Shown here piece by piece: positions 1 to 64,000 of a DNA stretch of 64,000 nucleotides. The stretch is from Spirochaetales bacterium (GTDB taxonomy: Bacteria; Spirochaetota; Spirochaetia; UBA9216): positions 124,001-188,000 of the forward strand of contig JAEKNX010000001.1 of NCBI GenBank assembly GCA_016839055.1. The letters are read 5' to 3'. Below the pieces are notes generated by a model that made no database searches, was not told where the DNA came from, and saw only the letters and a list, made by a program, of their open reading frames with translations. A program made the position numbers and the translations under genes. Numbering within the stretch: position 1 is the first letter of the stretch; each line of letters starts with the position of its first letter.

Positions 1-93
1 AAAATCAGGCTTGGACTCTTCTGTTTTCACTTTTTTAAAATTCTCCTAAATAACTTTTCTCAGATTCCGAATATAAAAATGAGGTGTAGGCTG

Positions 94-594
94 ATGAAAC
101 TTGATGCTTTAGGTATGAAACTTGCGAAATTGATGGATGCGGAGACTGAGCTTCTAAATATTATCTGCTTTGAAGAAGAAAAGCTTCAGAAAGCCCTTCG
201 AGCAAATAACTGGAATGAAATGGAAGTCGTTATTAACAAACTTGCACCAGTGTCCGAGCGCATGGAGACTATAGAAGCAGATCGTGATTCAGTATATCAG
301 TCTATGAAAACAAAGCTAGGCAAGAAACAGTCTGACGGATTTTATTCAGTGGCGGCTCATATGGACGGCCGTACCCGTGAAGACTGCCTTTCCGGATATC
401 GAAAGCTGAAAATAGCGCTGCTTCGGATGCGCGGTCTGACCTCCGGAATTGATCAATATGTCCGCACGGTCGGAGATACCAGCAGGGCTGTACTAAATGA
501 GGTTTTTCCCCATCGAAAGGGCAGCATTTACTCAAGCACCGGAAGTACCCGGCCGGTTCAGTCAGACCCGATGGTCCTGAACCGCCATCTTTAA
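94..594 (+). CDS. flgN: FlgN-like flagellar export chaperone
   Basis: This is a small helical protein of about 166 aa, rich in Leu, Glu and Lys (for example LMDAETELLNIICFEEEKLQ), which fits the FlgN family. FlgN chaperones the hook-filament junction proteins FlgK and FlgL in the cytoplasm before export. The assignment leans mainly on position: it lies 11 bp upstream of flgK in a flgN-flgK-flgL-fliW-csrA string. A start at 79 is possible, but ATG 94 is preferred because the purine-rich stretch GAGGTGTAGG sits just upstream at a normal spacing. Sequence similarity between FlgN proteins is low, so the name is probable rather than proven. Confidence 0.75.
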   Translation: MKLDALGMKLAKLMDAETELLNIICFEEEKLQKALRANNWNEMEVVINKLAPVSERMETIEADRDSVYQSMKTKLGKKQSDGFYSVAAHMDGRTREDCLSGYRKLKIALLRMRGLTSGIDQYVRTVGDTSRAVLNEVFPHRKGSIYSSTGSTRPVQSDPMVLNRHL

Positions 595-605
595 AGGAGC
601 ATTGT

Positions 606-2483
606 ATGCAGTCAACTTTTACAGGAATTGAAATTGGAAAGAGAAGTCTCGTAGCCCATACTCAGGCGCTTGCAACAGCGGGTCATAACATCAGCAATGC
701 CTCAGTAGATGGTTATTCCAGGCAGCGGGTTGAGATGGGGGCGGTTGATCCCCTCTATATGCCCGGTCTGAACAGGGAGAATACTCCCGGAATGATAGGT
801 CAGGGAGTTGCTGTTAACAGGATTGAGCGGATACGCGATATGATCCTTGAAAATAAAATTGTAGGCCAGGCAAAAGATCAGGGTTGGTGGGGAGCCAGAG
901 ATAACTACATCCTGATGGTCGAGCAGGTCTATAATGAACCCACCGACGCATCGGTAAGAACTCTGATGGATAAATTCTGGGATTCCTGGCAGGAACTGTC
1001 ACTGCATCCAGATGAGCTGCCTGCAAGACAGGCAGTCATAGAGCGTGGTAATGCCCTTGCCGATGGAATGCAGAACAGGTTTGAGTCGCTTAAGGAAATT
1101 AGGTCGATGATTAATGAGGATGTCCAGGTGACTGTAGACCGGGTGAACGCTATTCTCAATGATGTATCATCCCTTAATGAACAGATTGTGAAAATTGAGG
1201 CCATCGGTGACAATCCGAATGATCTATATGATTCACGTGACCGTTTAGTGCGCGATCTTTCATCGATTATAAATATTACAACCGACGGCCGTGACCCTGA
1301 TGAGTTCACTATTCATACCGGCGGACTCCATCTCATGCAGGGTGATCTTGTTCACGGCCTAAAGGCTGAGCCTGATCCGAAGAATGAAGGCTATCTGAAT
1401 GTGCTATGGGCCGATTCAGGTGAAAAAGCCTGGTTCGGAGGCGGACGGCTTGCTTCCCTGATACAGCTTCGTGATGGGGATGTTAGGGGTGAGATTCAGA
1501 ACTTTGATATGATGGTCGTTAATTTTGTAGACCTTGTAAACGAAAACCACAGCGCAGGCTATGGTCTTAACGGAAAAACCGGAGTGGATTTTTTCAAGGA
1601 ATATCCGTTTATTAACAATATAGCCGGAAACTATGACCGCAACGGTGACGGTGATTATGATTCAAGCTGGATCTACCGGATTAACGGTAGTAACAGTCTC
1701 GAGGGGCAGGAGCAGGTCGGAGTCAAGGGAACTATTACCCTCTCGGCCGCAGAGGGTAACAATACGATTGAATATTTTCCTACCGACAGTGTTCAGGATA
1801 TAGTAGACCGGATCAATTATTCCGGCAGCGAAGTGACCGCCGGGCTAAACCGGCTCGGACAGTTGACTCTAAAGGCATCACCGGCAGCTCAGATTGATAA
1901 TCCCGACTTTGTTATAAGACATGTAGAGGACTCAGGACAGTTTTTAACTGGTTATGCCGGAATACTCGCGGCCTCCGGGGAAGCCGGAGCCTATGACTGG
2001 GCTCAGGCTGACGCGGTGAATCAGCTTAGCGGGCCGGAAACTCTATTCGCGGTTGCGCCTCTATCACACCCGGCAGGTTATGTCGAGCTATCCGAATCAG
2101 TGAAGAAAGATCCTGGCGCCATTGCCGCGGGCTTCGGTCAAAACGGCAGAGCGGCTCTTCCCGGAGACGGCAGTACGGCAATTTCCATTGCCTCACTTAG
2201 AAATAGTTCGGTAATGATAGGGAATATTCCCGGCTTTGATGAGTTTTTCGCGCAGACAGTTGCCGATATAGGGCTCAGAGGTGAGACAGCCGCGAGGGCA
2301 CTTGAGACTGAAGATATAATAATGAAAGAGCTCAAGGGAATGCAAGAGTCAATTTCAGGAGTTAATATGGATGAGGAGCTGTCGCAGATGATTAAGTTTC
2401 AGCATGGTTACAGCGCGGCAGCAAGGCTTGTTAATACCTTTGATGAAATGCTTGATACCATAATTAACAGGATGGGGGTCTGA
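606..2483 (+). CDS. flgK: Flagellar hook-associated protein 1 (FlgK)
   Basis: FlgK joins the hook to the filament; in spirochaetes it sits on the periplasmic flagellum. The N-terminus (GIEIGKRSLVAHTQALATAGHNISNASVDGYSRQR, split across residues about 7-41) is the classic D0/ANNGFS-like rod-hook motif. The C-terminus (ISGVNMDEELSQMIKFQ, then YSAAARLVNTFDEML) is the FlgK/FlgE C-terminal D0 helix. At 625 aa it has a typical FlgK length with a variable middle domain. AAAGGAG at about 593-599 precedes the ATG. It is followed after 5 bp by flgL, so the two are probably co-transcribed. Confidence 0.95.
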   Translation: MQSTFTGIEIGKRSLVAHTQALATAGHNISNASVDGYSRQRVEMGAVDPLYMPGLNRENTPGMIGQGVAVNRIERIRDMILENKIVGQAKDQGWWGARDNYILMVEQVYNEPTDASVRTLMDKFWDSWQELSLHPDELPARQAVIERGNALADGMQNRFESLKEIRSMINEDVQVTVDRVNAILNDVSSLNEQIVKIEAIGDNPNDLYDSRDRLVRDLSSIINITTDGRDPDEFTIHTGGLHLMQGDLVHGLKAEPDPKNEGYLNVLWADSGEKAWFGGGRLASLIQLRDGDVRGEIQNFDMMVVNFVDLVNENHSAGYGLNGKTGVDFFKEYPFINNIAGNYDRNGDGDYDSSWIYRINGSNSLEGQEQVGVKGTITLSAAEGNNTIEYFPTDSVQDIVDRINYSGSEVTAGLNRLGQLTLKASPAAQIDNPDFVIRHVEDSGQFLTGYAGILAASGEAGAYDWAQADAVNQLSGPETLFAVAPLSHPAGYVELSESVKKDPGAIAAGFGQNGRAALPGDGSTAISIASLRNSSVMIGNIPGFDEFFAQTVADIGLRGETAARALETEDIIMKELKGMQESISGVNMDEELSQMIKFQHGYSAAARLVNTFDEMLDTIINRMGV

Positions 2484-2488
2484 GTTAG

Positions 2489-3736
2489 ATGAAAAGAATC
2501 AGCACTTACATGCCGAATGATGATTATCAATATCGTATGAGGATGCAGGAATGGAAGATGGGCGATCTCCAGGCGAAGATCGGCGAGCAGACCAGGGTAA
2601 GGGAACTCCGTGATGATCCCCTGGCCGCTGCTCATTCGACAAGATTTCAGTCGAAGATAACACGTCTTACAAGGTTCTCTGACAATATAGAAACAGTTCA
2701 GAGCGATCATAGGATTGCCGAAGGTTATATTTCCAGTGCGAACAATATTATCCTTCGGGTTCGTGAGCTTGCCATTCAGGGAGCAAATGATACTTACTCA
2801 AAACAGGATAAGGCCTATATGGCTGAAGAAGTCGATCAGCTTTTGAATGAATTAGTTGAAATATCCAATGCCGAGAACGGAAATGGGACTGTGATTTTTG
2901 GTGGAGACAAGAATAAGGGGCTGGCCTTCCGGGCTGAAGAGGGAATGGTCCCTGGAGCTTCTGGACGTAGAATTACCTCGGTTGAATATCTCGGAACGAT
3001 TAATAGACAGCTTGCGGAGGTTTCGAATAAAAGTTATGTTAATATAGATTTCCCAGGCAATAGGGTCTTCTGGGCTGAGCAGCAGCAGATATTTTCCTCC
3101 GCAGACGCGGGGGGGTACAGAGTTTTGAAAGACAGTTCTATCAGGATAGACGGAGAAGATATTCCATTAAATGCAGGTGATAATATTCATTCTATTGCGG
3201 CAAAGATTAACAAGGCCGATATCTCGGTAAAAGCCGGAATTGACCCTGTTACAAATTCTCTAATTCTGAAGACTACTACTCCGCATCAGCTATGGCTTGA
3301 AGACGGGAAGGGCGGTTCGATCCTGAAAGATCTTGGAGTTGTTTCGCCGAATGCGGGTGGCCCGCCTTCTAATATCCACATGGACGCGAGAGTATCTGGC
3401 GGTTCCCTATTTGATATGGTGATAAGACTCCGTGATGATCTCTACGCCGGCAATACGATTGATATCGGCGGTAAGGCTCTTAAGGGAATAGATATGGCGC
3501 ATAATAATATGCTCTCTGAATTGTCCCGACTTGGCGCGGAGGATGAAAGGCTTCAGACTGTGTATGAGCGGATAGCCTATGAAATTCCTAATATCCAGCA
3601 GATGAATTCCAATGCTGTTGATCTTGATTTTGCCGAGGCCATTACCGAGCTGAAAATGATGGAAAGAACTCAGCAGGCAACACTTCAGACCGCGGCAAAA
3701 GTTCTTAAACCTACACTACTAGATTATTTGAGGTAA
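2489..3736 (+). CDS. flgL: Flagellar hook-associated protein 3 (FlgL)
   Basis: FlgL is the second hook-filament junction protein. The N-terminus (MKRISTYMPNDDYQYRM...) and the following helix (LRDDPLAAAHSTRFQSKITRL) resemble the flagellin/FlgL D0-D1 region. The C-terminal helix (DLDFAEAITELKMMERTQQATLQTAAKVLKPTLLDYLR) is the matching flagellin-like C-terminal D0. At 415 aa it is in the usual range for spirochaetal FlgL. It begins 5 bp after flgK and ends 3 bp before fliW, which points to one transcript and co-ordinated late-flagellar assembly. Confidence 0.93.
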   Translation: MKRISTYMPNDDYQYRMRMQEWKMGDLQAKIGEQTRVRELRDDPLAAAHSTRFQSKITRLTRFSDNIETVQSDHRIAEGYISSANNIILRVRELAIQGANDTYSKQDKAYMAEEVDQLLNELVEISNAENGNGTVIFGGDKNKGLAFRAEEGMVPGASGRRITSVEYLGTINRQLAEVSNKSYVNIDFPGNRVFWAEQQQIFSSADAGGYRVLKDSSIRIDGEDIPLNAGDNIHSIAAKINKADISVKAGIDPVTNSLILKTTTPHQLWLEDGKGGSILKDLGVVSPNAGGPPSNIHMDARVSGGSLFDMVIRLRDDLYAGNTIDIGGKALKGIDMAHNNMLSELSRLGAEDERLQTVYERIAYEIPNIQQMNSNAVDLDFAEAITELKMMERTQQATLQTAAKVLKPTLLDYLR

Positions 3737-3739
3737 TAA

Positions 3740-4198
3740 ATGCTGACTGTAAACACTAAAGCTTATGGAACAATTGACATAGATGAGAGGCAGAAGCTGT
3801 ATTTTCCGTTTGGGATATTCGGTTTCGAGAGTCTCAAGGATTTTGTGCTTCTTGATGCTGCACAGCAGCCCTTTTACTGGCTACAGTCACTTGATGTAAA
3901 AGAAACGGCTTTTGTACTGATAAATCCCATGGTGTTCAGGAAAGATTATGAACTGGAAATTCTTCCCGGAGATCTTGAGGAAATAGACTTGACCGGGGCT
4001 GAGGATGAGAAAGTTATCATTTTTGCCATCGTGACTATTCCTGAAAATCAACAGAAGATGTCGGCAAATCTGCAGGGACCTATAATTATAAACAGGGACT
4101 CCAAGACCGGTAGACAGAGTATTTCTCTGGATCCGAGGTGGAAAACCAAGCATTTCATCCTTGATGAATTATCAGGTGACAAGGAAGTAATATGCTGA
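3740..4198 (+). CDS. fliW: Flagellar assembly factor FliW
   Basis: FliW (152 aa) binds flagellin in the cytoplasm and, when free, binds and inhibits CsrA. Recognisable features are the N-terminal [34 protein letters not shown] and the later [24 protein letters not shown] block, both diagnostic for the family. The stop codon overlaps csrA by 7 bp, so the two proteins are probably translationally coupled. That fits their direct antagonism in Bacillus subtilis and Campylobacter. Confidence 0.95.
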
Positions 4199-4440
4199 TT
4201 CTTACTCGAAAACTTAATGAAAGCATAAACATAGGCGATAGTATAGAGGTTTCGGTAATTGAGATAAAGGGTGATCAGGTGAAACTGGGAATTGCGGCTC
4301 CCCGCGAAATCAAGGTCTACCGGAAAGAGCTGTATCTTGCTATTCAGCGTGAAAATGAGGAGGCTGCCCTCACCTCAGTCGATCTGCCGGAAATAGGCGG
4401 TTTGATAAATAACGAAGGCTTCCGCTCTATAGAAGATTAA
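4192..4440 (+). CDS. csrA: Carbon storage regulator CsrA
   Basis: CsrA (82 aa) is an RNA-binding homodimer that blocks or activates translation at GGA motifs. [37 protein letters not shown] is the canonical beta-sheet core, with R6 and the following VYRKEL helix including the RNA-contacting Arg. The C-terminal tail is about 20 residues longer than in E. coli CsrA, as is usual in flagellar fliW-csrA operons. It overlaps fliW by 7 bp. Both flagellin leaders in this window carry candidate CsrA sites, which makes flagellin mRNAs its likely targets. Three tandem GGA-containing repeats follow directly after the stop codon. Confidence 0.96.
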
Positions 4441-4491
4441 AGCTCCGAAGGAGATTAAGCTCCGAAGGAGATTAAGCTCCGAAGGAGATTA
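4441..4491. repeat. Three tandem copies of a 17-bp unit between csrA and the HD-GYP gene
   Basis: The unit AGCTCCGAAGGAGATTA occurs three times without a gap, directly after the csrA stop. Each unit holds the dyad CTCC-GAA-GGAG, giving a 4-bp stem with a 3-nt loop on either strand. The third unit overlaps the end of the convergent HD-GYP gene (stop at 4489). There is no T-tract, so it is not a standard terminator. The AAGGAG cores look like ribosome binding sites or CsrA sites, but no start codon follows. Confidence 0.9.
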
Positions 4492-5562
4492 AAGCTCCTC
4501 CAGTTCTTCTAACTCTTCAAGGGTCTCTATCGCCTCAGAATATTCGATATCTTCAGGATCCATTTTGAAAACTGGGAGCTCCTCAATAGGCGCTGATGTT
4601 ACAGCGCCCTCTCCGTCGGCCAGCGCATTGTAGATGGCGTTAAACGATTCGGAAATTGAGATGAAAACTTCGATAAGAGACGGATCAAAGTGGGTTCCGC
4701 TGTCTTTTCTAATTATTTCGACGGATTTGTCATGAGGAAAAGCTTCCTTATAACTCCGTTTCATCCGGAGCGCATCGTAGACGTCGGCTATGGCTGTTAT
4801 TCTGGCTGCAAGCGGAATGTCATTACTTTCTATCTGATATGGGTATCCGCTGCCGTCCCATCGTTCGTGATGGGCTCTGGCAATCTCCATTGCCATTGAC
4901 TCCGGGTAGTTCGCAAGAATCAGTGCGCCATTAATTGTATGCTCTTTCATGATTCGCCATTCAGACTCATCAAGAGGGCCTTTCTTATTCAGAATTTCAT
5001 CCGGTGTTCCTATCTTTCCGACATCATGCATCGGTGCAAGGAAGTGAATGTTTTCGATAAAATCAAGATTAATGATATCATACTTTTTAAGTTTGTAGAG
5101 TTCTTCGCTTAGTCGTTTTGCATAGGCGCCGACTCTTTTAATATGGTTGCCGGTGTCGTCATCCTTGAGCTTGGAAGCTTCCAGGAGACCAAGATAGGTT
5201 TTTCTGAGGGTCATTCTCCTCTCATCGGTAATATCATCAATGTAGCCGATGAAAAGCTTTGGAGTATTCGATCTTACTTCCGCCGGGAAGACCAGAAGGT
5301 TAACTTCGGAGGTGAGTTTGTTTTCATATTTAACCTTTATCTCGAATTTTACCGAGAATCCCGGCGATTTTAAAAGCGATTCTCTCACGGGCGCCTTAAA
5401 AAGGGCCGAGACGGTTTTATTCTTAATATTCTCTGCTGGAAAATATTGATTGAAAATTTTATTGTTCCATATGACCTTCATGCTGCCGGAGAAAATCAGT
5501 ACCGGAATTGACGAGTTCCGGTATAGTTCACTCATAAAATTAATATATTCAGCAGCATTCAT
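4489..5562 (-). CDS. PAS-like sensor with HD-GYP domain (probable c-di-GMP phosphodiesterase)
   Basis: HD-GYP domains hydrolyse cyclic di-GMP. Residues about 1-115 look like a PAS sensor (IPVLIFSGSMKVIWNNKIFNQYFP and FIGYIDDITDERR). The HD-GYP domain follows with HIKRVGAYAKRLSEEL, the metal-binding HDVGKIG, and HHERWDGSGYP. The C-terminus ends in a Glu/Leu repeat (LEELEELEEL). At 357 aa it has no predicted membrane segment. It overlaps tsaB by 4 bp and is the last gene of the 87-aa/tsaE/tsaB string. With the upstream PilZ gene it makes c-di-GMP control of motility likely here. Confidence 0.9.
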   Translation of the reverse strand: MNAAEYINFMSELYRNSSIPVLIFSGSMKVIWNNKIFNQYFPAENIKNKTVSALFKAPVRESLLKSPGFSVKFEIKVKYENKLTSEVNLLVFPAEVRSNTPKLFIGYIDDITDERRMTLRKTYLGLLEASKLKDDDTGNHIKRVGAYAKRLSEELYKLKKYDIINLDFIENIHFLAPMHDVGKIGTPDEILNKKGPLDESEWRIMKEHTINGALILANYPESMAMEIARAHHERWDGSGYPYQIESNDIPLAARITAIADVYDALRMKRSYKEAFPHDKSVEIIRKDSGTHFDPSLIEVFISISESFNAIYNALADGEGAVTSAPIEELPVFKMDPEDIEYSEAIETLEELEELEEL

Positions 5563-6239
5563 TCGCTTTTTTTCTCATTATGTATAATTTCCGCATCACT
5601 GAGTCTTATGTAAAGAGGTCCTGAATCCTCCCGGTCGGCTCCTTTCTCGCTGAAGATGCTCTCACCATGCTCAATCATAACTAAAGAAAGACCCTGTACC
5701 GGCCGGTATTGTTCAACCGAGAAATTATAATAGGCGCTTTGTAGGTTATGTAGAAAGATGCCGCAGTCCGGGCCGGTAAAAAGCACGCGGCTGTAATCTT
5801 TAAGCATTGCCGCCAGGTCGGGCGTAGAGATGTCGAGATAGTCGGTCTGTTTTTCACCACAGTAGTATATGGCGGAATAAAATCTTTTCTTCCTGGCATC
5901 TATTACCGGTACCACCGCCCCGTTAAAAAAAGAGAGGCCGCGAGCCAGGATGTCCAGGCTGGATACTGAGACAATCGGAGTGCCATTAGCGGCGGCGAGT
6001 CCTTTGGCCGTCGACATTCCAATCCGCAGCCCGGTAAAGGAGCCGGGACCCTTAGAGCATACAATCAGGTCAAGATTGGAAAATTCAATTCCTGCGGTGT
6101 TCATTAAGCGTTCAACTGCCGGAAGCAGGTGCTCAGAGTGACGAAGTTCCGCTGAACGGTTTTCCTCGTAGAAGCCGGTTTCTGTTTTAAGCCCTATGCT
6201 GAGAAAACTTCCAGATGTGTCAAATGCAAGCGTGTTCAT
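5559..6239 (-). CDS. tsaB: tRNA N6-threonylcarbamoyladenosine protein TsaB
   Basis: TsaB (226 aa) is the inactive Kae1/TsaD-like partner in the TsaBDE complex that makes t6A37 on ANN-decoding tRNAs. The N-terminal [15 protein letters not shown] and the central [21 protein letters not shown] are the standard TsaB signatures, the latter being the glycine-rich TsaD interface. It overlaps tsaE upstream and the HD-GYP gene downstream by 4 bp each, so the three are translated as a unit. tsaD is not in the window. Confidence 0.94.
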
Positions 6240-6688
6240 TCTTTTAACCCTTCAATATCAATAGTTCTGCCGCCGTCAGATTCTATTCGGATATTTATCT
6301 TGATTGTTTCATCCGGAAGCAGTTCTTTAGCCTTTTCACTCCATTCAATTATAGATAATCCGTTACCATATATCAATTCCTCGATTCCTATAAGATATAA
6401 TTCTTCAAGGTCGTCTATGCGGTATAAATCCATGTGATAGAGGGGGAGGCGGCCGTCATAATATTCCTTAATAATTGTGAAGCTGGGACTTGTTATCACT
6501 TCAAATATCCCGAGGCCCAAGGCTACACCTTTGACAAAGGTAGTCTTTCCCGCGCCGAGACTGCCTGTCAGTGCGATCGTAGTTCCCGGTATGAATGAGG
6601 AGGAAAGTCGTCTGCCGAGATTTATCATTTCATCTGCCGTTGAAGCAGAATAACTATTCTTTAAAGTATCCGTCTTTATATTTTCCAT
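6236..6688 (-). CDS. tsaE: tRNA threonylcarbamoyladenosine ATPase TsaE
   Basis: TsaE (150 aa) is the P-loop ATPase of the t6A complex. The Walker A motif GSLGAGKTT lies at about residues 42-50. The family motifs YHMDLYRI and SIIEWSEKA follow at about 85-92 and 115-123. Its start lies inside the 3' end of the preceding 87-aa gene (35-bp overlap) and has only a weak ribosome binding site, so translation probably depends on coupling. It shares a 4-bp overlap with tsaB. Confidence 0.93.
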   Translation of the reverse strand: MENIKTDTLKNSYSASTADEMINLGRRLSSSFIPGTTIALTGSLGAGKTTFVKGVALGLGIFEVITSPSFTIIKEYYDGRLPLYHMDLYRIDDLEELYLIGIEELIYGNGLSIIEWSEKAKELLPDETIKINIRIESDGGRTIDIEGLKE

Positions 6689-6917
6689 TTACAAATTCTA
6701 TTAGTAGATCTTTACTATTTAGAAGTTCCTCGGCTGCGTCATTATTCAGATGAACCTGGATATTCGTATTTCCCATTGCGGTTTTTTCGAGAATAATCTC
6801 AATCTGATGATTCGTAATGATGCCATCGATGTTGCAGATTATCTCTCCATGATATTCATTTATATAATGAATAGGGGAGTCTTTTCTGACTATTTTTCTA
6901 AGATCAACAAATTCCAT
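6654..6917 (-). CDS. Small protein of unknown function (87 aa)
   Basis: I do not recognise this protein. It is soluble and mixed alpha/beta in composition, with no Cys pair, signal peptide or membrane segment (it begins MEFVDLRKIVRKDSPIHYIN). A strong ribosome binding site (GGAGG on the minus strand) precedes the ATG. Its 3' end overlaps tsaE by 35 bp. A good sigma-70-like promoter lies just upstream inside the pilZ coding end, so it heads the operon with tsaE, tsaB and the HD-GYP gene. The tight overlap and good ribosome binding site argue it is real. Confidence 0.75.
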   Translation of the reverse strand: MEFVDLRKIVRKDSPIHYINEYHGEIICNIDGIITNHQIEIILEKTAMGNTNIQVHLNNDAAEELLNSKDLLIEFVNGKYKDGYFKE

Positions 6918-6943
6918 AAGGCCTCCGCGGAGAAACGTTGTTT

Positions 6944-6972
6944 AGTATAACAATTCTAGTAATCATATACAA
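6944..6972 (-). promoter_or_regulatory. Sigma-70-like promoter for the 87-aa/tsaE/tsaB/HD-GYP operon
   Basis: On the minus strand TTGTAT (6972-6967), a 17-bp spacer and TATACT (6949-6944) form a near-consensus promoter. It lies partly inside the last codons of the pilZ gene, about 27 bp upstream of the 87-aa ATG. It would uncouple the tRNA-modification genes from flagellar transcription. This is inferred from sequence only. Confidence 0.5.
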
Positions 6973-8074
6973 ATGAATTGATAGAATTAAGATTTTTATT
7001 TGTAACTTTGGTAAAAATTATATGCATTGTTCCGCCCATCGGCGAACCCTTCCTGAAAGCAATCACCTTTCCGAAACACCAGATGGATTGACTGTCCGCG
7101 GTTTCAAACTGCAGTTTGATGAGTCCTCCCTTGGGTATGGGTTTTGTAGATTTTAATGAACAGCCTCCGGCGGAGACGTCAATTAGTGTTCCAAGTGAGC
7201 CTCGGTCATTTTCAACTATGGCCCGTTTTTTAGCCTTTTTACCTAGCCCGACAGGAATAATTTTAACAGGGTAAAAGTATGTTGGCCTGCTTATTTCCTT
7301 GCGGCGGAATTTTCTCTGCTGGGCCTGTTTGACCTTGCCGGAATGCTGTAGAAGTACAGACGGTACCCCGCGGATAATACTGTAGCCGGTAACCTTGGAA
7401 TCGAATGTGAATCCCTGTCCATTCTTTTTCCAGAAAAATACTTTTATGACAGTCCATTTTTTCCATCTCACCTGCTGGCCGCTCGAATCGGTAGGAACTG
7501 TGGCGCTGAGGTAATTCCGGAGGTTTGTGTTTATTTTAGACTGGAACCGGCCTCCGGTCTCCGGGCTGAGAGCTATGTTCTGGCCTGAAGGAATGGTGCT
7601 GGTCGCGGTGGATGATTTTCCCTTATTTGAATTACGTTCGATTGTCTGTTTGATTCTGTAGATTGTTACTTTTTGAGCTTCTTTTATCGGCTCTGATGAT
7701 ACCTGTGTCTCTATCTGGCCTATTGCTTTTTTCAGGAGGGCGTCAAGTTGATTTCCGTGTGAATAAACAAGGTATGGATTTGCGGGCTTATATCTTTCAA
7801 CCAGGTTCGCGAGGGTATTGGCCTGCACCTTGGTGAGACCCAGCGCGATTCCTCGCTTGTGAAATGTTCGGCGGTTGAATTTTTTGGGTTTGGAGCTCCC
7901 GCCGCCTCCAAAACCTGTCCCGCTGGAAGATTTGCTACCTTTTCCGGAGAACCGGCTGGCTATTACAATAACAATAATTATACCGACTATGATTACAAGA
8001 GTAACCCAGTTCTCGGTTGAATTGCTGCTTTGAATTGACGGCAGCAGACGCTGCATTATTGGTAAGTTAATCAT
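6956..8074 (-). CDS. Membrane-anchored PilZ-domain protein
   Basis: PilZ domains bind c-di-GMP. The 372-aa protein has one N-terminal membrane helix (WVTLVIIVGIIIVIVIASRF, about residues 22-41), then a Gly/Ser-rich linker and a basic helical region. A middle beta-rich domain resembles the YcgR N-terminal part. A C-terminal PilZ domain carries the RRKEISR arginine motif (about 257-263) and the DVSAGG motif (about 298-303). The position beside fliD and flagellin suggests control of periplasmic flagella, as for PilZ proteins of other spirochaetes. The gap to the upstream 301-aa gene is 6 bp. Confidence 0.85.
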   Translation of the reverse strand: MINLPIMQRLLPSIQSSNSTENWVTLVIIVGIIIVIVIASRFSGKGSKSSSGTGFGGGGSSKPKKFNRRTFHKRGIALGLTKVQANTLANLVERYKPANPYLVYSHGNQLDALLKKAIGQIETQVSSEPIKEAQKVTIYRIKQTIERNSNKGKSSTATSTIPSGQNIALSPETGGRFQSKINTNLRNYLSATVPTDSSGQQVRWKKWTVIKVFFWKKNGQGFTFDSKVTGYSIIRGVPSVLLQHSGKVKQAQQRKFRRKEISRPTYFYPVKIIPVGLGKKAKKRAIVENDRGSLGTLIDVSAGGCSLKSTKPIPKGGLIKLQFETADSQSIWCFGKVIAFRKGSPMGGTMHIIFTKVTNKNLNSINSFVYDY

Positions 8075-8080
8075 ACTTTT

Positions 8081-8986
8081 TTATTCCTTTTGAATTAGAT
8101 CCAGAGCCGCAACCAGGCTTTCTATTCTTGGAGCTACCTCATATTCCAGCAAATCTCCGATTAGAACACTGTCATTTGCCGTGAATGCCTCAAGAAGTTC
8201 AGAGAGGATATCGTTCAGATCGACGTAATATTCTGAAAAATTTTTTTCGTCGATTGTTATATTTTCAATATCGATTATTCCGTTGTTTTTAAGAAGCGGA
8301 TAAATTCTAAGTATCTTCTGGCTAAGTTCTGAGAACTTTATTATACTGTTTAGAGCTTCCCTGTCTTTACCCGTTTGAAGTAGAACTGAAATGTCGTTGA
8401 TTTCTATGACCGACGTCTTCATGGCACGGGTTGTTTTCTGAAGTTCCCCAAGCGGATTGGCCAGTTCAAGGATACGTTCATTCAGTATTATTTTCAGACT
8501 AACTAGCTGTGTATTCAATGCCTGAAGCTGTTCCGGTTTTTTTTCAGGATTTTCCGGGTTCAGTGCTATGAGATTCTTATAGAGTTTTCTGCTGATTGTC
8601 TCCTCTCCATCCCGATCTTCGCCGAGGAAGTCCGCGAGGAGCTTTGTTATCGAGTCGGCATCGACCTGTAAATCTTTAATGAGCTGAATGTTTTTACCTT
8701 CGATTGACTTCAAAAACAGGCTGATGTATTGATACAGAAGCTGAAGATTTTCTTCATGAATCTCCATACGGCTTTTAGCCGATATTTTCAACCTCAATAC
8801 TGTCTCAACAGGAATATCCCTGCAGGCTGGATCTTCGGCTGTATATTTTTTATCATCAAAATGTATAGCCTGAATATAGTATCCGTTGCCGGCCGTCCAG
8901 CTGGCCAGGCCGTCAACAACCTGGTAGAGCATAGTTTCATCTTCAAGCTTAAAGTCTATTTTTTCATCATTGATGAATATCTCCAT
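8081..8986 (-). CDS. Unknown protein in the flagellar filament cluster
   Basis: I do not recognise a family. The 301-aa product has no signal or membrane segment. The first 80 residues look beta-rich (MEIFINDEKIDFKLEDETMLYQVVDGL), and the rest is strongly helical and acidic with many Leu and Glu (LQLLYQYISLFLKSIEGKNIQLIKDLQ). It sits 6 bp upstream of the PilZ gene and 13 bp downstream of fliD on the same strand, so it is probably co-expressed with filament genes. A role in filament capping, export or c-di-GMP signalling is a guess from position only. Confidence 0.8.
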   Translation of the reverse strand: MEIFINDEKIDFKLEDETMLYQVVDGLASWTAGNGYYIQAIHFDDKKYTAEDPACRDIPVETVLRLKISAKSRMEIHEENLQLLYQYISLFLKSIEGKNIQLIKDLQVDADSITKLLADFLGEDRDGEETISRKLYKNLIALNPENPEKKPEQLQALNTQLVSLKIILNERILELANPLGELQKTTRAMKTSVIEINDISVLLQTGKDREALNSIIKFSELSQKILRIYPLLKNNGIIDIENITIDEKNFSEYYVDLNDILSELLEAFTANDSVLIGDLLEYEVAPRIESLVAALDLIQKE

Positions 8987-8999
8987 AGCAAATGGCTCC

Positions 9000-10994
9000 C
9001 TAATTATTATTATTTAAACTATTGATAGAATTGGAACTCTGCCGCATGGAGTTGAGATTCCCTTCCATAGTTGCATATTTATTCTTAAGCTCCGCTTCCT
9101 TGTCAATCATTTTTAGCTCATAGTTTGCAATATCCCGTTCAGTTCGGTCTATTCTTGAATCGAGACTCGATATTCTATAGGAAATAATTCCGTTTGTCCC
9201 GGTAAAGGGTTTGGAGTATTCCTGAGTCTTATATGCCGCTCCGCTGTCAATTATCAGATCACCGTCTGAATCCCTTCCGAACAGGTCTTTTACGGTCTGG
9301 ATATTAACATCGAGGGCCGCGTCAAGTTCATCCTCATTTATTTCAATATATCCCCTCAGTTTTGAATTGTTAACTCCGCTTCCATATCCTGAGGAATTCG
9401 TAGAGATACCAATCTGTGAAAGCATCCGGATAGAATCGCTGCTGGTTGTTGAATAGGGTTCCATCATCAGCATCTGAAGGCGTGATTTCATCTGGATGAG
9501 AGTTGAATCTCCCTGGAAATATCCGATTCGTTCCTTCGCTGTCTTCGTTTCCTCTTCGGTGAAGTAATCAAGTTCAGAAATAATTGCCCCGTCATTTGTT
9601 GTAAGAATGCCGAGATCGGCCTGCAGTCTGTTATAGCTGCCGACAAAATTGATGATTTTATCTTTAATCTGTTCCCTGTCAGGGGTAATGTTCAGGGTAA
9701 CAGCTTCTTCATTTTCGCCTTTTAATGTCAGGGTGACTCCGGGGATGAGATCCTCGATAGTATTGCTTTTTCGTGAAATTTCTATGCCGTCTATCATGAG
9801 CCGTGAATTCGCGGCCTGAGCTATTGGACGAGCCGGCTCCCATTCTCCCCGGGCATCGGGATCATATATCTTGATTTCAGAGATAGTAATTTCCTTGTAG
9901 GTATTATTGTTCTGAAAAATTATCGAGTCGATCTTTCCTCCGAGCTGGGAAAGTTTAAGGCTTATTGTCTGCACACTAGCTGTATCCCTCAGGGATGGAA
10001 AATTTCGCTTTGTCCCTTCCGAGCCGGATGAGAAGACCTCAAGGTTTTCTATCTTTTCCGGAGGCTGCGGCTTTTCCCATGAGGGAAGTTTGACGATGGA
10101 ATCGGCATTCTCAATGTATACACCTTTGAAGCTCAGGTTTCCCGGATTCGGTTTTTCCGGTCCAGGCGGAGGGGTAGGGGGAACCCATTTTTGCTGCTCA
10201 AGATCATTGATAGTCACTTTGAATTCGACAAGAAGTTTTCCGTTGTCTATAACGGGAGGGTCTATCGGGAAACTGCCCGCTGCTCCGGGTTTAATCAGGG
10301 TTTCTTTTCCCGAGATAGCTTCGACTCCCGTTGAACCGGCGGCTGCCAGGGGAGGAATTATCCGGAGAGAGGAGTCAGTGCGCTTAAGTATTCCAGAAGC
10401 TATAGCAAATTCCAGAGCGCTTCCTTCCTTGAACTCAAGTTTATTTTCATAGCCTTCTTTGGTGGATTCAATTAGGAGTACGCTCGTGTCAGGACTGTCT
10501 TTGATAACCTGAGCCCTAAGCATGTCACGGCCTCGGCTGTTTATGCGGTCGGCCAGGCGCTCAAGGGTGCCGCCTCTGAAGTTGAAGGATATTTCCTCAT
10601 CACCAACAGCAAATTCATAGCTGCCCGAGGGAGCATCAAACTCTTTGTCCATGGAATCAGAGAGAAACCGATCGGCTGAGGCTTTCTGCAGTACTGTTAT
10701 TTCTTTTTCCTGTTCTACGGCGTTGCGGCTGGCTACTGCTGTGATTACTTTTTCGTTGGATGATTCTGCTATCCTTTCGTTAAAGGGGTTATTTGCCCCG
10801 TAGAGTCCTTTGGCTGTGTCTTGAAGTTTGGAAATGTTCTGGGAAAGATCCTGCCATATGGTTTTTTCGCTTTCATAAGTATCCCGTTCATCCTCTTTTC
10901 GTTTAAGAGGAATGCGCTCGAGTTCCATGAGCTTAGACACTATTTTATCGGTATTAAGTCCGCTGTTAACACCGGGGATTACTATATCAGGCAT
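9000..10994 (-). CDS. fliD: Flagellar filament capping protein FliD
   Basis: FliD (664 aa from this start) caps the filament and folds flagellin subunits at the tip. The N-terminus MPDIVIPGVNSGLNTDKIVSKLMELERIPL is the family signature. The C-terminus has the FliD_C pattern (GINTNS-like IGISTNSSGYGSG, then LDAALDVNIQTVKDLFG) and a terminal coiled coil. A TTG start at 11015 is possible, but ATG 10994 fits the family N-terminus, with a G-rich ribosome binding site upstream. It lies 28 bp downstream of flaG. The middle region carries a Pro-rich insert (PPTPPPGPEKPNPG). Confidence 0.94.
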   Translation of the reverse strand: MPDIVIPGVNSGLNTDKIVSKLMELERIPLKRKEDERDTYESEKTIWQDLSQNISKLQDTAKGLYGANNPFNERIAESSNEKVITAVASRNAVEQEKEITVLQKASADRFLSDSMDKEFDAPSGSYEFAVGDEEISFNFRGGTLERLADRINSRGRDMLRAQVIKDSPDTSVLLIESTKEGYENKLEFKEGSALEFAIASGILKRTDSSLRIIPPLAAAGSTGVEAISGKETLIKPGAAGSFPIDPPVIDNGKLLVEFKVTINDLEQQKWVPPTPPPGPEKPNPGNLSFKGVYIENADSIVKLPSWEKPQPPEKIENLEVFSSGSEGTKRNFPSLRDTASVQTISLKLSQLGGKIDSIIFQNNNTYKEITISEIKIYDPDARGEWEPARPIAQAANSRLMIDGIEISRKSNTIEDLIPGVTLTLKGENEEAVTLNITPDREQIKDKIINFVGSYNRLQADLGILTTNDGAIISELDYFTEEETKTAKERIGYFQGDSTLIQMKSRLQMLMMEPYSTTSSDSIRMLSQIGISTNSSGYGSGVNNSKLRGYIEINEDELDAALDVNIQTVKDLFGRDSDGDLIIDSGAAYKTQEYSKPFTGTNGIISYRISSLDSRIDRTERDIANYELKMIDKEAELKNKYATMEGNLNSMRQSSNSINSLNNNN

Positions 10995-11022
10995 CTGCTG
11001 TATATATCCCCCCAACGTATAG

Positions 11023-11442
11023 TTAGATAGTCGTATCGATTATCAATCCCATCGCTTCTTTCATTTTGGCATACAGCCTTTTAAGCTGATCGGGAGGGAT
11101 CTCCTTGATTACTTTATCGGTGTTAATATCGACTACCTTTACGATAACCTGGCCTAAATCCTTATCTATACTGAATTTGAGCTTCCGGTTAAAGACCTCC
11201 GTAATATCGATAATTTCTCTGAGATATTTTTCGGCATCTATTCTTTCTGCCTGTTCAGCTACATTTTGCATTTCGACTTCAAGCTGTTTTATAGCAGATT
11301 CCTTTGTTTTTTGATGCAGTTTTACAGCTTCTTCCGTTCTAGCCTTAACCTTGGATGAATCATTTTTTTGAATGGAAGTGTCAGCCCTTCGTTTTACCGG
11401 AGGCAAAGAATTTGAATTAATTGTCTGTAAATCAATTTCCAT
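11023..11442 (-). CDS. flaG: FlaG family protein
   Basis: FlaG proteins are small flagellin-locus proteins that affect filament length. The 139-aa product has a Lys/Glu-rich helical N-terminal half and the FlaG core at the C-terminus (NRKLKFSIDKDLGQVIVKVVD, then DKVIKEIPPDQLKRL). It lies between flaB and fliD, the usual flaB-flaG-fliD order. Upstream are the flaB terminator and two TACGTA palindromes (11462-11477). Confidence 0.88.
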   Translation of the reverse strand: MEIDLQTINSNSLPPVKRRADTSIQKNDSSKVKARTEEAVKLHQKTKESAIKQLEVEMQNVAEQAERIDAEKYLREIIDITEVFNRKLKFSIDKDLGQVIVKVVDINTDKVIKEIPPDQLKRLYAKMKEAMGLIIDTTI

Positions 11443-11461
11443 AACACCACTCCCTGGTTTA

Positions 11462-11477
11462 TACGTACCGCTACGTA
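11462..11477. promoter_or_regulatory. Paired TACGTA palindromes upstream of flaG
   Basis: The 6-bp palindrome TACGTA occurs twice, separated by CCGC, 20-35 bp upstream of the flaG ATG and downstream of the flaB terminator. The position would suit a regulatory site for flaG-fliD transcription. No regulator can be named. Confidence 0.3.
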
Positions 11478-11499
11478 CTTTGCGACCTATCAGCGCGGA

Positions 11500-11529
11500 A
11501 AAATCGAAAGGGGGCGCGAGCCCCTTTCG
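11500..11529 (-). terminator. Rho-independent terminator after the second flaB
   Basis: On the minus strand CGAAAGGGG pairs with CCCCTTTCG around a short GC-rich loop, followed by ATTTTT. The 9-bp stem with a T-tract is a typical terminator for the flaB gene ending at 11584, and it separates the flagellin from flaG-fliD. Confidence 0.85.
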
Positions 11530-11583
11530 TTAAAAATCATAAAAAGATAACGTCCAGAAATCTTTTTATAAACGGATTCATTA

Positions 11584-12435
11584 CTATAGTAACTGAAGAA
11601 CTGACTGTGGCTGAGTATTCGCCTGGGCAAGAACTGCGGTACTTGATTGTGTAAGTATCTGGTTCTTGACATATTCAGACATCTCGGCTGCCATATCAAC
11701 GTCACGGATAGATGATTCCGCTGCCTGAAGGTTTTCTGCTGCAATTGCAACACCCTTCGAAGCTACTTCGAACCTATTCTGGTATGCACCAAGATCGGCT
11801 CTCTGTTTTGAAACCTGCTTGAGTGCGCTGTCTACAAGCCCGATGGCCATGTTTGCGTTTTCAGGAGTCGCGATATTTATGCTTCCCTCACCACCCTGGA
11901 TGTTTTCGATTCCAAGAGCAGCAGCTGTCATTGTCCCAACAAAGATTCTTTCGTTCTGATCCATATTGGCACCGACCTGGAACTGCATTATCTGACCAGT
12001 TGCTGAATCACTTGCAAAACCGCCTGTTAACATGTTCATTCCGTTGAACTGAGCATGTGAAGCAATTCTGTTGACTTCATCAACAAGCTGGGAAACTTCT
12101 ACCTGAATCTGCATTCTATCTTCTTCGGTGTAGATTCCATTTGCTGACTGTACAGACAGTTCTCTAAGTCTGTGCAGAATATCCTGGGTATTCGAAAGAA
12201 AACCCTCGGTGGTCTGAATGAAAGATACACCGTTTTCAATGTTTCTTTCGGCCTGATTCAGTCCCCTTATCTGGCTTCTGAGTTTTTCAGAAACGGCCAG
12301 TCCGGAAGCGTCATCGCCACCTTTGTTTATTCTCATGCCGGAACTCAATTTTTCGATGTTTCCGGCCATATCAGCAGATTTTGAGCTTAGCTGTCTATTT
12401 GCATAAGAAGCACTCAAGTTATGATTAATTATCAT
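11584..12435 (-). CDS. flaB: Flagellin FlaB (core filament protein), copy 2
   Basis: Spirochaetal FlaB proteins form the core of the periplasmic flagellar filament. At 283 aa with no hypervariable D2/D3 domains it has the usual FlaB size. The N-terminal D0/D1 ([19 protein letters not shown]...[29 protein letters not shown], split here) and C-terminal D1/D0 ([36 protein letters not shown]) are conserved. AGGAGG sits 5 bp before the ATG, and a hairpin with a CAAGGGATG loop lies just upstream. It differs clearly from the flaB at 12658, so the filament is probably built from at least two flagellins. Confidence 0.96.
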
Positions 12436-12440
12436 ATAAC

Positions 12441-12476
12441 CCTCCTTGATAGGTTAAGAAGGCATCCCTTGCCTTC
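12441..12476 (-). promoter_or_regulatory. flaB (copy 2) leader: candidate CsrA-binding hairpin plus ribosome binding site
   Basis: On the minus strand GAAGGCA-AGGGA-TGCCTTC forms a perfect 7-bp stem whose 5-nt loop carries GGA (12476-12458). The ribosome binding site AAGGAGGG (about 12447-12440) follows 11 bp later and supplies a second GGA. One GGA in a hairpin loop plus one in the Shine-Dalgarno is the arrangement of known CsrA-repressed flagellin leaders. Confidence 0.55.
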
Positions 12477-12531
12477 GTTTTTTTGCATGGCGGTACAGAA
12501 AACCAGAAGATACTCGCGCTTCTTCGCTTAG

Positions 12532-12582
12532 TATGTCTCCTGCACAACAAGGAGACATCCCGATTTCAGACGAAATCAGGAA
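12532..12582 (-). promoter_or_regulatory. Structured 5' leader of flaB copy 2 (two hairpins)
   Basis: The 222-bp gap between the two flaB genes holds two clear hairpins on the minus strand. One is CTGATTTC-GTCT-GAAATCGG (about 12581-12562, one wobble pair). The other is ATGTCTCC, a 10-nt loop and GGAGACAT (12557-12532). Neither has a T-tract. They may protect the mRNA end or processing site, or form part of a regulated leader; extra GGA motifs (AAGGAGA, CAGGAGA) occur in them. Confidence 0.5.
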
Positions 12583-12593
12583 ATCTCCTTAAA

Positions 12594-12622
12594 TTACCAC
12601 GCATTCAGAGGGTGTTTTTCAA
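12594..12622 (-). promoter_or_regulatory. Possible promoter for flaB copy 2
   Basis: On the minus strand TTGAAA (12622-12617), 17 bp and TGGTAA (12599-12594) make a moderate sigma-70-like promoter in the gap between the flagellin genes. Flagellins are often sigma-28 dependent, and I saw no convincing sigma-28 match on this strand, so this is tentative. Confidence 0.3.
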
Positions 12623-12657
12623 AGAACTTAGAACAATACTCTAGAAATTATAGTCCT

Positions 12658-13518
12658 TTATCCCAGGATTTGCAATACAGATTGTGTTTTCATATTAGCC
12701 TGAGCTAACATTGCTGTTCCGGCCTGTACAAGAATCTGGTTCTTTGTGTAATTAACCATCTGGCTTGCCATGTCGGTGTCTCTGATTCTTGACTCAGCAG
12801 CCTGCAGGTTTTCAGCACCTACGTCGAGTCCCTGTGCGGCATATTCAAGTCTGTTCTGGTATGCGCCAAGATCTGCTCTCTGCTTGTTGACAGTCTTAAG
12901 AGCCTTGTCGACTACACCAATAGCCATGTTTGAGCCTTCGGGTGATTCGAGTGAAATAATCTTTTCGCTTCCCATTTCTCTCATTCCGAGTGAGTTAGAA
13001 GTCATAGTTCCGATATATACTCTTTCTCTCTGGTCGATGTTTGCGCCGATGTGGAACCACATTGAAGCTGTTACGGTGTTTTCACCGGTTTCAGCCGCGA
13101 AACGACCTGTGAGCATGTTCATACCATTGAACTGTGCGTGTGATGCAATTCTGTCTATTTCATCAACGAGCTGTGAGACCTCAACCTGAATCTGCATTCT
13201 GTCTTCTTCTGTGTAGATTCCATTTGCAGACTGTACTGAAAGTTCTCTAACTCTCTGAAGTATGTCCTGAGTTGCACCAAGGTAACCTTCTGTTGCCTGG
13301 ATGAAAGATATGCCGTTCGAAGCATTGTCTGATGCCTGTTTGAGGCCTCTAATCTGTGAACGCATTTTTTCGGATACTGCGAGTCCTGATGCATCGTCTC
13401 CGGCTCTGTTGATTCTGAGACCTGATGACAGTTTTTCCATATCCTTTGTGTTAGCCGCATTGGTCTGGCTTAACTGTCTGTTTGCGAACATCGCACTAAT
13501 GTTGTGATTTATTATCAT
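12658..13518 (-). CDS. flaB: Flagellin FlaB (core filament protein), copy 1
   Basis: This is a second FlaB core flagellin (286 aa). The D0/D1 N-terminus ([48 protein letters not shown]) and C-terminus ([38 protein letters not shown]) are conserved. An earlier ATG at 13530 lies within the ribosome binding site GGAGGA, so ATG 13518 is the start. It is first in the minus-strand flagellar filament cluster. The leader carries a hairpin with a CAAGGATG loop. Confidence 0.96.
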
Positions 13519-13520
13519 GA

Positions 13521-13554
13521 TTTCCTCCATGGAATTATATGGGCATCCTTGCCC
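13521..13554 (-). promoter_or_regulatory. flaB (copy 1) leader: candidate CsrA-binding hairpin plus ribosome binding site
   Basis: On the minus strand GGGCA-AGGA-TGCCC (13554-13541) is a perfect 5-bp stem presenting AGGA in the loop; CAAGGATG matches the CsrA consensus core CARGGAUG. The ribosome binding site GGAGGA (13528-13523) lies 12 bp downstream and gives a second GGA. This double site matches the BS1/BS2 layout of the Bacillus hag leader. Confidence 0.6.
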
Positions 13555-13556
13555 GG

Positions 13557-13571
13557 CTCCGCTACGCGGAG
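13557..13571 (-). promoter_or_regulatory. Perfect 6-bp hairpin in the flaB copy 1 leader
   Basis: CTCCGC-GTA-GCGGAG on the minus strand forms a 6-bp stem with a 3-nt loop, two bases upstream of the CsrA-like hairpin. It resembles the CTCC-GAA-GGAG dyads repeated after csrA. It may stabilise the leader or present a further GGA. Confidence 0.45.
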
Positions 13572-13858
13572 TAATTACCTTTTTAAACCGATTTTTATCG
13601 ATTTTTACAAATAACGCTAAGCCAAACTAAATTTATCCCGATAATTTGACTATGGGGGGAAGACTGGAGTTTCCAGCTGGAAAACTCTGATTTCTACCCT
13701 TAATTCATATATCGACTAGGCCATTCTTAACCTTTACCCCAAATTAAAAAAATAATTCGTATTTCCTCTTTTTTTTATCTAAGGCCATTAATAGGCTTAA
13801 TCAGGTTCAAATAAGGTGAAAACAGAGATTGAAACCTTAATTAATATTTGATTTCGGG
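13572..13858. other. AT-rich intergenic region upstream of flaB
   Basis: This stretch has no convincing gene. It should hold the flaB promoter, but no clear sigma-28 or sigma-70 pair was found on the minus strand. A sigma-28-like motif (TAAGCCAA, 11 bp, CCCGATAA at 13618-13644) reads on the plus strand, away from flaB. The right end borders the decayed restriction island. Confidence 0.5.
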
Positions 13859-14176
13859 GTGGTCCGGAGGCCTTTTAAGAGTATTGGCCATGGATGGGGT
13901 AAAGGCCGCGGTGACTGCGCTTCTCTGTGCTTCCTCCAGGAACAACACGCCATCGTCCGCGAAATAGAATCCCGCCTGTCGGTCTGCGATAAGGTCGAAG
14001 AAAGCATCAGACAGGGGCTGGAAAAGGCCGAGGCCTTGCGTCAGAGTATCCTTGAATAAGCCTTCGAGGGTAAACTTTTAAGTCCTGCTGAAATAGAGAA
14101 ATGCAAGGTTGAATCTGATTATGAGCCTGCGGCAGTTTTTTTGGAACGGATAAAAGCGGGGAAAATGAAAAAATGA
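13859..14176 (+). pseudogene. Remnant of a type I restriction specificity subunit (HsdS, C-terminal tail)
   Basis: Reading from the GTG at 13859, the frame gives LQEQHAIVREIESRL...VEESIRQGLEKAEALRQSILE, which is the C-terminal coiled coil of HsdS proteins. A TAA follows where the family has Lys. The same frame continues AFEGKLLSPAEIEKCKVE and ends at TGA 14176, so the tail of an hsdS gene is present with an internal stop (14057-14059). The two target-recognition domains and the N-terminus are missing. The first ~15 residues do not look like HsdS and may be junction sequence. Confidence 0.75.
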
Positions 14177-14210
14177 AGGACAAGGTAACGAAAACAGAAA
14201 GTTAGATTGA

Positions 14211-15020
14211 AATCTACAAGGTTGTAGAACTACCGAGGATTCCTCGGTAGTTCAGCAAGAGGGGCAGAGGCAGGTTAGGAGAAAAATCAGATTTTACAAT
14301 CTTGATGCAATTATTTCGGTAGGATACAGGGTTAATTCTAAAAGAGGTACCCAGTTCCGCCAATGGGCCACCTCTCGCTTGAAAGATTACCTTGTACAGG
14401 GATACGCGATAAACGAAAAGCGTCTGGACCAGAAACAGCAACAGGTTGAATATCTTAAAACCGGAATCCGAATCCTCGGCCGTGCAATTGACGCGGCAAC
14501 CGATGAATCTAATAAACAGGTATTTGAGACCTTTGCCAAAGGGTTGGCCCTCCTTGATGACTATGACCATGAAGAGCTGGATGCTAAAGGAACAATAACC
14601 CGCAAGACAGATTATCCCTCCTTTCAGGACTAAATGGATTTGATTGCAGAGATGTATTCTGATTTTGAGTCTGATGTCTTTGCTCAGCCCAAGGATGAGA
14701 GTTTTAACAGTTCGATTAACCAGATTAAGCAGAGCTTTGGTGGACAGGAACTCTATCCGACAATCGAGTGTAAGGCTGCCAATCTGCTTTATTTTATAAC
14801 CAAGAACCACTCCTTTGTTGACGGTAACAAGCGAATAGCAGCAGCCTGTTTCGTTTATTTTTTGGAGCGGAACAAGGCGCTTATTAAAGATGACGGCAGT
14901 CCCATAATTGACAACACAACCCTGGCGGCTCTGACCCTCTTCATAGCGACAAGCAAGGCTGAAGAATCAGAGACTGTTAAGAGATTAACAATAAGCATAC
15001 TAAACAGGAACAAACTATAA
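14211..15020 (+). pseudogene. RhuM/Fic-type protein, N-terminally deleted and split by an in-frame stop
   Basis: RhuM-Fic fusion proteins often sit inside type I restriction loci. From about 14250 the frame reads VQQEGQRQVRRKIRFYNLDA and then IISVGYRVNSKRGTQFRQWA, running into LKDYLVQGYAINEKRL, the RhuM core. It stops at TAA 14631-14633. The same frame then resumes at ATG 14634 with MDLIAEMYSDF... and the Fic motif HSFVDGNKR, ending at 15020. The winged-helix N-terminus is absent. A 128-aa Fic half could still be translated from 14634. The stop overlaps the next gene start by 1 bp. Confidence 0.75.
14227..14253. repeat. Perfect 12-bp palindrome at the broken edge of the RhuM gene
   Basis: GAACTACCGAGG, a 3-nt ATT loop and CCTCGGTAGTTC form a perfect hairpin of 12 bp. 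It lies exactly where recognisable RhuM sequence begins, so it may mark the deletion joint or a small inserted palindrome. Confidence 0.8.
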
Positions 15021-15832
15021 TGACAGACTCAGCTATAATTTCAAAAATATGGAACCTCGCCAATGTTCTTCGTGATGACGGAGTAGGCTACGGCGATTAC
15101 CTCGAACAGATTACCTACCTCCTCTTTCTTAAAATGGCCGATGAGCTCTCAAAGCCTCCATATAACAAAGATCTGAAGTTTCCGCGTCTGAAAGACGTTG
15201 AAGGAAAAGAGATTGTAGCGAGTATAAGGCGGATGTGTCTGATGAATATGTATCTTCATAACATCGGAGAGATTGACGGAGATAGCTTTCTCTCGGCTAA
15301 CGACGCGCTGATTTCCGATAACGGCGTTCGCTATGATTATGTGCTGGCTAACCCTCCCTTTGGTAAAAAAAGCAGCATGACCATCACCAATGAATCGGGT
15401 GAAGTTCAAAAGGAAGACCTGAGTTATAACCGTCAGGATTTCTGGGAGACTTCCTCGAACAAGCAGCTTAATTTTCAGCCGCACATCAAGACTCAGCTGA
15501 AAATAACAGGGGAGGCCGCTGTTGTTCTTCCTGATAACGTCCTCTTTGAAGGGGGAGCAGGCGAAGAGGTTAGAAAGCAGCTGATGAAGACAACCGAAAC
15601 CTGGAGTGAGCAAAACCCGGAAGGCCGGTGGCGCCGCTTCAGCTATGAGGAGATTCTTGCCCGGGATAAGACCAACCTCGATATTTTCTGGCTCAAAGAT
15701 AAAAGTCTGACCGATTTAGATAATCTGCCCGACCCGGATATCCTGGCAAATGAGATAATTGAAAACATTGAATCAGGCCTGAATGCCTTCAGAGATATTA
15801 TGGAAACAATAAACGGAACTTCCGGGGAGTAG
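15020..15832 (+). pseudogene. Type I restriction methyltransferase (HsdM) with two internal deletions
   Basis: HsdM proteins are about 500 aa; this frame has 270. The N-terminus (AIISKIWNLANVLRDDGVGYGDYLEQITYLLFLKM) is normal up to about residue 55. It then jumps to IRRMCLMNMYLHNIG, omitting the region with the SAM-binding motif I. Motif IV (NPPFG, about residue 113) and the PDNVLFEGGAGEEVRKQLM block remain. A second gap follows before WSEQNPEGRWRRFSYEEILARDKTNLDIFWLKD. Both gaps kept the reading frame. Without motif I it should not methylate. It overlaps the Fic half by 1 bp. Confidence 0.8.
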
Positions 15833-15868
15833 GTTATTATCTTTTAATGATTATCTTCGAAAAAACAT

Positions 15869-15899
15869 TTGACTCTCCACCGGGGGGAGAGCTGATATT
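15869..15899 (+). promoter_or_regulatory. MerR-type promoter with 19-bp spacer and dyad operator
   Basis: TTGACT (15869-15874) and GATATT (15894-15899) are 19 bp apart. The spacer region holds the dyad CTCTCC-N7-GGAGAG (15873-15891). An over-long spacer with a central dyad is the hallmark of MerR-activated promoters, and GACTCTCC-type half sites occur in BmrR/Mta-like operators. The downstream pair of genes includes a MerR regulator with a GyrI-like domain, so autoregulation is likely. Confidence 0.7.
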
Positions 15900-15927
15900 G
15901 GGACAAAACTTATAGGAGGTGATGCGT

Positions 15928-16986
15928 ATGCGTATCATTGTGTCCCTTTTTCTTCTTGCAGGTCTTGTCTCTTGCGGGGGAGGAAGCTATGTTCCCGGCC
16001 GCCTGGCCGACGAAGGGGACTTGCTGTTCCCGAAGCAGACAAATTCTGCGGATCAATTCTGGCAGATGGATGCCGAAACCAGGCTTTACCACTTTTCCCA
16101 GGGGGATGAAGATGGATTGCCTGTTTTAATTGTACACGGAGGTCCGGGTGTTCCCACCCTGGAGCCGTGGGAAGGTCTGTCTGGAATCAAAGGCTACAGA
16201 TTCCATTATTACCACCAACGCGGCTGCGGAGAGTCAACCAGACCTTTTTCAGCCTTCGAGTCTAAAAACTACGGGAAAAACATGAAAGTTTTAGAGGAAG
16301 GTCTGGGATTATCTCGCCACCTGGAGGATATAGAGAAGATCCGTCTTATTCTGGGGCAGGAGAAGATTATTTTAATAGGGCATTCTTTCGGGGGATTTAT
16401 AGCGGCCCTTTACGCCATAGAGTTCCCTGAGAGGGTGGAGAAGATGATTTTGGTGGAACCTGCCGATATGCTGAGTTTTCCGCCGGCTCATGGTGGGATG
16501 AACCAGATTCAGCAATGGCTTTCCGAAGATGAGAATGAAAAATATGAAGCATTCCTGAAAGAGTACTTTAACTATAAGGACTTTTTTAAGAAAACCGAAG
16601 AGGAGCTGGCAAAATTAAACCAAAGATACGGAGACTTTTACCTCCGGGCGCTGGCAAGCCGATACCCGGAAACAGCAACGACTCTTAATGCCTCCTCTGG
16701 GAATTCGGCGGCCTTTGGGTATTCAAAGAATGGCGGTTACAGTACCCACGCGGTTTATTTTAGCCTCGGGAGAAAATACGACTTCAGAGAACTGCCGGGA
16801 GAGCTAACGATGCCTGTACTGGTTGTCCATGGAGCCAAAGATCTTTACGGACCGGAAGCTGCTCTTGAATGGGCGGAAAGTTTTCCAAGATCGGTGTATA
16901 ATGAATTTCAGAATTCAAGCCATTTTCCCTTCAATGAAGAGCCTGAGGTCTTCGAAGAATTGGTGGAAAATTTTTTAAATAACTGA
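15928..16986 (+). CDS. Lipoprotein alpha/beta hydrolase, proline iminopeptidase-like (S33)
   Basis: A lipoprotein signal (MRIIVSLFLLAGLVSC, lipobox Cys at residue 16) puts this enzyme in the envelope. The mature part has HGGPG (oxyanion region), HQRGCGEST (the S33-type DQRGCG box with H for D), the nucleophile elbow GHSFGG, and a C-terminal Asp (HGAKDLYGP) and His (NSSHFPF) that complete a catalytic triad. It is therefore a probable peptidase or esterase. ATG 15928 is chosen because AGGAGGT at 15914-15920 is 7 bp upstream; GTG 15919 and ATG 15922 overlap or abut that site. It is followed by a MerR regulator and preceded by a MerR-type promoter. Confidence 0.88.
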   Translation: MRIIVSLFLLAGLVSCGGGSYVPGRLADEGDLLFPKQTNSADQFWQMDAETRLYHFSQGDEDGLPVLIVHGGPGVPTLEPWEGLSGIKGYRFHYYHQRGCGESTRPFSAFESKNYGKNMKVLEEGLGLSRHLEDIEKIRLILGQEKIILIGHSFGGFIAALYAIEFPERVEKMILVEPADMLSFPPAHGGMNQIQQWLSEDENEKYEAFLKEYFNYKDFFKKTEEELAKLNQRYGDFYLRALASRYPETATTLNASSGNSAAFGYSKNGGYSTHAVYFSLGRKYDFRELPGELTMPVLVVHGAKDLYGPEAALEWAESFPRSVYNEFQNSSHFPFNEEPEVFEELVENFLNN

Positions 16987-17000
16987 TAATGGGGACGCAG

Positions 17001-17819
17001 ATGGAATACCGGATAGGTGATTTTGCAGTGATAACCAGATTGTCGATTAAAACTCTGCGTTATTACCATGAAGAGAAGCTCCTGGAGCCAAGCCGGATTG
17101 ATCCTGATTCCGGCTACAGATATTACAGTGATGCTCTGATTCCCAGAACGCGGAGAATCGGAGCACTGCGGGAATGGGGTTTCTCTATCTGTGAGATTCG
17201 CGAGATTCTATCTGAATGCAGCGATGATTCGGAGCTCGTTGAACGAGTCCGTACAAAACGGGCGGAAATCAGCGAGAAGATAACAAGACTTCAGAAGGTC
17301 GAAAATGAGCTTATCGTCCTTCTTGAATATGAAAAGGAATCTGAAGAGATGAAAAACAAGAGTGAAGTAACAATAAAAGAAATCGGTGAGATCGGGATGA
17401 TCTCAATTTCCTATAAGGGGAAATACAGTGAATGCGGAAAGTATATCGGAATGTTGTACAAGATCGGAGGCTCTAAGCTGGCTGGAAAGGTTTTTAACCG
17501 TTACAGCGGAGAAGAGGCTTCCGACGATGCGGAAATAGAGGTCTGTCTGCCGGTGAAGGAAAAGATCGAACATGACGGTGTGGAGTATAAGATATTGCCC
17601 TCATGTCGGGTTATCTCAACAATTCATACCGGACCTTATGAAGAGCTTGGAAGAGCCTATCAGATGCTTGTTGATTATAGAGATAAGTACTCTCTCGATA
17701 TAAAAGGCCCATATAGGGAGATTTATATTAAGGGACCCGGGATGATCTTCAAGGGAAATCCTCGAAAGTATGTCACCGAAGTTCAGATGCCTTTATCGAA
17801 AGATTCCTTAATAAACTAA
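17001..17819 (+). CDS. MerR-family regulator with GyrI-like ligand-binding domain
   Basis: The 272-aa protein has a MerR winged helix at the N-terminus (YRIGDFAVITRLSIKTLRYYHEEKLLEPSRID, then SGYRYYSD), a dimerising coiled coil (about residues 75-115) and a C-terminal GyrI/BmrR-like domain ending in TEVQMPL, which binds small lipophilic or cationic compounds in relatives. ATG 17001 is preferred over ATG 16989 because of the G-rich site upstream and the family N-terminus. It lies 14 bp after the hydrolase gene and is probably co-transcribed from the promoter at 15869. A terminator follows. Confidence 0.9.
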   Translation: MEYRIGDFAVITRLSIKTLRYYHEEKLLEPSRIDPDSGYRYYSDALIPRTRRIGALREWGFSICEIREILSECSDDSELVERVRTKRAEISEKITRLQKVENELIVLLEYEKESEEMKNKSEVTIKEIGEIGMISISYKGKYSECGKYIGMLYKIGGSKLAGKVFNRYSGEEASDDAEIEVCLPVKEKIEHDGVEYKILPSCRVISTIHTGPYEELGRAYQMLVDYRDKYSLDIKGPYREIYIKGPGMIFKGNPRKYVTEVQMPLSKDSLIN

Positions 17820-17828
17820 GTAGGAGAT

Positions 17829-17849
17829 GGGGGAGCCTTCCCCCTTTTT
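17829..17849 (+). terminator. Rho-independent terminator after the MerR gene
   Basis: GGGGGA pairs with TCCCCC across a short loop and is followed by five T residues on the plus strand. It ends the hydrolase-MerR operon and separates it from the convergent gene at 17870. Confidence 0.85.
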
Positions 17850-17869
17850 GAAATGGTATTCCCAAAAAA

Positions 17870-18742
17870 TTAAACAGAAAAGGAATCTACCCATTGGATA
17901 ACTTTAGAGTTCAACTCTTCCGCTTTCCAGTCAAAAGATAAATGACTACCATCAAAGCTATATAATTCTTTTGGTTTATTTAACATGTTAAAATATCTGC
18001 TTACATATTCAGGGTAATAGTACCTGTCATGTTTCGGCGCTAAAATCAAGACCGGACAATTAATATTATCTTTTAGAGAACTCTTTTTACTAAACATTAA
18101 ATCCAACAGTGTTTTAAAAAGGGAAATCTTGAAATCAAATGCCTTAGGATCTTCTTTCATTACATCCAGATACCAATTCTTTTCTTTTTCCGCATTTACT
18201 CCATCATAAGGCGGTATCTTGAATTTTATCCTGCTTCCCGGAGAGAGTTTATTCAGAAGTTTGAGTATAGGATACAACGTTTTTATCATCCTGTCATTTC
18301 CAAATATGGATACATCCTTATATATAGCCACCCCGTACTGAATGAACGACTTTATATGTTTGCCTATCTCTTTTGACGAAACCAATGCCTGACCAATAAC
18401 ACCCCCAGTTCCTGTTCCTCCGTAGAAGTGAATATTGTCATTATAGTTTTCTTTAATAAATTCTATCAATTTTAAAGTTGATGCAAATATATTCTCTACA
18501 CTTATATCCTTGGCCTTCCCCTCGCTCCTGCCGATTCCCAGGAAATCTAAAGCAAAAACATTACAGGTTTTCCCGACCAGACCATTCATAAATCTACCGG
18601 CTAACTCTTCATGAACCGAACCGATGGGTGTCATAATAAAAATCACATTCGGTGCTTTTTTTGAAACTTCAAAAATTCTAATACTATTCTTTTTTCCATA
18701 TGTTGTAAAAAAGCTGCTTTTTTCTGAACAATTTAATTTCAC
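17870..18742 (-). CDS. Alpha/beta-hydrolase-fold protein lacking the nucleophile serine
   Basis: The 290-aa protein has the alpha/beta hydrolase layout: VFALDFLGIGRSEG (strand 4 and the following turn), the nucleophile-elbow region, LILAPKHDRYY with a candidate acid, and DGSHLSFDW with a candidate His. The elbow reads YGGTGTGGVIG at about 107-117, where family members have GxSxGG, so the catalytic Ser position is Gly. It may be non-hydrolytic or use a different residue. No signal peptide is seen. It lies 34 bp after an AraC regulator on the same strand, suggesting a two-gene operon. Confidence 0.8.
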   Translation of the reverse strand: MKLNCSEKSSFFTTYGKKNSIRIFEVSKKAPNVIFIMTPIGSVHEELAGRFMNGLVGKTCNVFALDFLGIGRSEGKAKDISVENIFASTLKLIEFIKENYNDNIHFYGGTGTGGVIGQALVSSKEIGKHIKSFIQYGVAIYKDVSIFGNDRMIKTLYPILKLLNKLSPGSRIKFKIPPYDGVNAEKEKNWYLDVMKEDPKAFDFKISLFKTLLDLMFSKKSSLKDNINCPVLILAPKHDRYYYPEYVSRYFNMLNKPKELYSFDGSHLSFDWKAEELNSKVIQWVDSFSV

Positions 18743-18776
18743 TGCTAAACTCCTATAAAATAGATATAGGACAATT

Positions 18777-19538
18777 TTAAATCAGATCTTCAACATGAAC
18801 TTGTATAAACCGCTTATTTTTAAATATATGGGAAATAGATATGCCTGTATTTTCTTTAAATGTTCTGGCGAGATGAGCTGAATCAAAAAAATCGCCATCC
18901 TGAGCAGCTACTGTATAAGAGCAGCCGTTTAATATTGAAAGAACCGCCCTGAATAATTTATTCCACAACACATATTTTCGAAAAGGCAAACCAACATCCT
19001 TTTTAAACAGCAGATTAAAATGGCTTTCAGATAACCCTACTTTACTATATATTTCATTTACTTGCATATTAAGTGATTTTGACTGCTTTATAAGCTGGAT
19101 TGCTTTTTTTATCCGTTTATCAATAATATGGCGGGGTTCATTTCTATCTTTCAGTAATATTTTTATAATATCATTTGAAATGCTTTGTACATCATCTACT
19201 GATAATGCAGCTGAGATTTTTTCCATTATCATGGTATTACTGCTTTCAATTGAAAACTTCCTGGTTTTATTATTCAGTAAAGTATTTTTAAGTTTTATAC
19301 CATTTGATGATAAAGGATCCAGCATGATAGAAAAATATACACCTCTAAAAATAAACATGGAATGAGAAACATTTGAATCAATGACTTCAATTGATATCTT
19401 ATTTGAAAAAATCTTTCTGCTTACAACTATCTGCATCAAATAATGTTTATGAATCGGATGAGTTATCAACGTACCATATAAACAGATTTTATTTTTGAAA
19501 AATATAATAGTATGCTTCACCAGAATATAATAACACAT
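18777..19538 (-). CDS. AraC-family transcriptional regulator
   Basis: The C-terminal ~100 residues are an AraC double helix-turn-helix (IKKAIQLIKQSKSLNMQVNEIYSKVGLSESHFNLLFKKDVG and DFFDSAHLARTFKENTGISISHIFK, split at the linker). The N-terminal 150 residues look like a cupin-type sensor (HPIHKHYLMQIVVS). TTG 19544 is possible, but ATG 19538 is the more likely start; neither has a strong ribosome binding site. It probably controls the hydrolase-like gene immediately downstream. The region is AT-rich compared with its neighbours. Confidence 0.87.
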   Translation of the reverse strand: MCYYILVKHTIIFFKNKICLYGTLITHPIHKHYLMQIVVSRKIFSNKISIEVIDSNVSHSMFIFRGVYFSIMLDPLSSNGIKLKNTLLNNKTRKFSIESSNTMIMEKISAALSVDDVQSISNDIIKILLKDRNEPRHIIDKRIKKAIQLIKQSKSLNMQVNEIYSKVGLSESHFNLLFKKDVGLPFRKYVLWNKLFRAVLSILNGCSYTVAAQDGDFFDSAHLARTFKENTGISISHIFKNKRFIQVHVEDLI

Positions 19539-20219
19539 TTCCAATTTGAAGGAACAGAATAATTAACGTGGTACTGGTGGATTAACATCATTCAACGGGA
19601 ACGGATTAAAGATAAATTGAACCATTTCTTAAAGGATTCAATTTTCAAATACATACATTTTGATTGTTGATGGCAATATTTATAGATCTCTTCTTATGTT
19701 CAAAAACAATTTTTAGGGAGATTCATCAGGAAGGTATTGGTTTATGTTTTCTATGCAAGATACTTCGTCTAATGAATGCTTCTTTGAGAATCAAGAGGCT
19801 AGGGAGTTTTATTATTTTCAGCAGGCTCTTTTGTTAATAACCTGATTGATCAAATCAAAGATAAATATAACTTATCTGCTGCTGAAATCGGTTTGAATGT
19901 GAAAAATGGCAGTGTTGAGGATCTTGTATGTTTCGGATATCATGAATGCGTCCGATAATATTACTGGAGATATTACTGGAGAAAAAGATGATAAGAATTG
20001 CCGATAAAGATGATGTAAAACAGATCTGCGACATTTATAACTATTATGTAGAGAACACGATTATCACCCTTGAAGAGATTGCTGTTTCTTCAAAAGAAAT
20101 GGAGAGACCGAAGCGCGTTTCGTTTTTCAATGGTTTATTTTGATAGTACAGAGGGCGCAGTCCCGGGTCCGAGAAAACATATATGAAAGGTTTTTACATC
20201 TTTTAAGAGGATTTCGATA
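19539..20219. other. Long spacer with gene fragments
   Basis: This stretch has no intact gene. It holds a GNAT fragment (19988-20143) and a short plus-strand open stretch (about 19808-19951, encoding SAGSFVNNLIDQIKDKYNLS... and ending CVR-stop) that looks like the tail of a lost gene I cannot name. The 12-bp sequence ATATTACTGGAG is tandemly duplicated at 19958-19981. The codon-like fragments suggest deletion scars. Confidence 0.5.
19988..20143 (+). pseudogene. Truncated GNAT acetyltransferase (phosphinothricin-acetyltransferase-like N-terminus)
   Basis: MIRIADKDDVKQICDIYNYYVENTIITLEE is the N-terminal strand-helix of PAT/YncA-type GNAT enzymes, which are about 160-180 aa. After residue ~39 (SKEMER) the sequence diverges and stops at 20143, so the acetyl-CoA site is missing. 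TGGAG upstream of the ATG is within a 12-bp tandem duplication. Any peptide made would be inactive. Confidence 0.65.
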
Positions 20220-20954
20220 ATGCTTGAATTACAAAAAATTGTACTTTGCCGTGACAGTAAAAATATCTTAAACGGCCTCTGGGCATCTGCCCGCAGGGGT
20301 GAGCTAACAGTACTTCTTGGCTCAAACGGTACTGGCAAGACAAGTCTTCTTCACTCGATATCAGGTATACTTCCCAGAGTATCGGGAGATATTATCTTTG
20401 AGGGGAAAATTGTTGATCCGGCCTCTGAGCAGTGGAGGGGGCAGCTTTCTTATGTTCTTGATAATGGAGGAACAATACCTCTTCTGACAGTACGGGAGCA
20501 AATTTTTCTTCAATGCTCTCTTTCCGATATAGAAGATGAAGAGGCAATGATGCGGGCAAGTCATGTTCTTGATCTTTTTGAGCTTAATCACTACCGGGAT
20601 TACAGAGCTGATGAACTTTCAGCCGGCCTTCGAAAGAAACTAGGCATTGCAACCGGGATTGTGAGGGATGCCGACATATATCTTTTCGATGAACCTTTTG
20701 GAGCTTTGGATATTCAGTCGATGGCTGTTTTTAGCCGGATCCTTGAAGTCCTAAGGAGCAGGGGGAAAATCATTATTATTGCAACCCATTCATTTCAGCT
20801 GATAGCCTCTTTATGTGATCGTATCTGGGAACTTTCAAACGGACTGGTTTTGGAGCACTCTGACGAAGCCGGAATGAAAAAATTGGGGATGGAAACAACT
20901 GTAAATGGGCCATCTGCTGCCGGACACCCGATAATTCTCCCATGGGTAACCTGA
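20220..20954 (+). CDS. ABC transporter ATP-binding protein
   Basis: The 244-aa ATPase has Walker A GSNGTGKTS (about residues 39-47), signature LSAGLRKKLGI (about 131-141), Walker B DIYLFDEPFGALD (about 153-165) and a switch His (IATHS). AAGAGGA precedes the ATG. It lies 4 bp upstream of a membrane protein, so the pair probably forms one ABC transporter or exporter. The substrate cannot be told. Confidence 0.92.
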   Translation: MLELQKIVLCRDSKNILNGLWASARRGELTVLLGSNGTGKTSLLHSISGILPRVSGDIIFEGKIVDPASEQWRGQLSYVLDNGGTIPLLTVREQIFLQCSLSDIEDEEAMMRASHVLDLFELNHYRDYRADELSAGLRKKLGIATGIVRDADIYLFDEPFGALDIQSMAVFSRILEVLRSRGKIIIIATHSFQLIASLCDRIWELSNGLVLEHSDEAGMKKLGMETTVNGPSAAGHPIILPWVT

Positions 20955-20958
20955 GAGT

Positions 20959-22014
20959 ATGAAAACGAGATCTAAAACGCTCTATCTTCGGGGAATGCAT
21001 AGAACTTTCGGGAATCCTGCCCTGGGAACTTTTACGGGATTTCTTACTGTAGTTTTTCTGATTCGAATAACAGTAAATCTATATTTTGTCTTTGTTTTAA
21101 ACCACAGCGGGGCTGCTCTTAACATAACTCAGGTAAGCGGTTTGTATTTTATTTACCTGTCGGCTTACGCAATTCTTGTCGGACCGCTTGCTTCTCTTCA
21201 TATAAGTTTTGCATTGCCGGATTTGAGTTTCATCGATTTGTCTCCGGGACGTGATAGGTTCAGAACGGAGTTTCTCAGGCGGGCAATACTTATAAGGCCA
21301 ATGAATTTAGTAACGGCTGCAATACTTATAATTGCTGTTTTTATCTTCTCTACTATGGGAGAAAGGCCGTTTGCTGTAATCGGAATAGCTTGTATTCTGC
21401 TGTGCTCGGTTGTTTTAAGCTATTTTATCATTTTCAGGATTGTATCATGGGCGTCTCCCAGCCTGCCTGAAATACAGGGGCTGGAGTTACTATATCTAAT
21501 GATAATAGTCCTTTTAAACCCGGATATCAGCAATGTTGAAGGGAGTATCTGTCTTGTGTTCAGTGGAATTCCTTGTTTTTTCGAATCTTTTATCTCTATA
21601 GTCTTTGGTCTGGGCATAATCCTGATCTTATCAGTTACTATTCTTGTATTTTTCAAGGCCATATCTTCTATCAGCAGTCTTTTTAAAGGTCAAATGTCTC
21701 TGAGCATCATAGAAAGCTGGTATTGGCGTTTTTTTAAGATTCGATTCTGGATCTTTATCTATTTTCTGCTGTTTCCTATGCTCATTATTCCGGTTTTTCC
21801 AGAAAAAATGAGGTTATGGTCATTGGCTATCTTTCTGATATTCGGAACCTTGTCTTATCTTTATTTTATCTCGCAGTGTGAAAACTCACTGAAAGAAAAA
21901 TGGCGGAGTTCTCTCCTCATGAAAAAGAATCGGAAACTGATAATACGCTCACTTGCGGTACACATAATTTTAATGCTTATTCCTGTTGCCGGATTTTATC
22001 TTTTCCGTTTATAG
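20959..22014 (+). CDS. Polytopic membrane protein, probable ABC permease partner
   Basis: The 351-aa product is very hydrophobic, with about eight membrane segments (for example FTGFLTVVFLIRITVNLYFVFVL, IILILSVTILVFF, FWIFIYFLLFPMLIIPVF). It has no recognisable family motif. Position, 4 bp after an ABC ATPase, suggests it is that transporter's permease, similar in style to ABC-2/YadG-like pairs. The name is from context. Confidence 0.75.
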   Translation: MKTRSKTLYLRGMHRTFGNPALGTFTGFLTVVFLIRITVNLYFVFVLNHSGAALNITQVSGLYFIYLSAYAILVGPLASLHISFALPDLSFIDLSPGRDRFRTEFLRRAILIRPMNLVTAAILIIAVFIFSTMGERPFAVIGIACILLCSVVLSYFIIFRIVSWASPSLPEIQGLELLYLMIIVLLNPDISNVEGSICLVFSGIPCFFESFISIVFGLGIILILSVTILVFFKAISSISSLFKGQMSLSIIESWYWRFFKIRFWIFIYFLLFPMLIIPVFPEKMRLWSLAIFLIFGTLSYLYFISQCENSLKEKWRSSLLMKKNRKLIIRSLAVHIILMLIPVAGFYLFRL

Positions 22015-22091
22015 CTCGACATCGTAATCTCTTCAGCAACGATTCGTGTTTTTATATGCTAAAACATCATTTTTTCAGGAAGCGCTCCAAA

Positions 22092-22466
22092 CTAAGGAGT
22101 TTCTTCTCCCGGAAAAATGGAGATTAGGGAAATATTTACAATAAAAACTCCAATAAACCCCATCAGCAGATCTACAAGGCTGAAGGTCCTCGACGGAAAC
22201 AGTAACTGTGAGAACTCTTCGGCCGTGATTAGGACGGCAGTAATCATGAAGGCAAAGGAGAAGTTTCTGTTCAGGATCGATACTGCTCTTTTTTTCAGGA
22301 ATGAATTGAGCAGGCCATACAGAAGGCCGTAGACCACCAGGTGGGCGGCCTTGTCGTAGTGGGGAATTCCCGACAGCAGATGCAGGGGTAGCTTTCCGAG
22401 ATCCGCGAGGACTATGGTTATGAGAATCAGCAGACAATAGGGGAATAGTAATAATGTTTTTTTCAT
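22092..22466 (-). CDS. VanZ-family membrane protein
   Basis: The 124-aa protein has about four membrane helices and the VanZ-like motifs DKAAHLVVYGLLYGLL (about residues 38-53) and AEEFSQLLFPSRTFSLVDLLMGFIG (about 81-105), with conserved Glu, Gln, Arg and Asp. VanZ-like proteins are common envelope proteins whose exact role is unclear (named from teicoplanin resistance). It stands alone, convergent with the ABC pair. Confidence 0.88.
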   Translation of the reverse strand: MKKTLLLFPYCLLILITIVLADLGKLPLHLLSGIPHYDKAAHLVVYGLLYGLLNSFLKKRAVSILNRNFSFAFMITAVLITAEEFSQLLFPSRTFSLVDLLMGFIGVFIVNISLISIFPGEETP

Positions 22467-22602
22467 GCGGTGCTCCTTGGGTTACATAATCTCTGATAAT
22501 TACGGCAAAATCATGTCAGAATCAGGGCAATTTAGACCTTTTTATAATACAATCTGATGAAAAATAGTAATGTCGTAGTACAATGATCCCGGAGGGCGAT
22601 TT

Positions 22603-23145
22603 ATGAGTAAAAATGTAGTAGTCTACTACTCGAAAAACGGAAGTAATAAATATTTGGCGGAGAAAACGGCGGAAGTTCTAAAGTGCGAGGCGCTTCCTCT
22701 CCGGCCGCGGGTTTCTCCCTTCTTGTTGCTGCTTCTTGCATCCGCTACGAAGATCAGCTTAGGCAACAGGACTCTGAAGATTGATTTAAATGACTATGAT
22801 TCGATTGTCTTATGCGGCCCTGTCTGGATGGGACTGGTAATAGCGCCTCTTTCTGATTTTATCAGAAAGCATAAAGACGATATTAAAAAGCTGAATTTCA
22901 TCACCTGCTGCGGAAGTACCGACGAGGGGAAGAATGATAAGTTCGGTTACGCAACTGTCTTTACGAAGATTAAAGAACTGCTAGGTGATAAATGCGGAGT
23001 CTGCGAGGCTTTTCCGGTTGAGCTGGTGCTGCCGGAGGATCAAAAGGGTGATGACCAGAGAATGATGAATACTATATTGTCTGACTCAAATTTTACAGGA
23101 GAAATTAAAGCCCGGTTTGATGCATTTATCGGTGAGCTGTCATAG
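22603..23145 (+). CDS. Flavodoxin-like protein
   Basis: The 180-aa protein starts VVVYYSKNGSNKYLAEKTAEVL, the FMN phosphate-binding loop of the flavodoxin/WrbA fold. It continues with YDSIVLCGPVWMGLVIAPLSDFI (the 50s-loop region) and FITCCGSTDEG (the 90s loop). It is likely an FMN-dependent electron carrier or reductase in the cytoplasm. A ribosome binding site (GGAGGG) precedes the ATG, and a strong terminator follows, so it is monocistronic. Confidence 0.88.
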   Translation: MSKNVVVYYSKNGSNKYLAEKTAEVLKCEALPLRPRVSPFLLLLLASATKISLGNRTLKIDLNDYDSIVLCGPVWMGLVIAPLSDFIRKHKDDIKKLNFITCCGSTDEGKNDKFGYATVFTKIKELLGDKCGVCEAFPVELVLPEDQKGDDQRMMNTILSDSNFTGEIKARFDAFIGELS

Positions 23146-23207
23146 CAATAGAGACGTTGAAGATGTCCTTAGCCGACTGTCTTTGGGGCACGCGCTGCGT
23201 CTTCAGC

Positions 23208-23241
23208 TGCCCTGGGATAACTCTCAGGGCACGAGGTTTTT
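23208..23241 (+). terminator. Rho-independent terminator after the flavodoxin gene
   Basis: TGCCCTGGGA pairs with TCTCAGGGCA (10 bp, one G-T wobble) around a TAAC loop. CGAGG and five T residues follow on the plus strand. Confidence 0.85.
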
Positions 23242-23282
23242 GATTACTGCCTGCTTGTGATTGAAAATCATGGAGAAGTAAT

Positions 23283-23819
23283 ATGAATTCAAAACACAGC
23301 CTGAAAAATGGTATGGAATATATAATAAGAGAAGCCCGTCCTGATGATTCGGATCAATTGCTTGGATTTCTCGAGGCTGTCGCCGAAGAATCTGATAACC
23401 TGACCTTCGGGCCGGGGGAGTTTACGATGACACTCGAACAAGAGGCCGAATTTATTAAGAAGGCTGTTTCGGCTGATAATCAGCTCTTCATAGTGGCCGA
23501 CTTCGGGGGAGTGATTATCGGAAACCTGAGTTTTAAGGGGGGAATAAAGCCGCGCACGGCCCATTCCGGGGAATTCGGGGTCAGTGTACGTAAGAAGTAC
23601 TGGAATAACGGCATTGCAAGGGCGCTTATAGTGCATTTGCTGGACTGGGCAGCCGGGGCAGGAATTACGAAGGTAAACCTTCAGGTCAGGGAAGATAACC
23701 ATGCGGCAATCTCATTATATGCTATTCTCGGCTTTGAGATCGAAGGCAGTCAGCTTCGAACTTTTTTTATAAACGGGGAGTATTTTAATACCCTCCATAT
23801 GGGGAAGATCATAGAGTAG
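23283..23819 (+). CDS. GNAT family N-acetyltransferase
   Basis: The 178-aa protein has the GNAT fold: N-terminal YIIREARPDDSDQLLGFLEAV, core strands with IGNLSFKGG, the acetyl-CoA loop region SVRKKYWNNGIARALIVHLLDWA (R/Q-x-x-G/A position reads KKYWNNGIA) and the C-terminal NHAAISLYAILGFEIEGS. It looks like a RimJ/RimL-type enzyme acting on a protein or small amine. A start at 23316 (MEYIIREA) is also possible. Downstream lies a MITE-like element. Confidence 0.88.
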   Translation: MNSKHSLKNGMEYIIREARPDDSDQLLGFLEAVAEESDNLTFGPGEFTMTLEQEAEFIKKAVSADNQLFIVADFGGVIIGNLSFKGGIKPRTAHSGEFGVSVRKKYWNNGIARALIVHLLDWAAGAGITKVNLQVREDNHAAISLYAILGFEIEGSQLRTFFINGEYFNTLHMGKIIE

Positions 23820-23893
23820 AAAGCCGCTATAATCTCAGGCATTTCAGTTCGGCAGTCCAAGTTTTGTTTTATTGTCGGCGCTGTGTGGTTATT

Positions 23894-24178
23894 TTTCTAA
23901 CAGCAATTCTGAATTTGACCTCCGGAAGCCCCTGAATAATCTTGAAAATGTCTAAATATTATCTTAATCATTCCTCTTTGCCGCGTGTTGAAAAGTTCTA
24001 ATTCCTGCTTCCGGGACGTCAGTAGCTCTGAATTTGACTGCCCTTGTATGCCGCCGCTGGGGACCCCGGTGCCGTCAGAAAAAATTGAGGTCTTCCGAAC
24101 CTTTTTCTGATGGTGTCGGGGTCAGCAAGGGCCGACATTCGAGGGAATTGCAGTCAAATTGAGAATTGCTGTTTTTCT
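23894..24178. mobile_element. MITE-like element with 21-bp inverted ends and 5-bp direct repeats
   Basis: The left end AACAGCAATTCTGAATTTG (23899 onward, 21 bp to 23919) and the inverted right end (24153-24173) match at 20 of 21 positions. TTTCT flanks both sides directly (23894-23898 and 24174-24178), as a target-site duplication would. The element is 275 bp with no gene. Inside, 24028-24163 folds as a long imperfect hairpin: GACCCCGGTGCCGTCAGAAAAA against its partner near 24101-24122 pairs along 22 bp if G-U is allowed on the plus strand. A partial copy of the end sequence lies at 24023-24041. Confidence 0.6.
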
Positions 24179-24294
24179 CATCATCATCTTGTGTAATCGG
24201 GAATTTAGATTTACGATGATAGCTGTTAGTTAGAAATTCTGACAGGCTGGGTGTTCAGAGCTCGGTGTTCGTTCATTGTAAATGGAGTGTTTAA

Positions 24295-25338
24295 ATGATT
24301 AAACAGAAAATAGCAAGATTAATAATATCACTTGTACTGGTTCTTGGATCTTTTGTTTTAGGTTCCTGCGTATCAATCACAAATAAGACAATTACCGGTG
24401 AACAATCCGGTGAAATTTGGTCTGAAGACAGTATTTACGATAGGGAGTCAGTTCCCGCTTTGGTCAAAAAGCAAAACGAAGATTTTAAAATATTGTTATT
24501 CTCTGATATACAGCTTGATTCCTTTCTGAATGACGCTATCGCACTTGAACTTGTCGATACTCTTGTTAAGGAAGTCAGACCTGATATGATAATGACAGCC
24601 GGCGATAATACAGCTTGGATATTTGCAGATGATTTGACACTGAAATTGATTAGTCAGATGGAGAGTTACAATATCCCCTGGGGTGTTACCTTGGGTAATC
24701 ATGACTCTGAGGGGAGTGCGGACAGAATCTGGCATGGGAATCAGTATGAAAATGCTGCAAATTCGTTGTTCAGTTCAGGCCCCTCTAATATTCAGGGTAT
24801 CGGAAACTATTCTGTGAATATTGAAGATGAAGACGGAAATATCATCTATACACTGATAATGATGGATTCCAATGTAAAAAGAGCCTATGAAGATGAAAAT
24901 GATTATGATTATATTTACGACAATCAGATTGAATGGTATGAGTGGCTAATTAAAGGAATAACTTCCTCCGAAAATAAAGTACTTCCTTCAATGCTTTTTT
25001 TCCATATACCCCTTCCGGAATTCAAAGATACTGCCGATGCATGGAAAAACAATGAAATTGGTGAGGCTTATGCCTTCGGTGAAATAAGAGAAAGGGTTTG
25101 TTGTCCTCCGGTTAATACAGGGCTCTTCGACAGCGCTATGAACCTGGGAAGTACAACCCATATATTTTGCGGACATGACCACGTTAATAATCTATCTGTT
25201 GATTGGAAGGGCATCAGGCTGACATATGGTCTGAAAACAGGTCCTGCCAGTTATTCAAATAGTGACATGCAGGGTGCAACGCTAATCACAATCATGGCCG
25301 ATGGTAATGAAGTGAAGGTAGAGCATATTTTCAAATAA
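24295..25338 (+). CDS. Lipoprotein metallophosphoesterase
   Basis: A lipoprotein signal (LIISLVLVLGSFVLGSC, Cys at residue 25) is followed by a calcineurin-type phosphoesterase: LLFSDIQLD (metal Asp), TAGDNTAW, GNHDSEG, FFHIPLPEF and FCGHDHVNN. It resembles the YvnB/DUF-type acid phosphatases that remove phosphate from extracytoplasmic substrates. The 347-aa length is typical. It is monocistronic and ends in an AT-rich hairpin; the upstream side is the MITE-like element. Confidence 0.88.
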   Translation: MIKQKIARLIISLVLVLGSFVLGSCVSITNKTITGEQSGEIWSEDSIYDRESVPALVKKQNEDFKILLFSDIQLDSFLNDAIALELVDTLVKEVRPDMIMTAGDNTAWIFADDLTLKLISQMESYNIPWGVTLGNHDSEGSADRIWHGNQYENAANSLFSSGPSNIQGIGNYSVNIEDEDGNIIYTLIMMDSNVKRAYEDENDYDYIYDNQIEWYEWLIKGITSSENKVLPSMLFFHIPLPEFKDTADAWKNNEIGEAYAFGEIRERVCCPPVNTGLFDSAMNLGSTTHIFCGHDHVNNLSVDWKGIRLTYGLKTGPASYSNSDMQGATLITIMADGNEVKVEHIFK

Positions 25339-25353
25339 TTCATTTGAAAATAT
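25325..25353. terminator. AT-rich bidirectional hairpin between convergent genes
   Basis: ATATTTTCAAAT, AATTC and ATTTGAAAATAT form a perfect 12-bp stem that includes the stop of the phosphoesterase gene. The convergent gene ends at 25380. The stem is AT-rich and lacks a T-run, so it is a probable but weak terminator for both. Confidence 0.5.
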
Positions 25354-25379
25354 AATGAGCCCAGGGCGTAAGACAGGCT

Positions 25380-27137
25380 CTACTCAGGAGGGGGCGGTAC
25401 CTGATATTGTTCACCAGGTTCAAGCCTTTTTATATTTTTTAAATCCGGATTCATTTTTTTAATCTCTGAGAGGAGATCATGCCATAATGTTTTTTCCCTG
25501 TAAAAATGTATGTACAATTTCCAGAATGACTGACCCTCTTTAACTGTCCAGATCCAACCATCATTACCTGCTGGGTTAAGATCCCATTCGAGGAGTTCCG
25601 GTGATAATCTGTCTTGGTAATCGGGGCTTTGTGTTGTTCCTGTTGCTGATGTATCATTTGTAATTCTGATTGTTTGAGCCAGCTCTTCAGTACTCAATGC
25701 CGGAGTGGCGCCGGATTCTTCTTCGGTGTCTTTCAATAATACTACCAGGATGAGTATTAGCAGTCCAAGAATAGCGGCAGGAACTATGAAGAGTTTCCTG
25801 TTTATTTTTTTTCTTGTTTTATTAACATGGACGGGAAGCGGTTTAAAGTTCTCCTGGGAATCTGGTTCTGGGGATGACAATGGGAGCTTATTCTCTATAA
25901 TATCCGGTTTATTATCATCCTCGTTTATTGTAATAAGCAGCTCCTCAATGAAACTAGGAAACCTATTGAATTTTATTTTAAATTGTTCGTTTTTCATTTT
26001 TTCTGATAAATGCTCTGTCACAGCTTGTTCGGTGTCGTCGCTTCTCTCACCTTCCTTCTTTTTTTGTAATTTTTGGAGCTGATTCCCTAAGGGGTTTCTA
26101 CTATCGGAACTCAGCGTTTCATTTTCAAGTGCTGAACTTTCAGAAACTGGTTCTTTTGTGGTTTGGCGAGACAATATATGGCCGATTTTTTCGGGAAGAT
26201 CGGGTCTTGGAAAGAGGGTGGCCTCCTTGGAAGAATTCTGTTCGGGCTCTGTTTTGCTTGTCTCTCGTTTTAATGAGGTTTCGGGAACATGTTGTCCCTC
26301 TGGATTAACTGTCTGTTGGTCAGCTTGGCTATCCACCTGGCGCCTGTCATTTTTTTTTAGGTAGTTCTTTTTTAGTTCCATAGAATCTGAGATCCTAATG
26401 TTTTTAATATCATCTTTTTCGAGGCTGGCATCGGTTGTTTTGGGATAGTTTCTTGCTGTATAAGAAATAACAGGTTCATCCTCCAGATTTAGACTCTCGG
26501 CTAGGATTTTATCTCCCTTTTCGGCTACTTCTTTAATCAGCTCTATCATGTTTTTTAAATATGCATATATTCCTTCATTTACTTCTTCTGGAAGATTTGC
26601 ATCTATTCTTGAGAGTAGAAGGGCAATCATAACCTTATTTTGTTCATTAAGATCCATGCGGCTCAGCAGCACCAGGAGATAGAGAGCAGTATTCTCTGGA
26701 GAGGCTGTGGATGGGGTTTCTTCTATTATCAGGGCTTTAGCGATAGCTGCTTTGAATGAGAAGAAAGATCTGATTGTGAGATCAAAGGTTAAATCGGGAG
26801 GCAGAATTTTCTCGTTTCCGAAGAAATGATGAAATAGAAATTGCATGTCAACAAGATTTATTCTACCCTTTAACATCGGCAGAATTAGTTTGGAGATAGA
26901 TTCATCCTCATTCTTCATATAAAAAAGCAGAACTATCAGAATTAAATTTTCATAGGTTGATTCCGGACGGGTGTCGAGTCTTTGATATATTATGTTAGTG
27001 TTCTCTGCTATTTCTTCCTTGGAAAACTTATTAGCATAAGAGATGATCATACTGTCTGTTTGAGTACACCACCCATGAACCTCCGCGAAAGATATTATTT
27101 CACTAATCGCAGGTTGTAAATTCCCGTATTTCTGCAT
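25380..27137 (-). CDS. Unknown membrane protein with a C-terminal LysM-like domain
   Basis: The 585-aa protein is not a family I know. Residues 1-215 are helical and soluble in character, and about 215-450 are polar and probably disordered. One membrane helix follows (KLFIVPAAILGLLILILVVLL). The last ~60 residues resemble a LysM fold (WTVKEGQSFWKLYIHFYREKTLWHD, then LEPGEQYQVPPPP). With no N-terminal signal, the large N-terminus would be cytoplasmic and the LysM part periplasmic. It stands divergent from the kinase-phosphatase gene string and is likely part of that system. Confidence 0.8.
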   Translation of the reverse strand: MQKYGNLQPAISEIISFAEVHGWCTQTDSMIISYANKFSKEEIAENTNIIYQRLDTRPESTYENLILIVLLFYMKNEDESISKLILPMLKGRINLVDMQFLFHHFFGNEKILPPDLTFDLTIRSFFSFKAAIAKALIIEETPSTASPENTALYLLVLLSRMDLNEQNKVMIALLLSRIDANLPEEVNEGIYAYLKNMIELIKEVAEKGDKILAESLNLEDEPVISYTARNYPKTTDASLEKDDIKNIRISDSMELKKNYLKKNDRRQVDSQADQQTVNPEGQHVPETSLKRETSKTEPEQNSSKEATLFPRPDLPEKIGHILSRQTTKEPVSESSALENETLSSDSRNPLGNQLQKLQKKKEGERSDDTEQAVTEHLSEKMKNEQFKIKFNRFPSFIEELLITINEDDNKPDIIENKLPLSSPEPDSQENFKPLPVHVNKTRKKINRKLFIVPAAILGLLILILVVLLKDTEEESGATPALSTEELAQTIRITNDTSATGTTQSPDYQDRLSPELLEWDLNPAGNDGWIWTVKEGQSFWKLYIHFYREKTLWHDLLSEIKKMNPDLKNIKRLEPGEQYQVPPPPE

Positions 27138-27200
27138 AATTTTAATGTCGACTTATTTTGTTAAAAAATTGGTTTTTTTAAATAGTTTTCATTCATATTA

Positions 27201-27228
27201 TTGCATATAGGATAATATTTCATATACT
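27201..27228 (+). promoter_or_regulatory. Promoter for the phosphatase-kinase gene string
   Basis: TTGCAT (27201-27206), a 16-bp spacer and TATACT (27223-27228) form a good sigma-70-like promoter, 41 bp upstream of the first gene at 27270. The four plus-strand genes behind it are nearly contiguous. Confidence 0.55.
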
Positions 27229-27269
27229 TAAATTGGTGGTGAGCCGATTCTTTGTTTAAGGCATAGATA

Positions 27270-27980
27270 ATGATAGAAAACTCTCAGTTCGACGATATTA
27301 CTGAATTACTTCTGCATAATAGTCAACTGATTTATGACGGAATACTAGGAACGGCGACTCCTGTCCAGGTTGGTGCATCGATGGCATTCGCGAAATACAT
27401 CCAGCATGTTGGAATAACAACTAAAAATTATACTATATTTTTAAAAACTCTTGAAACAAACAATAAGTGGATAGTCGATGAGCTAGTGGGGCGTTATGAT
27501 CCAAGACTTCTTTTCACAAGTATAAAAGCAAATTCAAGACTTATAAAATATGCGTTTGAACAGCTTTCAATTTGGCACCCCGGACAGATTTATGAAAAAG
27601 TTCTGCTTGCCATTCTCGGGATTATTGAATATTCCTATTTTAAACCAGATGATGGGTATAATATTTATAGACTTGATATTCAGGATCTTCATAACCTCGG
27701 AAAATTCCTTAATGAGGACAGGGATCAAGAGGATGTCATAAACGCAACAATCCTTGATTGTCTGGATAGGATTACTCTTATCGGAAGCTATGATCATGAC
27801 ATAACAAAAAACAATATAGCTAATCATTCTTTCAACATTCGTGACGCATATTTTGACCACACAAAATCACTTGGAGATATAATTCCCCGGGTTCTTTTGA
27901 TAAGAGTGAAGCGGGAAGACCGGGAAGTCGCTCCGCCCGAAAATTACCTTGATTTCCGGCAAAATAAATCTGATGATTAA
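27270..27980 (+). CDS. Member A of a local paralogous ~235-aa protein family
   Basis: I do not recognise the family. The protein (236 aa) is a soluble, mainly helical product and is the most divergent of four paralogs here (others at 31995, 32751 and 33539). Shared blocks include NYTIFLKTLETNNKWIVDELVG (NYPIFLKxLGVxNHWVIDSLIG in the others), YxKxLLAILGI, GYNIYRLDIQDLHNLGKFL, ATILDCLDRI and FNIRDAYFDHTKSLGDIIPRVLL. It is first in a string with a PPP phosphatase, a kinase-like gene and a pseudokinase gene, 14 bp before the phosphatase. Confidence 0.8.
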   Translation: MIENSQFDDITELLLHNSQLIYDGILGTATPVQVGASMAFAKYIQHVGITTKNYTIFLKTLETNNKWIVDELVGRYDPRLLFTSIKANSRLIKYAFEQLSIWHPGQIYEKVLLAILGIIEYSYFKPDDGYNIYRLDIQDLHNLGKFLNEDRDQEDVINATILDCLDRITLIGSYDHDITKNNIANHSFNIRDAYFDHTKSLGDIIPRVLLIRVKREDREVAPPENYLDFRQNKSDD

Positions 27981-27994
27981 TAATAGGAATAGAC

Positions 27995-28912
27995 ATGAGT
28001 ATAAAGGAAGAGGAAATCTATAAAGTTGTTGATATAGTCAGGAAGAATCGGTATAGGATCCCAAACAGTTATGGTAATCCCGGAGGCCTGATTGATCTTC
28101 TAAATGTTGATAAACCGGTATTAGTAATTGGTGATCTGCATGGAGCGATTGATAACCTTATTTCTATCGTTGAGCATGAGGATAATATACAAAGACTAAA
28201 GAACGGAGAAATAATCTTAATCATCATCGGAGATGGTATGCATAATGACCAGACTGGTCAGATGCGGGAGATGCAGAGTTCGCTTCTGGTTCTTGAAGAG
28301 GTTTATCGTTTAATTCTTGAATATAAGGAAAGCGTCCTGTATATAAGGGGCAATCATGATACCTTTGAGGAGAGGCTTGCCAAGAGTTCGATTCAACAGG
28401 GTCTTGAGTTTCGTAATTACCTCTTGGAACACAGGAGTGAGTCTTATATCGAAGCGACCTCCGAGTTCTTTGATTCTCTTCCGTTTATGATCCTCGGTGA
28501 AAAATATATAATCACCCATGCTGGTCCAATACGTAACGGCGCCTCAAGACATGAAATAATTGATATTGAGGATAATCCTGATTACGTCCATCAGCTAGTA
28601 TGGAACCGGCTTCATGAGTTCCGGGGTACACCTAGCTTGAAGGAATATGATGAGAGGGACATCCGGAAGATGATAGAGAAGCTAAAGATGCCTGATGATT
28701 CGTTCTTTATTGTTGGACATAACCCCATGTGGAGTACAGGTGATAAAACGGGGATATGGAGAGATATAATCGGGATTAAAAATCATATCATTATTTATAC
28801 TAATATCCCAACACGGGGCCCATATCTCTATATTGAGAATGGTACGGTAACTGAAAAATTTGCTATTGAATCATCAGGAAAACTGGAGGGAAATTATGTC
28901 TGGAGAAATTAA
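27995..28912 (+). CDS. PPP-family metallophosphatase
   Basis: The 305-aa protein has the full PPP metal-site motifs: GDLHG (about residues 46-50), GDGMHND (79-85), GNHD (119-122), ITHAG and VGHNPMW. These are Ser/Thr protein phosphatases or Ap4A-type hydrolases. No signal or membrane segment is present. Its 3' end overlaps the kinase-like gene by 17 bp, so the two are translationally linked. The context of a kinase-like and a pseudokinase gene favours a protein phosphatase role. Confidence 0.88.
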   Translation: MSIKEEEIYKVVDIVRKNRYRIPNSYGNPGGLIDLLNVDKPVLVIGDLHGAIDNLISIVEHEDNIQRLKNGEIILIIIGDGMHNDQTGQMREMQSSLLVLEEVYRLILEYKESVLYIRGNHDTFEERLAKSSIQQGLEFRNYLLEHRSESYIEATSEFFDSLPFMILGEKYIITHAGPIRNGASRHEIIDIEDNPDYVHQLVWNRLHEFRGTPSLKEYDERDIRKMIEKLKMPDDSFFIVGHNPMWSTGDKTGIWRDIIGIKNHIIIYTNIPTRGPYLYIENGTVTEKFAIESSGKLEGNYVWRN

Positions 28913-29825
28913 AAATATGCGCTTGTCAGATCAGGTAAAAGACACCGCAATGAGAAAATATCTTTACCTCGATCTTGACATTGGAGAGTTGATAGATAGG
29001 ATGCGGAATTTGAAGCTTACCGATATAGGGAATGATGAACACGCCCCCTTTAATGCCAAGGTAAGGGGTTATACCGGCGCCATAGATGAGGAAGGCAATC
29101 CCTGGCTGATAAAAGAAGTGGGACTTGCAGAGGCTCAGGAACTCAGGATTCAGGAAATTGCTTATTTTATGGATTTCATTCTAAACACTCCTGCCGCGCC
29201 TGCAATCCTGCTTAATTATGATGGAAGGCTGTACCGTGCTACCAAGCATGTTATCAATGCCATGCAGATAAGCAGTTACAATTATATGGAACCTCCTTAT
29301 ATTAAGATATTGGCAAATGACCTTCTTAACAGATGGCTCTTCTTCGATGAAGATCGTAATCCGAATAATTATCTTGTAAAACACGACTTAGATGATTCTC
29401 CCTATATTGTTGTAATTGATTATAATAAGGTTGATTTAGAAACAGAGGGTATGAAAATATGGGGACTCGAAAACAAATTCGGTTGGCATCGTAAAGAGAA
29501 AACAAGATTCCTGACCTTGTTGAAACCGGGTAATTTTGACAATCTCTGTCTCGAAGATTTTGAATCAAGACTTCAGCTTTTTGATACTATAGATGAGAAA
29601 ACCATCAGCGGGATATGTCAAGCTGCCTTTGTAGGCGATATATTGGAGGATGCTGAGGCTTCATGCAAAAAAATAACTAATAATCTGCTTGTCCGGAAGA
29701 ATTATCTGACAGAATATTTTCGAAAGTGGTTTATAGAGAGAGATGAGACAAAAGAGAAAGAGATTGACGATCGCTACGCAGATCTTGGGCAGTCATTTCT
29801 TGATTACTATAAGCGAGAAAGCTGA
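28896..29825 (+). CDS. Putative kinase of the PI4K/HipA-like fold
   Basis: The 309-aa protein has the outline of an atypical kinase: WLIKEVG (candidate ATP Lys 73), LRIQEIAYFMDFIL (helix C Glu region), LNRWLFFDEDRNPNNYLV (catalytic loop, Asp 153 and Asn 157/158) and YIVVIDYNKVD (metal Asp 175). That order matches PI3/PI4-kinase-like and HipA-type kinases. No family name can be given. ATG 28896 is chosen over an upstream start because GGAGGG precedes it; it overlaps the phosphatase gene by 17 bp. Opposing kinase and phosphatase activities from overlapping genes suggest a reversible phospho-switch. Confidence 0.65.
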   Translation: MSGEIKNMRLSDQVKDTAMRKYLYLDLDIGELIDRMRNLKLTDIGNDEHAPFNAKVRGYTGAIDEEGNPWLIKEVGLAEAQELRIQEIAYFMDFILNTPAAPAILLNYDGRLYRATKHVINAMQISSYNYMEPPYIKILANDLLNRWLFFDEDRNPNNYLVKHDLDDSPYIVVIDYNKVDLETEGMKIWGLENKFGWHRKEKTRFLTLLKPGNFDNLCLEDFESRLQLFDTIDEKTISGICQAAFVGDILEDAEASCKKITNNLLVRKNYLTEYFRKWFIERDETKEKEIDDRYADLGQSFLDYYKRES

Positions 29826-29830
29826 TTTCA

Positions 29831-31948
29831 ATGATACGAAGCGGAGGTATAATAAACAACTGTTTTATTATTCAGGATGAAATAGGCAGGGATCAGTATT
29901 TTATTTATTACCAGGCAAAGGCTTTATATTCTGCTTCAGAATTCGTAATCAGTTTTGTACGTGCGGATCTAAAAGATATCCCAATCAATATTCAGACAGA
30001 GGTTCTTGAGTTGATGAAATCTATCTATAAGATAGAGAGTTCGAATATTGTTGCTCCCTTTGAGATGGGGTGTTATGAGAATCTGCTCTATTTATCTTAT
30101 CGTAGTTTTGAATTTGAATATCTTGATGTATATCTTGCACAATCACCTTCATTAACGACCGAGTTTTGTGCAAGTGTTATCTCCAGGATATTACATGGGC
30201 TCCTTGTCCTGGATAGATTTTCTGCATGGCATGGTCTTCTAACATCCCATCGGGTTTGTCTGCCGTTGAAAGGACTTAAGGAGGGGCTTGCCTGTGTTTC
30301 TGGAGTTTTTGATCAAACATTCTCAGGATATTGTGAAGCAGATCCAACAGAAGATTTGAGGTTAAAAGAATGGTTTGCTCCACTAAACAGCGATGATTTC
30401 AGGAACCAATCAAAATATGAATCCAGGAAAAGAGATCTTTTTTCTATTTCAAAAATTATGGAGTTATTACTTTCTTTTGTTAATAGCAAAGAAAAAAATT
30501 CCCGCCAATATCAGAGCCTGGTAGAATTTTCTGAAAAAATTACTCCCTCGAAGGTTTCAATATTAAATCTTCTTGAAATAGAACTTCAGTTTGAGCAGAT
30601 AGTAAGAGAAAAGAATGTGATAAATCTTTGGAATGATGAAGAGATAACCAAGAGATATAAGGATATGCTGGGCTCTGATATCCATTCTGATAGTGTAGAG
30701 TGGAATTCCAAAGAAAATAAATATTTAGATAAGGACGATAGCATGCCAGTTCGGCGTGAAGGTTCTGAGACAAAAAGTAAAACTTTTATAGAATCAGATA
30801 AATTACCAGCAGCACCGAATTTGTATGATGAGTCTGGAAAGCGGCTTGATAGAGAATATTCCGAGCGGGGAGGGCAATTCTTCACGTTCGGCAAATCCAA
30901 TATGAATAAAGAAAACGCTGAAGCTGTCGAAAGCGCGGCGGAAGGTAACAATAAAAATTATAGTAATGAAGATGATGGTAAGAAGATCCGGAAATCTGAT
31001 AAAGATAAAAGTGAGCTCTCAGGCAATGCGGAAAGCACTTCGGGTTTTAAACATAGATTGAAACTTCGAATAGGTAAACAGGGGCAGATCCGTGAGGACG
31101 GCCGGGTTTCAAAGGTAATTGAAAAGCTCAATAACCACAATATTGACCACCTGCAAAAAGATGATCAGCCTGAAATTCAACTTAAAACCCGGAAGTCTGA
31201 GAATGTGTCTGAGGACATTTCACGTACTTATACAAAGCGGGAAGAGCCGCCAATAGAGTTTGATTTTGGTGATAGAGAGAGCACGGAAATTTCAGATATC
31301 ATTGATGGTTCGCCCAGAGAATATAGCACAGAAACGAGTAGGCTAGGCGAACATTCTGCAGGATCGCAAGGTGATTTTTGGGATCCTGAAGAGCGGAAGA
31401 ATGATGGTGATGCAATAGATTATGATTTTAATACAATAACAGGAACCGGACCTGCAATTATGGATGGCAGCAAGATTGATGTTGACGACAAGACCTCGGC
31501 AGTCGAAAGAAGAGGAAGAAAGAATCAACGTAATGATGACATGGTTTTTCCGACAGAGGTTGATGGAACAGCCGAAACTTCGGTGCTGAAGAACGAACCA
31601 ATTATTCCGGAACGAAAAATCGAAGACTATCCTATTCAGCAGGAGCATCATGAATCCTTGAAAATAATGCCTTCCTCCAAGGTCCGGCGGGATTCCGAAG
31701 AGCGGTCACAGTTGTCTTCGCAAGTCTCTTTTAAAGAAGGCGGCAACGAGGTGGAAGGCGAAATTCTGGAGCTGAAAGCAGTGAAAGATGAGGATGATCT
31801 CCAGAATAAAGGGCCCGTACCGAAGAGATCTTCCCCCCTGGAAGCTCTCTCTGGCCTTGAATCTGAGAAAAGGGGAGGAAGGTGGAAACGTTTTTTCGAC
31901 GGAATAAAGAGGATTGCTGAAAAGGTCGTCTCGGGTTTCCGGAAATAA
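29831..31948 (+). CDS. Kinase-fold protein without catalytic residues, with a long acidic tail (probable pseudokinase)
   Basis: Residues 1-240 follow the Ser/Thr kinase pattern: YFIYYQAKALYSASEFVISFV (N-lobe), IYKIESSNIVAPFEMGCYENLLYLSYRSF (helix C to hinge, split here as one block) and ISRILHGLLVLDRFSAWHGLL at the HRD position. The ATP Lys (VISF), HRD Asp (HGL) and DFG motif are not present. Residues ~240-675 are charged, low complexity and probably disordered. The last 25 residues (GRWKRFFDGIKRIAEKVVSGF) could form an amphipathic membrane-binding helix. It begins 5 bp after the kinase-like gene. It may be a scaffold or phospho-substrate of the module. Confidence 0.65.
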   Translation: MIRSGGIINNCFIIQDEIGRDQYFIYYQAKALYSASEFVISFVRADLKDIPINIQTEVLELMKSIYKIESSNIVAPFEMGCYENLLYLSYRSFEFEYLDVYLAQSPSLTTEFCASVISRILHGLLVLDRFSAWHGLLTSHRVCLPLKGLKEGLACVSGVFDQTFSGYCEADPTEDLRLKEWFAPLNSDDFRNQSKYESRKRDLFSISKIMELLLSFVNSKEKNSRQYQSLVEFSEKITPSKVSILNLLEIELQFEQIVREKNVINLWNDEEITKRYKDMLGSDIHSDSVEWNSKENKYLDKDDSMPVRREGSETKSKTFIESDKLPAAPNLYDESGKRLDREYSERGGQFFTFGKSNMNKENAEAVESAAEGNNKNYSNEDDGKKIRKSDKDKSELSGNAESTSGFKHRLKLRIGKQGQIREDGRVSKVIEKLNNHNIDHLQKDDQPEIQLKTRKSENVSEDISRTYTKREEPPIEFDFGDRESTEISDIIDGSPREYSTETSRLGEHSAGSQGDFWDPEERKNDGDAIDYDFNTITGTGPAIMDGSKIDVDDKTSAVERRGRKNQRNDDMVFPTEVDGTAETSVLKNEPIIPERKIEDYPIQQEHHESLKIMPSSKVRRDSEERSQLSSQVSFKEGGNEVEGEILELKAVKDEDDLQNKGPVPKRSSPLEALSGLESEKRGGRWKRFFDGIKRIAEKVVSGFRK

Positions 31949-31980
31949 AAAAGGCTCCGTTCCAAACGGAACAAAGCCTT
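31945..31980 (-). terminator. Terminator for the three-paralog operon
   Basis: On the minus strand AAGGCTTTGTTCC pairs with GGAACGGAGCCTT (two mismatches) around a GTTT loop, followed by TTTTTT. It follows the minus-strand gene ending at 31995 and lies just after the convergent pseudokinase gene stop. Confidence 0.8.
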
Positions 31981-31994
31981 CAGGTTTATTGATG

Positions 31995-32687
31995 TTATTT
32001 TACATCAATAGGTTTTACTTCATACTTGGTGTAATCATCAACTTCTAAAAGAAGATCAGGTATAGCCTCATTCAATGATTTAGTCATATCCAGGAATTTG
32101 CCGCGGATGTTATTAGCCTGAGCCGCAACGGCCATAACCTTTTCATTGGCTCCTTCCAGTCTGCCGGGGTCTAACATCGATGCTACCTTATCCAGGATAA
32201 GAAGAATGCTCTGGTTTAGGGCATAACTCTGATCCTGTTTTTCATCCAGATGTTTACCTAAATTATTAACATTAGTAGTATCCAGGGGGAAAATTTTGTA
32301 ACCTTCCTCCGGATTGAAATAAGTCTGATTTAAGAGACCAATTATTATTAAAAGGCTTTTCGGATAAACGCTTCCGCGTTTATTCTGTGTAATAATACGA
32401 AAGCTTTCCTTTAAAATAAAATAATTAGGCTGTACAAGCTGGAAGAACGTTGTTTCTTCGCCATCACCAATCAGACTGTCAATTACCCAGTGATTGCTGA
32501 CACCAAGAATTTTCAGAAAGATTGGATAATTATCAGGATGCACTCCTACATGATGCAGATAAGAGGCATATGCTCTTGTTACCGCAACGCCGATAGGATT
32601 ATTGCATTTGATACAATCTTTTAAGAACCCAAGTTCTAGCTTATCAAGGTCAGCTTCTTGCCAACCAGCTTCTTCCCATGTACTCAT
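31995..32687 (-). CDS. Member B of the local paralogous ~235-aa family
   Basis: This unrecognised 230-aa helical protein is the last gene of a three-gene minus-strand string. Family blocks are AYASYLHHVGVHPDNYPIFLKILG, NHWVIDSLIG, QPNYFILKESF, GYKIFPLDTTNVNNLGKHL, NQSILLILDKV and NNIRGKFLDMTKSLNEAIPDLLL. It has no signal peptide. It is separated from member C by 63 bp. Confidence 0.82.
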   Translation of the reverse strand: MSTWEEAGWQEADLDKLELGFLKDCIKCNNPIGVAVTRAYASYLHHVGVHPDNYPIFLKILGVSNHWVIDSLIGDGEETTFFQLVQPNYFILKESFRIITQNKRGSVYPKSLLIIIGLLNQTYFNPEEGYKIFPLDTTNVNNLGKHLDEKQDQSYALNQSILLILDKVASMLDPGRLEGANEKVMAVAAQANNIRGKFLDMTKSLNEAIPDLLLEVDDYTKYEVKPIDVK

Positions 32688-32750
32688 TCTCGTACTCCTT
32701 AGGATGCCTGTCCTTGAATGACCAGGACAGGCAGTTTAATCCAATTGTTA

Positions 32751-33524
32751 TCAGCCTTCTTCTTCAGGCGCAACTTCTGGTTCTGCTGCTGCCTTTGGCT
32801 TTGCTTTAGGAGCGGGTTTGTTTCCGTCTTCAAGTAAAGGCTTTCGCTCTCTTGGGTCTACTTCTGGATCCAGATTTGGTTCGGTCTTCAGAATTACATC
32901 GGGAATAACTTGTACAAGCTTCTTTGTAGAGTCGAAGAAGTTATTTCTGATATTGTGCGCATGCACTGCCAGATCTTCCATTTCTTCATCCTTACCCTGT
33001 CCCTCAAGTTCACTGACCTTATCGAGGATATCGAGAATGCTTCTGTTCAGAAGATCATCCTGTCCCTTGTCTTCGATGAGATGTTTGCCTAGGCTGTTGA
33101 TATCTGCAATTGTTGGTGGATAGATAATATATCCATCAAGAGGATTGTTATAGGTTGCCTGAAAAACGCCTAAGATGATGCCGAGTGTTTTAGAGTAGAT
33201 TTCAGCAGGGTGGTACTTTGCCAGAAAGCTGAAACATGTTGCAACTATAAAATAGTTCGGCTGAATTGAGCTCATGAATAGAAACGGATCTCTTGTTCCA
33301 AGAAGCGCATCAATTACATGATGATTTCTGACTCCCAGCACCTTGAGGAAAATTGGATAGTTGCTGCTTGTTATACCGATGCTGTTTAGATAGTTCGCGT
33401 ACGTAAGCGCGGCTTCTACAGCTTCCATTGTACGGCAACCCATTATACCTTTAAGAAGATTATATTCAATATTCGCAATTTCTACCTGTGTCCAGGACTG
33501 TCTTTTTTCAAAAAGTTCTTTCAT
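32751..33524 (-). CDS. Member C of the local paralogous ~235-aa family, with an Ala/Pro/Lys tail
   Basis: This 257-aa unrecognised protein shares all family blocks (NYPIFLKVLGVRNHHVIDALLG, SSIQPNYFIVATCF, YSKTLGIILGVFQATY, GYIIYPPTIADINSLGKHL, RSILDILDKV, HNIRNNFFDSTKKLVQVIPDVIL). It has an extra C-terminal tail rich in Lys, Pro, Ala and Glu (KPAPKAKPKAAAEPEVAPEE) that is probably disordered. It lies 14 bp downstream of member D. Confidence 0.82.
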   Translation of the reverse strand: MKELFEKRQSWTQVEIANIEYNLLKGIMGCRTMEAVEAALTYANYLNSIGITSSNYPIFLKVLGVRNHHVIDALLGTRDPFLFMSSIQPNYFIVATCFSFLAKYHPAEIYSKTLGIILGVFQATYNNPLDGYIIYPPTIADINSLGKHLIEDKGQDDLLNRSILDILDKVSELEGQGKDEEMEDLAVHAHNIRNNFFDSTKKLVQVIPDVILKTEPNLDPEVDPRERKPLLEDGNKPAPKAKPKAAAEPEVAPEEEG

Positions 33525-33538
33525 TTTTTTCTCCTAAC

Positions 33539-34237
33539 TCAACCTATAAATACCTTGTCCGGGGTAATCTCCTTGGCAATATAATCTGATTTAACAAGGA
33601 GTACCTGAGGAATTATATCTTCCATCTTCTTTCTCTTATCAAAGAAGAAGGTCCTGATGCTGTTAGACTGCCGGGCCATCTGTTCGATACTATTGTTTTC
33701 AGTCGTACCGGCTAGAGCACCTATTCTGTCAAGAATATCGAGGATACATCTGTTATTAGGGTCTTCCTGCCCAAGTTCTTTATTAAGATGTTTTCCGAGG
33801 TTGTTAACATCATTGATTGAGACACTATAGATACGGTATCCGTCTTTAGGCGAACTGAATGCAGCCTGAAGCACTCCTAGGATTATTGCCAGGGTCTTCG
33901 GGTAGATGCCGCCGGGATGCCAATTTGTAAGCAACTGAAATGCTGCCAATAAAAGGTAGTTATTTGGATGAATCGAACTTAGAAGTAAAAAGGGATCTTT
34001 ATCTCCGATAAGCGAGTCAATAACCCAATGGTTTTCAACTTCCAATAATCTGAGGAACAACGGATAATTATCATTATCCAGCCCTGATAGACGTAAAAAC
34101 TGAGCATAACTGATGGCTGATTCGACTGCCTCAACAGTTCTACATCCTATCATTCGTTCGATGATGTTTATTTCAACTTCCATTATCGATTCTTTGTTCC
34201 ATGCATCTTCAATAATCTTTTCTTTTCCTTGATCCAT
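33539..34237 (-). CDS. Member D of the local paralogous ~235-aa family
   Basis: This 232-aa unrecognised protein is the first gene of the three-paralog operon, behind a good promoter (34288-34316). It carries the family blocks (AISYAQFLRLSGLDNDNYPLFLRLL, NHWVIDSLIG, SSIHPNNYLLLAAF, YPKTLAIILGVLQAAF, DVNNLGKHL, RCILDILDRI, NSIRTFFFDKRKKMEDIIPQVLLV). It has a GGAGG ribosome binding site. The three products are similar enough to have arisen by tandem duplication and could form homo- or hetero-oligomers. Confidence 0.82.
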   Translation of the reverse strand: MDQGKEKIIEDAWNKESIMEVEINIIERMIGCRTVEAVESAISYAQFLRLSGLDNDNYPLFLRLLEVENHWVIDSLIGDKDPFLLLSSIHPNNYLLLAAFQLLTNWHPGGIYPKTLAIILGVLQAAFSSPKDGYRIYSVSINDVNNLGKHLNKELGQEDPNNRCILDILDRIGALAGTTENNSIEQMARQSNSIRTFFFDKRKKMEDIIPQVLLVKSDYIAKEITPDKVFIG

Positions 34238-34287
34238 GTAAATCCTCCTGATTCACAAAAAAAGTATTCCATTTGTTTATCTATTTA

Positions 34288-34316
34288 AGTATTAAGATTT
34301 GATTAACCAATGTCAA
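34288..34316 (-). promoter_or_regulatory. Promoter for the three-paralog operon
   Basis: On the minus strand TTGACA (34316-34311), a 17-bp spacer and AATACT (34293-34288) form a strong sigma-70-like promoter, about 50 bp upstream of member D. Confidence 0.6.
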
Positions 34317-34403
34317 ATTTTTAGACTTAATATTTTTAAAAAACAAGTTTTTTCATAAAAATGGCCTGTTTTTTATGGTTTTTACTATTCAGAAGTTATA
34401 AAT

Positions 34404-34432
34404 TTGCTTTTTCAGCCGTGAAAATCGATAAT
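34404..34432 (+). promoter_or_regulatory. Promoter for the zinc-ribbon membrane protein gene
   Basis: TTGCTT (34404-34409), 17 bp and GATAAT (34427-34432) form a good promoter 32 bp upstream of the start. It is divergent from the paralog promoter, so both face away from a 90-bp AT-rich core. Confidence 0.5.
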
Positions 34433-34464
34433 TATAGTGAAATATTAACTTGTAAAGGGTGTTT

Positions 34465-34992
34465 ATGATAGAAATCACCATGTACGCTATAATAGGGATT
34501 CTTCTTGTTATTTCCATTCAATTAGGCATTCTGATAAGCAGATCAGGCCGAGCCGGTTTTCTCAATCAAGCATCAGGACCGCAGGCCAGTGGGCCTACTG
34601 TGAATGTTAATATAGATAGAGACGGCAGTATACGTAAGCAGCGTGAGGGGGAAGCCGATATTTCTTCTGCAGATCACCGAGCGGAAATCGAAATTAAAGG
34701 GCAGGATGAACCTGAACAAAGCGCGGAGTCAAGTGAGACTGAAGAATCTGATATTGAAGATGAAGAGGCGTCAGCTTATGAACCGTCTGAGGATGCAATT
34801 GCACGAAGAGAGGAGCAGGAAAAGCTTTCAGAAGAACTTCATAAGCGAAATGCTAAGAAACATGGAGGGGATCAGTCTGCAATGGCTTCTGATAAGTCGA
34901 GCCTTTCTATGCAAATCGTCAAATGCCCGGATTGTGGCGCCGAGAACAGTGCAATACGCAGGAACTGCTTTAACTGCAATAAAACCTTATAG
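34465..34992 (+). CDS. Small membrane protein with acidic linker and C-terminal zinc ribbon
   Basis: The 175-aa protein has one N-terminal membrane helix (YAIIGILLVISIQLGILI), a Glu/Ser-rich linker of about 110 residues, and a C-terminal four-cysteine ribbon (CPDCGAENSAIRRNCFNCNKTL has CxxC...CxxC, at about 153-173). I do not recognise the family. Divergent from the three-paralog operon, it may be a membrane anchor or adaptor of the same system. ATG 34465 follows the site AAAGGG. Confidence 0.7.
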   Translation: MIEITMYAIIGILLVISIQLGILISRSGRAGFLNQASGPQASGPTVNVNIDRDGSIRKQREGEADISSADHRAEIEIKGQDEPEQSAESSETEESDIEDEEASAYEPSEDAIARREEQEKLSEELHKRNAKKHGGDQSAMASDKSSLSMQIVKCPDCGAENSAIRRNCFNCNKTL

Positions 34993-35150
34993 TTTTAAGG
35001 ATGAAAGATAATATCTATCTGCATTCGGTCAAGGTGATCTATTATTCAAGACGGCCGATTGATTTTTTTTAAAAGTTGACAAGACCTCCTGGATTATCGA
35101 ACATTAAAAAATGGTATCTGTAATTCTGCTTATCATTGAGAGGAGGCCGG

Positions 35151-38090
35151 ATGAAAAACTATCATTTTACAATAGGAACAAGGCTGGCGCTTAATTTCTC
35201 TTTTTTTCTGATAGTCATACTGATATTCGGCGGAGTCTTTTTGTTTCAGATAACAAAGATTTCTTCAGTTTTCAGAGATTTCTATGAGCATCCCTATGCC
35301 GTCAGTAATACCGTGAGGGAGATTGAGACTGATATTATCAGGATGCACAGGGCCATGAAAGATTTAGCATTATCAGAGACTCAGACGGATATTTTAAGAT
35401 ATTCAATTTTGATTGATAAACTGGAAGAAGCAGTACTCGATGATTTTTCAATTGTGTATGACAGATATCTAGGCGATAAAACCGAAGTTGACGAGGCCCT
35501 GGATGCATTTCGTGAATGGAGCGAAATAAGAAATGAGGTCTTTAGATTAAAGACGGCCGGAAATACTGCCGCAGCCGCTGCTTTAACAAGTGGGGCGGGG
35601 GCGGTTCATGTGGAGATTCTTGAATATAAGATTGCCGCGCTCGTTGATTTTGCTGAGAGAAAGGCCGGATTGTTCTACAGTGAAGCCGAGGATACAAGAA
35701 AGGCAAATTTTAGTAGCCTGTGGCTGCTCTGCGCCCTCGCACTCATCCTCGGTAGCCTTATTACAATAACCGCCACACGAAGCATCACCGTTCCGCTCCT
35801 GCGGATAGTCGAGTGGATTCGTGAGATCTCAACAGGTAAACTGATAAGAGAAATATCGCTGGACAGACGAGATGAGATAGGCACTCTGGCTGATTCCTGC
35901 CGAAGAATGCAGGAGAATCTTACACATAAATCAGAAATAGCGAAGATGATTGCCGCGGGAGATTTTTCCGAGCGGGTTGTTGTTGGATCGGCGGATGATG
36001 AGGTTGCACTATCCATAAATCAAATAGCGGATAATTACAGTAAGATTACAACCGAATATAATCTGCAGAACTGGCTGAAGACGGGACAGAATCTCCTGAA
36101 TGAGGATGTTGTAGGTGTACAGGAATCTGAAGAGTTCAGCCGGAAGGTAGTCTCAAGGCTTTGCAATCATCTTGGCGCACAGATAGGTGCGTTCTACATT
36201 GCGGACGCTGGAACGGCCGAACTGCGGCTGTCAGGCAGTTACGCGCTGAATCTCAGAACAAAGACAAATAATGTAATTCTTTTCGGTGAGGGTCTTGAGG
36301 GACAGTGCGCAATAGAAAAGAAGTGTATTTTAATTACCGAGGTGCCTGAAGATTTTTTTAAAATAGAGACCGGCAGCGGTGATTGTGCGCCTGTAAATGT
36401 GGCGGCATTTCCCATATTATATGAAGGGGAACTCATTGCCGTAATTGAATTGGGGTCTATAAATAAGTTCACGAGTAGGGAACTAAGTTTTCTCGAGCTT
36501 ACCGCTGATATTATTGGAACGGGTCTTAACTCAGTGATGATAAAGGTTGAAACTGAAAAATTATTGCTGGAAACGCAGCGACAGTCCACCGAGCTTAGTG
36601 CTCAGCAGGATGAGTTGTGTCAGAGCAATGAGGAACTCGAACAGCAGGCGAAGGCATTAAGAGCCTCAGAAGCGACTCTTCAGATGCAGCAGGAAGAGCT
36701 GAGGGTAACCAATGAAGAGCTGGAAGAGAATACTCGGGAGCTCAAGAGTCAGAAAGACACTCTGAAGAAAAAAAATAACGAACTTGATCGGGCTATGAAG
36801 GAAATAGCAGTGAAAGCTGAGGATCTCAGGAAGTCAAGCAGTTATAAAAGTGAGTTTATAGCAAACATGTCTAATGAGCTTCGAACTCCGCTTAACAGCA
36901 TTATGATCCTGTCAAAACTTCTCAGCCGGAATGCGGATGATACCCTATCGGATAAAGAGAAGGAATTTGCCGAGACAATTTATTCTTCGGGTTCTGATCT
37001 GCTTCATCTGATAAATGAAATTCTCGATCTCTCGAAGATAGAGGCTGGAAAGATGGAAATTCTAAATGAAAATTTTTCCATCAAACAGCTGCTGTCTTCT
37101 TTGACCCGCAGTTTTCAGCAGATAGCTGATGAAAAGGCAATCGAATTTATTCTGAAAATAGAAGCTGATGTGCCCCGGAGTATTAACTCGGACTTGAAAC
37201 GGGTGGAGCAGATACTGAAGAATCTTCTGTCCAATTCATTCAAGTTTACAAAGAGCGGCAGCGTTATTCTTGGGGTGAAGGGCGGTGATTCGGGAATGGT
37301 AAGATTTTACGTTACCGATACCGGCATAGGGATTCCCAAGGAAAAGCAGAAACTTATTTTTGAGGCTTTCAGGCAGGCAGACGGAACCACAAGCCGACAA
37401 TACGGCGGTACCGGACTGGGACTGTCTATTTCACTCGAACTCTCCAAGCTCCTTGGGGGAGAACTCGAGATAATAAGTGAAGAAGGAAAAGGCTCTGAGT
37501 TCAGTTTATATCTTCCTGATACTGAAAGTTCCAGGAAATTAGAGCATAGTGTCCTGCCTGCAGCTCCTGGCGCTTCTGATGAAAAGATGGACAGTATTAT
37601 TGATGACCGACTTAGTATTGGGGAAGGCGACCGTTCGGTTCTGATTATCGAGGATGATCCAGTCTTTGCAAAGGTTGTCCTCGATTTTGCCAGGAAGAAG
37701 GAGTTCAAGGGAATCATTGCCCCCGATGGAGAAACTGGTCTTCACTTTGCTGATTATTATACTCCGAGTGCAATTATTCTTGATATCGGTCTTCCGGGTA
37801 TAGACGGCTGGGAGGTAATGGAGCGGCTGAAAAGCAGCGAGGCTACCAGGTATATTCCTGTTCATTTTCTCACCGCCGGTGATGATTCCAATGAGGCTTA
37901 CAGGCACGGAGCGGTAGGCTTTCTTCATAAACCGGTGAAACCTGAAGATCTCGATAATACCTTCGGTGATATTGCTGAAATTCTTGTCGGCAGGATGAAG
38001 AAGCTGCTTCTTGTTGAGGATGATGACGCTGAACGCAGAAGTTTAATTAAAAGGAAAAGACCTCGAAATAACCGCGGCAGCCTCGGGTAG
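35151..38090 (+). CDS. Hybrid sensor histidine kinase, H-box His replaced and 3' end frameshifted
   Basis: The 979-aa frame has a membrane helix (about 12-32), a helical-bundle periplasmic sensor, a second membrane helix (about 186-206), HAMP, GAF (about 310-460), a coiled coil, a DHp domain, an ATPase domain (NLLSNSFKFTKSG, DTGIGIP, GGTGLGLSIS) and a receiver (LIIEDD, LDIGLPG). The H-box reads MSNELRTP: Asn 575 replaces the phospho-accepting His. A second receiver begins LLLVEDDDAERRSLIK, then loses frame at 38049-38053. The remainder is in the next entry. ATG 35151 follows GAGGAGG. Confidence 0.85.
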   Translation: MKNYHFTIGTRLALNFSFFLIVILIFGGVFLFQITKISSVFRDFYEHPYAVSNTVREIETDIIRMHRAMKDLALSETQTDILRYSILIDKLEEAVLDDFSIVYDRYLGDKTEVDEALDAFREWSEIRNEVFRLKTAGNTAAAAALTSGAGAVHVEILEYKIAALVDFAERKAGLFYSEAEDTRKANFSSLWLLCALALILGSLITITATRSITVPLLRIVEWIREISTGKLIREISLDRRDEIGTLADSCRRMQENLTHKSEIAKMIAAGDFSERVVVGSADDEVALSINQIADNYSKITTEYNLQNWLKTGQNLLNEDVVGVQESEEFSRKVVSRLCNHLGAQIGAFYIADAGTAELRLSGSYALNLRTKTNNVILFGEGLEGQCAIEKKCILITEVPEDFFKIETGSGDCAPVNVAAFPILYEGELIAVIELGSINKFTSRELSFLELTADIIGTGLNSVMIKVETEKLLLETQRQSTELSAQQDELCQSNEELEQQAKALRASEATLQMQQEELRVTNEELEENTRELKSQKDTLKKKNNELDRAMKEIAVKAEDLRKSSSYKSEFIANMSNELRTPLNSIMILSKLLSRNADDTLSDKEKEFAETIYSSGSDLLHLINEILDLSKIEAGKMEILNENFSIKQLLSSLTRSFQQIADEKAIEFILKIEADVPRSINSDLKRVEQILKNLLSNSFKFTKSGSVILGVKGGDSGMVRFYVTDTGIGIPKEKQKLIFEAFRQADGTTSRQYGGTGLGLSISLELSKLLGGELEIISEEGKGSEFSLYLPDTESSRKLEHSVLPAAPGASDEKMDSIIDDRLSIGEGDRSVLIIEDDPVFAKVVLDFARKKEFKGIIAPDGETGLHFADYYTPSAIILDIGLPGIDGWEVMERLKSSEATRYIPVHFLTAGDDSNEAYRHGAVGFLHKPVKPEDLDNTFGDIAEILVGRMKKLLLVEDDDAERRSLIKRKRPRNNRGSLG

Positions 38091-38097
38091 AGAGGCG

Positions 38098-38790
38098 ATG
38101 GAGCTGATAAACAAACAAAAATTTAACTGTATAGTTCTTGATCTTGGCCTCAAAGACATTTCAGGCTTTGAGATCCTTTCATTTATTCGCAGCAGCGGCC
38201 TGGTTACCATTCCGGTAGTGGTGTATACAGGCAAAGATCTGAATGAGGAGGAGAGGCTTGAGCTGATGAGATATTCAGAATCAGTTATTATAAAGAGTGT
38301 TCGGTCGCCGGAAAGACTGCTTGAGGAGACTGCGCTCTTCCTCCACCGGGTTGTATCGGAACTTCCCCGGATAATGCAGCGCGAGATTAAGATGGTCCGC
38401 GAAAATAATTATTCGCTGAAGAATAAAAATGTTCTACTAGTTGATGATGACATGAGAAATGTATTCGCCCTGTCTAGTGTTCTTGAGAAGAATGGAATAG
38501 AGGTTATTGTCGGGAAGAATGGAAAAGACGCAATTCAGAAACTCGAAGCCGCGGCGAATGTTGATCTGATTCTGATGGATATAATGATGCCTGAGATGGA
38601 CGGCTATGAGGCCATAAGCATAATAAGGAAAAAGCCGAAGTTTAAGCATCTCCCTATAATTGCTCTGACTGCAAAGGCAATGAAGGGAGATCGGAATAAA
38701 TGTATTGAAGCAGGTGCGAATGACTATCTATCCAAACCTGTTGAGGTTGACAAACTCATGAGCCTCCTGCGGGTCTGGCTGCATGATTGA
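38098..38790 (+). CDS. Detached receiver domains (continuation of the hybrid kinase after a frameshift)
   Basis: This 230-aa frame holds the rest of the second receiver (NCIVLDLGLKDISGFEIL, VVVYTGKD) and a complete third receiver (VLLVDDDMRNVFALSSVL, LILMDIMMPEMDGYEA, IIALTAKAM, LSKPVEVDKL). The frame is open further upstream to the shift point, giving GKDLEITAAASGREAMEL, which completes the second receiver. So the gene was one hybrid kinase of about 1210 aa. A separate product from ATG 38098 would lack the first third of the second receiver. A sequencing error in the AAAA run is possible. Confidence 0.75.
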   Translation: MELINKQKFNCIVLDLGLKDISGFEILSFIRSSGLVTIPVVVYTGKDLNEEERLELMRYSESVIIKSVRSPERLLEETALFLHRVVSELPRIMQREIKMVRENNYSLKNKNVLLVDDDMRNVFALSSVLEKNGIEVIVGKNGKDAIQKLEAAANVDLILMDIMMPEMDGYEAISIIRKKPKFKHLPIIALTAKAMKGDRNKCIEAGANDYLSKPVEVDKLMSLLRVWLHD

Positions 38791-38862
38791 GATAAGTGTA
38801 GAGGATTAGCATTGCAGGAGCGCATGTACTATAGTTGAATAATAATATGATTGGTGGGAATG

Positions 38863-39876
38863 ATGAATAAAGAAATTAAAATACTGCTCGTGGATGACGT
38901 CAAAGCTAATCTTCTTTCCATCAGTAATCTTCTCGAAAGTGATGATTATGATATTTATACTGCCGAAAGCGGTAACCAAGCTCTGTCGATGATGCTTGAT
39001 CATCAATTTGCTTTGGTTCTGCTTGATGTGATGATGCCCGAGATGGATGGTTTTGAAGTTGCTGAGATAATGAAGGGTCGTGAGTGTACCCAGCAGATTC
39101 CGATTATTTTTATGACCGCGATGGATAATGATGATGATTTCATCTTCAGGGGCTATAAAACAGGCGCGATAGATATCCTGTTTAAGCCTGTTAATCCTGA
39201 AGTACTGAAGGGCAAGGTGAGAGTTTTCTGTGAACTCCATAGGCAGAAGGAGCTGTTGAACACTTCCCTCGCCGACAAAGAGTTTCTGATGAAAGAAATT
39301 CATCATCGAATTAAGAATAATCTCATTATGATTAACAGTTTCATAAATCTTCAGAAGACTTCTTTGCGGACTGAAGGAGAGCTCGACCTCCTGTCCGAGG
39401 TTGAGAGTAGAATCACAATTATAATGCTGATTCATGAAAAACTGTATACAGATGGAAATTACCAGGATGTTGACATTCGGGATTATCTCTCCGAAATATC
39501 AAAAAATCTACTTGAGAAATTCAACTCCAACCGAAAAATAGAGCTTGCCCTAGACATACAAGACCTCAGAATACATGTTGACACTGCCATTTCACTCGGG
39601 CTTCTCTTGACAGAAATGATGACAAATACAATTAAGTACGCCTTTCCGAATGATTCGCCCGGCCAAATTACCGTTACTTTAAAGAACTCCGATTGTGCGG
39701 AAGAATTTATATTTACCTATGGTGATGACGGGATAGGGATAATGGAAGAAAAAATCAAGAGTAACAACAATTCATTGGGTATTACTTTGATAAAGGGCAT
39801 TTCTCAGCAGCTGAGAGGGGACTTAGAGATTGACCTTCAGTCAGGATTAAAGTATAAGCTTGTTTTCGCCATCTGA
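38863..39876 (+). CDS. Response-regulator/histidine kinase (REC-HisKA_2-HATPase)
   Basis: The 337-aa protein has an N-terminal receiver (ILLVDDVKANLLS, LVLLDVMMPEMDG with the acceptor Asp, LFKPVNPEVL), then a HisKA_2 dimerisation domain with EIHHRIKNNLIMINSFINLQ (His present) and a HATPase_c domain (EMMTNTIKYAFP, GDDGIGI). It is cytoplasmic. It lies 72 bp after the hybrid-kinase receivers and may be their partner. ATG 38863 or 38860 is the start; GGTGGG upstream favours 38863. Confidence 0.88.
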   Translation: MNKEIKILLVDDVKANLLSISNLLESDDYDIYTAESGNQALSMMLDHQFALVLLDVMMPEMDGFEVAEIMKGRECTQQIPIIFMTAMDNDDDFIFRGYKTGAIDILFKPVNPEVLKGKVRVFCELHRQKELLNTSLADKEFLMKEIHHRIKNNLIMINSFINLQKTSLRTEGELDLLSEVESRITIIMLIHEKLYTDGNYQDVDIRDYLSEISKNLLEKFNSNRKIELALDIQDLRIHVDTAISLGLLLTEMMTNTIKYAFPNDSPGQITVTLKNSDCAEEFIFTYGDDGIGIMEEKIKSNNNSLGITLIKGISQQLRGDLEIDLQSGLKYKLVFAI

Positions 39877-39995
39877 TTAGATCTGCATTTTTTTAAATAT
39901 AACTTTTTGTTTATTTAAAGTTTATATAATTCTGAAAATATTTATGTTACATTTATTTCGGTAAGATCAGGAAATTCGATTTTTCCGGAGGCAGT

Positions 39996-42440
39996 ATGAA
40001 TATTAAAACAGGATTTATAATCTTTTTTGTTTTGATTTACCCTCTGTTCTCAATATCTGCGATCTCACTCGACGGGATTCTCCTGGACGAAGGTGATAAA
40101 GCTGTCCCAAATTCTACAATTGTGCTTCTTGAGCTCGATCTGATTACCATAACAGACGCCGACGGTTCATTCTCATTTGAAGATGTTGCTGATGCCGAAT
40201 ATACTCTTCTTGTTATTGCCCCCGGATTTAAAGAGATGGAATTTAAAGTAAATATTTCTGCAGAACCTCAGATTTTAAGATTATCGCCTGAGATCATCGA
40301 GATGGATACTATTGTTGTTAAGGCCGACACCGAGGGGGCTTCCGACCTGATTAATGAAGGAGTGACCTCTGAAGAATTAGAGCGTCTTCCTGCAAGAGCT
40401 GATCCGTTTGAGGCCGTTGCTCTTGAAAGCGGAATTCTTAAAACTCTGGATGTAATGAATTTCAATATTGGTTCCGGTGAACGCGGAGATTCAGGCGGAG
40501 GATTCGGACCGGTGATAATTCCTGAAGGCCGAATTTCAATCGGAGGGAGTAATGAGGTTTCTGTCTACGGCGGCGAGAGTGACTGGAATAATTACTACTA
40601 TGATTATATCAGGCTGCCGACGAATACCCACACCTTCGGCTATCCCGAAGCAGATGCCGTTGTTCCTAGAGAGGTAATTGACTCAATTGATATTTACCGC
40701 GGGGCTTATCCGGTCGAATACGGTCCGGGCATCGGCGGTCTTTTTACCATGAACCCGGGAGCTCCTGCGGAGTCATGGGAAGTGAGCTTCACTCCGTCAA
40801 TCATGGATATCTCAGCGGTCAGCTCCATACAGATAACCGAGGATATTGGTATGATGATATCCATGAATCAGTCAATACTGAACTATACAGTTCTTCCGCT
40901 GATAACCGCACTATCTACAATAGATACCGAAGAGGAGCTTGTGGAAGGAGAAATTCCAACAAGCATCTCCTACGGTGATGCGATGTTGAGCTTTTCTTTC
41001 ACACCTCCGGGGCATGATATCTCCGTTGATTTTCTTGGATATTATGACAGCTGGGCCTTTGACCTCGGATTTGAGAACGCGACCCTTAATTCGATTTACG
41101 GGCCGTACTTTATAGCCGGCGGTGCACAATGGATATCTTCAATCTCTGCTGATTTCGGAAATACCCTCTATGTTTTTGGTTCACTATACAAGGACACCGG
41201 GAATTTTGATTTTTATCTGCCCAGCGCCAGCTCGGGCTGGATTACCGATTATAAGCTGCACTGGACTTCTACTGTCAATTCCCTTCAGGCTGGGGAGGAG
41301 ATACAATGGAACCCCCTTCCTGATATTTCTCTGCTTGCCGGCATAAATGGCAGGATTTCCGACCTGAGCGGAATCTATTCCGATGATAATCTGGTAGTTG
41401 ACGGAGACGAGACCACATTAAGTGACTATGAACATGAAATTCTTTTTACTGATCTTTTTTTTTCGACCTACGCCTACGTGAAAATTATTGGGGACTGGGA
41501 GGATGCTGGATATAAATTAGGCGCTGGTCTGCTGCTCTATCCTGAAACAGGGACTCTGCGGCCGGCAGTCGAGGGTGAGTTGGTTTTTAAGTCCGAGACT
41601 GCTTCATTTGCGCTTGCAGCAGGCTGGTCTCCAGGAATAATCGACGAGTTTACCTATATTGACCGTCGTCTTGATGAGCTTTACTACGAACTTGAGACTG
41701 AGACTTCCGCGTATCAGCCTCCGATGGCGGCCTCGGCGGCCGGTCAGGCCGCCTTTGTATTTGATGATCAATCTTCGCTGAAACTCTCCCCGTACTTTTC
41801 ATGGTATTATGATCTCTCAGGCATATCAATGAGCACCTCCTATACCGATCTTGATGACACCTTCGTATCTCTTGACCCGGCATACGGATATTCAACAGGA
41901 ATAGATTTTGGCTGGAGCTCGAGTATCGGAGAGAATTTCAACTGGGATCTCAGCTATGGGTTTTCCATGACCCGGTACTATACAGAGGAGCTTGGCTGGG
42001 TAGTTCCTAATACCGAGGTTCAACATGCGCTTAAAGGCAGCGGTCTCTTTAAAGCTGGGGGTTTTAAAGCCGGCCTTAGTCTATTTGTCTACAGCGGACT
42101 TCCTTTTACACCTCAGGTTGTCGAGGAGGACTTATTAGGCGCGGCTGTCCGGCAGGGAGATTATAATTCGGCAATAGAATATATCCCCTCATATGAACTT
42201 AGTACTAATATATCGTATGAATGGGATTTTGAAACTTTCAAACTTGCCGTGTTTTTCAACAGTTCAAATCTTGTCGACGGCTTGAATATTATAAACTCAG
42301 GCTTGAGGGATGAACTTGAGACTGTGATTGGGTCTACAACCGCTGATTTTTCTTCAAGAAATTATGAATTTTCATACACCATAGAAGAGTTTCTCATCAC
42401 CATGCTGACCAGTGAGATTGGTTTGAGTTTTTCGTTCTGA
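39996..42440 (+). CDS. TonB-dependent-receptor-like outer membrane protein
   Basis: The 814-aa product has a signal peptide (MNIKTGFIIFFVLIYPLFSISA), a carboxypeptidase-regulatory-like beta domain (ISLDGILLDEGDKAVPNSTIVLLELD...GFKEMEFKV), a plug domain (about 115-245, with YDYIRLPTNTHTFG and IDIYRGAYPVEYGPGIGG), and a beta-barrel with alternating hydrophobic residues ending in Phe (EIGLSFSF). It is followed after 13 bp by exbB, exbD, exbD and tonB genes, so energised outer-membrane uptake is likely. The substrate is unknown. Confidence 0.85.
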   Translation: MNIKTGFIIFFVLIYPLFSISAISLDGILLDEGDKAVPNSTIVLLELDLITITDADGSFSFEDVADAEYTLLVIAPGFKEMEFKVNISAEPQILRLSPEIIEMDTIVVKADTEGASDLINEGVTSEELERLPARADPFEAVALESGILKTLDVMNFNIGSGERGDSGGGFGPVIIPEGRISIGGSNEVSVYGGESDWNNYYYDYIRLPTNTHTFGYPEADAVVPREVIDSIDIYRGAYPVEYGPGIGGLFTMNPGAPAESWEVSFTPSIMDISAVSSIQITEDIGMMISMNQSILNYTVLPLITALSTIDTEEELVEGEIPTSISYGDAMLSFSFTPPGHDISVDFLGYYDSWAFDLGFENATLNSIYGPYFIAGGAQWISSISADFGNTLYVFGSLYKDTGNFDFYLPSASSGWITDYKLHWTSTVNSLQAGEEIQWNPLPDISLLAGINGRISDLSGIYSDDNLVVDGDETTLSDYEHEILFTDLFFSTYAYVKIIGDWEDAGYKLGAGLLLYPETGTLRPAVEGELVFKSETASFALAAGWSPGIIDEFTYIDRRLDELYYELETETSAYQPPMAASAAGQAAFVFDDQSSLKLSPYFSWYYDLSGISMSTSYTDLDDTFVSLDPAYGYSTGIDFGWSSSIGENFNWDLSYGFSMTRYYTEELGWVVPNTEVQHALKGSGLFKAGGFKAGLSLFVYSGLPFTPQVVEEDLLGAAVRQGDYNSAIEYIPSYELSTNISYEWDFETFKLAVFFNSSNLVDGLNIINSGLRDELETVIGSTTADFSSRNYEFSYTIEEFLITMLTSEIGLSFSF

Positions 42441-42453
42441 AAAAGGAGTTCTT

Positions 42454-43053
42454 ATGAAAACAACATTTCTAACACTATTTGAATCCGGAGGGATTTTCAT
42501 GTGGCCCCTCCTTGTTTTTTCTATTACAGCAGTAGCCCTAGTGATTGAACGGGCGATCCAGATTCAATTATTCCGGAAAAAGATTAATAGCCTGCTGCTT
42601 TTTCTCGGAAGCCGTGGAGAACAGGGCGAACCTTTTTTCTCACTTGACGGAATCGAATTGTTCAATCTTCCGCAGGAAGAATTTGACAAGCTAATTTCAC
42701 AGGAAATACAGCTGCCCTTTGATAAGATGTTTCAGCATCTTGAGTACTTGTCTGCAATAAGCGCGATTGCTCCTCTTCTGGGGTTCATCGGAACTGTATC
42801 GGGTATGATTGCCTCTTTTCAGTCAATAGCGAGTGTGAACAAGGTTTCGGTTAACCTGGTAGCCGGAGGAATCTCTGAAGCCCTTGTTACAACCGGTTTC
42901 GGACTCATTATAGCAGTAGTAAGCCTTACAGCTGAGCATTTTTTCAGATTCATTCTCTCGTCAATTGCTCACAAGGCTGAGGAATCGGTAACATTAATCG
43001 GGAGACAGAAGTTTGTCGCCAAAAATGATTCCGGCAGAAAAGATGAAAGTTAA
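42454..43053 (+). CDS. exbB: ExbB/TolQ/MotA-type proton channel protein
   Basis: The 199-aa protein has three membrane segments: near residues 10-28 (GGIFMWPLLVFSITAVALVIE), about 104-125 (YLSAISAIAPLLGFIGTVSGMI) and about 145-165 (GGISEALVTTGFGLIIAVVSL). It carries the family Pro/Thr core (PLLGFIGTVSGMI). It forms the proton channel of a TonB motor. AAGGAG precedes the ATG, and the 3' end overlaps the next exbD-like gene. Confidence 0.9.
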   Translation: MKTTFLTLFESGGIFMWPLLVFSITAVALVIERAIQIQLFRKKINSLLLFLGSRGEQGEPFFSLDGIELFNLPQEEFDKLISQEIQLPFDKMFQHLEYLSAISAIAPLLGFIGTVSGMIASFQSIASVNKVSVNLVAGGISEALVTTGFGLIIAVVSLTAEHFFRFILSSIAHKAEESVTLIGRQKFVAKNDSGRKDES

Positions 43054-43498
43054 AATTAGAACTTCGAGATCGGAAAAAGATTTCTCTGGAGCTATGACCG
43101 ACATATCTTTTCTGCTGATTATTTTCTTTCTTGTGACAACTGTTTTTATGACAACTGTTTTTATGACAACTCAGGGTATTCTTTTAAAGCTTCCATCGCC
43201 TGAAACAGAGCCGCAGCGGCTTCATCTTGATGAAATCATCCTCATTGAAATGCTTGGATCTGATAAATTTATGATCAATAAAAAGTTCACTGTCAGTCAG
43301 GAGGAGCTTGCCGGGCAGATAAAAGCGGGCCTTCAAACCCTCTCTGATCCCGTCCTCGTTCTGATGGTAACTGGAGATGTTTCATACGAGGAGGTTCTGA
43401 ATATACTTGAAATCTCGAAAGAGGCAGGAGTCTCTTCATTCAGTATTCAATATAAAGAAAGCAAGCCCCGGGGCCTCCGCCTCGAGGAGAAGACCTAA
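43043..43498 (+). CDS. exbD: ExbD/TolR-type protein 1
   Basis: The protein has an N-terminal membrane helix with the key Asp (DISFLLIIFFLVTTVF) and a periplasmic domain (about 151 aa in all). ATG 43043 overlaps exbB by 11 bp. The 15-bp unit GACAACTGTTTTTAT is tandemly repeated 2.5 times (43135-43171), so TTVFM is duplicated at the end of the membrane helix, possibly lengthening it. It overlaps the second exbD by one base. Confidence 0.87.
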   Translation: MKVKIRTSRSEKDFSGAMTDISFLLIIFFLVTTVFMTTVFMTTQGILLKLPSPETEPQRLHLDEIILIEMLGSDKFMINKKFTVSQEELAGQIKAGLQTLSDPVLVLMVTGDVSYEEVLNILEISKEAGVSSFSIQYKESKPRGLRLEEKT

Positions 43499-43899
43499 TG
43501 AAAATCCGTGTAAGGAAGAAATCGTACGGTGTTACAATGTTTGCAATGCCGGATATAGCATTCCTGCTGCTGATTTTTCTGATTCTGACAGTAAGTGTTG
43601 ATGAGCAGGGAGATATTAATCTGCCGGATTTTAAATTTCTTCAGGAAACTGATTTTCCGGAAATAATGTCCTTAAATGTAACAGCTGCAGGCGAGTACGG
43701 AATCTCAGGTGAAATAGTTGACAGAAGGATGCTCGAAACAAGCCTGGACAGGCTGCCTGAGACTACAGTTATACATCTAATTGCTGATAAAAAAAGCCGC
43801 TACAGTCAGGTTGACGCAGTCCTTCAGCTTCTGCAGGAGAAACAGCTGCTTGATGTTGTCCTGATTATGGAGGAAGAAAAAAAGGCGGAGAATGAATAA
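43498..43899 (+). CDS. exbD: ExbD/TolR-type protein 2
   Basis: The 133-aa protein has an N-terminal membrane helix carrying the conserved Asp (MPDIAFLLLIFLILTVS) and a periplasmic peptide-binding domain (AADKKSRYSQVDAVLQLLQ-like). Two ExbD copies beside one ExbB is a common arrangement in which they form a heterodimer. It overlaps tonB by 8 bp. Confidence 0.88.
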   Translation: MKIRVRKKSYGVTMFAMPDIAFLLLIFLILTVSVDEQGDINLPDFKFLQETDFPEIMSLNVTAAGEYGISGEIVDRRMLETSLDRLPETTVIHLIADKKSRYSQVDAVLQLLQEKQLLDVVLIMEEEKKAENE

Positions 43900-44524
43900 A
43901 ACCTTACTCCTCAGGGTTTCAGTAATATTTATTTCAATTCTCATTCATATGATGGTTTTTATGCTCAGTTTCAGCGTGGAGGAACCGGAGGAAATAACTA
44001 AATTGATACCGATATTTCAGATGATAGATGCGGTGCTTGTTGAAGAACCTGTCGAGGTCATCCTGCCACCGCCTCCTGAGCCGGAAATTATCAGTGAAGT
44101 CAATGAAGCCGTCATTCCTGATGAAACTGCGGAGGAGACACCTCCTGAGGTGGAACTTCCAAAGCCTGAACCGGTAAAAAGTACCGAGGGTAAGCCTGAT
44201 AAAAGCAATGACTCCAGGATACATCGAACCGAGACGAATTATATCCCGTTCTACAAGGTTGAAAAGCGGCCTGAGTTTATCTACCAGGCTGAACTGGAAT
44301 ATCCTCTTCAGGCAAAGAGGAACCGGATTGAAGGAACGGTAATCGTTGAAGCCGATATTGATGAGGAAGGAATTCTGCAGCAGGTGAAGATTGTAAAATC
44401 AGCAGGTTTCGGTTTCGATGAAGCGGCCTCTGCTATGCTCGATAAATCAACCTTCAGTCCGGCAGTAATGGACGGGCGAAATGTCGGGGTCCGAATGAGG
44501 TTTACAATTGAATTTGAGATTTAA
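43892..44524 (+). CDS. tonB: TonB-like energy-transducing protein
   Basis: The 210-aa protein has an N-terminal membrane helix (LLRVSVIFISILIHMMVFMLSF), a Pro/Glu-rich periplasmic linker (EVILPPPPEPEI, PPEVELPKPEPVK) and a C-terminal TonB domain (QAELEYPLQAKRNRIEGTVIVEADIDEEG and SAGFGFDEAASAMLDKSTFSPA). It transduces proton-motive force to the outer-membrane receptor encoded upstream. Its stop overlaps the convergent uspA gene by 4 bp. Confidence 0.9.
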   Translation: MNKTLLLRVSVIFISILIHMMVFMLSFSVEEPEEITKLIPIFQMIDAVLVEEPVEVILPPPPEPEIISEVNEAVIPDETAEETPPEVELPKPEPVKSTEGKPDKSNDSRIHRTETNYIPFYKVEKRPEFIYQAELEYPLQAKRNRIEGTVIVEADIDEEGILQQVKIVKSAGFGFDEAASAMLDKSTFSPAVMDGRNVGVRMRFTIEFEI

Positions 44525-44985
44525 TCTTCTTCTACCTCATCGGGCACTACAAGGACGGGGCAGTGAGCCTTTCTTATGACCTTTTCGGTAAAGTTACCAA
44601 GCATACGGTTAATCATATTGGGTCCTGCTCCGCGCCCGATTACTATCAGATCGGCGCTGCTGGTTTTTGCTTCCTGAAGTATCTGTTCACCCACATTTCC
44701 TACCGCGAATTTTGAAGAATGTTTAATACTGGAAGGAATGACAGGAAGGTAGACTTCAGCGATCTTCCTGTCTATGTCGGCTCTGGCTTTAACATCCACA
44801 TCTTCCACTTCATAGATGTATGATTTCCAGAATTGGGCATCGGGTTCCGGAATAGCGTGGAAGATGATGATCTCACTGTCGTCATTTCCTTCTGCAATGT
44901 TCAGGGCATAATGAAAGGCAGTAAGTGCGTCTGAATTGAAATCGGTGCAGAATAATATCTTCCTGAATTTATTTTTATACGGCAT
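44521..44985 (-). CDS. Universal stress protein (UspA family)
   Basis: The 154-aa protein has the Usp fold: KILFCTDFNSDALTAFHYAL at the N-terminus and the ATP-binding pattern GxxGxnxxxR-like VIGRGAGPNMINRMLGNFTEKVIRKAHCPVLVVP at the C-terminus. Usp proteins often sit next to TRAP transporters, as here, and in some cases bind TRAP-related nucleotide signals. It may be co-transcribed with the dct genes upstream, or separated from them by the hairpins at 45034-45111. Confidence 0.9.
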   Translation of the reverse strand: MPYKNKFRKILFCTDFNSDALTAFHYALNIAEGNDDSEIIIFHAIPEPDAQFWKSYIYEVEDVDVKARADIDRKIAEVYLPVIPSSIKHSSKFAVGNVGEQILQEAKTSSADLIVIGRGAGPNMINRMLGNFTEKVIRKAHCPVLVVPDEVEED

Positions 44986-45033
44986 GGTATCTCCTATAAG
45001 AATTTATTAGCCACGGATGGCGAATACTAAGGT

Positions 45034-45111
45034 GAAGTTTGTAAAACAAACTTCATAATGATAAAATAGCATGGAAGCCATTTTATCATTCCTCCTAAAA
45101 CTTTAAGTTTT
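45034..45111 (-). repeat. Three consecutive hairpins between dctM and uspA
   Basis: Reading plus-strand positions: GAAGTTTGT-AAA-ACAAACTTC (45034-45054), AATGATAAAAT with ATTTTATCATT across a 12-nt loop (45057-45090), and AAAACTT-T-AAGTTTT (45097-45111). All have perfect arms. There is no T-tract, so they may act as mRNA processing or stabilising elements or as attenuating terminators between the TRAP genes and uspA. Confidence 0.6.
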
Positions 45112-46413
45112 CTAATGCATCAGGTTCGGCAGAAAGAGACATATCTGCGGGAAGATAATCAATATAACAGAGGCAATAATCAGCATAAGCAAGTACGGAA
45201 GAGCCCCTTTGAAAATAACAGACAGCGGGATATCTCTCTCGATACCGCTTACTACATATACATTTATTCCGACAGGCGGGGTGATTACTCCCATCTGGGT
45301 TATTACTACGACAATAACGCCGAACCATATAGGGTCGAACCCGAGTTCGAGTATTACCGGATAGAATATTGGAATTGTCAGCAGGATCAGCGCGAGGGCA
45401 TCCATGAAGCAGCCCGCGACCAGAAAAAACAGAATTATCAGCATCATTGTAAACCAGCCCGGTACCGGAAGCGAGATGAAGAAGGCTGCTACCGTGAATG
45501 GAATTCTCGATACGGCAAGGAAACGGCCGAAGATTGTAGCACCCGCGACGATGAAAAAAACCATAGCCGACGTTCGTACAGTTTCAAGAATAATCAGTTT
45601 AAACTTGTGGAAATTGAGTTCTCTCTGAAAAAGGGCTATGACAAAGCTGCCCGCGGCACCTATTGCGGCGGCCTCTATTGGAGTAAAAAGCCCTAGAAAC
45701 ATTCCCCCCATAACGAGAAGGAAGAGAATAACGGTCTCAATTACGCCGTTAAGTGATTTAAATCGTTCACCCCAGCCGTACTTCGGACCCGCGGGGCCGA
45801 GTTTACTGTTTTTAACACAGCGCAGGTAAATTGAAAGGCAGAATAGAGCGGCTATCAGGAGGCCCGGCACAACACCGGCAAGAAAGAGATCGCCGATGGA
45901 CTGTTCTGTCATCAGCGCATAGACGATGAAGACAACCGACGGAGGTATCAGCATTCCAAGTGACCCGCCGGCGGCAACCGTGCCTGATGCAAGCGAGTCG
46001 GTATAGCCGTAACGTTTCATCTCCGGAAGTGCTACAGAGGCCATTGTTGCCGCAGTAGCCGGTCCCGAGCCGCAGATTGCACCGAACCCAGCGCAGGCGC
46101 CGACTGTGGCCATAGCGAGGCCGCCCTTTAAATGTCCCATCCAAACGTGGGTAGTGTGAAAAAGGCGTTTACTTATGCCGGCGTGAAAGGCCACCTGGCC
46201 CATCATCACAAAGAGGGGGATGACCGTCAGGCTGTAGGAGGAGAAGGTCTCATAAAGATCGGCCGTAACCATGCTGAAGGCTGCCTGAGGGCTGACAATC
46301 AGAGCAAAGCCGATGACTCCCGAGGCTATCATCGCGAAGGCGACGGGCATGCTGGTCAAGAGCAGACCAAAAAGAATCAGGCATCCGATGATACCTATCT
46401 GAACTGGATTCAT
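45112..46413 (-). CDS. dctM: TRAP transporter large permease (DctM)
   Basis: The 433-aa protein has about 12 membrane helices and TRAP large-subunit motifs (TVGACAGFGAICGSGPATAATMASVALPEMKRYGY, then GGSLGMLIPPSVVFIVYALMTEQSIGDLFLAG; TIPIFYPVILELGFDPIWFGV; and GVITPPVGINVYVV). The ATG at 46413 overlaps dctQ by 4 bp, which replaces a longer possible start. It forms the membrane part of a Na+- or H+-driven solute importer. Confidence 0.93.
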   Translation of the reverse strand: MNPVQIGIIGCLILFGLLLTSMPVAFAMIASGVIGFALIVSPQAAFSMVTADLYETFSSYSLTVIPLFVMMGQVAFHAGISKRLFHTTHVWMGHLKGGLAMATVGACAGFGAICGSGPATAATMASVALPEMKRYGYTDSLASGTVAAGGSLGMLIPPSVVFIVYALMTEQSIGDLFLAGVVPGLLIAALFCLSIYLRCVKNSKLGPAGPKYGWGERFKSLNGVIETVILFLLVMGGMFLGLFTPIEAAAIGAAGSFVIALFQRELNFHKFKLIILETVRTSAMVFFIVAGATIFGRFLAVSRIPFTVAAFFISLPVPGWFTMMLIILFFLVAGCFMDALALILLTIPIFYPVILELGFDPIWFGVIVVVITQMGVITPPVGINVYVVSGIERDIPLSVIFKGALPYLLMLIIASVILIIFPQICLFLPNLMH

Positions 46414-46892
46414 GGTTTGATGTACTCCTTTCCCGGGTGAACAAGATGATAGATAAATACTACCATCATCAGCAGGCAATTCAGGCTGATGATGATGGGG
46501 ATCCAGAAAACCGGAAGGCCTAGGTTTGCGAAGACCTCACCGGATTTATACAGGGAAATCCCGTTACGAAGGGTGTAAAAGGTGAGCAGCCCGAAAATGA
46601 CCAGTGATGAAAATCTGAAGACTGTATCGAGAACCACCCGGCCGGTTTTGCCGAATTTATGATAGAAAAACTCTATCGCAATATGACCCTTTACTGCTGT
46701 CAGGTAAGGAAGGGCGCATGCAACGCCAATCGCGCCGCATGCCCGCACCAGATCATAAGCTCCAGTTATACCGATATTAAAGAGACGCAGAACAACATCC
46801 GCGACGGTAATAACCATCATCAGAATTATTGCACCTCCGGCAATGTAGGCAAAGACGATGATGATACGTCTCATAAATGAGAAAAATTTCAT
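46410..46892 (-). CDS. dctQ: TRAP transporter small permease (DctQ)
   Basis: The 160-aa protein has four membrane helices and the DctQ pattern (IITVADVVLRLFNIGITGAYDLV, GVACALPYLTAVKGHIAIEFFY). It lies 3 bp after dctP and overlaps dctM by 4 bp, the normal dctP-Q-M order. Confidence 0.92.
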   Translation of the reverse strand: MKFFSFMRRIIIVFAYIAGGAIILMMVITVADVVLRLFNIGITGAYDLVRACGAIGVACALPYLTAVKGHIAIEFFYHKFGKTGRVVLDTVFRFSSLVIFGLLTFYTLRNGISLYKSGEVFANLGLPVFWIPIIISLNCLLMMVVFIYHLVHPGKEYIKP

Positions 46893-46895
46893 AAC

Positions 46896-47924
46896 TTATT
46901 TAAGCATCTCGCGAATGTCGTCAAGGAAGGCCTCTCCCTGGAGACCCTTCTCATTTGTCGCGGCGACATATTCAAAGTAGACGGGTTCCATGGCTTTTAC
47001 GAGGGCAGTTTCTTCGGCGGCAGAAAGGCTTATGTACTCTTTTCCGAGTTCCTTTACGAAGGCATCTCCTGCTCTGTCGGCCTCGTCCCAGGCTTCACCC
47101 TGCTTTACTATCCACTCTTCGCTTACTTCGGACACTATCATCTGGAGAACTTCGGGAAGCGCTTCCCATTTTGCCTTGTTCATAACGGCGAACATTGTGG
47201 TTGTATAGCCTATTGCCTTGGTGTCGACAACATAGTTGATAACCTCGCCCTGTTTCCATCCCTTTAGAGTCTCAACCGGACAGAATGTAGCGTCAACTAC
47301 GCCCTTTGAAAGAGATTCATAGGTATCTCCCTGGCTCATCGAGATTGGAGTTCCGCCAAGGGCTTCTACTATTTTGGCAGAGAGGCCGGTGGCTCTGATC
47401 TTCATCGATGCAATGTCGGATGCACTACTGACCTTTTTTCTGCTTGCAAGGATTCCGGGGCCGTGGGCGTGGATATACAGAGTCTGAACTCCTGAAAGTT
47501 CTTCAGGCTGATATTTTTTAATCATTTCATTAGCAATTCTTGTTGCGGTGACACCATCAGGATATCCGAGAGGAAGATCGAGGCCTTCGAGGAGCGGGAA
47601 ACGTCCCCTTGTGTAGGCGAAAACGCTCATGCCTATATCGGCAATTCCTGATTCAACGGCTTCATAGGTCTGAGCTGCTTTGCTCAGCGTTCCGCCATGG
47701 AACATGGTTATCTTAATCTGTCCATCGGTACGTTTTTCGACTTCCTTTGCCCATGCTTCGGCTGTCTGAGCCTGAAGATGAGTGGCAGGGAAGAAGACAG
47801 CATAATTGAATTCATAGGTTTTCTTTTTTTCAGGGGCTTTAGCGGAAGCAGAGTCTCCGTCATCCTTGCTGCAGCCGGCGAATAATACGATTGCGACGGA
47901 AAGAAGTAAAAACAGTTTTTTCAT
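46896..47924 (-). CDS. dctP: TRAP transporter solute-binding protein (DctP family)
   Basis: The 342-aa protein has a lipoprotein signal (LLLSVAIVLFAGC, Cys at residue 18), then the DctP fold (YAVFFPATHLQAQTAEAWAKEVEKRTDGQIKI, GGTLSKAAQTYEAVESGIADIGMSVFAYTRGRFPL, MKIRATG...ALGGTPISMSQGDTYESLSKGVVDATFCP). The family Arg that contacts carboxylates is visible in KIRATG. The ligand is probably an organic acid but not certain. Confidence 0.92.
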   Translation of the reverse strand: MKKLFLLLSVAIVLFAGCSKDDGDSASAKAPEKKKTYEFNYAVFFPATHLQAQTAEAWAKEVEKRTDGQIKITMFHGGTLSKAAQTYEAVESGIADIGMSVFAYTRGRFPLLEGLDLPLGYPDGVTATRIANEMIKKYQPEELSGVQTLYIHAHGPGILASRKKVSSASDIASMKIRATGLSAKIVEALGGTPISMSQGDTYESLSKGVVDATFCPVETLKGWKQGEVINYVVDTKAIGYTTTMFAVMNKAKWEALPEVLQMIVSEVSEEWIVKQGEAWDEADRAGDAFVKELGKEYISLSAAEETALVKAMEPVYFEYVAATNEKGLQGEAFLDDIREMLK

Positions 47925-47968
47925 TTGTTTCTCCTGATAATAACATGTCTACTAAGAACAATTTTTTT

Positions 47969-47997
47969 AGAATATCCGAAAACTTGTAAAAACGCAA
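47969..47997 (-). promoter_or_regulatory. Promoter for the TRAP operon
   Basis: On the minus strand TTGCGT (47997-47992), 17 bp and TATTCT (47974-47969) form a sigma-70-like promoter 45 bp upstream of dctP. Confidence 0.45.
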
Positions 47998-48207
47998 ATG
48001 AATTTAACTATGTTTAAGGGTGTTGAGTATAAGTTAAGGCGTAAGACGAAAGCAGTGGAGCCCAGCTTTGCTTATAAATGTGCTTTTAGTCGATAGTTGG
48101 GAGACCTGAAAGATACTGCAGCAACGCCATTTTCCTGGCTTTCAATAATTTGTTATTCGAGTTGTCGAGTGAAAGCGCTTCGAGTTCACTCCAAGCGAAA
48201 AGGAATG
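47998..48207. other. Intergenic region between TRAP and toxin-antitoxin genes
   Basis: No gene or clear RNA was seen. A weak inverted repeat (AGTGAA...TTCACT, about 48169-48191) is present. The sequence separates the divergent TRAP operon and the toxin-antitoxin promoter. Confidence 0.4.
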
Positions 48208-48246
48208 TTGATTTTACACGTGCGGTAGTGTATAATAGACACGTGT
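48208..48246 (+). promoter_or_regulatory. Toxin-antitoxin promoter with two ACACGTG operator boxes
   Basis: TTGATT (48208-48213), a 17-bp spacer and TATAAT (48231-48236) make a near-consensus promoter. ACACGTG at 48216-48222 and the full palindrome ACACGTGT at 48239-48246 flank the -10 box. Two boxes 23 bp apart suit binding by an antitoxin dimer pair, so autorepression is likely. Confidence 0.65.
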
Positions 48247-48256
48247 GGAGGTTGTG

Positions 48257-48520
48257 ATGAGTACAAAACTGACTCTGACTCTGGATGAGGGTGTTATCAG
48301 AATTGCAAAAGAATATGCGAAGGAGCAGAATACAAGTTTGTCTCGTATGGTGGAGGGTTACTTTAGAAGAATAACCGAAGAAGCAGCGGAACCGGCAATA
48401 AAAATGGATATAGCTCCAATAACAAAGAAACTCACCGGAATCGTAAGGCTATCGCAGGAAGCATTAGAGAAGAGTGATAAAGAGCTGCTAGTGGATGCTC
48501 TCAAAGAGAAATACCTGTGA
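48257..48520 (+). CDS. Antitoxin of the ribbon-helix-helix/DUF6364 type
   Basis: The 87-aa protein starts MSTKLTLTLDEGVIRIAKEYAKEQNTSLSRMVEGYF, an RHH-like strand and two helices of the DUF6364 type that often pairs with PIN toxins. The C-terminal half (ITKKLTGIVRLSQEALEKSDKELLVDALKEKYL) would bind and block the toxin. ATG 48257 has GGAGGT upstream. It overlaps the toxin gene by one base (TGATG), and the promoter carries candidate operators. Confidence 0.87.
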   Translation: MSTKLTLTLDEGVIRIAKEYAKEQNTSLSRMVEGYFRRITEEAAEPAIKMDIAPITKKLTGIVRLSQEALEKSDKELLVDALKEKYL

Positions 48521-48948
48521 TGAATAAAGGAAAAGTTTTTATAGATTCAGATGTTATTCTTGATGTTTTGATGAATCGGGAGCCTCATGTTCATTTCTCA
48601 CAGCAATTTGTTGCGCTTGTTGAGGCGAATGTTTTTGAAGGCTTTACTTCAGCTCTGATTCTTGCTAACTGCCATTACATTATTTCAAATCAAATGAATA
48701 AAACCGTTGCCGATGTCTGTATTCAGCAGCTCCGCTCGTTTCTGAAGGTTCTTCCTTTTACAGATAAAGAAATAGGAGAGTCGCTAAGTTCCGGCTTCAA
48801 GGATTTTGAAGCCGGCGTTCAGTATTACATCGCAGTGAATAACAGGATAAACACAATTTTAACACGCAATACTGCTGATTATAGAATGGCAGCAGGGGTG
48901 AAGATTATCTCTCCGAAAGAGTTTATACTCGAGATGGATATTGATTAA
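48520..48948 (+). CDS. PIN-domain toxin (probable ribonuclease, VapC-like)
   Basis: The 142-aa protein has the PIN acidic residues: VFIDSDVILDVLMNREPH (Asp pair near residues 8 and 13), a central Glu (VALVEANVFEGF), and the C-terminal D (RNTADYRMAA). PIN toxins cleave tRNA, rRNA or mRNA when freed from the antitoxin. It follows the antitoxin with a 1-bp overlap and has no signal peptide. The ATG at 48520 is preferred to GTG 48517. Confidence 0.87.
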   Translation: MNKGKVFIDSDVILDVLMNREPHVHFSQQFVALVEANVFEGFTSALILANCHYIISNQMNKTVADVCIQQLRSFLKVLPFTDKEIGESLSSGFKDFEAGVQYYIAVNNRINTILTRNTADYRMAAGVKIISPKEFILEMDID

Positions 48949-49115
48949 TTATAACAGATAAACCGTATTTTATTAAAATCTTCTTTTCTTTCCAATCCTT
49001 TTTCATGGGATGCGTTGAGACTCATATTCAGTATATATATCAGAAGCTCGGTGTAAGCGGTAGAAGGGAACTGTTGAGATTATTTTATCAAGGAGAATGT
49101 TTGGAACGATGATCC

Positions 49116-50333
49116 TTATTCAAAAAAGTAAACAGCGTCTCCTTTTGCTCCATCGGTAGCACGTGTTCCTTCAGCCCCTGAACCAAGATAGGCAAAATCA
49201 GATGCTTTATCAGGATCCAGTTTCATTGCCTTATTGTAGTACACCCCCGCGTCATCGTTTTTCTCAAGGGCGTAGCTGGTTCTACTCATATTCAGATAGA
49301 GGTTGAAAAGCGTACGTTCTGGAATTCTTGTGTTTGCCGCGGATAGTTCGATACCGTGGTAAATCTCAATCGCGGAAGTATATTTTTTATTTAGATAGAA
49401 GAGCGAGCCGAGGTTTAGTTTGGCATTTGTATAGTCGGATTTTTTCTCGATGGCGCGGTCGAATGCTTTTTCTGCTAAGTCGAATGCACCTAGCTTGGCA
49501 GCGGCCACTCCATATGAGTTCCAGTTCTGTGCTGTGTTCTTCGTCTCAGCTTCTATTTTAACCGGTTTCAGAATTGACTCCGATAGTTTCTCAATATCGC
49601 GCTTGAATGCCGCAACTACCGCCTCGTCATCGCCGTACTGAAGGCCCAGGTCGGTCTCGCGCAGCACAACAGGACGAAAAAGTCCCTGGGCTTCGCCTGT
49701 TTTATAAAAACCGCGGCGCGCGGGCGCTGAGTCCCATTCGGTGAACTCGGAAATTCCCTTGCTCCAGGCTTCGGTGAAGCTGCGTTTTCCAATCATCGTT
49801 ATTTCCACCGGAACCCAGATTGTTCCGCCGCTTTCTATGGTAATAGCACGATCAGGACTGATCATCTTATAGTCCGCCGACGGAACATCGGTGTTGAACG
49901 CGCAGAATATATGGCCGGGGACGGTTACAAGCGCTGTTTCGATACCGATAGACTCAAGCATTGTGCAGTAGAGGACAGTCAGATCGTCGCAGTCGCCGGT
50001 AAGCCGCTTGAGGGTTTCTCGCGGCAGGCTGATTGAATCGACCACGAATGTGTCGCCCTGCATCTCTGTGAAGGGGGCTGTCGGATCTATCTGATAAAGA
50101 ATGCCCAGCTCGCCGAGCGCATTGAATGCCTGCATGGCAAACTGAAGGTTGCCGCTTATATAAGGACTGACCTCATCACGGTGAATCTGCCTGATATAGC
50201 TGGAATAGTTGCGTACTGCGCTGTCCTGCGCGGTGATGAAGGCTGCGGCCTTGCGGTCGTCATCCCAGGTGAGGGCATTCCTGTCGTGCAGATCATAGGT
50301 GACCGATTTACGCTGTTCAATATTGCGTCCACC
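49116..50333 (-). pseudogene. 5'-truncated transglutaminase-like/TPR protein gene
   Basis: The frame from ATG 50135 gives 339 aa with a transglutaminase-like core (LTGDCDDLTVLYCTMLESIG with the Cys, VPGHIFCAFN with the His) and a TPR run (WNSYGVAAAKLGAFDLAEKAFDRAIEKKSDYTNAKLNLG, YNKAMKLDPDKASDFAYLG). The frame is open for a further 66 codons upstream (to 50333), reading DRNALTWDDDRKAAAFITAQ and YISGNLQFAMQAF, so the apparent Met is internal. No start codon or ribosome binding site occurs before the in-frame stop at 50334-50336. The N-terminal part was deleted. The remaining C-terminal part could be translated only weakly. Confidence 0.7.
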
Positions 50334-50336
50334 TTA

Positions 50337-50643
50337 AATCAGGAACTTTGTATAACCTCACATCCATTAAAAATAATAGCTTAATTTTCAGATACTCAAA
50401 TTTCCTGTCAAAGCTGCAGGATAAAGGATTAATCTTATCGGAATCCAACTCATGACTAAAAGTTATCCTCCCGGAAACTAAAAGATGGACAATCAAAATA
50501 ATTACACCTTTTACAATTGTACCTGTATATGCATTTGAAATATTTTTTTTAAATCAATATCATTAAACTTCTATTTTCCTTGGAAACAAGAATAAAAACC
50601 AGGAGAGCTTGAAATCTTCCCCATTTCCGGGGATTATATTTAG
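50337..50643. other. Intergenic region before the aspartate kinase gene
   Basis: No gene was seen. CCCC-ATTTCC-GGGG (50619-50632) can form a small hairpin just upstream of the aspartate kinase start and would cover its G-rich ribosome binding site. No lysine riboswitch could be recognised by eye. Confidence 0.4.
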
Positions 50644-52011
50644 ATGAAAAAGATTGTAGTGAAATTCGGCGGTTCAAACCTTAAAACGAAAGAGGATATA
50701 GGCAAGATTATCAAAACCATCCGCGCCTACAACCGGCCTCTTGTAATTGTTGTTTCAGCCTTCTATGGAATCACCAACTACCTCACCGAGGGCCTCGAAA
50801 CAGTTCTTGATGATGAAACCCACATTACTGCCATGATAGATTTTATGAAGAATTTGAAACGTGAAACCCTCGAAGAAAATATTGATGATGAGGTTTTTCG
50901 GGCCGCTGCTTATGAAAAGGTGAAAATCCGGCTTGAGCAGCTTCATAAATTCCTGCTCGGCATTCATTATATTGGTGAAGTACCTGATTTTATAGAGGAT
51001 CAGGTGCTTAGTTACGGCGAAAAGCTTAGCTCTCTGATGCTAACGCTTATTCTCAAGTACAATGGAATTGATTCAGTTGAGGCTATGCCCGAAGACATCG
51101 GGCTGGTTACCGACGGTGCATTCCGCAACGCCTCCATCGATTTTGAGCGGTCAACCGAGCCGGTAAGCCGTGCTCTGTCGGAAGAGCGTATATTCATAAT
51201 TCCTGGATTTTACGGTGTCTCTGCCGAAGGGCGTGTAAACCTTCTCGGACGCGGGGGCAGCGACTATTCGGCTGCGGCTATTGCAAGCTGCATTGACGCA
51301 GAGTCACTCGATGTGTGGAAGGATGTAAACGGTTATATGTCGGCTGACCCGGGCCTTATACCGACTGCCCGCCGAATTGAAAATCTTTCCTATAATGAGG
51401 CAGCCGAACTGTCTTATTTCGGTGCGAAGATTCTTCATCCGCGTACTGTTGAACCTCTGTTAAAGCAGAAAATACCTGTCAAGATTTTTAATATAAACGA
51501 TGCAGGAAATATACATCCACTTACTGTCATTGGTGAGCAGAAGCTGAATGGAATCTCAATGCTGAAAAGCGTTACCTACAGCGACAGTTTCGCCATCCTT
51601 AAACTCGAGGGTGCAGGAGTCGGCATCAAGGAAGGAATACTTGCCGAAGTGACGACCTTATTGGACCGCAACAGAATCAACATCAAATCAGTAGTGACAT
51701 CCCAGACAGCTATAAATATCTATCTTGATTCACCCGACCTGACGGGTGCCAAAACACTGCTTGAAAAATATCCGCCACATGCCGTAACTTCGATAATTCC
51801 CCAAGACAATCTATCGATTATTGCACTGGTTGGTGACGGTCTAATCCATTCACAGGGGTTGGCATACAGGATGATAGGAGCAGTTGCGGAGCAGGGGATT
51901 GATTTGAAAATTGTATCCGTAGGAGCATCCGATTCGGCGGTATATTGTGTAGTGGATCGAAATGACAGGGAGAAGGCAGTGATGGTAATTCATGAGGCGT
52001 TTTTTAAATAG
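50644..52011 (+). CDS. Aspartate kinase
   Basis: The 455-aa enzyme catalyses phosphorylation of aspartate, the first step toward lysine, methionine and threonine. The N-terminal kinase has KFGGSNLKTKEDI and the catalytic block GRGGSDYSAAAIASCIDAESLDVWKDVNGYMSADP. The C-terminal ~150 residues hold two ACT domains (FAILKLEGAGVGIKEGILAEVTTLLDRNRINIKSV, then IALVGDGLIHSQGLAYRMIGAVAEQGIDLKIVSVGASD), which probably bind an inhibitory amino acid. It is monofunctional and monocistronic. Confidence 0.95.
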   Translation: MKKIVVKFGGSNLKTKEDIGKIIKTIRAYNRPLVIVVSAFYGITNYLTEGLETVLDDETHITAMIDFMKNLKRETLEENIDDEVFRAAAYEKVKIRLEQLHKFLLGIHYIGEVPDFIEDQVLSYGEKLSSLMLTLILKYNGIDSVEAMPEDIGLVTDGAFRNASIDFERSTEPVSRALSEERIFIIPGFYGVSAEGRVNLLGRGGSDYSAAAIASCIDAESLDVWKDVNGYMSADPGLIPTARRIENLSYNEAAELSYFGAKILHPRTVEPLLKQKIPVKIFNINDAGNIHPLTVIGEQKLNGISMLKSVTYSDSFAILKLEGAGVGIKEGILAEVTTLLDRNRINIKSVVTSQTAINIYLDSPDLTGAKTLLEKYPPHAVTSIIPQDNLSIIALVGDGLIHSQGLAYRMIGAVAEQGIDLKIVSVGASDSAVYCVVDRNDREKAVMVIHEAFFK

Positions 52012-52345
52012 AAGAGAATTAATCCGGAATAGAGTTTACGAAAAGGGTGCGTGTTCATGTAAGTTTTTGAATTAATGTGAAGAAAGCTGCCAGTGTGACT
52101 CTATGAAAACTCTCTATAAGATTCCATTAAGCCCGTGCATTTATCAGTTACAGATGAATAAATTTCTAATGGCCCCGGGATTTTAAGCTTTTACCGCCTG
52201 TGTTATTCGTTATTAATCCTTTTTAAATTACTTGTCTTTATCTGTATAACCCTCAGTAATTATATATGGGCTATACATATAGCACAACGAAACTTTATGT
52301 TGAGTTGCCTGCAAACCACCTTGTGAAAAAAAATGAAAATAAAAT
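52012..52345. other. AT-rich intergenic region before the SorC operon
   Basis: No gene, RNA or repeat was recognised. It separates aspartate kinase from the SorC-regulated operon and may hold distal control sites. Confidence 0.4.
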
Positions 52346-52374
52346 TTGACTTATTATAATTGTCAGGTTATTAT
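52346..52374 (+). promoter_or_regulatory. Promoter for the SorC-family regulator gene
   Basis: TTGACT (52346-52351), a 17-bp spacer and TATTAT (52369-52374) form a strong sigma-70-like promoter. Its position argues against in-frame starts at 52346 and 52373 and supports ATG 52448. Confidence 0.65.
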
Positions 52375-52447
52375 GTTGAACATCAAGGCGACAAATGTAA
52401 GGCATGACGACAAAAGTCAAAGGTTTTCATTGAGGGAAATTGGACGA

Positions 52448-53386
52448 ATGTTTGAAAGAAAAAGAAAGCTGGTGAAAATTGCATATAGCTATTATAAGGC
52501 TGGAATGACTCAGGAGCAAATTGCAAATAAATTTCATATGTCCCGTCAGCATGTTAACAAGCTTGTTAATTCGCTTATTGAGGAAGGAATTGTCAATATA
52601 ACTATTAACGGACTTGAAAATGAGAACGTTGCACTGGAGAATCTAATAGAGCAGAAGTTCGACCTTAATCAGGTTCTTATTGCTGACACAGAGGAAAGTG
52701 ATCTTCCAATATTAACAGTTCTGGGCAAAAAAGCTGGTGAGTTCCTTGATGACTTCATTCAGAATGGTGACAAGATCGGTGTCTCCTGGGGCTTGACCTT
52801 GGGTGAGACTATTCAATACATACGTCCTTCTAATAAGGCTAAATGTGATGTTGTTCAACTTGTCGGCGGAGTAAATACATCCAATCATTCCATTCAGCCT
52901 GATGAAATTGCGCGTATGCTTGCATCAAAGTTCGGTTGTGATTACAGCATCTTGTATGCGCCTGCCACTATGGACAGAAAGCTGGTGCAGGAAGTTGCTA
53001 AACAGGATTTTTATAAAAAGACTTTTGAACGGATAAGTGAATGCAATATAGCAATGATGGGTATTGGTGAACTAAGCGAAAAGTCGACGATTGTTACTGA
53101 AGGTTATCTAAGCAGAGAAGACTACAAGATGCTGATTGACTCAGGATATGTAGGCGATATTTGTTTTAATCATTTTAAGCTGGATGGTGATTTCGGTACT
53201 GTTCATTTGCATAACCGTGTGATGGGAGTAGATATATCGATGCTTAAAAAAATACAGACCGTTGTAGCAATTGCGGGTGGCGCGTCAAAAGCTGACGCAG
53301 TCTACGGTGCACTTAAGACAGGCTGTATAGATGTACTTGTGATTGACACTTCAATTGCAAAAGAGTTAGAGAAGAAGTTGCAGTAA
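52448..53386 (+). CDS. SorC/DeoR-like sugar-sensing transcriptional regulator
   Basis: The 312-aa protein has an N-terminal HTH (LVKIAYSYYKAGMTQEQIANKFHMSRQHVNKLVNSLIEEGIV) and a SorC-type sugar-phosphate-binding domain (KIGVSWGLTLGETIQYI, CDVVQLVGGVN, AMMGIGELSEKSTIV, VVAIAGGASKADAVYGALKTGCIDVLVID). ATG 52448 lies about 65 bp behind a strong promoter, with GAGGGA and GGA upstream. Its position before the operon suggests it controls the uptake and catabolic genes that follow. Confidence 0.9.
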   Translation: MFERKRKLVKIAYSYYKAGMTQEQIANKFHMSRQHVNKLVNSLIEEGIVNITINGLENENVALENLIEQKFDLNQVLIADTEESDLPILTVLGKKAGEFLDDFIQNGDKIGVSWGLTLGETIQYIRPSNKAKCDVVQLVGGVNTSNHSIQPDEIARMLASKFGCDYSILYAPATMDRKLVQEVAKQDFYKKTFERISECNIAMMGIGELSEKSTIVTEGYLSREDYKMLIDSGYVGDICFNHFKLDGDFGTVHLHNRVMGVDISMLKKIQTVVAIAGGASKADAVYGALKTGCIDVLVIDTSIAKELEKKLQ

Positions 53387-53402
53387 AAACATTTTTGGAA
53401 AT

Positions 53403-53420
53403 AAGTGATGAAAATCACTT
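53403..53420 (+). promoter_or_regulatory. Perfect 7-bp dyad upstream of the binding-protein gene
   Basis: AAGTGAT-GAAA-ATCACTT lies between a weak -35 (TTGGAA, 53395) and an AT-rich -10 region (TATATAAA), upstream of the gene at 53448. It is a candidate operator for the SorC regulator encoded just before, or an mRNA hairpin. Confidence 0.5.
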
Positions 53421-53447
53421 TATATAAATTAATTAGGAGAAGATTAC

Positions 53448-54596
53448 ATGAAAAAACTTTTAATGGTTTTGCTTGTACTGAGCATTGCTCTCACAGCTTT
53501 TGCTGCGGGAAAACAGGAAAAACAGGCCGCTGATGACACTATCAGAATTGGTTATGTTTCAGCCCTTTCAGGCGACACAGCTCTCTGGGGTCAGGCTGGA
53601 CTTAACGGCATGATAATGACTGCAGAAAAGATCAATGCAGCAGGCGGAGTACTTGGCAAGCAGATTGAAGTTATCGGACTCGACGGACGCGGAGATCCAA
53701 TGGATTCTGTTAATGCTTATAACAAGCTCATTGACGAATACAAGGTTGTTGCCGTTGTTGGTACTAACTTCTCAAGCTGTAATATCCCTATCGCAGCTGT
53801 TTCAGATGTTAAGAAAGTTCCTGTAATTGCTACAGCAGCTTCAAACGATTTGGTTACTGTTGATGAAAAGGGAAAACTTCATCCGTACTCTTTCCGACTT
53901 TGCTTTATTGACTCCTTCCAGGGCGGCAAGATGGCAGAATACATGCTCGATAAGGGTGTAAAAACTGCAGCTATCCTTACCAACATCGGTGATTCTTACT
54001 CTGTTGGTGTTTCTGAGTATACAATTGCAGCATTTAAAGCCGGCGGCGGAACTATCGTTGCAGCAGAAGAAGCAAACTCTGGTGACAATGATTTCCGTGC
54101 ACAGCTATCTAAAATTGCTAAATCTAAACCTGAAGTACTCTTCATTCCGTGGATTTACAATGATGTTTCTCTGATCAGCAAGCAGGCTAGAGAACTTGGT
54201 CTAAAATGTCAGTTCGTCGGTTTTGACGGCTGGGATTCTATGGAACTCCCTACATTGGCTGAAGGCGCACTCGAAGGCGCAGTCTTCTGTTCACGTCCCG
54301 GATTCAGCACACCTGAGGCGAAAGCTTACGGCGTTGAATACCAGGCTAAGTTTAACATCGGTCTTGAAGCCGAATGTCTCTATGGTAATGATGGTATCCT
54401 ATGGCTTGCTCAGGTAATTGAAGAAGCAGGTTCTTATGATCCAGAAGCTATCAGGGCAGGACTTGAAAACACTACTTTTTTCGATGGTTTACTTGGAGAA
54501 ATGGAAAATGATCCTTTAACACATAATCCGAAAAGAGAGCTTGCTATCTTCACCATCAAAGGTGCAGATGAAGTATTTGTTGAGATGTACAACTAA
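53448..54596 (+). CDS. Branched-chain amino-acid-type ABC substrate-binding protein
   Basis: The 382-aa protein has a signal peptide (LLMVLLVLSIALTAFA) and the Leu/Ile/Val-binding (Peripla_BP_6) fold: IRIGYVSALSGDTALWGQAGLNGMIMTAEKINAAGGVLG, VVAVVGTNFSSCNIPIAAVSD, FRAQLSKIAKSKPEVLF. The context with kinase and polyol dehydrogenases suggests the ligand may be a sugar or polyol rather than an amino acid. AGGAG precedes the ATG; a strong GC hairpin follows at 54675. Confidence 0.92.
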   Translation: MKKLLMVLLVLSIALTAFAAGKQEKQAADDTIRIGYVSALSGDTALWGQAGLNGMIMTAEKINAAGGVLGKQIEVIGLDGRGDPMDSVNAYNKLIDEYKVVAVVGTNFSSCNIPIAAVSDVKKVPVIATAASNDLVTVDEKGKLHPYSFRLCFIDSFQGGKMAEYMLDKGVKTAAILTNIGDSYSVGVSEYTIAAFKAGGGTIVAAEEANSGDNDFRAQLSKIAKSKPEVLFIPWIYNDVSLISKQARELGLKCQFVGFDGWDSMELPTLAEGALEGAVFCSRPGFSTPEAKAYGVEYQAKFNIGLEAECLYGNDGILWLAQVIEEAGSYDPEAIRAGLENTTFFDGLLGEMENDPLTHNPKRELAIFTIKGADEVFVEMYN

Positions 54597-54674
54597 ACTT
54601 ATCTTAAGTAAACTTGTTTCAAATAATCACTGCTAAGTGGTTATAAACAATTAATTGTAAATTAAACAAAGAGT

Positions 54675-54691
54675 GGGGGGGTATCCCCCCC
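54675..54691 (+). terminator. GC-rich hairpin between the binding-protein and permease genes
   Basis: GGGGGGG-TAT-CCCCCCC forms a 7-bp stem with a 3-nt loop. It lies between genes of one operon and lacks a T-tract, so it is likely a stabilising or attenuating hairpin that keeps binding-protein mRNA more abundant than permease mRNA. Confidence 0.6.
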
Positions 54692-54725
54692 CTGCTTTCC
54701 TTGTAATTGACGAGAGGTGAAAAAA

Positions 54726-55598
54726 ATGTTTCTGCAGCAACTTGTAAATGGAATTTCAGTCGGAGGCATATATGCTCTGATTGCTTCCGGATATGCCCTT
54801 ATATATAGTTTGCTTGGTTTCTCTAACTGGGCACATGGAGAGGTTGCAATGCTGGGCGCGTATGTAGCGCTGTTATTTACAGCATCCCTACAACTGCCGT
54901 TTATAGCAGCAGCAATTATAGGTATTGGCGGTGCCGCTATTATAAGCTTTTTAAATGAAAGACTAGCTTACAGGCGTATCCGTGAAAATAAAGCTCCGAC
55001 CATGTTTTTAATGATAGCGGCAATGGGGCTATCAATTGTATTTCAGAATGGATCAATGCTTCTATTCGGTGCAAAATTTCAGAAATTTCCGCCTATAATG
55101 CCTGTTTCTTCTATATCAATAGGAAGTGTGCATGTTGGCGTGTTAGACCTGCTTACGCTGGCTGTAGCCGCGGTAGCACTTATAGTACTTGAAATTGTTA
55201 TTACTAAGACAAAATTCGGACTTGGCATTAGAGCGATAGCTTCAAACACCGCGACAGCAGGTCTATTAGGAATAAATACAAACAAAATGTTTGCGCTTGT
55301 ATTTGCAATTGCCGGTGCACTTGCCGGTATGGCCGGAGTCCTGCTTGGTCTTAAATACAATGTTTATCCAACCATGGGTAATATTGGGCTAAAAGCATTT
55401 ATAGCGTCTGTATTTGGCGGGCTTGGAAGTGTCAGGGGTGCAATTGTTGGTGCGATAGTTATCGGGGTGACTGAAGTTATGGTTTCAGGTTACTTAAGCT
55501 CCGGACTGCGAGATTTGATAACATTTGCGCTGCTCATTATAATCCTTCTGATTAAACCCAGCGGACTTATGGGTGTCAGCGTTGAAGAAAAAGCCTAA
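54726..55598 (+). CDS. Branched-chain-type ABC permease (LivH family)
   Basis: The 290-aa protein has about eight membrane helices and LivH signatures (QLVNGISVGGIYALIASGYALIYSLLGFSNWAHGEVAMLGAY, KFGLGIRAIASNTATAGLLGINTNKM, FGGLGSVRGAIVGA). ATG 54726 has GAGAGGTG upstream and is preferred over GTG 54717. It pairs with the LivM-like gene 17 bp downstream. Confidence 0.92.
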   Translation: MFLQQLVNGISVGGIYALIASGYALIYSLLGFSNWAHGEVAMLGAYVALLFTASLQLPFIAAAIIGIGGAAIISFLNERLAYRRIRENKAPTMFLMIAAMGLSIVFQNGSMLLFGAKFQKFPPIMPVSSISIGSVHVGVLDLLTLAVAAVALIVLEIVITKTKFGLGIRAIASNTATAGLLGINTNKMFALVFAIAGALAGMAGVLLGLKYNVYPTMGNIGLKAFIASVFGGLGSVRGAIVGAIVIGVTEVMVSGYLSSGLRDLITFALLIIILLIKPSGLMGVSVEEKA

Positions 55599-55615
55599 AA
55601 AGGAGAACCAGAACT

Positions 55616-56530
55616 ATGTTTTCTGATTATACGCAGGGTATTATGATTATAGCCTGCATAAATATGATAGCCGTTTTAGGTATTTCTGTATTGACAGGTT
55701 TTACTAGGTTATTTTCTTTTGGAAATGCTGGATTTATGTCCATTGGTGCATATACTTCAGCATTATTAACCGCGAAGATGGGGATGCCGTTTATTCCGGC
55801 TATTCTGGTAGGCATTTTGTTTGCAGGTATTGCAGCATATTTGTTGGGGTCTCTGACCTTGAAATTGAAGGGTGACTACTTTTTAATAACCACCCTGGGT
55901 TTCGGTGAGATGGTTCGCGTCCTGTTCAACTATATACCAATAACAGGCGGCGCGAGGGGACTCTCGGGAATACCCAAATACACAACCCTTCCCATAGCTG
56001 TAATTTGCCTTGTTCTGGCAGTAATAATCGCATGGACCTTAATTCATTCGAAGTATGGTCGTAATTTCACCGCGATTAGAGAGCAGGAGATTGCCGCGGA
56101 GTCGGTAGGAATAGACATTACAAGAAGCAAAAAGATGGCATTTGTATTTAGTGCTATGTTTGCCGGCTGGGCAGGCGCGCTTTACGCGCATAACCTTATG
56201 TTTCTTTCACCGATGATGTTCAACCTCGCAAAATCAGCGGAACTTACAATTACGGTTGTTATCGGTGGACTCGGCAGCCTTACAGGCTCTATCTTCGGCT
56301 CATTGGTCGTTACACTCTTACCGGAAATTTTCAGGTCGCTTGCGAATTATCGTATGTTCTTATATGGACTTGCTGTTGTTCTAATCATCATCCTGCGTCC
56401 GGCTGGCTTGTTTGGATACAGAGAGTTTTCTATCCGAAAGAGTATTGCCTTCGTCAAAGCAGCACCTGGGACTATTACTGCCTTGTTGAAAGGGAAATCA
56501 TCAAAGGATAAAATGGAGGCTCGAAAGTAA
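55616..56530 (+). CDS. Branched-chain-type ABC permease (LivM family)
   Basis: The 304-aa protein has LivM motifs (FGNAGFMSIGAYTSALL, DYFLITTLGFGEMVRVLFNYIPITGGARGLSGIP, GGLGSLTGSIFGSLVVTLLPEI). AAGGAGAA precedes the ATG. It shares one base with the livG-like gene, so the set is one operon. Confidence 0.92.
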   Translation: MFSDYTQGIMIIACINMIAVLGISVLTGFTRLFSFGNAGFMSIGAYTSALLTAKMGMPFIPAILVGILFAGIAAYLLGSLTLKLKGDYFLITTLGFGEMVRVLFNYIPITGGARGLSGIPKYTTLPIAVICLVLAVIIAWTLIHSKYGRNFTAIREQEIAAESVGIDITRSKKMAFVFSAMFAGWAGALYAHNLMFLSPMMFNLAKSAELTITVVIGGLGSLTGSIFGSLVVTLLPEIFRSLANYRMFLYGLAVVLIIILRPAGLFGYREFSIRKSIAFVKAAPGTITALLKGKSSKDKMEARK

Positions 56531-57303
56531 TGACACCAGTATTAGAGATTAAAAATGTCACTAAAAACTTTGGCGGTGTTAGAGCAATCGACGATTTTAG
56601 TGTAAAGATTGAACCAGGGAAAATCCATGGATTAATTGGACCCAATGGTGCAGGTAAAACAACAATTTTTAATAATATAACAGGTATTTTAACACCTTGT
56701 AATGGAACTATTATCTTTGATGAGAAAGAAATTACCGGGAAAAAACCTCATGAAATTGCACAATACGGTATCGGACGTACATTTCAAAATATTCGTCTGT
56801 TTTCAAACCTGAGCGTACTGCAGAATGTAATATTAGCATGCAGTATGGATGCCCAATATAATCTTATAGATGCATTTATAAGATCGCCCCGCTATCGTCG
56901 AATGGAAAAACAGATTTCTGAAAAGGCAATGAGTCTGCTCGAGTCGGTAGGCCTTGATGGTAATTGCGATGAAATTGCAAGTAAACTGCCGTACGGTCAT
57001 CAGCGAAAGCTTGAGATTGCCCGAGCGATAGCTCTAAATCCAAAGCTTATTCTGCTTGATGAGCCTGCCGCCGGTATGAATGCCGATGAATCAGCAGAGC
57101 TTGTTGGATTCATATTAGAGATTAAAGAGAGGCATGAGTTTACAGTTCTGATGATCGAACACCATATGGATGTTGTGACAAATCTTTGTGATTACGTGAC
57201 GGTTTTAAACTTCGGTAAAACTATTGCTTCGGGAACACCAGCTGAGGTGAAAAAAAACGAACATGTAATTGAGGCTTATCTTGGAGGGGCAGAAGGATGC
57301 TGA
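56530..57303 (+). CDS. Branched-chain-type ABC ATPase (LivG family)
   Basis: The 257-aa ATPase has Walker A GPNGAGKTT, the LivG-like GRTFQNIRLFSNLSVLQNVILA block, LPYGHQRKLEIARAIALNPKLILLDEPAAGMNADES (signature plus Walker B) and the C-terminal switch His. The 3' end overlaps the livF-like gene by 7 bp. It drives transport with the two permeases upstream. Confidence 0.94.
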   Translation: MTPVLEIKNVTKNFGGVRAIDDFSVKIEPGKIHGLIGPNGAGKTTIFNNITGILTPCNGTIIFDEKEITGKKPHEIAQYGIGRTFQNIRLFSNLSVLQNVILACSMDAQYNLIDAFIRSPRYRRMEKQISEKAMSLLESVGLDGNCDEIASKLPYGHQRKLEIARAIALNPKLILLDEPAAGMNADESAELVGFILEIKERHEFTVLMIEHHMDVVTNLCDYVTVLNFGKTIASGTPAEVKKNEHVIEAYLGGAEGC

Positions 57304-57998
57304 AAATAAACAATCTACATGCCGCCTACGGTGGTATCAAAGCCCTGAAGGGTGTTTCTCTTGAGGTTAATGAAGGTGAAGTAGTTGCCGTTCTCGGATC
57401 AAATGGTGCAGGTAAGTCAACACTTCTAAACTGTATTTCCTCAGTTGTAAAACCGACAGAGGGTAGTATTGAGTTTCTCGGGAACCTTGTTCCCAAGCAT
57501 GATTATGATGTGGTTGGAACGGGTCTCGTGCATGTCCCTGAAGGACGTCAGATATTCACTCATTTGACTGTTCGCGACAACCTGTTGGTTGGAGCTTATC
57601 TGCGTAATGATCCTAAAGGGATTAAAGAGGATCTGGACCGGGTACATAAACTTTTTCCCCGTCTCAAAGAGCGTGAAAATCAGTATGGCGGCCACTTAAG
57701 CGGCGGCGAGCAGCAAATGCTGGCGATTAGTCGCGGCATTATGGCCCGCCCGAAGCTTATGCTGCTCGATGAACCCTCATTGGGTCTCGCTCCGATTATT
57801 GTAAATCAGATATTTGAAATAATTAAAGAAATAAATAAAGCCGGAACAGCAATTATGATTGTAGAGCAGAATGCGTTTAAGGCGCTTTCAATATGCGACA
57901 GGGCTTATATACTTAATGTTGGATTAATTGAAAAAACAGGTACGCGGGAAGAAATCCTTTGCGATGATTCATTAAGCAAGGCGTATTTGGGAGAATAA
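57297..57998 (+). CDS. Branched-chain-type ABC ATPase (LivF family)
   Basis: The 233-aa ATPase has Walker A GSNGAGKSTLL, the LivF pattern VHVPEGRQIFTHLTVRDNLLVGAY, signature LSGGEQQMLAISRG and Walker B PKLMLLDEPSLGLAPIIV. It completes the transporter and lies 5 bp before the FGGY kinase gene. Confidence 0.94.
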   Translation: MLKINNLHAAYGGIKALKGVSLEVNEGEVVAVLGSNGAGKSTLLNCISSVVKPTEGSIEFLGNLVPKHDYDVVGTGLVHVPEGRQIFTHLTVRDNLLVGAYLRNDPKGIKEDLDRVHKLFPRLKERENQYGGHLSGGEQQMLAISRGIMARPKLMLLDEPSLGLAPIIVNQIFEIIKEINKAGTAIMIVEQNAFKALSICDRAYILNVGLIEKTGTREEILCDDSLSKAYLGE

Positions 57999-58003
57999 TT
58001 AAG

Positions 58004-59482
58004 ATGGCAATACTTTTAGGAATGGATGTTGGTACAACCAATATTAAAGTTGTTTTAGCTGACTCTGATGGCACTATTCTCGATATAGTCTGCGGTGCAG
58101 CAGAAGTGCAGATGCCGTTTGACGGTGCTTCCGAAATGGATATGGAAGCATTGTGGGAGAGGCTTTGCAGTTTAACAAATCAGTTGAAGCAGCGGAATCT
58201 AAAAGTCTGGAATCAAATCGCTGGCGCCGGAATTTCGGCCCAGGGAGATGGTATGTGGGCCATAGACCGGCAGGGAAAGCCTGTCGGAAATGCAATCTTA
58301 TGGAATGATACGCGCACAAAGGTATTAACTGACGTTGATGAGGATGGGCTTGATAAGCTTTTAATTCAAAAATCATCTACGGCGCTTTTCGCCGGCGCGT
58401 TTCCTTTGATTCTTAAATGGATTAAAATAAAGCAGCCGGAACGCTATGCCCTTATCGACAAAGTTTTTCGCTGCAAAGATTGGCTGAACTTTAATCTAAC
58501 CGGCAATGTAGCGAGTGACTTTACGGATTTTTCAACATGCGGTATCAATATCTTTACTCATGAATATGTTCATGAAATATTTGATTTTTTAGATATTAGC
58601 GAAGCCAAAACAATGATGCCTCCGTTGATTGCACCCACTGACATAGTTGGTAAAATCAGCGCATCGGCAGAAAAGTTTAGCGGTATTCCCGAAGGAGTTC
58701 CGTTAATTGCCGGGACAATTGATGTTGTTGCAACATCAATCGGGGCAGGCATGACCGAGGTGGGTGATAGCTGCTGTATCATCGGCACGACCCTGTGTAA
58801 CGAGGTTTTGATTGACGCTGACAGTGTGGACACCTCCGATCGAAAAGGAAGTGCGCTTTGCAGTGTTTTTCCCGGAAAATATGTCAGGGTAATGGCTGCG
58901 CTTAGCGGAGCCTCTACAATAGATTGGGCAAAGGATATTTTGGCACCCGAGATGAGTTTTATCGAGCTCATTAGCGTGCTGAAAGATATTCCCACTGGCA
59001 GCAGGGGACTTATATATCATCCGTATATTCGTGGTGAACGCGCACCCTTTAGAGATTCATTTGCATGCGGCGGATTTTATGGTCTAACAGCACGGCATAC
59101 CAGGTTTGATATGCTTAAGGCGGCTTTTGAAGGAATGGTATTATCAATTAAAGATTGTTACAAAGCACTTCCGAAGGCAGACGGTAAAATATATCTTTCG
59201 GGCGGCGGGGCCGCCAGTGACCTTAGTTGTCAGCTGATTGCTCATGCCCTTAAAAAAGAAGTTATACGGCCGAATCGCGAGGAGCTTGGCGCGAGAGGAA
59301 TCGTAGAAGTTATAAAAATAGGACTAAAAATTGAAACAAGTTCAAAGCAATGTGCAGAAGATGTAGATTTATTTTCTCCGGATTCAGTGGAAAGTGAGAA
59401 ATTTGAGGCTATGTACAATGAGTTTCTCGCATTAAAAGAGAATATGACTGATTTTTGGAAGTGGCGATCAATCGGAATGTGA
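58004..59482 (+). CDS. FGGY-family carbohydrate kinase
   Basis: The 492-aa kinase has the FGGY fold: LLGMDVGTTNIKVVLADSDG (phosphate 1), AGAGISAQGDGMWAIDRQGKP, and the C-terminal LSGGGAASDLSCQLIAHAL adenosine region (FGGY_C). The SAQGDGMW segment resembles erythritol/L-xylulose kinases more than glycerol kinase. It would phosphorylate an imported polyol or keto sugar. The exact substrate is not determinable. It is co-directional with the transporter, with a 5-bp gap. Confidence 0.9.
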   Translation: MAILLGMDVGTTNIKVVLADSDGTILDIVCGAAEVQMPFDGASEMDMEALWERLCSLTNQLKQRNLKVWNQIAGAGISAQGDGMWAIDRQGKPVGNAILWNDTRTKVLTDVDEDGLDKLLIQKSSTALFAGAFPLILKWIKIKQPERYALIDKVFRCKDWLNFNLTGNVASDFTDFSTCGINIFTHEYVHEIFDFLDISEAKTMMPPLIAPTDIVGKISASAEKFSGIPEGVPLIAGTIDVVATSIGAGMTEVGDSCCIIGTTLCNEVLIDADSVDTSDRKGSALCSVFPGKYVRVMAALSGASTIDWAKDILAPEMSFIELISVLKDIPTGSRGLIYHPYIRGERAPFRDSFACGGFYGLTARHTRFDMLKAAFEGMVLSIKDCYKALPKADGKIYLSGGGAASDLSCQLIAHALKKEVIRPNREELGARGIVEVIKIGLKIETSSKQCAEDVDLFSPDSVESEKFEAMYNEFLALKENMTDFWKWRSIGM

Positions 59483-59536
59483 ATCTAAGTACAGAACTTG
59501 TGTTAGGAAAAAAATTTACTTAAAAGGATATGAACT

Positions 59537-60571
59537 ATGCGCGCATTAGTTAAGACAAAAATTGAACCTGGTAACATCATTTTTACCGAGATACCTACAC
59601 CAGAACCGGCTGCCGGTCAGGTTAGAATTAAAATTAAACGCTCGGGAATCTGCCAGACAGATAATGTATACATAAACGAAGGTGGTTTTGCTCTTAAGCC
59701 GCCGGTTGTATTGGGTCATGAGATCGCCGGGGTTATTGACGCAATCGGCGAAGGCGTTACCGGATTTGAAATTGGTGATCGTGTTATTACTCAGACAACA
59801 TTTCATGTCTGCGGCACATGTCGTTTTTGTAAGAGGGGAGACTTGAATCATTGTCCGGAACGTAAAGGCATTGGATCAGCTGCTAACGGCGGTTTCGCAG
59901 AATATGTTGTAAACCGCGCAGCGAGCGTAATGCATCTGCCCGATGATCTCACATTTGACCAGGGTGCCTGCATCGAACCCATGGCATGCGGCGTTCACGC
60001 CCTTACCGAGCGTACCGTTGTTAACGCGGGCAGCGTTGTAGTGATTCTCGGACCTGGACCTATCGGTCTTTTCGCGGCACAAACAGCAAAGGCCCAGGGT
60101 GCATATGTTATCGTCGGAGGAACAACATCAGATAAACCACGTCTTGACATTGCCCTGTCTCTCGGAATCGATCGAATCGTAGATGTTCTGACAGATGATG
60201 TTCAGCAGATTGTTAAAGATGCAACCGAAGGTTATGGTGCTGATGTTGTAGTTGAAGCAACAGGTAATGTCTCCGCAGTTAAGCTTGCTTTGGATATTGT
60301 CGCACGCAGAGGAACATTCATACCCATGGGTATTTTTAATAATGATATTTCAATTGATTTTCACCAAATAAAGAAGAAAGAACTAACAGTTGAAGGCTCA
60401 CACGCGCAGATACCGACCTCCTGGGAAAAGGCAATGCGTCTTGTCCAGCTTGGAAAGATCAACACAGATGCCATAGTGTCGCATGTATTTCCGCTTTCAC
60501 AGTGGGAAGAAGCATTTAAGACTGTAAAAGACCGAAAGGGACTGAAGGTTCTGCTGGATCCGGAGAACTAA
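59537..60571 (+). CDS. Zinc-dependent alcohol/polyol dehydrogenase 1
   Basis: The 344-aa MDR-family enzyme has catalytic-zinc residues in SGICQTDNVY and LGHEIAGVI, four structural-zinc Cys in CGTCRFCKRGDLNHC, and the NAD(P) fold ILGPGPIGLFAAQTAKAQG. It likely oxidises a polyol or reduces a keto sugar. It lies 5 bp before the C_GCAxxG_C_C gene, in the same operon as the FGGY kinase. Confidence 0.92.
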   Translation: MRALVKTKIEPGNIIFTEIPTPEPAAGQVRIKIKRSGICQTDNVYINEGGFALKPPVVLGHEIAGVIDAIGEGVTGFEIGDRVITQTTFHVCGTCRFCKRGDLNHCPERKGIGSAANGGFAEYVVNRAASVMHLPDDLTFDQGACIEPMACGVHALTERTVVNAGSVVVILGPGPIGLFAAQTAKAQGAYVIVGGTTSDKPRLDIALSLGIDRIVDVLTDDVQQIVKDATEGYGADVVVEATGNVSAVKLALDIVARRGTFIPMGIFNNDISIDFHQIKKKELTVEGSHAQIPTSWEKAMRLVQLGKINTDAIVSHVFPLSQWEEAFKTVKDRKGLKVLLDPEN

Positions 60572-60576
60572 TAGCA

Positions 60577-61449
60577 ATGATTTATTCAGATATAAAAGAG
60601 GTCCTGCAGAAGGTTGACGGCATTGATGCCGCAAAGATTGAGCTTTTGCAGAACCTTACTCAAAAAGAAATTGAGAATATCGAGGTTTCTGCAGATGATT
60701 TGCCGAAAAGGCTTACTTCAGCAGCTAAAACCCTGCGTCTTAAGGGTGAGTATCCGTATTACATCTCCAAGGTTATTGCGCTTTGGTTTGCGTCGCAGAA
60801 GGGTGAGGTTGCCGAGTTTATTGTTTCGAACGGCATCAAAGACGCAGTGCGCACATATTGCGGAATTGAGTATGAGCGTGAACTTATACAGATGGTTGCA
60901 GAAGCCTTTGAAGTCCTCCCTGATTTGGGAGTTGATGATGATAAGAAAATTGAACTCATGAAAAAGGCTTACCGGCGGGGCGATCACTACGAAAAGGTAA
61001 ACCGGGGTTGTGCGCAATGTCATATGGCTGCCGTGTCTGATGTTACCGGAAAAGAAGATCTTGTAATGTTTCGAGCCGCTAACGGGTTTGCAGCCGGAAT
61101 GGGACTTTTAGGCGATGGTGTGTGCGGAGGTTACAGTGGTGGAATTTTATCACTCGGATTGTTCGCGGGCAGACGCAGAGAATTTTTTGACGGAGATAAA
61201 GAAGAAAAAGATCTCATTACAAAACTCGTCGGTAAGTTGCACGAGAAGTATATTGAAACCTATGACTCAGTGATCTGTCATGATATACATAAGGACATCT
61301 TCGGCCGGGCTTTTCATATAACGAGACCCGACGAAAAAGTTGCCTTTGAGGAAGCCGGAGCGCATAGTTTGGATAAATGCCCGACTGTAGTTGCAACAAG
61401 CGCAGCCTGGGTGGCTGAAATACTCTATGATGAAGGAATATTAAAATGA
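60577..61449 (+). CDS. C_GCAxxG_C_C-family protein (putative redox-active)
   Basis: The 290-aa protein has an N-terminal helical domain of unknown type (about 1-125) and a C-terminal C_GCAxxG_C_C domain: GCAQCHMAAVSDVTG (first Cys), GFAAGMGLLGDGVCGGYSGGILSLGLFAG, then CHDIHKDIFGRAFHI and DKCPTVVATSAAW. The family is thought to bind metal or perform redox chemistry, without a proven reaction. It sits between the two dehydrogenases and overlaps the second by 4 bp, so it may act with them. Confidence 0.78.
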   Translation: MIYSDIKEVLQKVDGIDAAKIELLQNLTQKEIENIEVSADDLPKRLTSAAKTLRLKGEYPYYISKVIALWFASQKGEVAEFIVSNGIKDAVRTYCGIEYERELIQMVAEAFEVLPDLGVDDDKKIELMKKAYRRGDHYEKVNRGCAQCHMAAVSDVTGKEDLVMFRAANGFAAGMGLLGDGVCGGYSGGILSLGLFAGRRREFFDGDKEEKDLITKLVGKLHEKYIETYDSVICHDIHKDIFGRAFHITRPDEKVAFEEAGAHSLDKCPTVVATSAAWVAEILYDEGILK

Positions 61450-62498
61450 AAGCTGCTGTATGGCATGGTTATAAAGATCTTAGAATCAGCGAAGTACCTG
61501 CTCCGAAAGCAAAACCAGGTCACGTTGTCATCAAGGTGGCATGGGCGGGTATTTGCGGAACCGACAGGCACGAATATACCGGGCCTAACTTCATCCCTGT
61601 TACCAAGCCGCATAGGCTGACCGGAAAGCTTGCTCCTCTTACTATCGGGCACGAGTTTTCAGGCACTATCAGTGAGCTCGGCGAGGGTGTTACAGGCTGG
61701 AATGTTTCAGACCGGGTAACTGCAAACGGCACGCTATGCTGCGGAAAATGCGAAATGTGCCTTAGCGGACGTTACAATGTCTGTGAGAAGCTCGGCTTTC
61801 TCGGTGTAAATCTCGACGGCGCTTTTGCTGACTATGTCGAAGTAGAAGCTGCACGGCTTTTTACAATTCCTGAAAATGTGACCCTTCGGCAGGCTATTAT
61901 CGCTGAACCGGTTGCATGCGGAATACATTCAACACGTCTGCTCGGCGACATTACCGACGAAGACGTAGTAATCGTCGGCCCCGGAATAATCGGTATCGGC
62001 TGCTTTTTAGCCGCAAAACTTGCAGGCGCTGCTAAGATAATGGTCGCAGGTGTTGGAGAAGACAGAAAGGCGCTTGTTGAAAGTTACGGCGGAAGCTATA
62101 TCGATGTGATGAAGACTGATCTGAAAGAAGCCGTAGCAAAATGGTCCGATGGTAAGAATGCAGGTGTTGTTTATGAATGCGTCGGCTCACAGCGAACGCT
62201 GGACAGCTGCATAAGTGTTATGAAGCCCGGCGCCAAGCTGATGGTGATGGGCGTATTCGAAAAACCGCCAACCTTTCCAATGAACGACTTTCAGGAAGGC
62301 GAGCGCAGGATGTATTCATCACAGGCTCACCTCGATGAAATAGGTGTCGCTCTGGATTATTTCTCAAAAGGCGATATAAATGCTGATGAGCTTATCACAC
62401 GGGAAGTTACTCTGGACACGCTCGTAGTAGATGGTTTTGAGGAACTGATTAAAAACGGCCCAAAACACATTAAAATTGCAATAAAAATTAACGACTAA
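61446..62498 (+). CDS. Zinc-dependent alcohol/polyol dehydrogenase 2
   Basis: The 350-aa MDR enzyme resembles 2,3-butanediol/sorbitol dehydrogenases: AGICGTDRHEYTGP, IGHEFSGTISELGEGVTGWNV, four structural Cys (CCGKCEMCLSGRYNVC), and VGPGIIGIGCFLAAKLAGA. It overlaps the preceding gene by 4 bp. It is a paralog of the dehydrogenase at 59537 but not close to it, so the two may act on successive oxidation steps. Confidence 0.92.
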   Translation: MKAAVWHGYKDLRISEVPAPKAKPGHVVIKVAWAGICGTDRHEYTGPNFIPVTKPHRLTGKLAPLTIGHEFSGTISELGEGVTGWNVSDRVTANGTLCCGKCEMCLSGRYNVCEKLGFLGVNLDGAFADYVEVEAARLFTIPENVTLRQAIIAEPVACGIHSTRLLGDITDEDVVIVGPGIIGIGCFLAAKLAGAAKIMVAGVGEDRKALVESYGGSYIDVMKTDLKEAVAKWSDGKNAGVVYECVGSQRTLDSCISVMKPGAKLMVMGVFEKPPTFPMNDFQEGERRMYSSQAHLDEIGVALDYFSKGDINADELITREVTLDTLVVDGFEELIKNGPKHIKIAIKIND

Positions 62499-62511
62499 AG
62501 AGGTATATATT

Positions 62512-63696
62512 TTGAAAAATGCTAAATTTGGAACAAAGGCAGTTCATGCAGGACAGGAAGTTGATCCGTTAACCGGAGCACTTTTATCACCATTGTACAT
62601 GACCAGCACCTATTGCTGGGACCAGGAAACACGGGAACGTTACCTATCTGGCGATAAAGAAGGAATTTATACCTACGGGCGTTCACGAAATCCAAATCAG
62701 AACGAGCTGCAGGAAAAGATTGCTGCCCTTGAAGGTGCAGAGCGATGTCTTGTAACCGCATCAGGAATGGCTGCCATCTCTCTTGCTGTACTTAATGCTG
62801 CTCACTCTGGTGATCACGTAATTGCATACAAGACCATTTACAGCGGATCATTCAAGTTGTTTACTCAGATTTTTGAAGAGTTTAAGATTGAAGTTTCCTT
62901 CGTTGAAGATTTCTCTGATGAGACGATAGCCAAGGTAATGCAGCCGAACACCAAGGTTCTCTATGCAGAAACTGTGGCCAATCCTACTATGACTGTACTT
63001 GATATTGATGCCTTTGCAGCCTGTGCAAAGAAGAATAATCTGGTTTCCATAGTAGACAGTACCTTTACAACTCCCTACATGGTTCGACCCCTCGAACATG
63101 GGGTGGATGTAGTTGTACACAGCACTACAAAGTACCTCAACGGCCATGGCGACCTCATCGGTGGTGCAATTGTCGGCAAGAGTAGTTATATCGATAAAAT
63201 ACGCTCTTCCATCTATCAGGAACTCGGTCCTGTACCGAGCCCGTTCAGCTGCTGGCTGATGCTTCGCGGAATGAAAACCCTGCACCTTCGTATGCGCCAG
63301 CACTGTGAAAATGCACTTGTTGTCGCAAAGTGGCTTGAAGCAAATGACAAGATTGAAAGTGTTGAATATCCGGGACTCGAGAGTCACCCTAATTTTGAGC
63401 TTTCAAAAAGACTCTTTGGTGAAGCCGGAAGCGGTGGTATGATTTCTTTTATTGTTAAAGGCGGCCTGGATAAGGCTACGAAATTTGCGGATAATGTTGA
63501 GATTGCAAAATACTGTGTAAGTCTCGGAGACTGCGACACAATGATTCAGCAGCCCCCGCTGCAGACACATGGAATGCTGAAACCGGAAGTTCGTAGAGCA
63601 ATGGGTATTGAAGATGGACTCGTTCGTCTTTCAGTCGGTATTGAAGATGTCGAAGACATCATCAATAGTCTCGAGTCTGCTCTCAGCCTGATATAA
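62512..63696 (+). CDS. PLP-dependent Cys/Met-metabolism enzyme (methionine gamma-lyase-like)
   Basis: The 394-aa enzyme has [29 protein letters not shown], the PLP-phosphate-binding ASGMAAIS block, the Lys-containing [20 protein letters not shown] (Schiff-base Lys), and C-terminal [24 protein letters not shown]. It is similar to methionine gamma-lyase, cystathionine gamma-lyase and relatives. It starts with TTG, preceded by AAAGAGG. A terminator hairpin follows at 63706. Its role in a sugar-type operon is unclear. Confidence 0.88.
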
Positions 63697-63705
63697 GAAA
63701 TATTT

Positions 63706-63753
63706 GGTTATTCGCAGGAGTGGAAAACCAGGCCCCTGCGATAACCCTTTTTT
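63706..63753 (+). terminator. Terminator or attenuator before the aldolase gene
   Basis: GGTTATTCGCAGG pairs with CCTGCGATAACC (one bulge) and is followed by a run of six T residues. It lies between the PLP enzyme and the aldolase gene, so the aldolase may be expressed at a lower level or from its own promoter. Confidence 0.75.
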
Positions 63754-63828
63754 CTGGTTTCAATTTAACAGTTAATAACATGAAAGATAAAATTACTCTA
63801 AATAAATGATAAGGAAGGGTGAAATTCA

Positions 63829-64000
63829 ATGAAATTCGAAAGCGAAAGAAAAGAAATCATTCAAGCAGCCTTGAAACTCGACAAGTATGGACTTGTTGCG
63901 TTATCGGGCGGCAATGTAAGCGCGCGAATGGAGAACGGAGAAATCCTGGTTACACCGTCAGGTATGATTTATGAGGACATGATCGAACAAGATGTTCTGG
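63829..64000 (+). CDS. Class II aldolase/adducin-family enzyme, N-terminal part (cut by window end)
   Basis: The first 57 residues (MKFESERKEIIQAALKLDKYGLVALSGGNVSARMENGEILVTPSG) match the class II aldolase/adducin N-terminus (L-fuculose/L-rhamnulose phosphate aldolase type). It probably cleaves a phosphorylated ketose made by the FGGY kinase into DHAP and an aldehyde. A good ribosome binding site (GGAAGG) precedes the ATG. The rest is outside the window. Confidence 0.85.
   Translation, partial: MKFESERKEIIQAALKLDKYGLVALSGGNVSARMENGEILVTPSGMIYEDMIEQDVL

Follow-up and report, generated by a model that had tools for sequence, protein, structure and literature searches.

A conserved island of four paralogous proteins with a predicted kinase, phosphatase and pseudokinase in a spirochaete genome

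The window, which is the whole 64,000-nucleotide stretch analyzed here (GenBank assembly GCA_016839055.1 of a Spirochaetales bacterium, contig JAEKNX010000001.1, positions 124,001 to 188,000), contains an island of nine genes at positions 25380-34992 (Table 1). All nine of the ORFs that an initial annotation had assigned to this island are present; that annotation grouped them into three transcription units, but by strand there are four, in the order LysM-TM (-), P1-PPP-KIN-PSK (+), P4-P3-P2 (-) and ZnR (+). The longest ORF for KIN begins with a TTG at 28860, and the ATG at 28896 has a Shine-Dalgarno site and suits the orthologs; the KIN gene overlaps the phosphatase gene by 17 nt.

Table 1. 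Features of the island, with coordinates in the window
Feature	Coordinates	Strand	Evidence
LysM-TM	25380..27137	-	Pfam LysM in 2/13 members; SafA LysM profile match; TM prediction
P1, helical-family paralog, first gene of the P1-PPP-KIN-PSK operon	27270..27980	+	Paralog comparison
PPP-family phosphatase (predicted), metal ligands complete	27995..28912	+	Metallophos match; conserved residues
KIN, predicted PI4K-II/CtkA/HipA-fold kinase	28896..29825	+	AlphaFold fold; motifs
PSK, pseudokinase domain, long disordered middle and basic amphipathic C-terminal helix	29831..31948	+	Pkinase matches
Terminator-like hairpin, 14-bp stem, between convergent PSK and P2	31950..31981	.	Sequence
P2, paralog	31995..32687	-	Paralog comparison
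P3, slowly evolving core paralog, charged disordered C-terminal tail	32751..33524	-	Paralog comparison
P4, slowly evolving core paralog	33539..34237	-	Paralog comparison; AF2
ZnR, N-terminal TM, acidic linker and C-terminal zinc-ribbon-like CxxC...CxxC	34459..34992	+	TM prediction; sub-threshold matches

The phosphatase matches Metallophos in Pfam (5e-13), its profile gives BSU1 and PP5 as best matches, and the ligand residues D47, H49, D80, N120, H121, H175 and H242 are kept in 26/26 members; the ligands comprise the motifs GDLH, GD and GNHD together with H175 and H242. The PPP pattern of GDxHG, GD and GNH(D/E) followed by two later metal-binding histidines is present, and from its sequence the protein is predicted to be a PPP (calcineurin-like) enzyme. 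In 48/48 KIN loci the PPP and KIN genes lie next to each other in the same orientation, with a gap of -242 to +31 nt and most commonly an 8-nt overlap; KIN is always found beside a PPP phosphatase and never without the paralogs. KIN itself has no sequence match in Pfam, NCBIfam, PDB, PADLOC or PHROGs. Its AlphaFold model (pLDDT 86.3) is closest to PI4K type II (Z 15.6), CtkA (14.8) and HipA (12.4), and also lies near FAM20 and CotH, with Z of 11-16 over the kinase set. The protein carries the motifs DEDRNPNN and IDY, and with roles given by motif order, the catalytic Asp (D152), metal Asn (N157) and IDx metal Asp (D174) are kept in 32/32 and the ATP lysine (K72) in 30/32, two KIN proteins being without it. 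By the fold of the model and the catalytic motifs we place KIN in the PI3/4K-HipA-CtkA superfamily, and the initial annotation had correctly anticipated both a PPP phosphatase and a PI4K/HipA-like kinase.

PSK (705 aa) is of the Hanks type: 14/21 orthologs match Pfam Pkinase (best 1.3e-28), and its profile matches PrkC/StkP/PknB-type kinases at 1e-37. Of these orthologs 20/21 lack the catalytic HRD Asp and 21/21 the DFG Asp, and as the kinase fold is kept while the catalytic residues are gone, PSK is a pseudokinase, in line with its earlier description as a kinase fold without catalytic residues. Window-type members end in a basic amphipathic helix, WKRFFDGIKRIAEKVVSGFRK; another group has an AAA_16-like end in its place. 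We note a similarity of PSK to the PADLOC model PD-T4-6 at 0.002, which probably reflects its kinase fold; there is no other match to PADLOC defence models over the island.

Because the KIN fold is equally near to lipid and protein kinases, KIN may phosphorylate a lipid or a small molecule instead of a protein, and KIN and PPP might form a kinase-phosphatase pair acting on a phosphoinositide-like or headgroup membrane target, with the paralogs as effectors. The rank of PI4K type II as best structural match fits such a role, as do the membrane anchors of the module, and enzymes of the calcineurin-like type are able to use substrates other than proteins. However, the protein kinases CtkA and HipA match the KIN model nearly as well, protein phosphatases are the closest matches of the PPP profile, and the pseudokinase points to protein phosphorylation; we consider a lipid or small-molecule target improbable.

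LysM-TM (585 aa) comprises a conserved cytoplasmic N-terminal domain of ~245 aa, a disordered linker, one TM segment (residues 450-468) and a LysM-like C-terminus. The C-terminal profile of the family matches the SafA LysM (E=1e-4) and LytE (0.0066), and Pfam LysM is found in 2/13 members (4.5e-6), with the window member below threshold; judged by the family profile, the C-terminus is probably a peptidoglycan-binding LysM domain, and the LysM-like end originally described for this protein is borne out. The idea that its N-terminal domain might be a hidden P1-P4 paralog found no support (hhalign probability 0.4%). Some loci lack LysM-TM or PSK, and these two are therefore not obligatory. ZnR has a TM near the N-terminus and only sub-threshold zinc-ribbon matches, and homologues of it adjoin PSK or P4 in a few relatives.

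The four paralogs of ~235 aa fall into four orthologous groups, P1-P4, with P1-P3 being 36-43% identical to P4. An AF2 paralog model (pLDDT 94.6) is all-helical and ARM/HEAT-like, although the comparison with ARM/HEAT proteins (Foldseek best E 0.087; Z up to 8.2) is within background for helical folds. Searches with single sequences identified no relative in Pfam, NCBIfam, PADLOC, PHROGs or PDB, nor did family-wide searches of Pfam, NCBIfam and PDB, so that neither the paralogs nor KIN dissolve into separately named families. Where P1 carries a long N-terminal extension, as it does at some loci, this is probably a start-codon artefact of longest-ORF calling. P3 and P4 are 93% identical to their counterparts in the nearest species, compared with 71-73% for PPP and KIN, 54% for LysM-TM and 32% for PSK; P4 is 58-59% identical to homologues in other phyla, and the core proteins are >80% identical across several spirochaete families. 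This slow change relative to their partners fits subunits with many contacts. In a single MAG (locus L064) P4 and P3 are fused as one 442-aa ORF near LysM-TM, which is the sole direct sign of interaction.

Among 393 Spirochaetota genomes the paralogs are present in 20 and KIN in 17, all of them among those 20, and there is no KIN in any of the 373 genomes without paralogs (Fisher p=4.5e-27). In 24 further genomes, KIN is present in 8/8 of those with at least four paralogs and in 0/16 of those with three or fewer. Synteny was redone with profiles, since an apparent antisense family ('c4') proved to consist of mechanical antisense ORFs, which arise in GC-rich genomes and had masked true paralogs. 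The system is seen in free-living spirochaetes, and also in SAR324/Deltaproteobacteria. The host is a spirochaete as first described, but the island is not restricted to that group. The cultured, free-living type strain of Spirochaeta (Sediminispirochaeta) smaragdinae has every member of the set, and the system is thus open to testing. The neighbourhood is conserved in relatives, on which the proposal of an undescribed island had been made to depend, and constitutes a conserved multi-gene module with intact enzyme motifs. The distribution is patchy: a genome of the same genus (G399) lacks the module. Its empty site could not be aligned, since G399 has no counterpart of the gene to the left of the module and the gene to the right is a member of a large histidine-kinase family. 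In the phylum of genome G202 a second carrier was not found, with G202 itself the one carrier among 345 sampled genomes.

This patchiness within a genus, the HipA fold of KIN and the weak similarity of PSK to PD-T4-6 would be compatible with an anti-phage or toxin-antitoxin-like system, in which KIN would act as a toxin kinase of the HipA type, with PPP as the antidote. But the island has no HipB/HipS-type antitoxin gene, neither between PPP and PSK nor at any other position, KIN never occurs without the paralogs, and the very slow evolution of P3 and P4 is the opposite of an arms race. There are no matches in viral contigs, phages or plasmids, and thus no sign of a mobile carrier, and SAR324-type loci keep their housekeeping flanks (leuS, rsgA and map, by sequence); a viral structure library also gave no match. 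We regard a toxin role for KIN as very improbable.

The P4+P3 pair occurs alone, without KIN and beside other signalling genes, in Desulfobacterales, Acidobacteria and other spirochaetes. In four spirochaete two-paralog loci the neighbours are HATPase_c_2 and STAS genes, and in Desulfobacterales and Acidobacteria the neighbour encodes a REC protein with a coiled coil. The core of the system is the P4+P3 pair and not the enzymes, and this pair seems to be ancestral. Of the pattern of writer, eraser, scaffold and anchors originally suggested, the assignments as phosphatase, atypical kinase, pseudokinase and LysM-like protein are supported, but its center lies elsewhere, in P4+P3.

These neighbours bear on two further interpretations. 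P1-P4 could form a stressosome-like sensor, a complex of related subunits to which LysM-TM feeds the state of the wall or envelope and in which KIN and PPP set and reset a signal, perhaps passed via the neighbouring two-component genes to transcription. The stressosome likewise has paralogous subunits under a dedicated kinase (PMC9237128, PMC6760441), and the HATPase_c_2 and STAS genes beside P4+P3 and the histidine kinase genes flanking ZnR in the window point the same way; however, no STAS domain was matched in any of 23 paralog-family members, the island has no RsbT/RsbX-type gene, and the flanking histidine kinases are not a recurring neighbour across loci, which leaves a sensor of this kind rather unlikely. 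Alternatively, P1-P4 could be a structural element, polymerising into a filament, sheet or shell that LysM-TM fastens to the peptidoglycan, with growth controlled by KIN, PPP and PSK, and serving shape, stiffness or the positioning of machinery. The extreme conservation of P3 and P4, the four co-conserved paralogs, the charged tails, the wall anchor and the FrzS/AglZ-like coiled-coil REC protein beside P4+P3 are all consistent with this, but the patchy distribution, including the absence in G399, argues against a basic role in shape, and a monomer model gives no view of polymerisation; such an element is in our judgement doubtful.

We favor, with a probability of about 0.5, an assembly in the cytoplasm that is switched by phosphorylation and tied to both membrane and peptidoglycan. 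The P4+P3 core, expanded to P1-P4 here, would assemble into a cytoplasmic complex or polymer, and KIN and PPP, with their intact active sites and strict co-inheritance, would be a coupled writer and eraser controlling paralog assembly or partner binding. PSK may act as an adaptor, recruiting the complex to the inner membrane via its basic amphipathic helix, and the architecture of LysM-TM suggests that it would span the membrane, bind peptidoglycan and either tether the complex to the wall or report on it. As P4+P3 is often beside another signalling module where PPP and KIN are absent, P4 and P3 would represent the output, with the enzymes as regulators that can be exchanged. The substrate, the polymer or sensor role and the link to the envelope are what we infer from these features. 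More tentatively, P1-P4 may build a bacterial supramolecular structure not described before, be it a filament, a sheet or a shell, that would lie below the inner membrane, anchored to the wall and switched by its own PI4K-like kinase, PPP phosphatase and pseudokinase, with P4+P3 ancestral and different signalling modules in different phyla. If the assembly we favor is real, several phyla run an unstudied reversible phosphorylation whose slowly evolving core proteins lie outside named families, and the repertoire of bacterial signalling gains a PI4K/HipA-type kinase with a PPP phosphatase, pseudokinase and wall anchor.

We found no published system with this make-up in the open literature, though its absence is not proven, and several known systems share parts of it. 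KIN has the fold and the D-x4-N ... ID motif order of the HipA, CtkA and PI4K-II kinases, but is without sequence match to their members in Pfam, NCBIfam and PDB and is always beside PPP. The mycobacterial pseudokinase MviN, with FhaA, provides an example of a catalytically dead Hanks-type domain that serves as scaffold close to the cell wall. Other bacterial Ser/Thr pseudokinases have been described (PMC11898655, PMC12599244), and a review of the families of bacterial pseudokinases makes no mention of spirochaetes. Unlike MviN and these others, PSK has a soluble N-terminal pseudokinase, a disordered middle and an amphipathic tail. MO25 has an armadillo-type fold. In LKB1-STRAD-MO25 a pseudokinase and an armadillo-type scaffold surround a kinase (PMC2686265); with the ARM resemblance of the island paralogs at background level, the likeness is one of logic only. 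The FrzS/AglZ-type architecture of REC plus coiled coil belongs only to a neighbour of the two-paralog form, outside the island of the window. The stressosome (RsbR paralogs and RsbS, the RsbT kinase and the RsbX phosphatase) similarly joins a number of paralogous subunits to a kinase and a phosphatase of their own, whereas the island has helical paralogs without STAS, a PI4K/HipA-fold kinase with a PPP phosphatase, and membrane and peptidoglycan anchors.

The nine open reading frames that the initial annotation had placed in one island are all present, and by strand they fall into four transcription units, not the three it had proposed.

Features of the island and its surroundings in the window
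Feature	Position	Strand	Description
Low-G+C segment	18000-20000		G+C falls to 29-34% (window average 43%)
Phosphoesterase gene	24295-25338	+	adjoins LysM-TM; second calcineurin-like phosphoesterase (Metallophos 1.9e-11), N-terminus lipoprotein-like
Island	25380-34992		nine genes
Unit LysM-TM		-	membrane protein, LysM-like end
Unit P1-PPP-KIN-PSK		+	paralog, phosphatase, kinase, pseudokinase
KIN start	28896		ATG, good Shine-Dalgarno site, agrees with orthologs
Hairpin	31950-31981		terminator-like, where convergent PSK and P2 meet
Unit P4-P3-P2		-	paralogs
Unit ZnR		+	membrane protein
Two-component genes	35136-39876	+	three in tandem, directly downstream of ZnR
First two-component gene		+	hybrid kinase, 4HB-HAMP-GAF-HisKA-HATPase-REC
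Second two-component gene		+	double receiver
Third two-component gene		+	kinase, REC-HisKA_2-HATPase

LysM-TM/P1 and P4/ZnR are divergent gene pairs, and with KIN starting where listed, its gene shares 17 nt with that of PPP. The G+C content of the island is 39% versus 43% in the remainder of the window, without strong deviation, in a genome of 5.0 Mb assigned to Spirochaetota through the organisms of its closest relatives. The neighbouring phosphoesterase has no match in genomes G399 or G280, and a weak match elsewhere in G395.

These genes form a module that is inherited together. Scanning GTDB species genomes with P3 and P4 yielded 60 loci, all from MAGs, mostly of Spirochaetota and also of Desulfobacterales, SAR324/'Deltaproteobacteria' and Acidobacteria/Vicinamibacteria. 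Conservation of the neighbourhood in relatives, which the initial annotation had named as a check, is borne out by profile-based synteny: many spirochaete families share the P1-PPP-KIN order, the P4-P3-P2 set, PSK and LysM-TM, and the G395 island (L200), for example, reads P2-P3-P4, LysM-TM, P1-PPP-KIN-PSK. In all 48 KIN loci PPP lies next to KIN, on the same strand (a few being duplicates from the same genome). Among 393 Spirochaetota genomes 20 carry paralogs and 17 carry KIN, all 17 being among the 20 (Fisher p=4.5e-27, which is optimistic owing to relatedness, yet the positives span many families); the three exceptions are G386, with the P4-P3 pair only, and two genomes that are 81-83% complete. 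A further 24 genomes follow the rule without exception, with KIN present wherever there are at least four paralogs (8) and absent where there are three or fewer (16). G399, which is 100% complete and belongs to the same genus as the window, lacks the paralogs, as does G063, congeneric with the carrier G295; gain or loss therefore affects the system as a whole. The SAR324-type loci speak against a mobile or defence island, since in several genomes they are flanked by the same housekeeping genes; a search of viral contigs, phages and plasmids found no copy.

A smaller form, with only P4 and P3 and without KIN, occurs in Desulfobacterales, Acidobacteria and one group of spirochaetes. Its neighbour in the first two is a response-regulator receiver plus coiled-coil protein (REC in 5/5 tested), and in the two-paralog spirochaetes a HATPase_c_2 protein accompanied by a STAS protein. 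One spirochaete MAG has P4 and P3 joined in one ORF of 442 aa; next come an AraC-type regulator and LysM-TM, and KIN is again absent. From these loci we read P4+P3 as the core, LysM-TM as an enzyme-independent partner, and the enzymes as one of several alternative regulators. We note that in the two-paralog spirochaete loci L087, L089, L092 and L095 a conserved ~358-aa protein with no Pfam match is encoded just after P4+P3, between the P3 and STAS genes.

The catalytic motifs of both enzymes are intact. PPP matches Metallophos (5e-13), its family profile is closest to the PPP enzymes BSU1 and PP5, and its metal ligands are all invariant across 26 orthologs. KIN has no family or PDB sequence match, even when searched as a profile; its AlphaFold model (pLDDT 86.3) matches PI4K type II most closely (Z 15.6, 3.7 A over 227 residues), then CtkA (Z 14.8), FAM20 (13.3-13.5), HipA (12.4) and CotH (12.3). 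D152, N157 and D174 are invariant in 32/32 members and K72 is kept in 30; by motif order the first three would be the catalytic Asp, metal Asn and metal Asp. The model matches and invariant residues together show that the guess of a PI4K/HipA-like kinase was right, and the substrate may be a protein, a lipid or something else.

The 705-aa PSK of the window, searched alone, matched nothing credible. Its orthologs match Pkinase in 14 of 21 cases (best 1.3e-28) and its profile matches kinases of the PrkC, StkP and PknB types (E down to 1e-37). Of the 21, 20 lack the HRD aspartate (one has HND) and all lack DFG, so that, judged by these motifs, PSK is a pseudokinase, as the annotated kinase fold without catalytic residues had implied. 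Window-type members end in a basic amphipathic helix (e.g. WKRFFDGIKRIAEKVVSGFRK, LGLFRRILNWIKRLFRKI), a signature typical of membrane binding, which PSK would thus be predicted to share; in another group the C-terminus differs, with an AAA_16 match in two members.

P1-P4 are indeed paralogs of a single family, with no relatives in Pfam, NCBIfam, PHROGs or PDB, and in a tree of 96 members they form four orthologous groups recurring locus by locus, with the shortest branches in P4 and P3. The P4 model is all-helical and very confident (pLDDT 94.6); since its structural matches do not rise above background (best Foldseek E 0.087; VIA Z at most 8.2), it is ARM/HEAT-like in arrangement only. Identities to the nearest relative, L055 (P3 and P4 93%, P2 76%, KIN 73%, P1 72%, PPP 71%, LysM-TM 54%, ZnR 41%, PSK 32%), indicate far slower evolution in P3 and P4 than in the enzymes, with the anchors and pseudokinase changing fastest. 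A short (~189 aa), divergent fifth family member is found in L086 (beside LysM-TM), at L053:9186-9755 and at G280:C2:25852-26370, and at two of these three places in-frame stops interrupt the profile match; the member is perhaps decaying or a specialised subunit. P1 in L070-L083 carries a disordered, histone-like K/A/P-rich tail and P3 in L101 and L106-L109 (the SAR324-type group) a disordered acidic tyrosine-rich one (EEYEEVYEDEEEY); the two are opposite in charge and are candidate phosphorylation or binding regions.

LysM-TM has a conserved N-terminal domain of ~245 aa, with no detectable relation to P1-P4, then a disordered linker, one TM segment (residues 450-468, with basic residues just before it) and, as annotated, a LysM-like C-terminal end (SafA LysM match 1e-4); the positive-inside rule predicts an N-in, C-out topology. 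For ZnR the membrane assignment stands, with an N-terminal TM segment, and the zinc-ribbon-like end has sub-threshold matches only. Homologues of ZnR adjoin PSK or P4 in five loci (L055, L067, L068, L074, L078), making it part of the neighbourhood in a subset.

Most likely, P1-P4 would form a cytoplasmic complex held at the membrane by the amphipathic tail of PSK and connected to peptidoglycan by LysM-TM, with KIN and PPP switching its assembly or partner binding. The data show the module and its joint inheritance, the intact motifs of both enzymes, the inactive kinase and the layout of TM segment and LysM-like end; we infer the joint assembly of the paralogs, their role as substrates, the membrane binding of the PSK tail and the purpose of the module.

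We found neither a described system made up in this way nor a named family to which the paralogs or KIN belong; the enzymes are new branches of known superfamilies. Membership of the stressosomes is excluded because P1-P4 lack STAS domains. The stressosome is nonetheless the closest in logic, a complex of paralogs with a dedicated kinase, and the eukaryotic pseudokinase-ARM scaffolds bear a looser likeness of the same sort.
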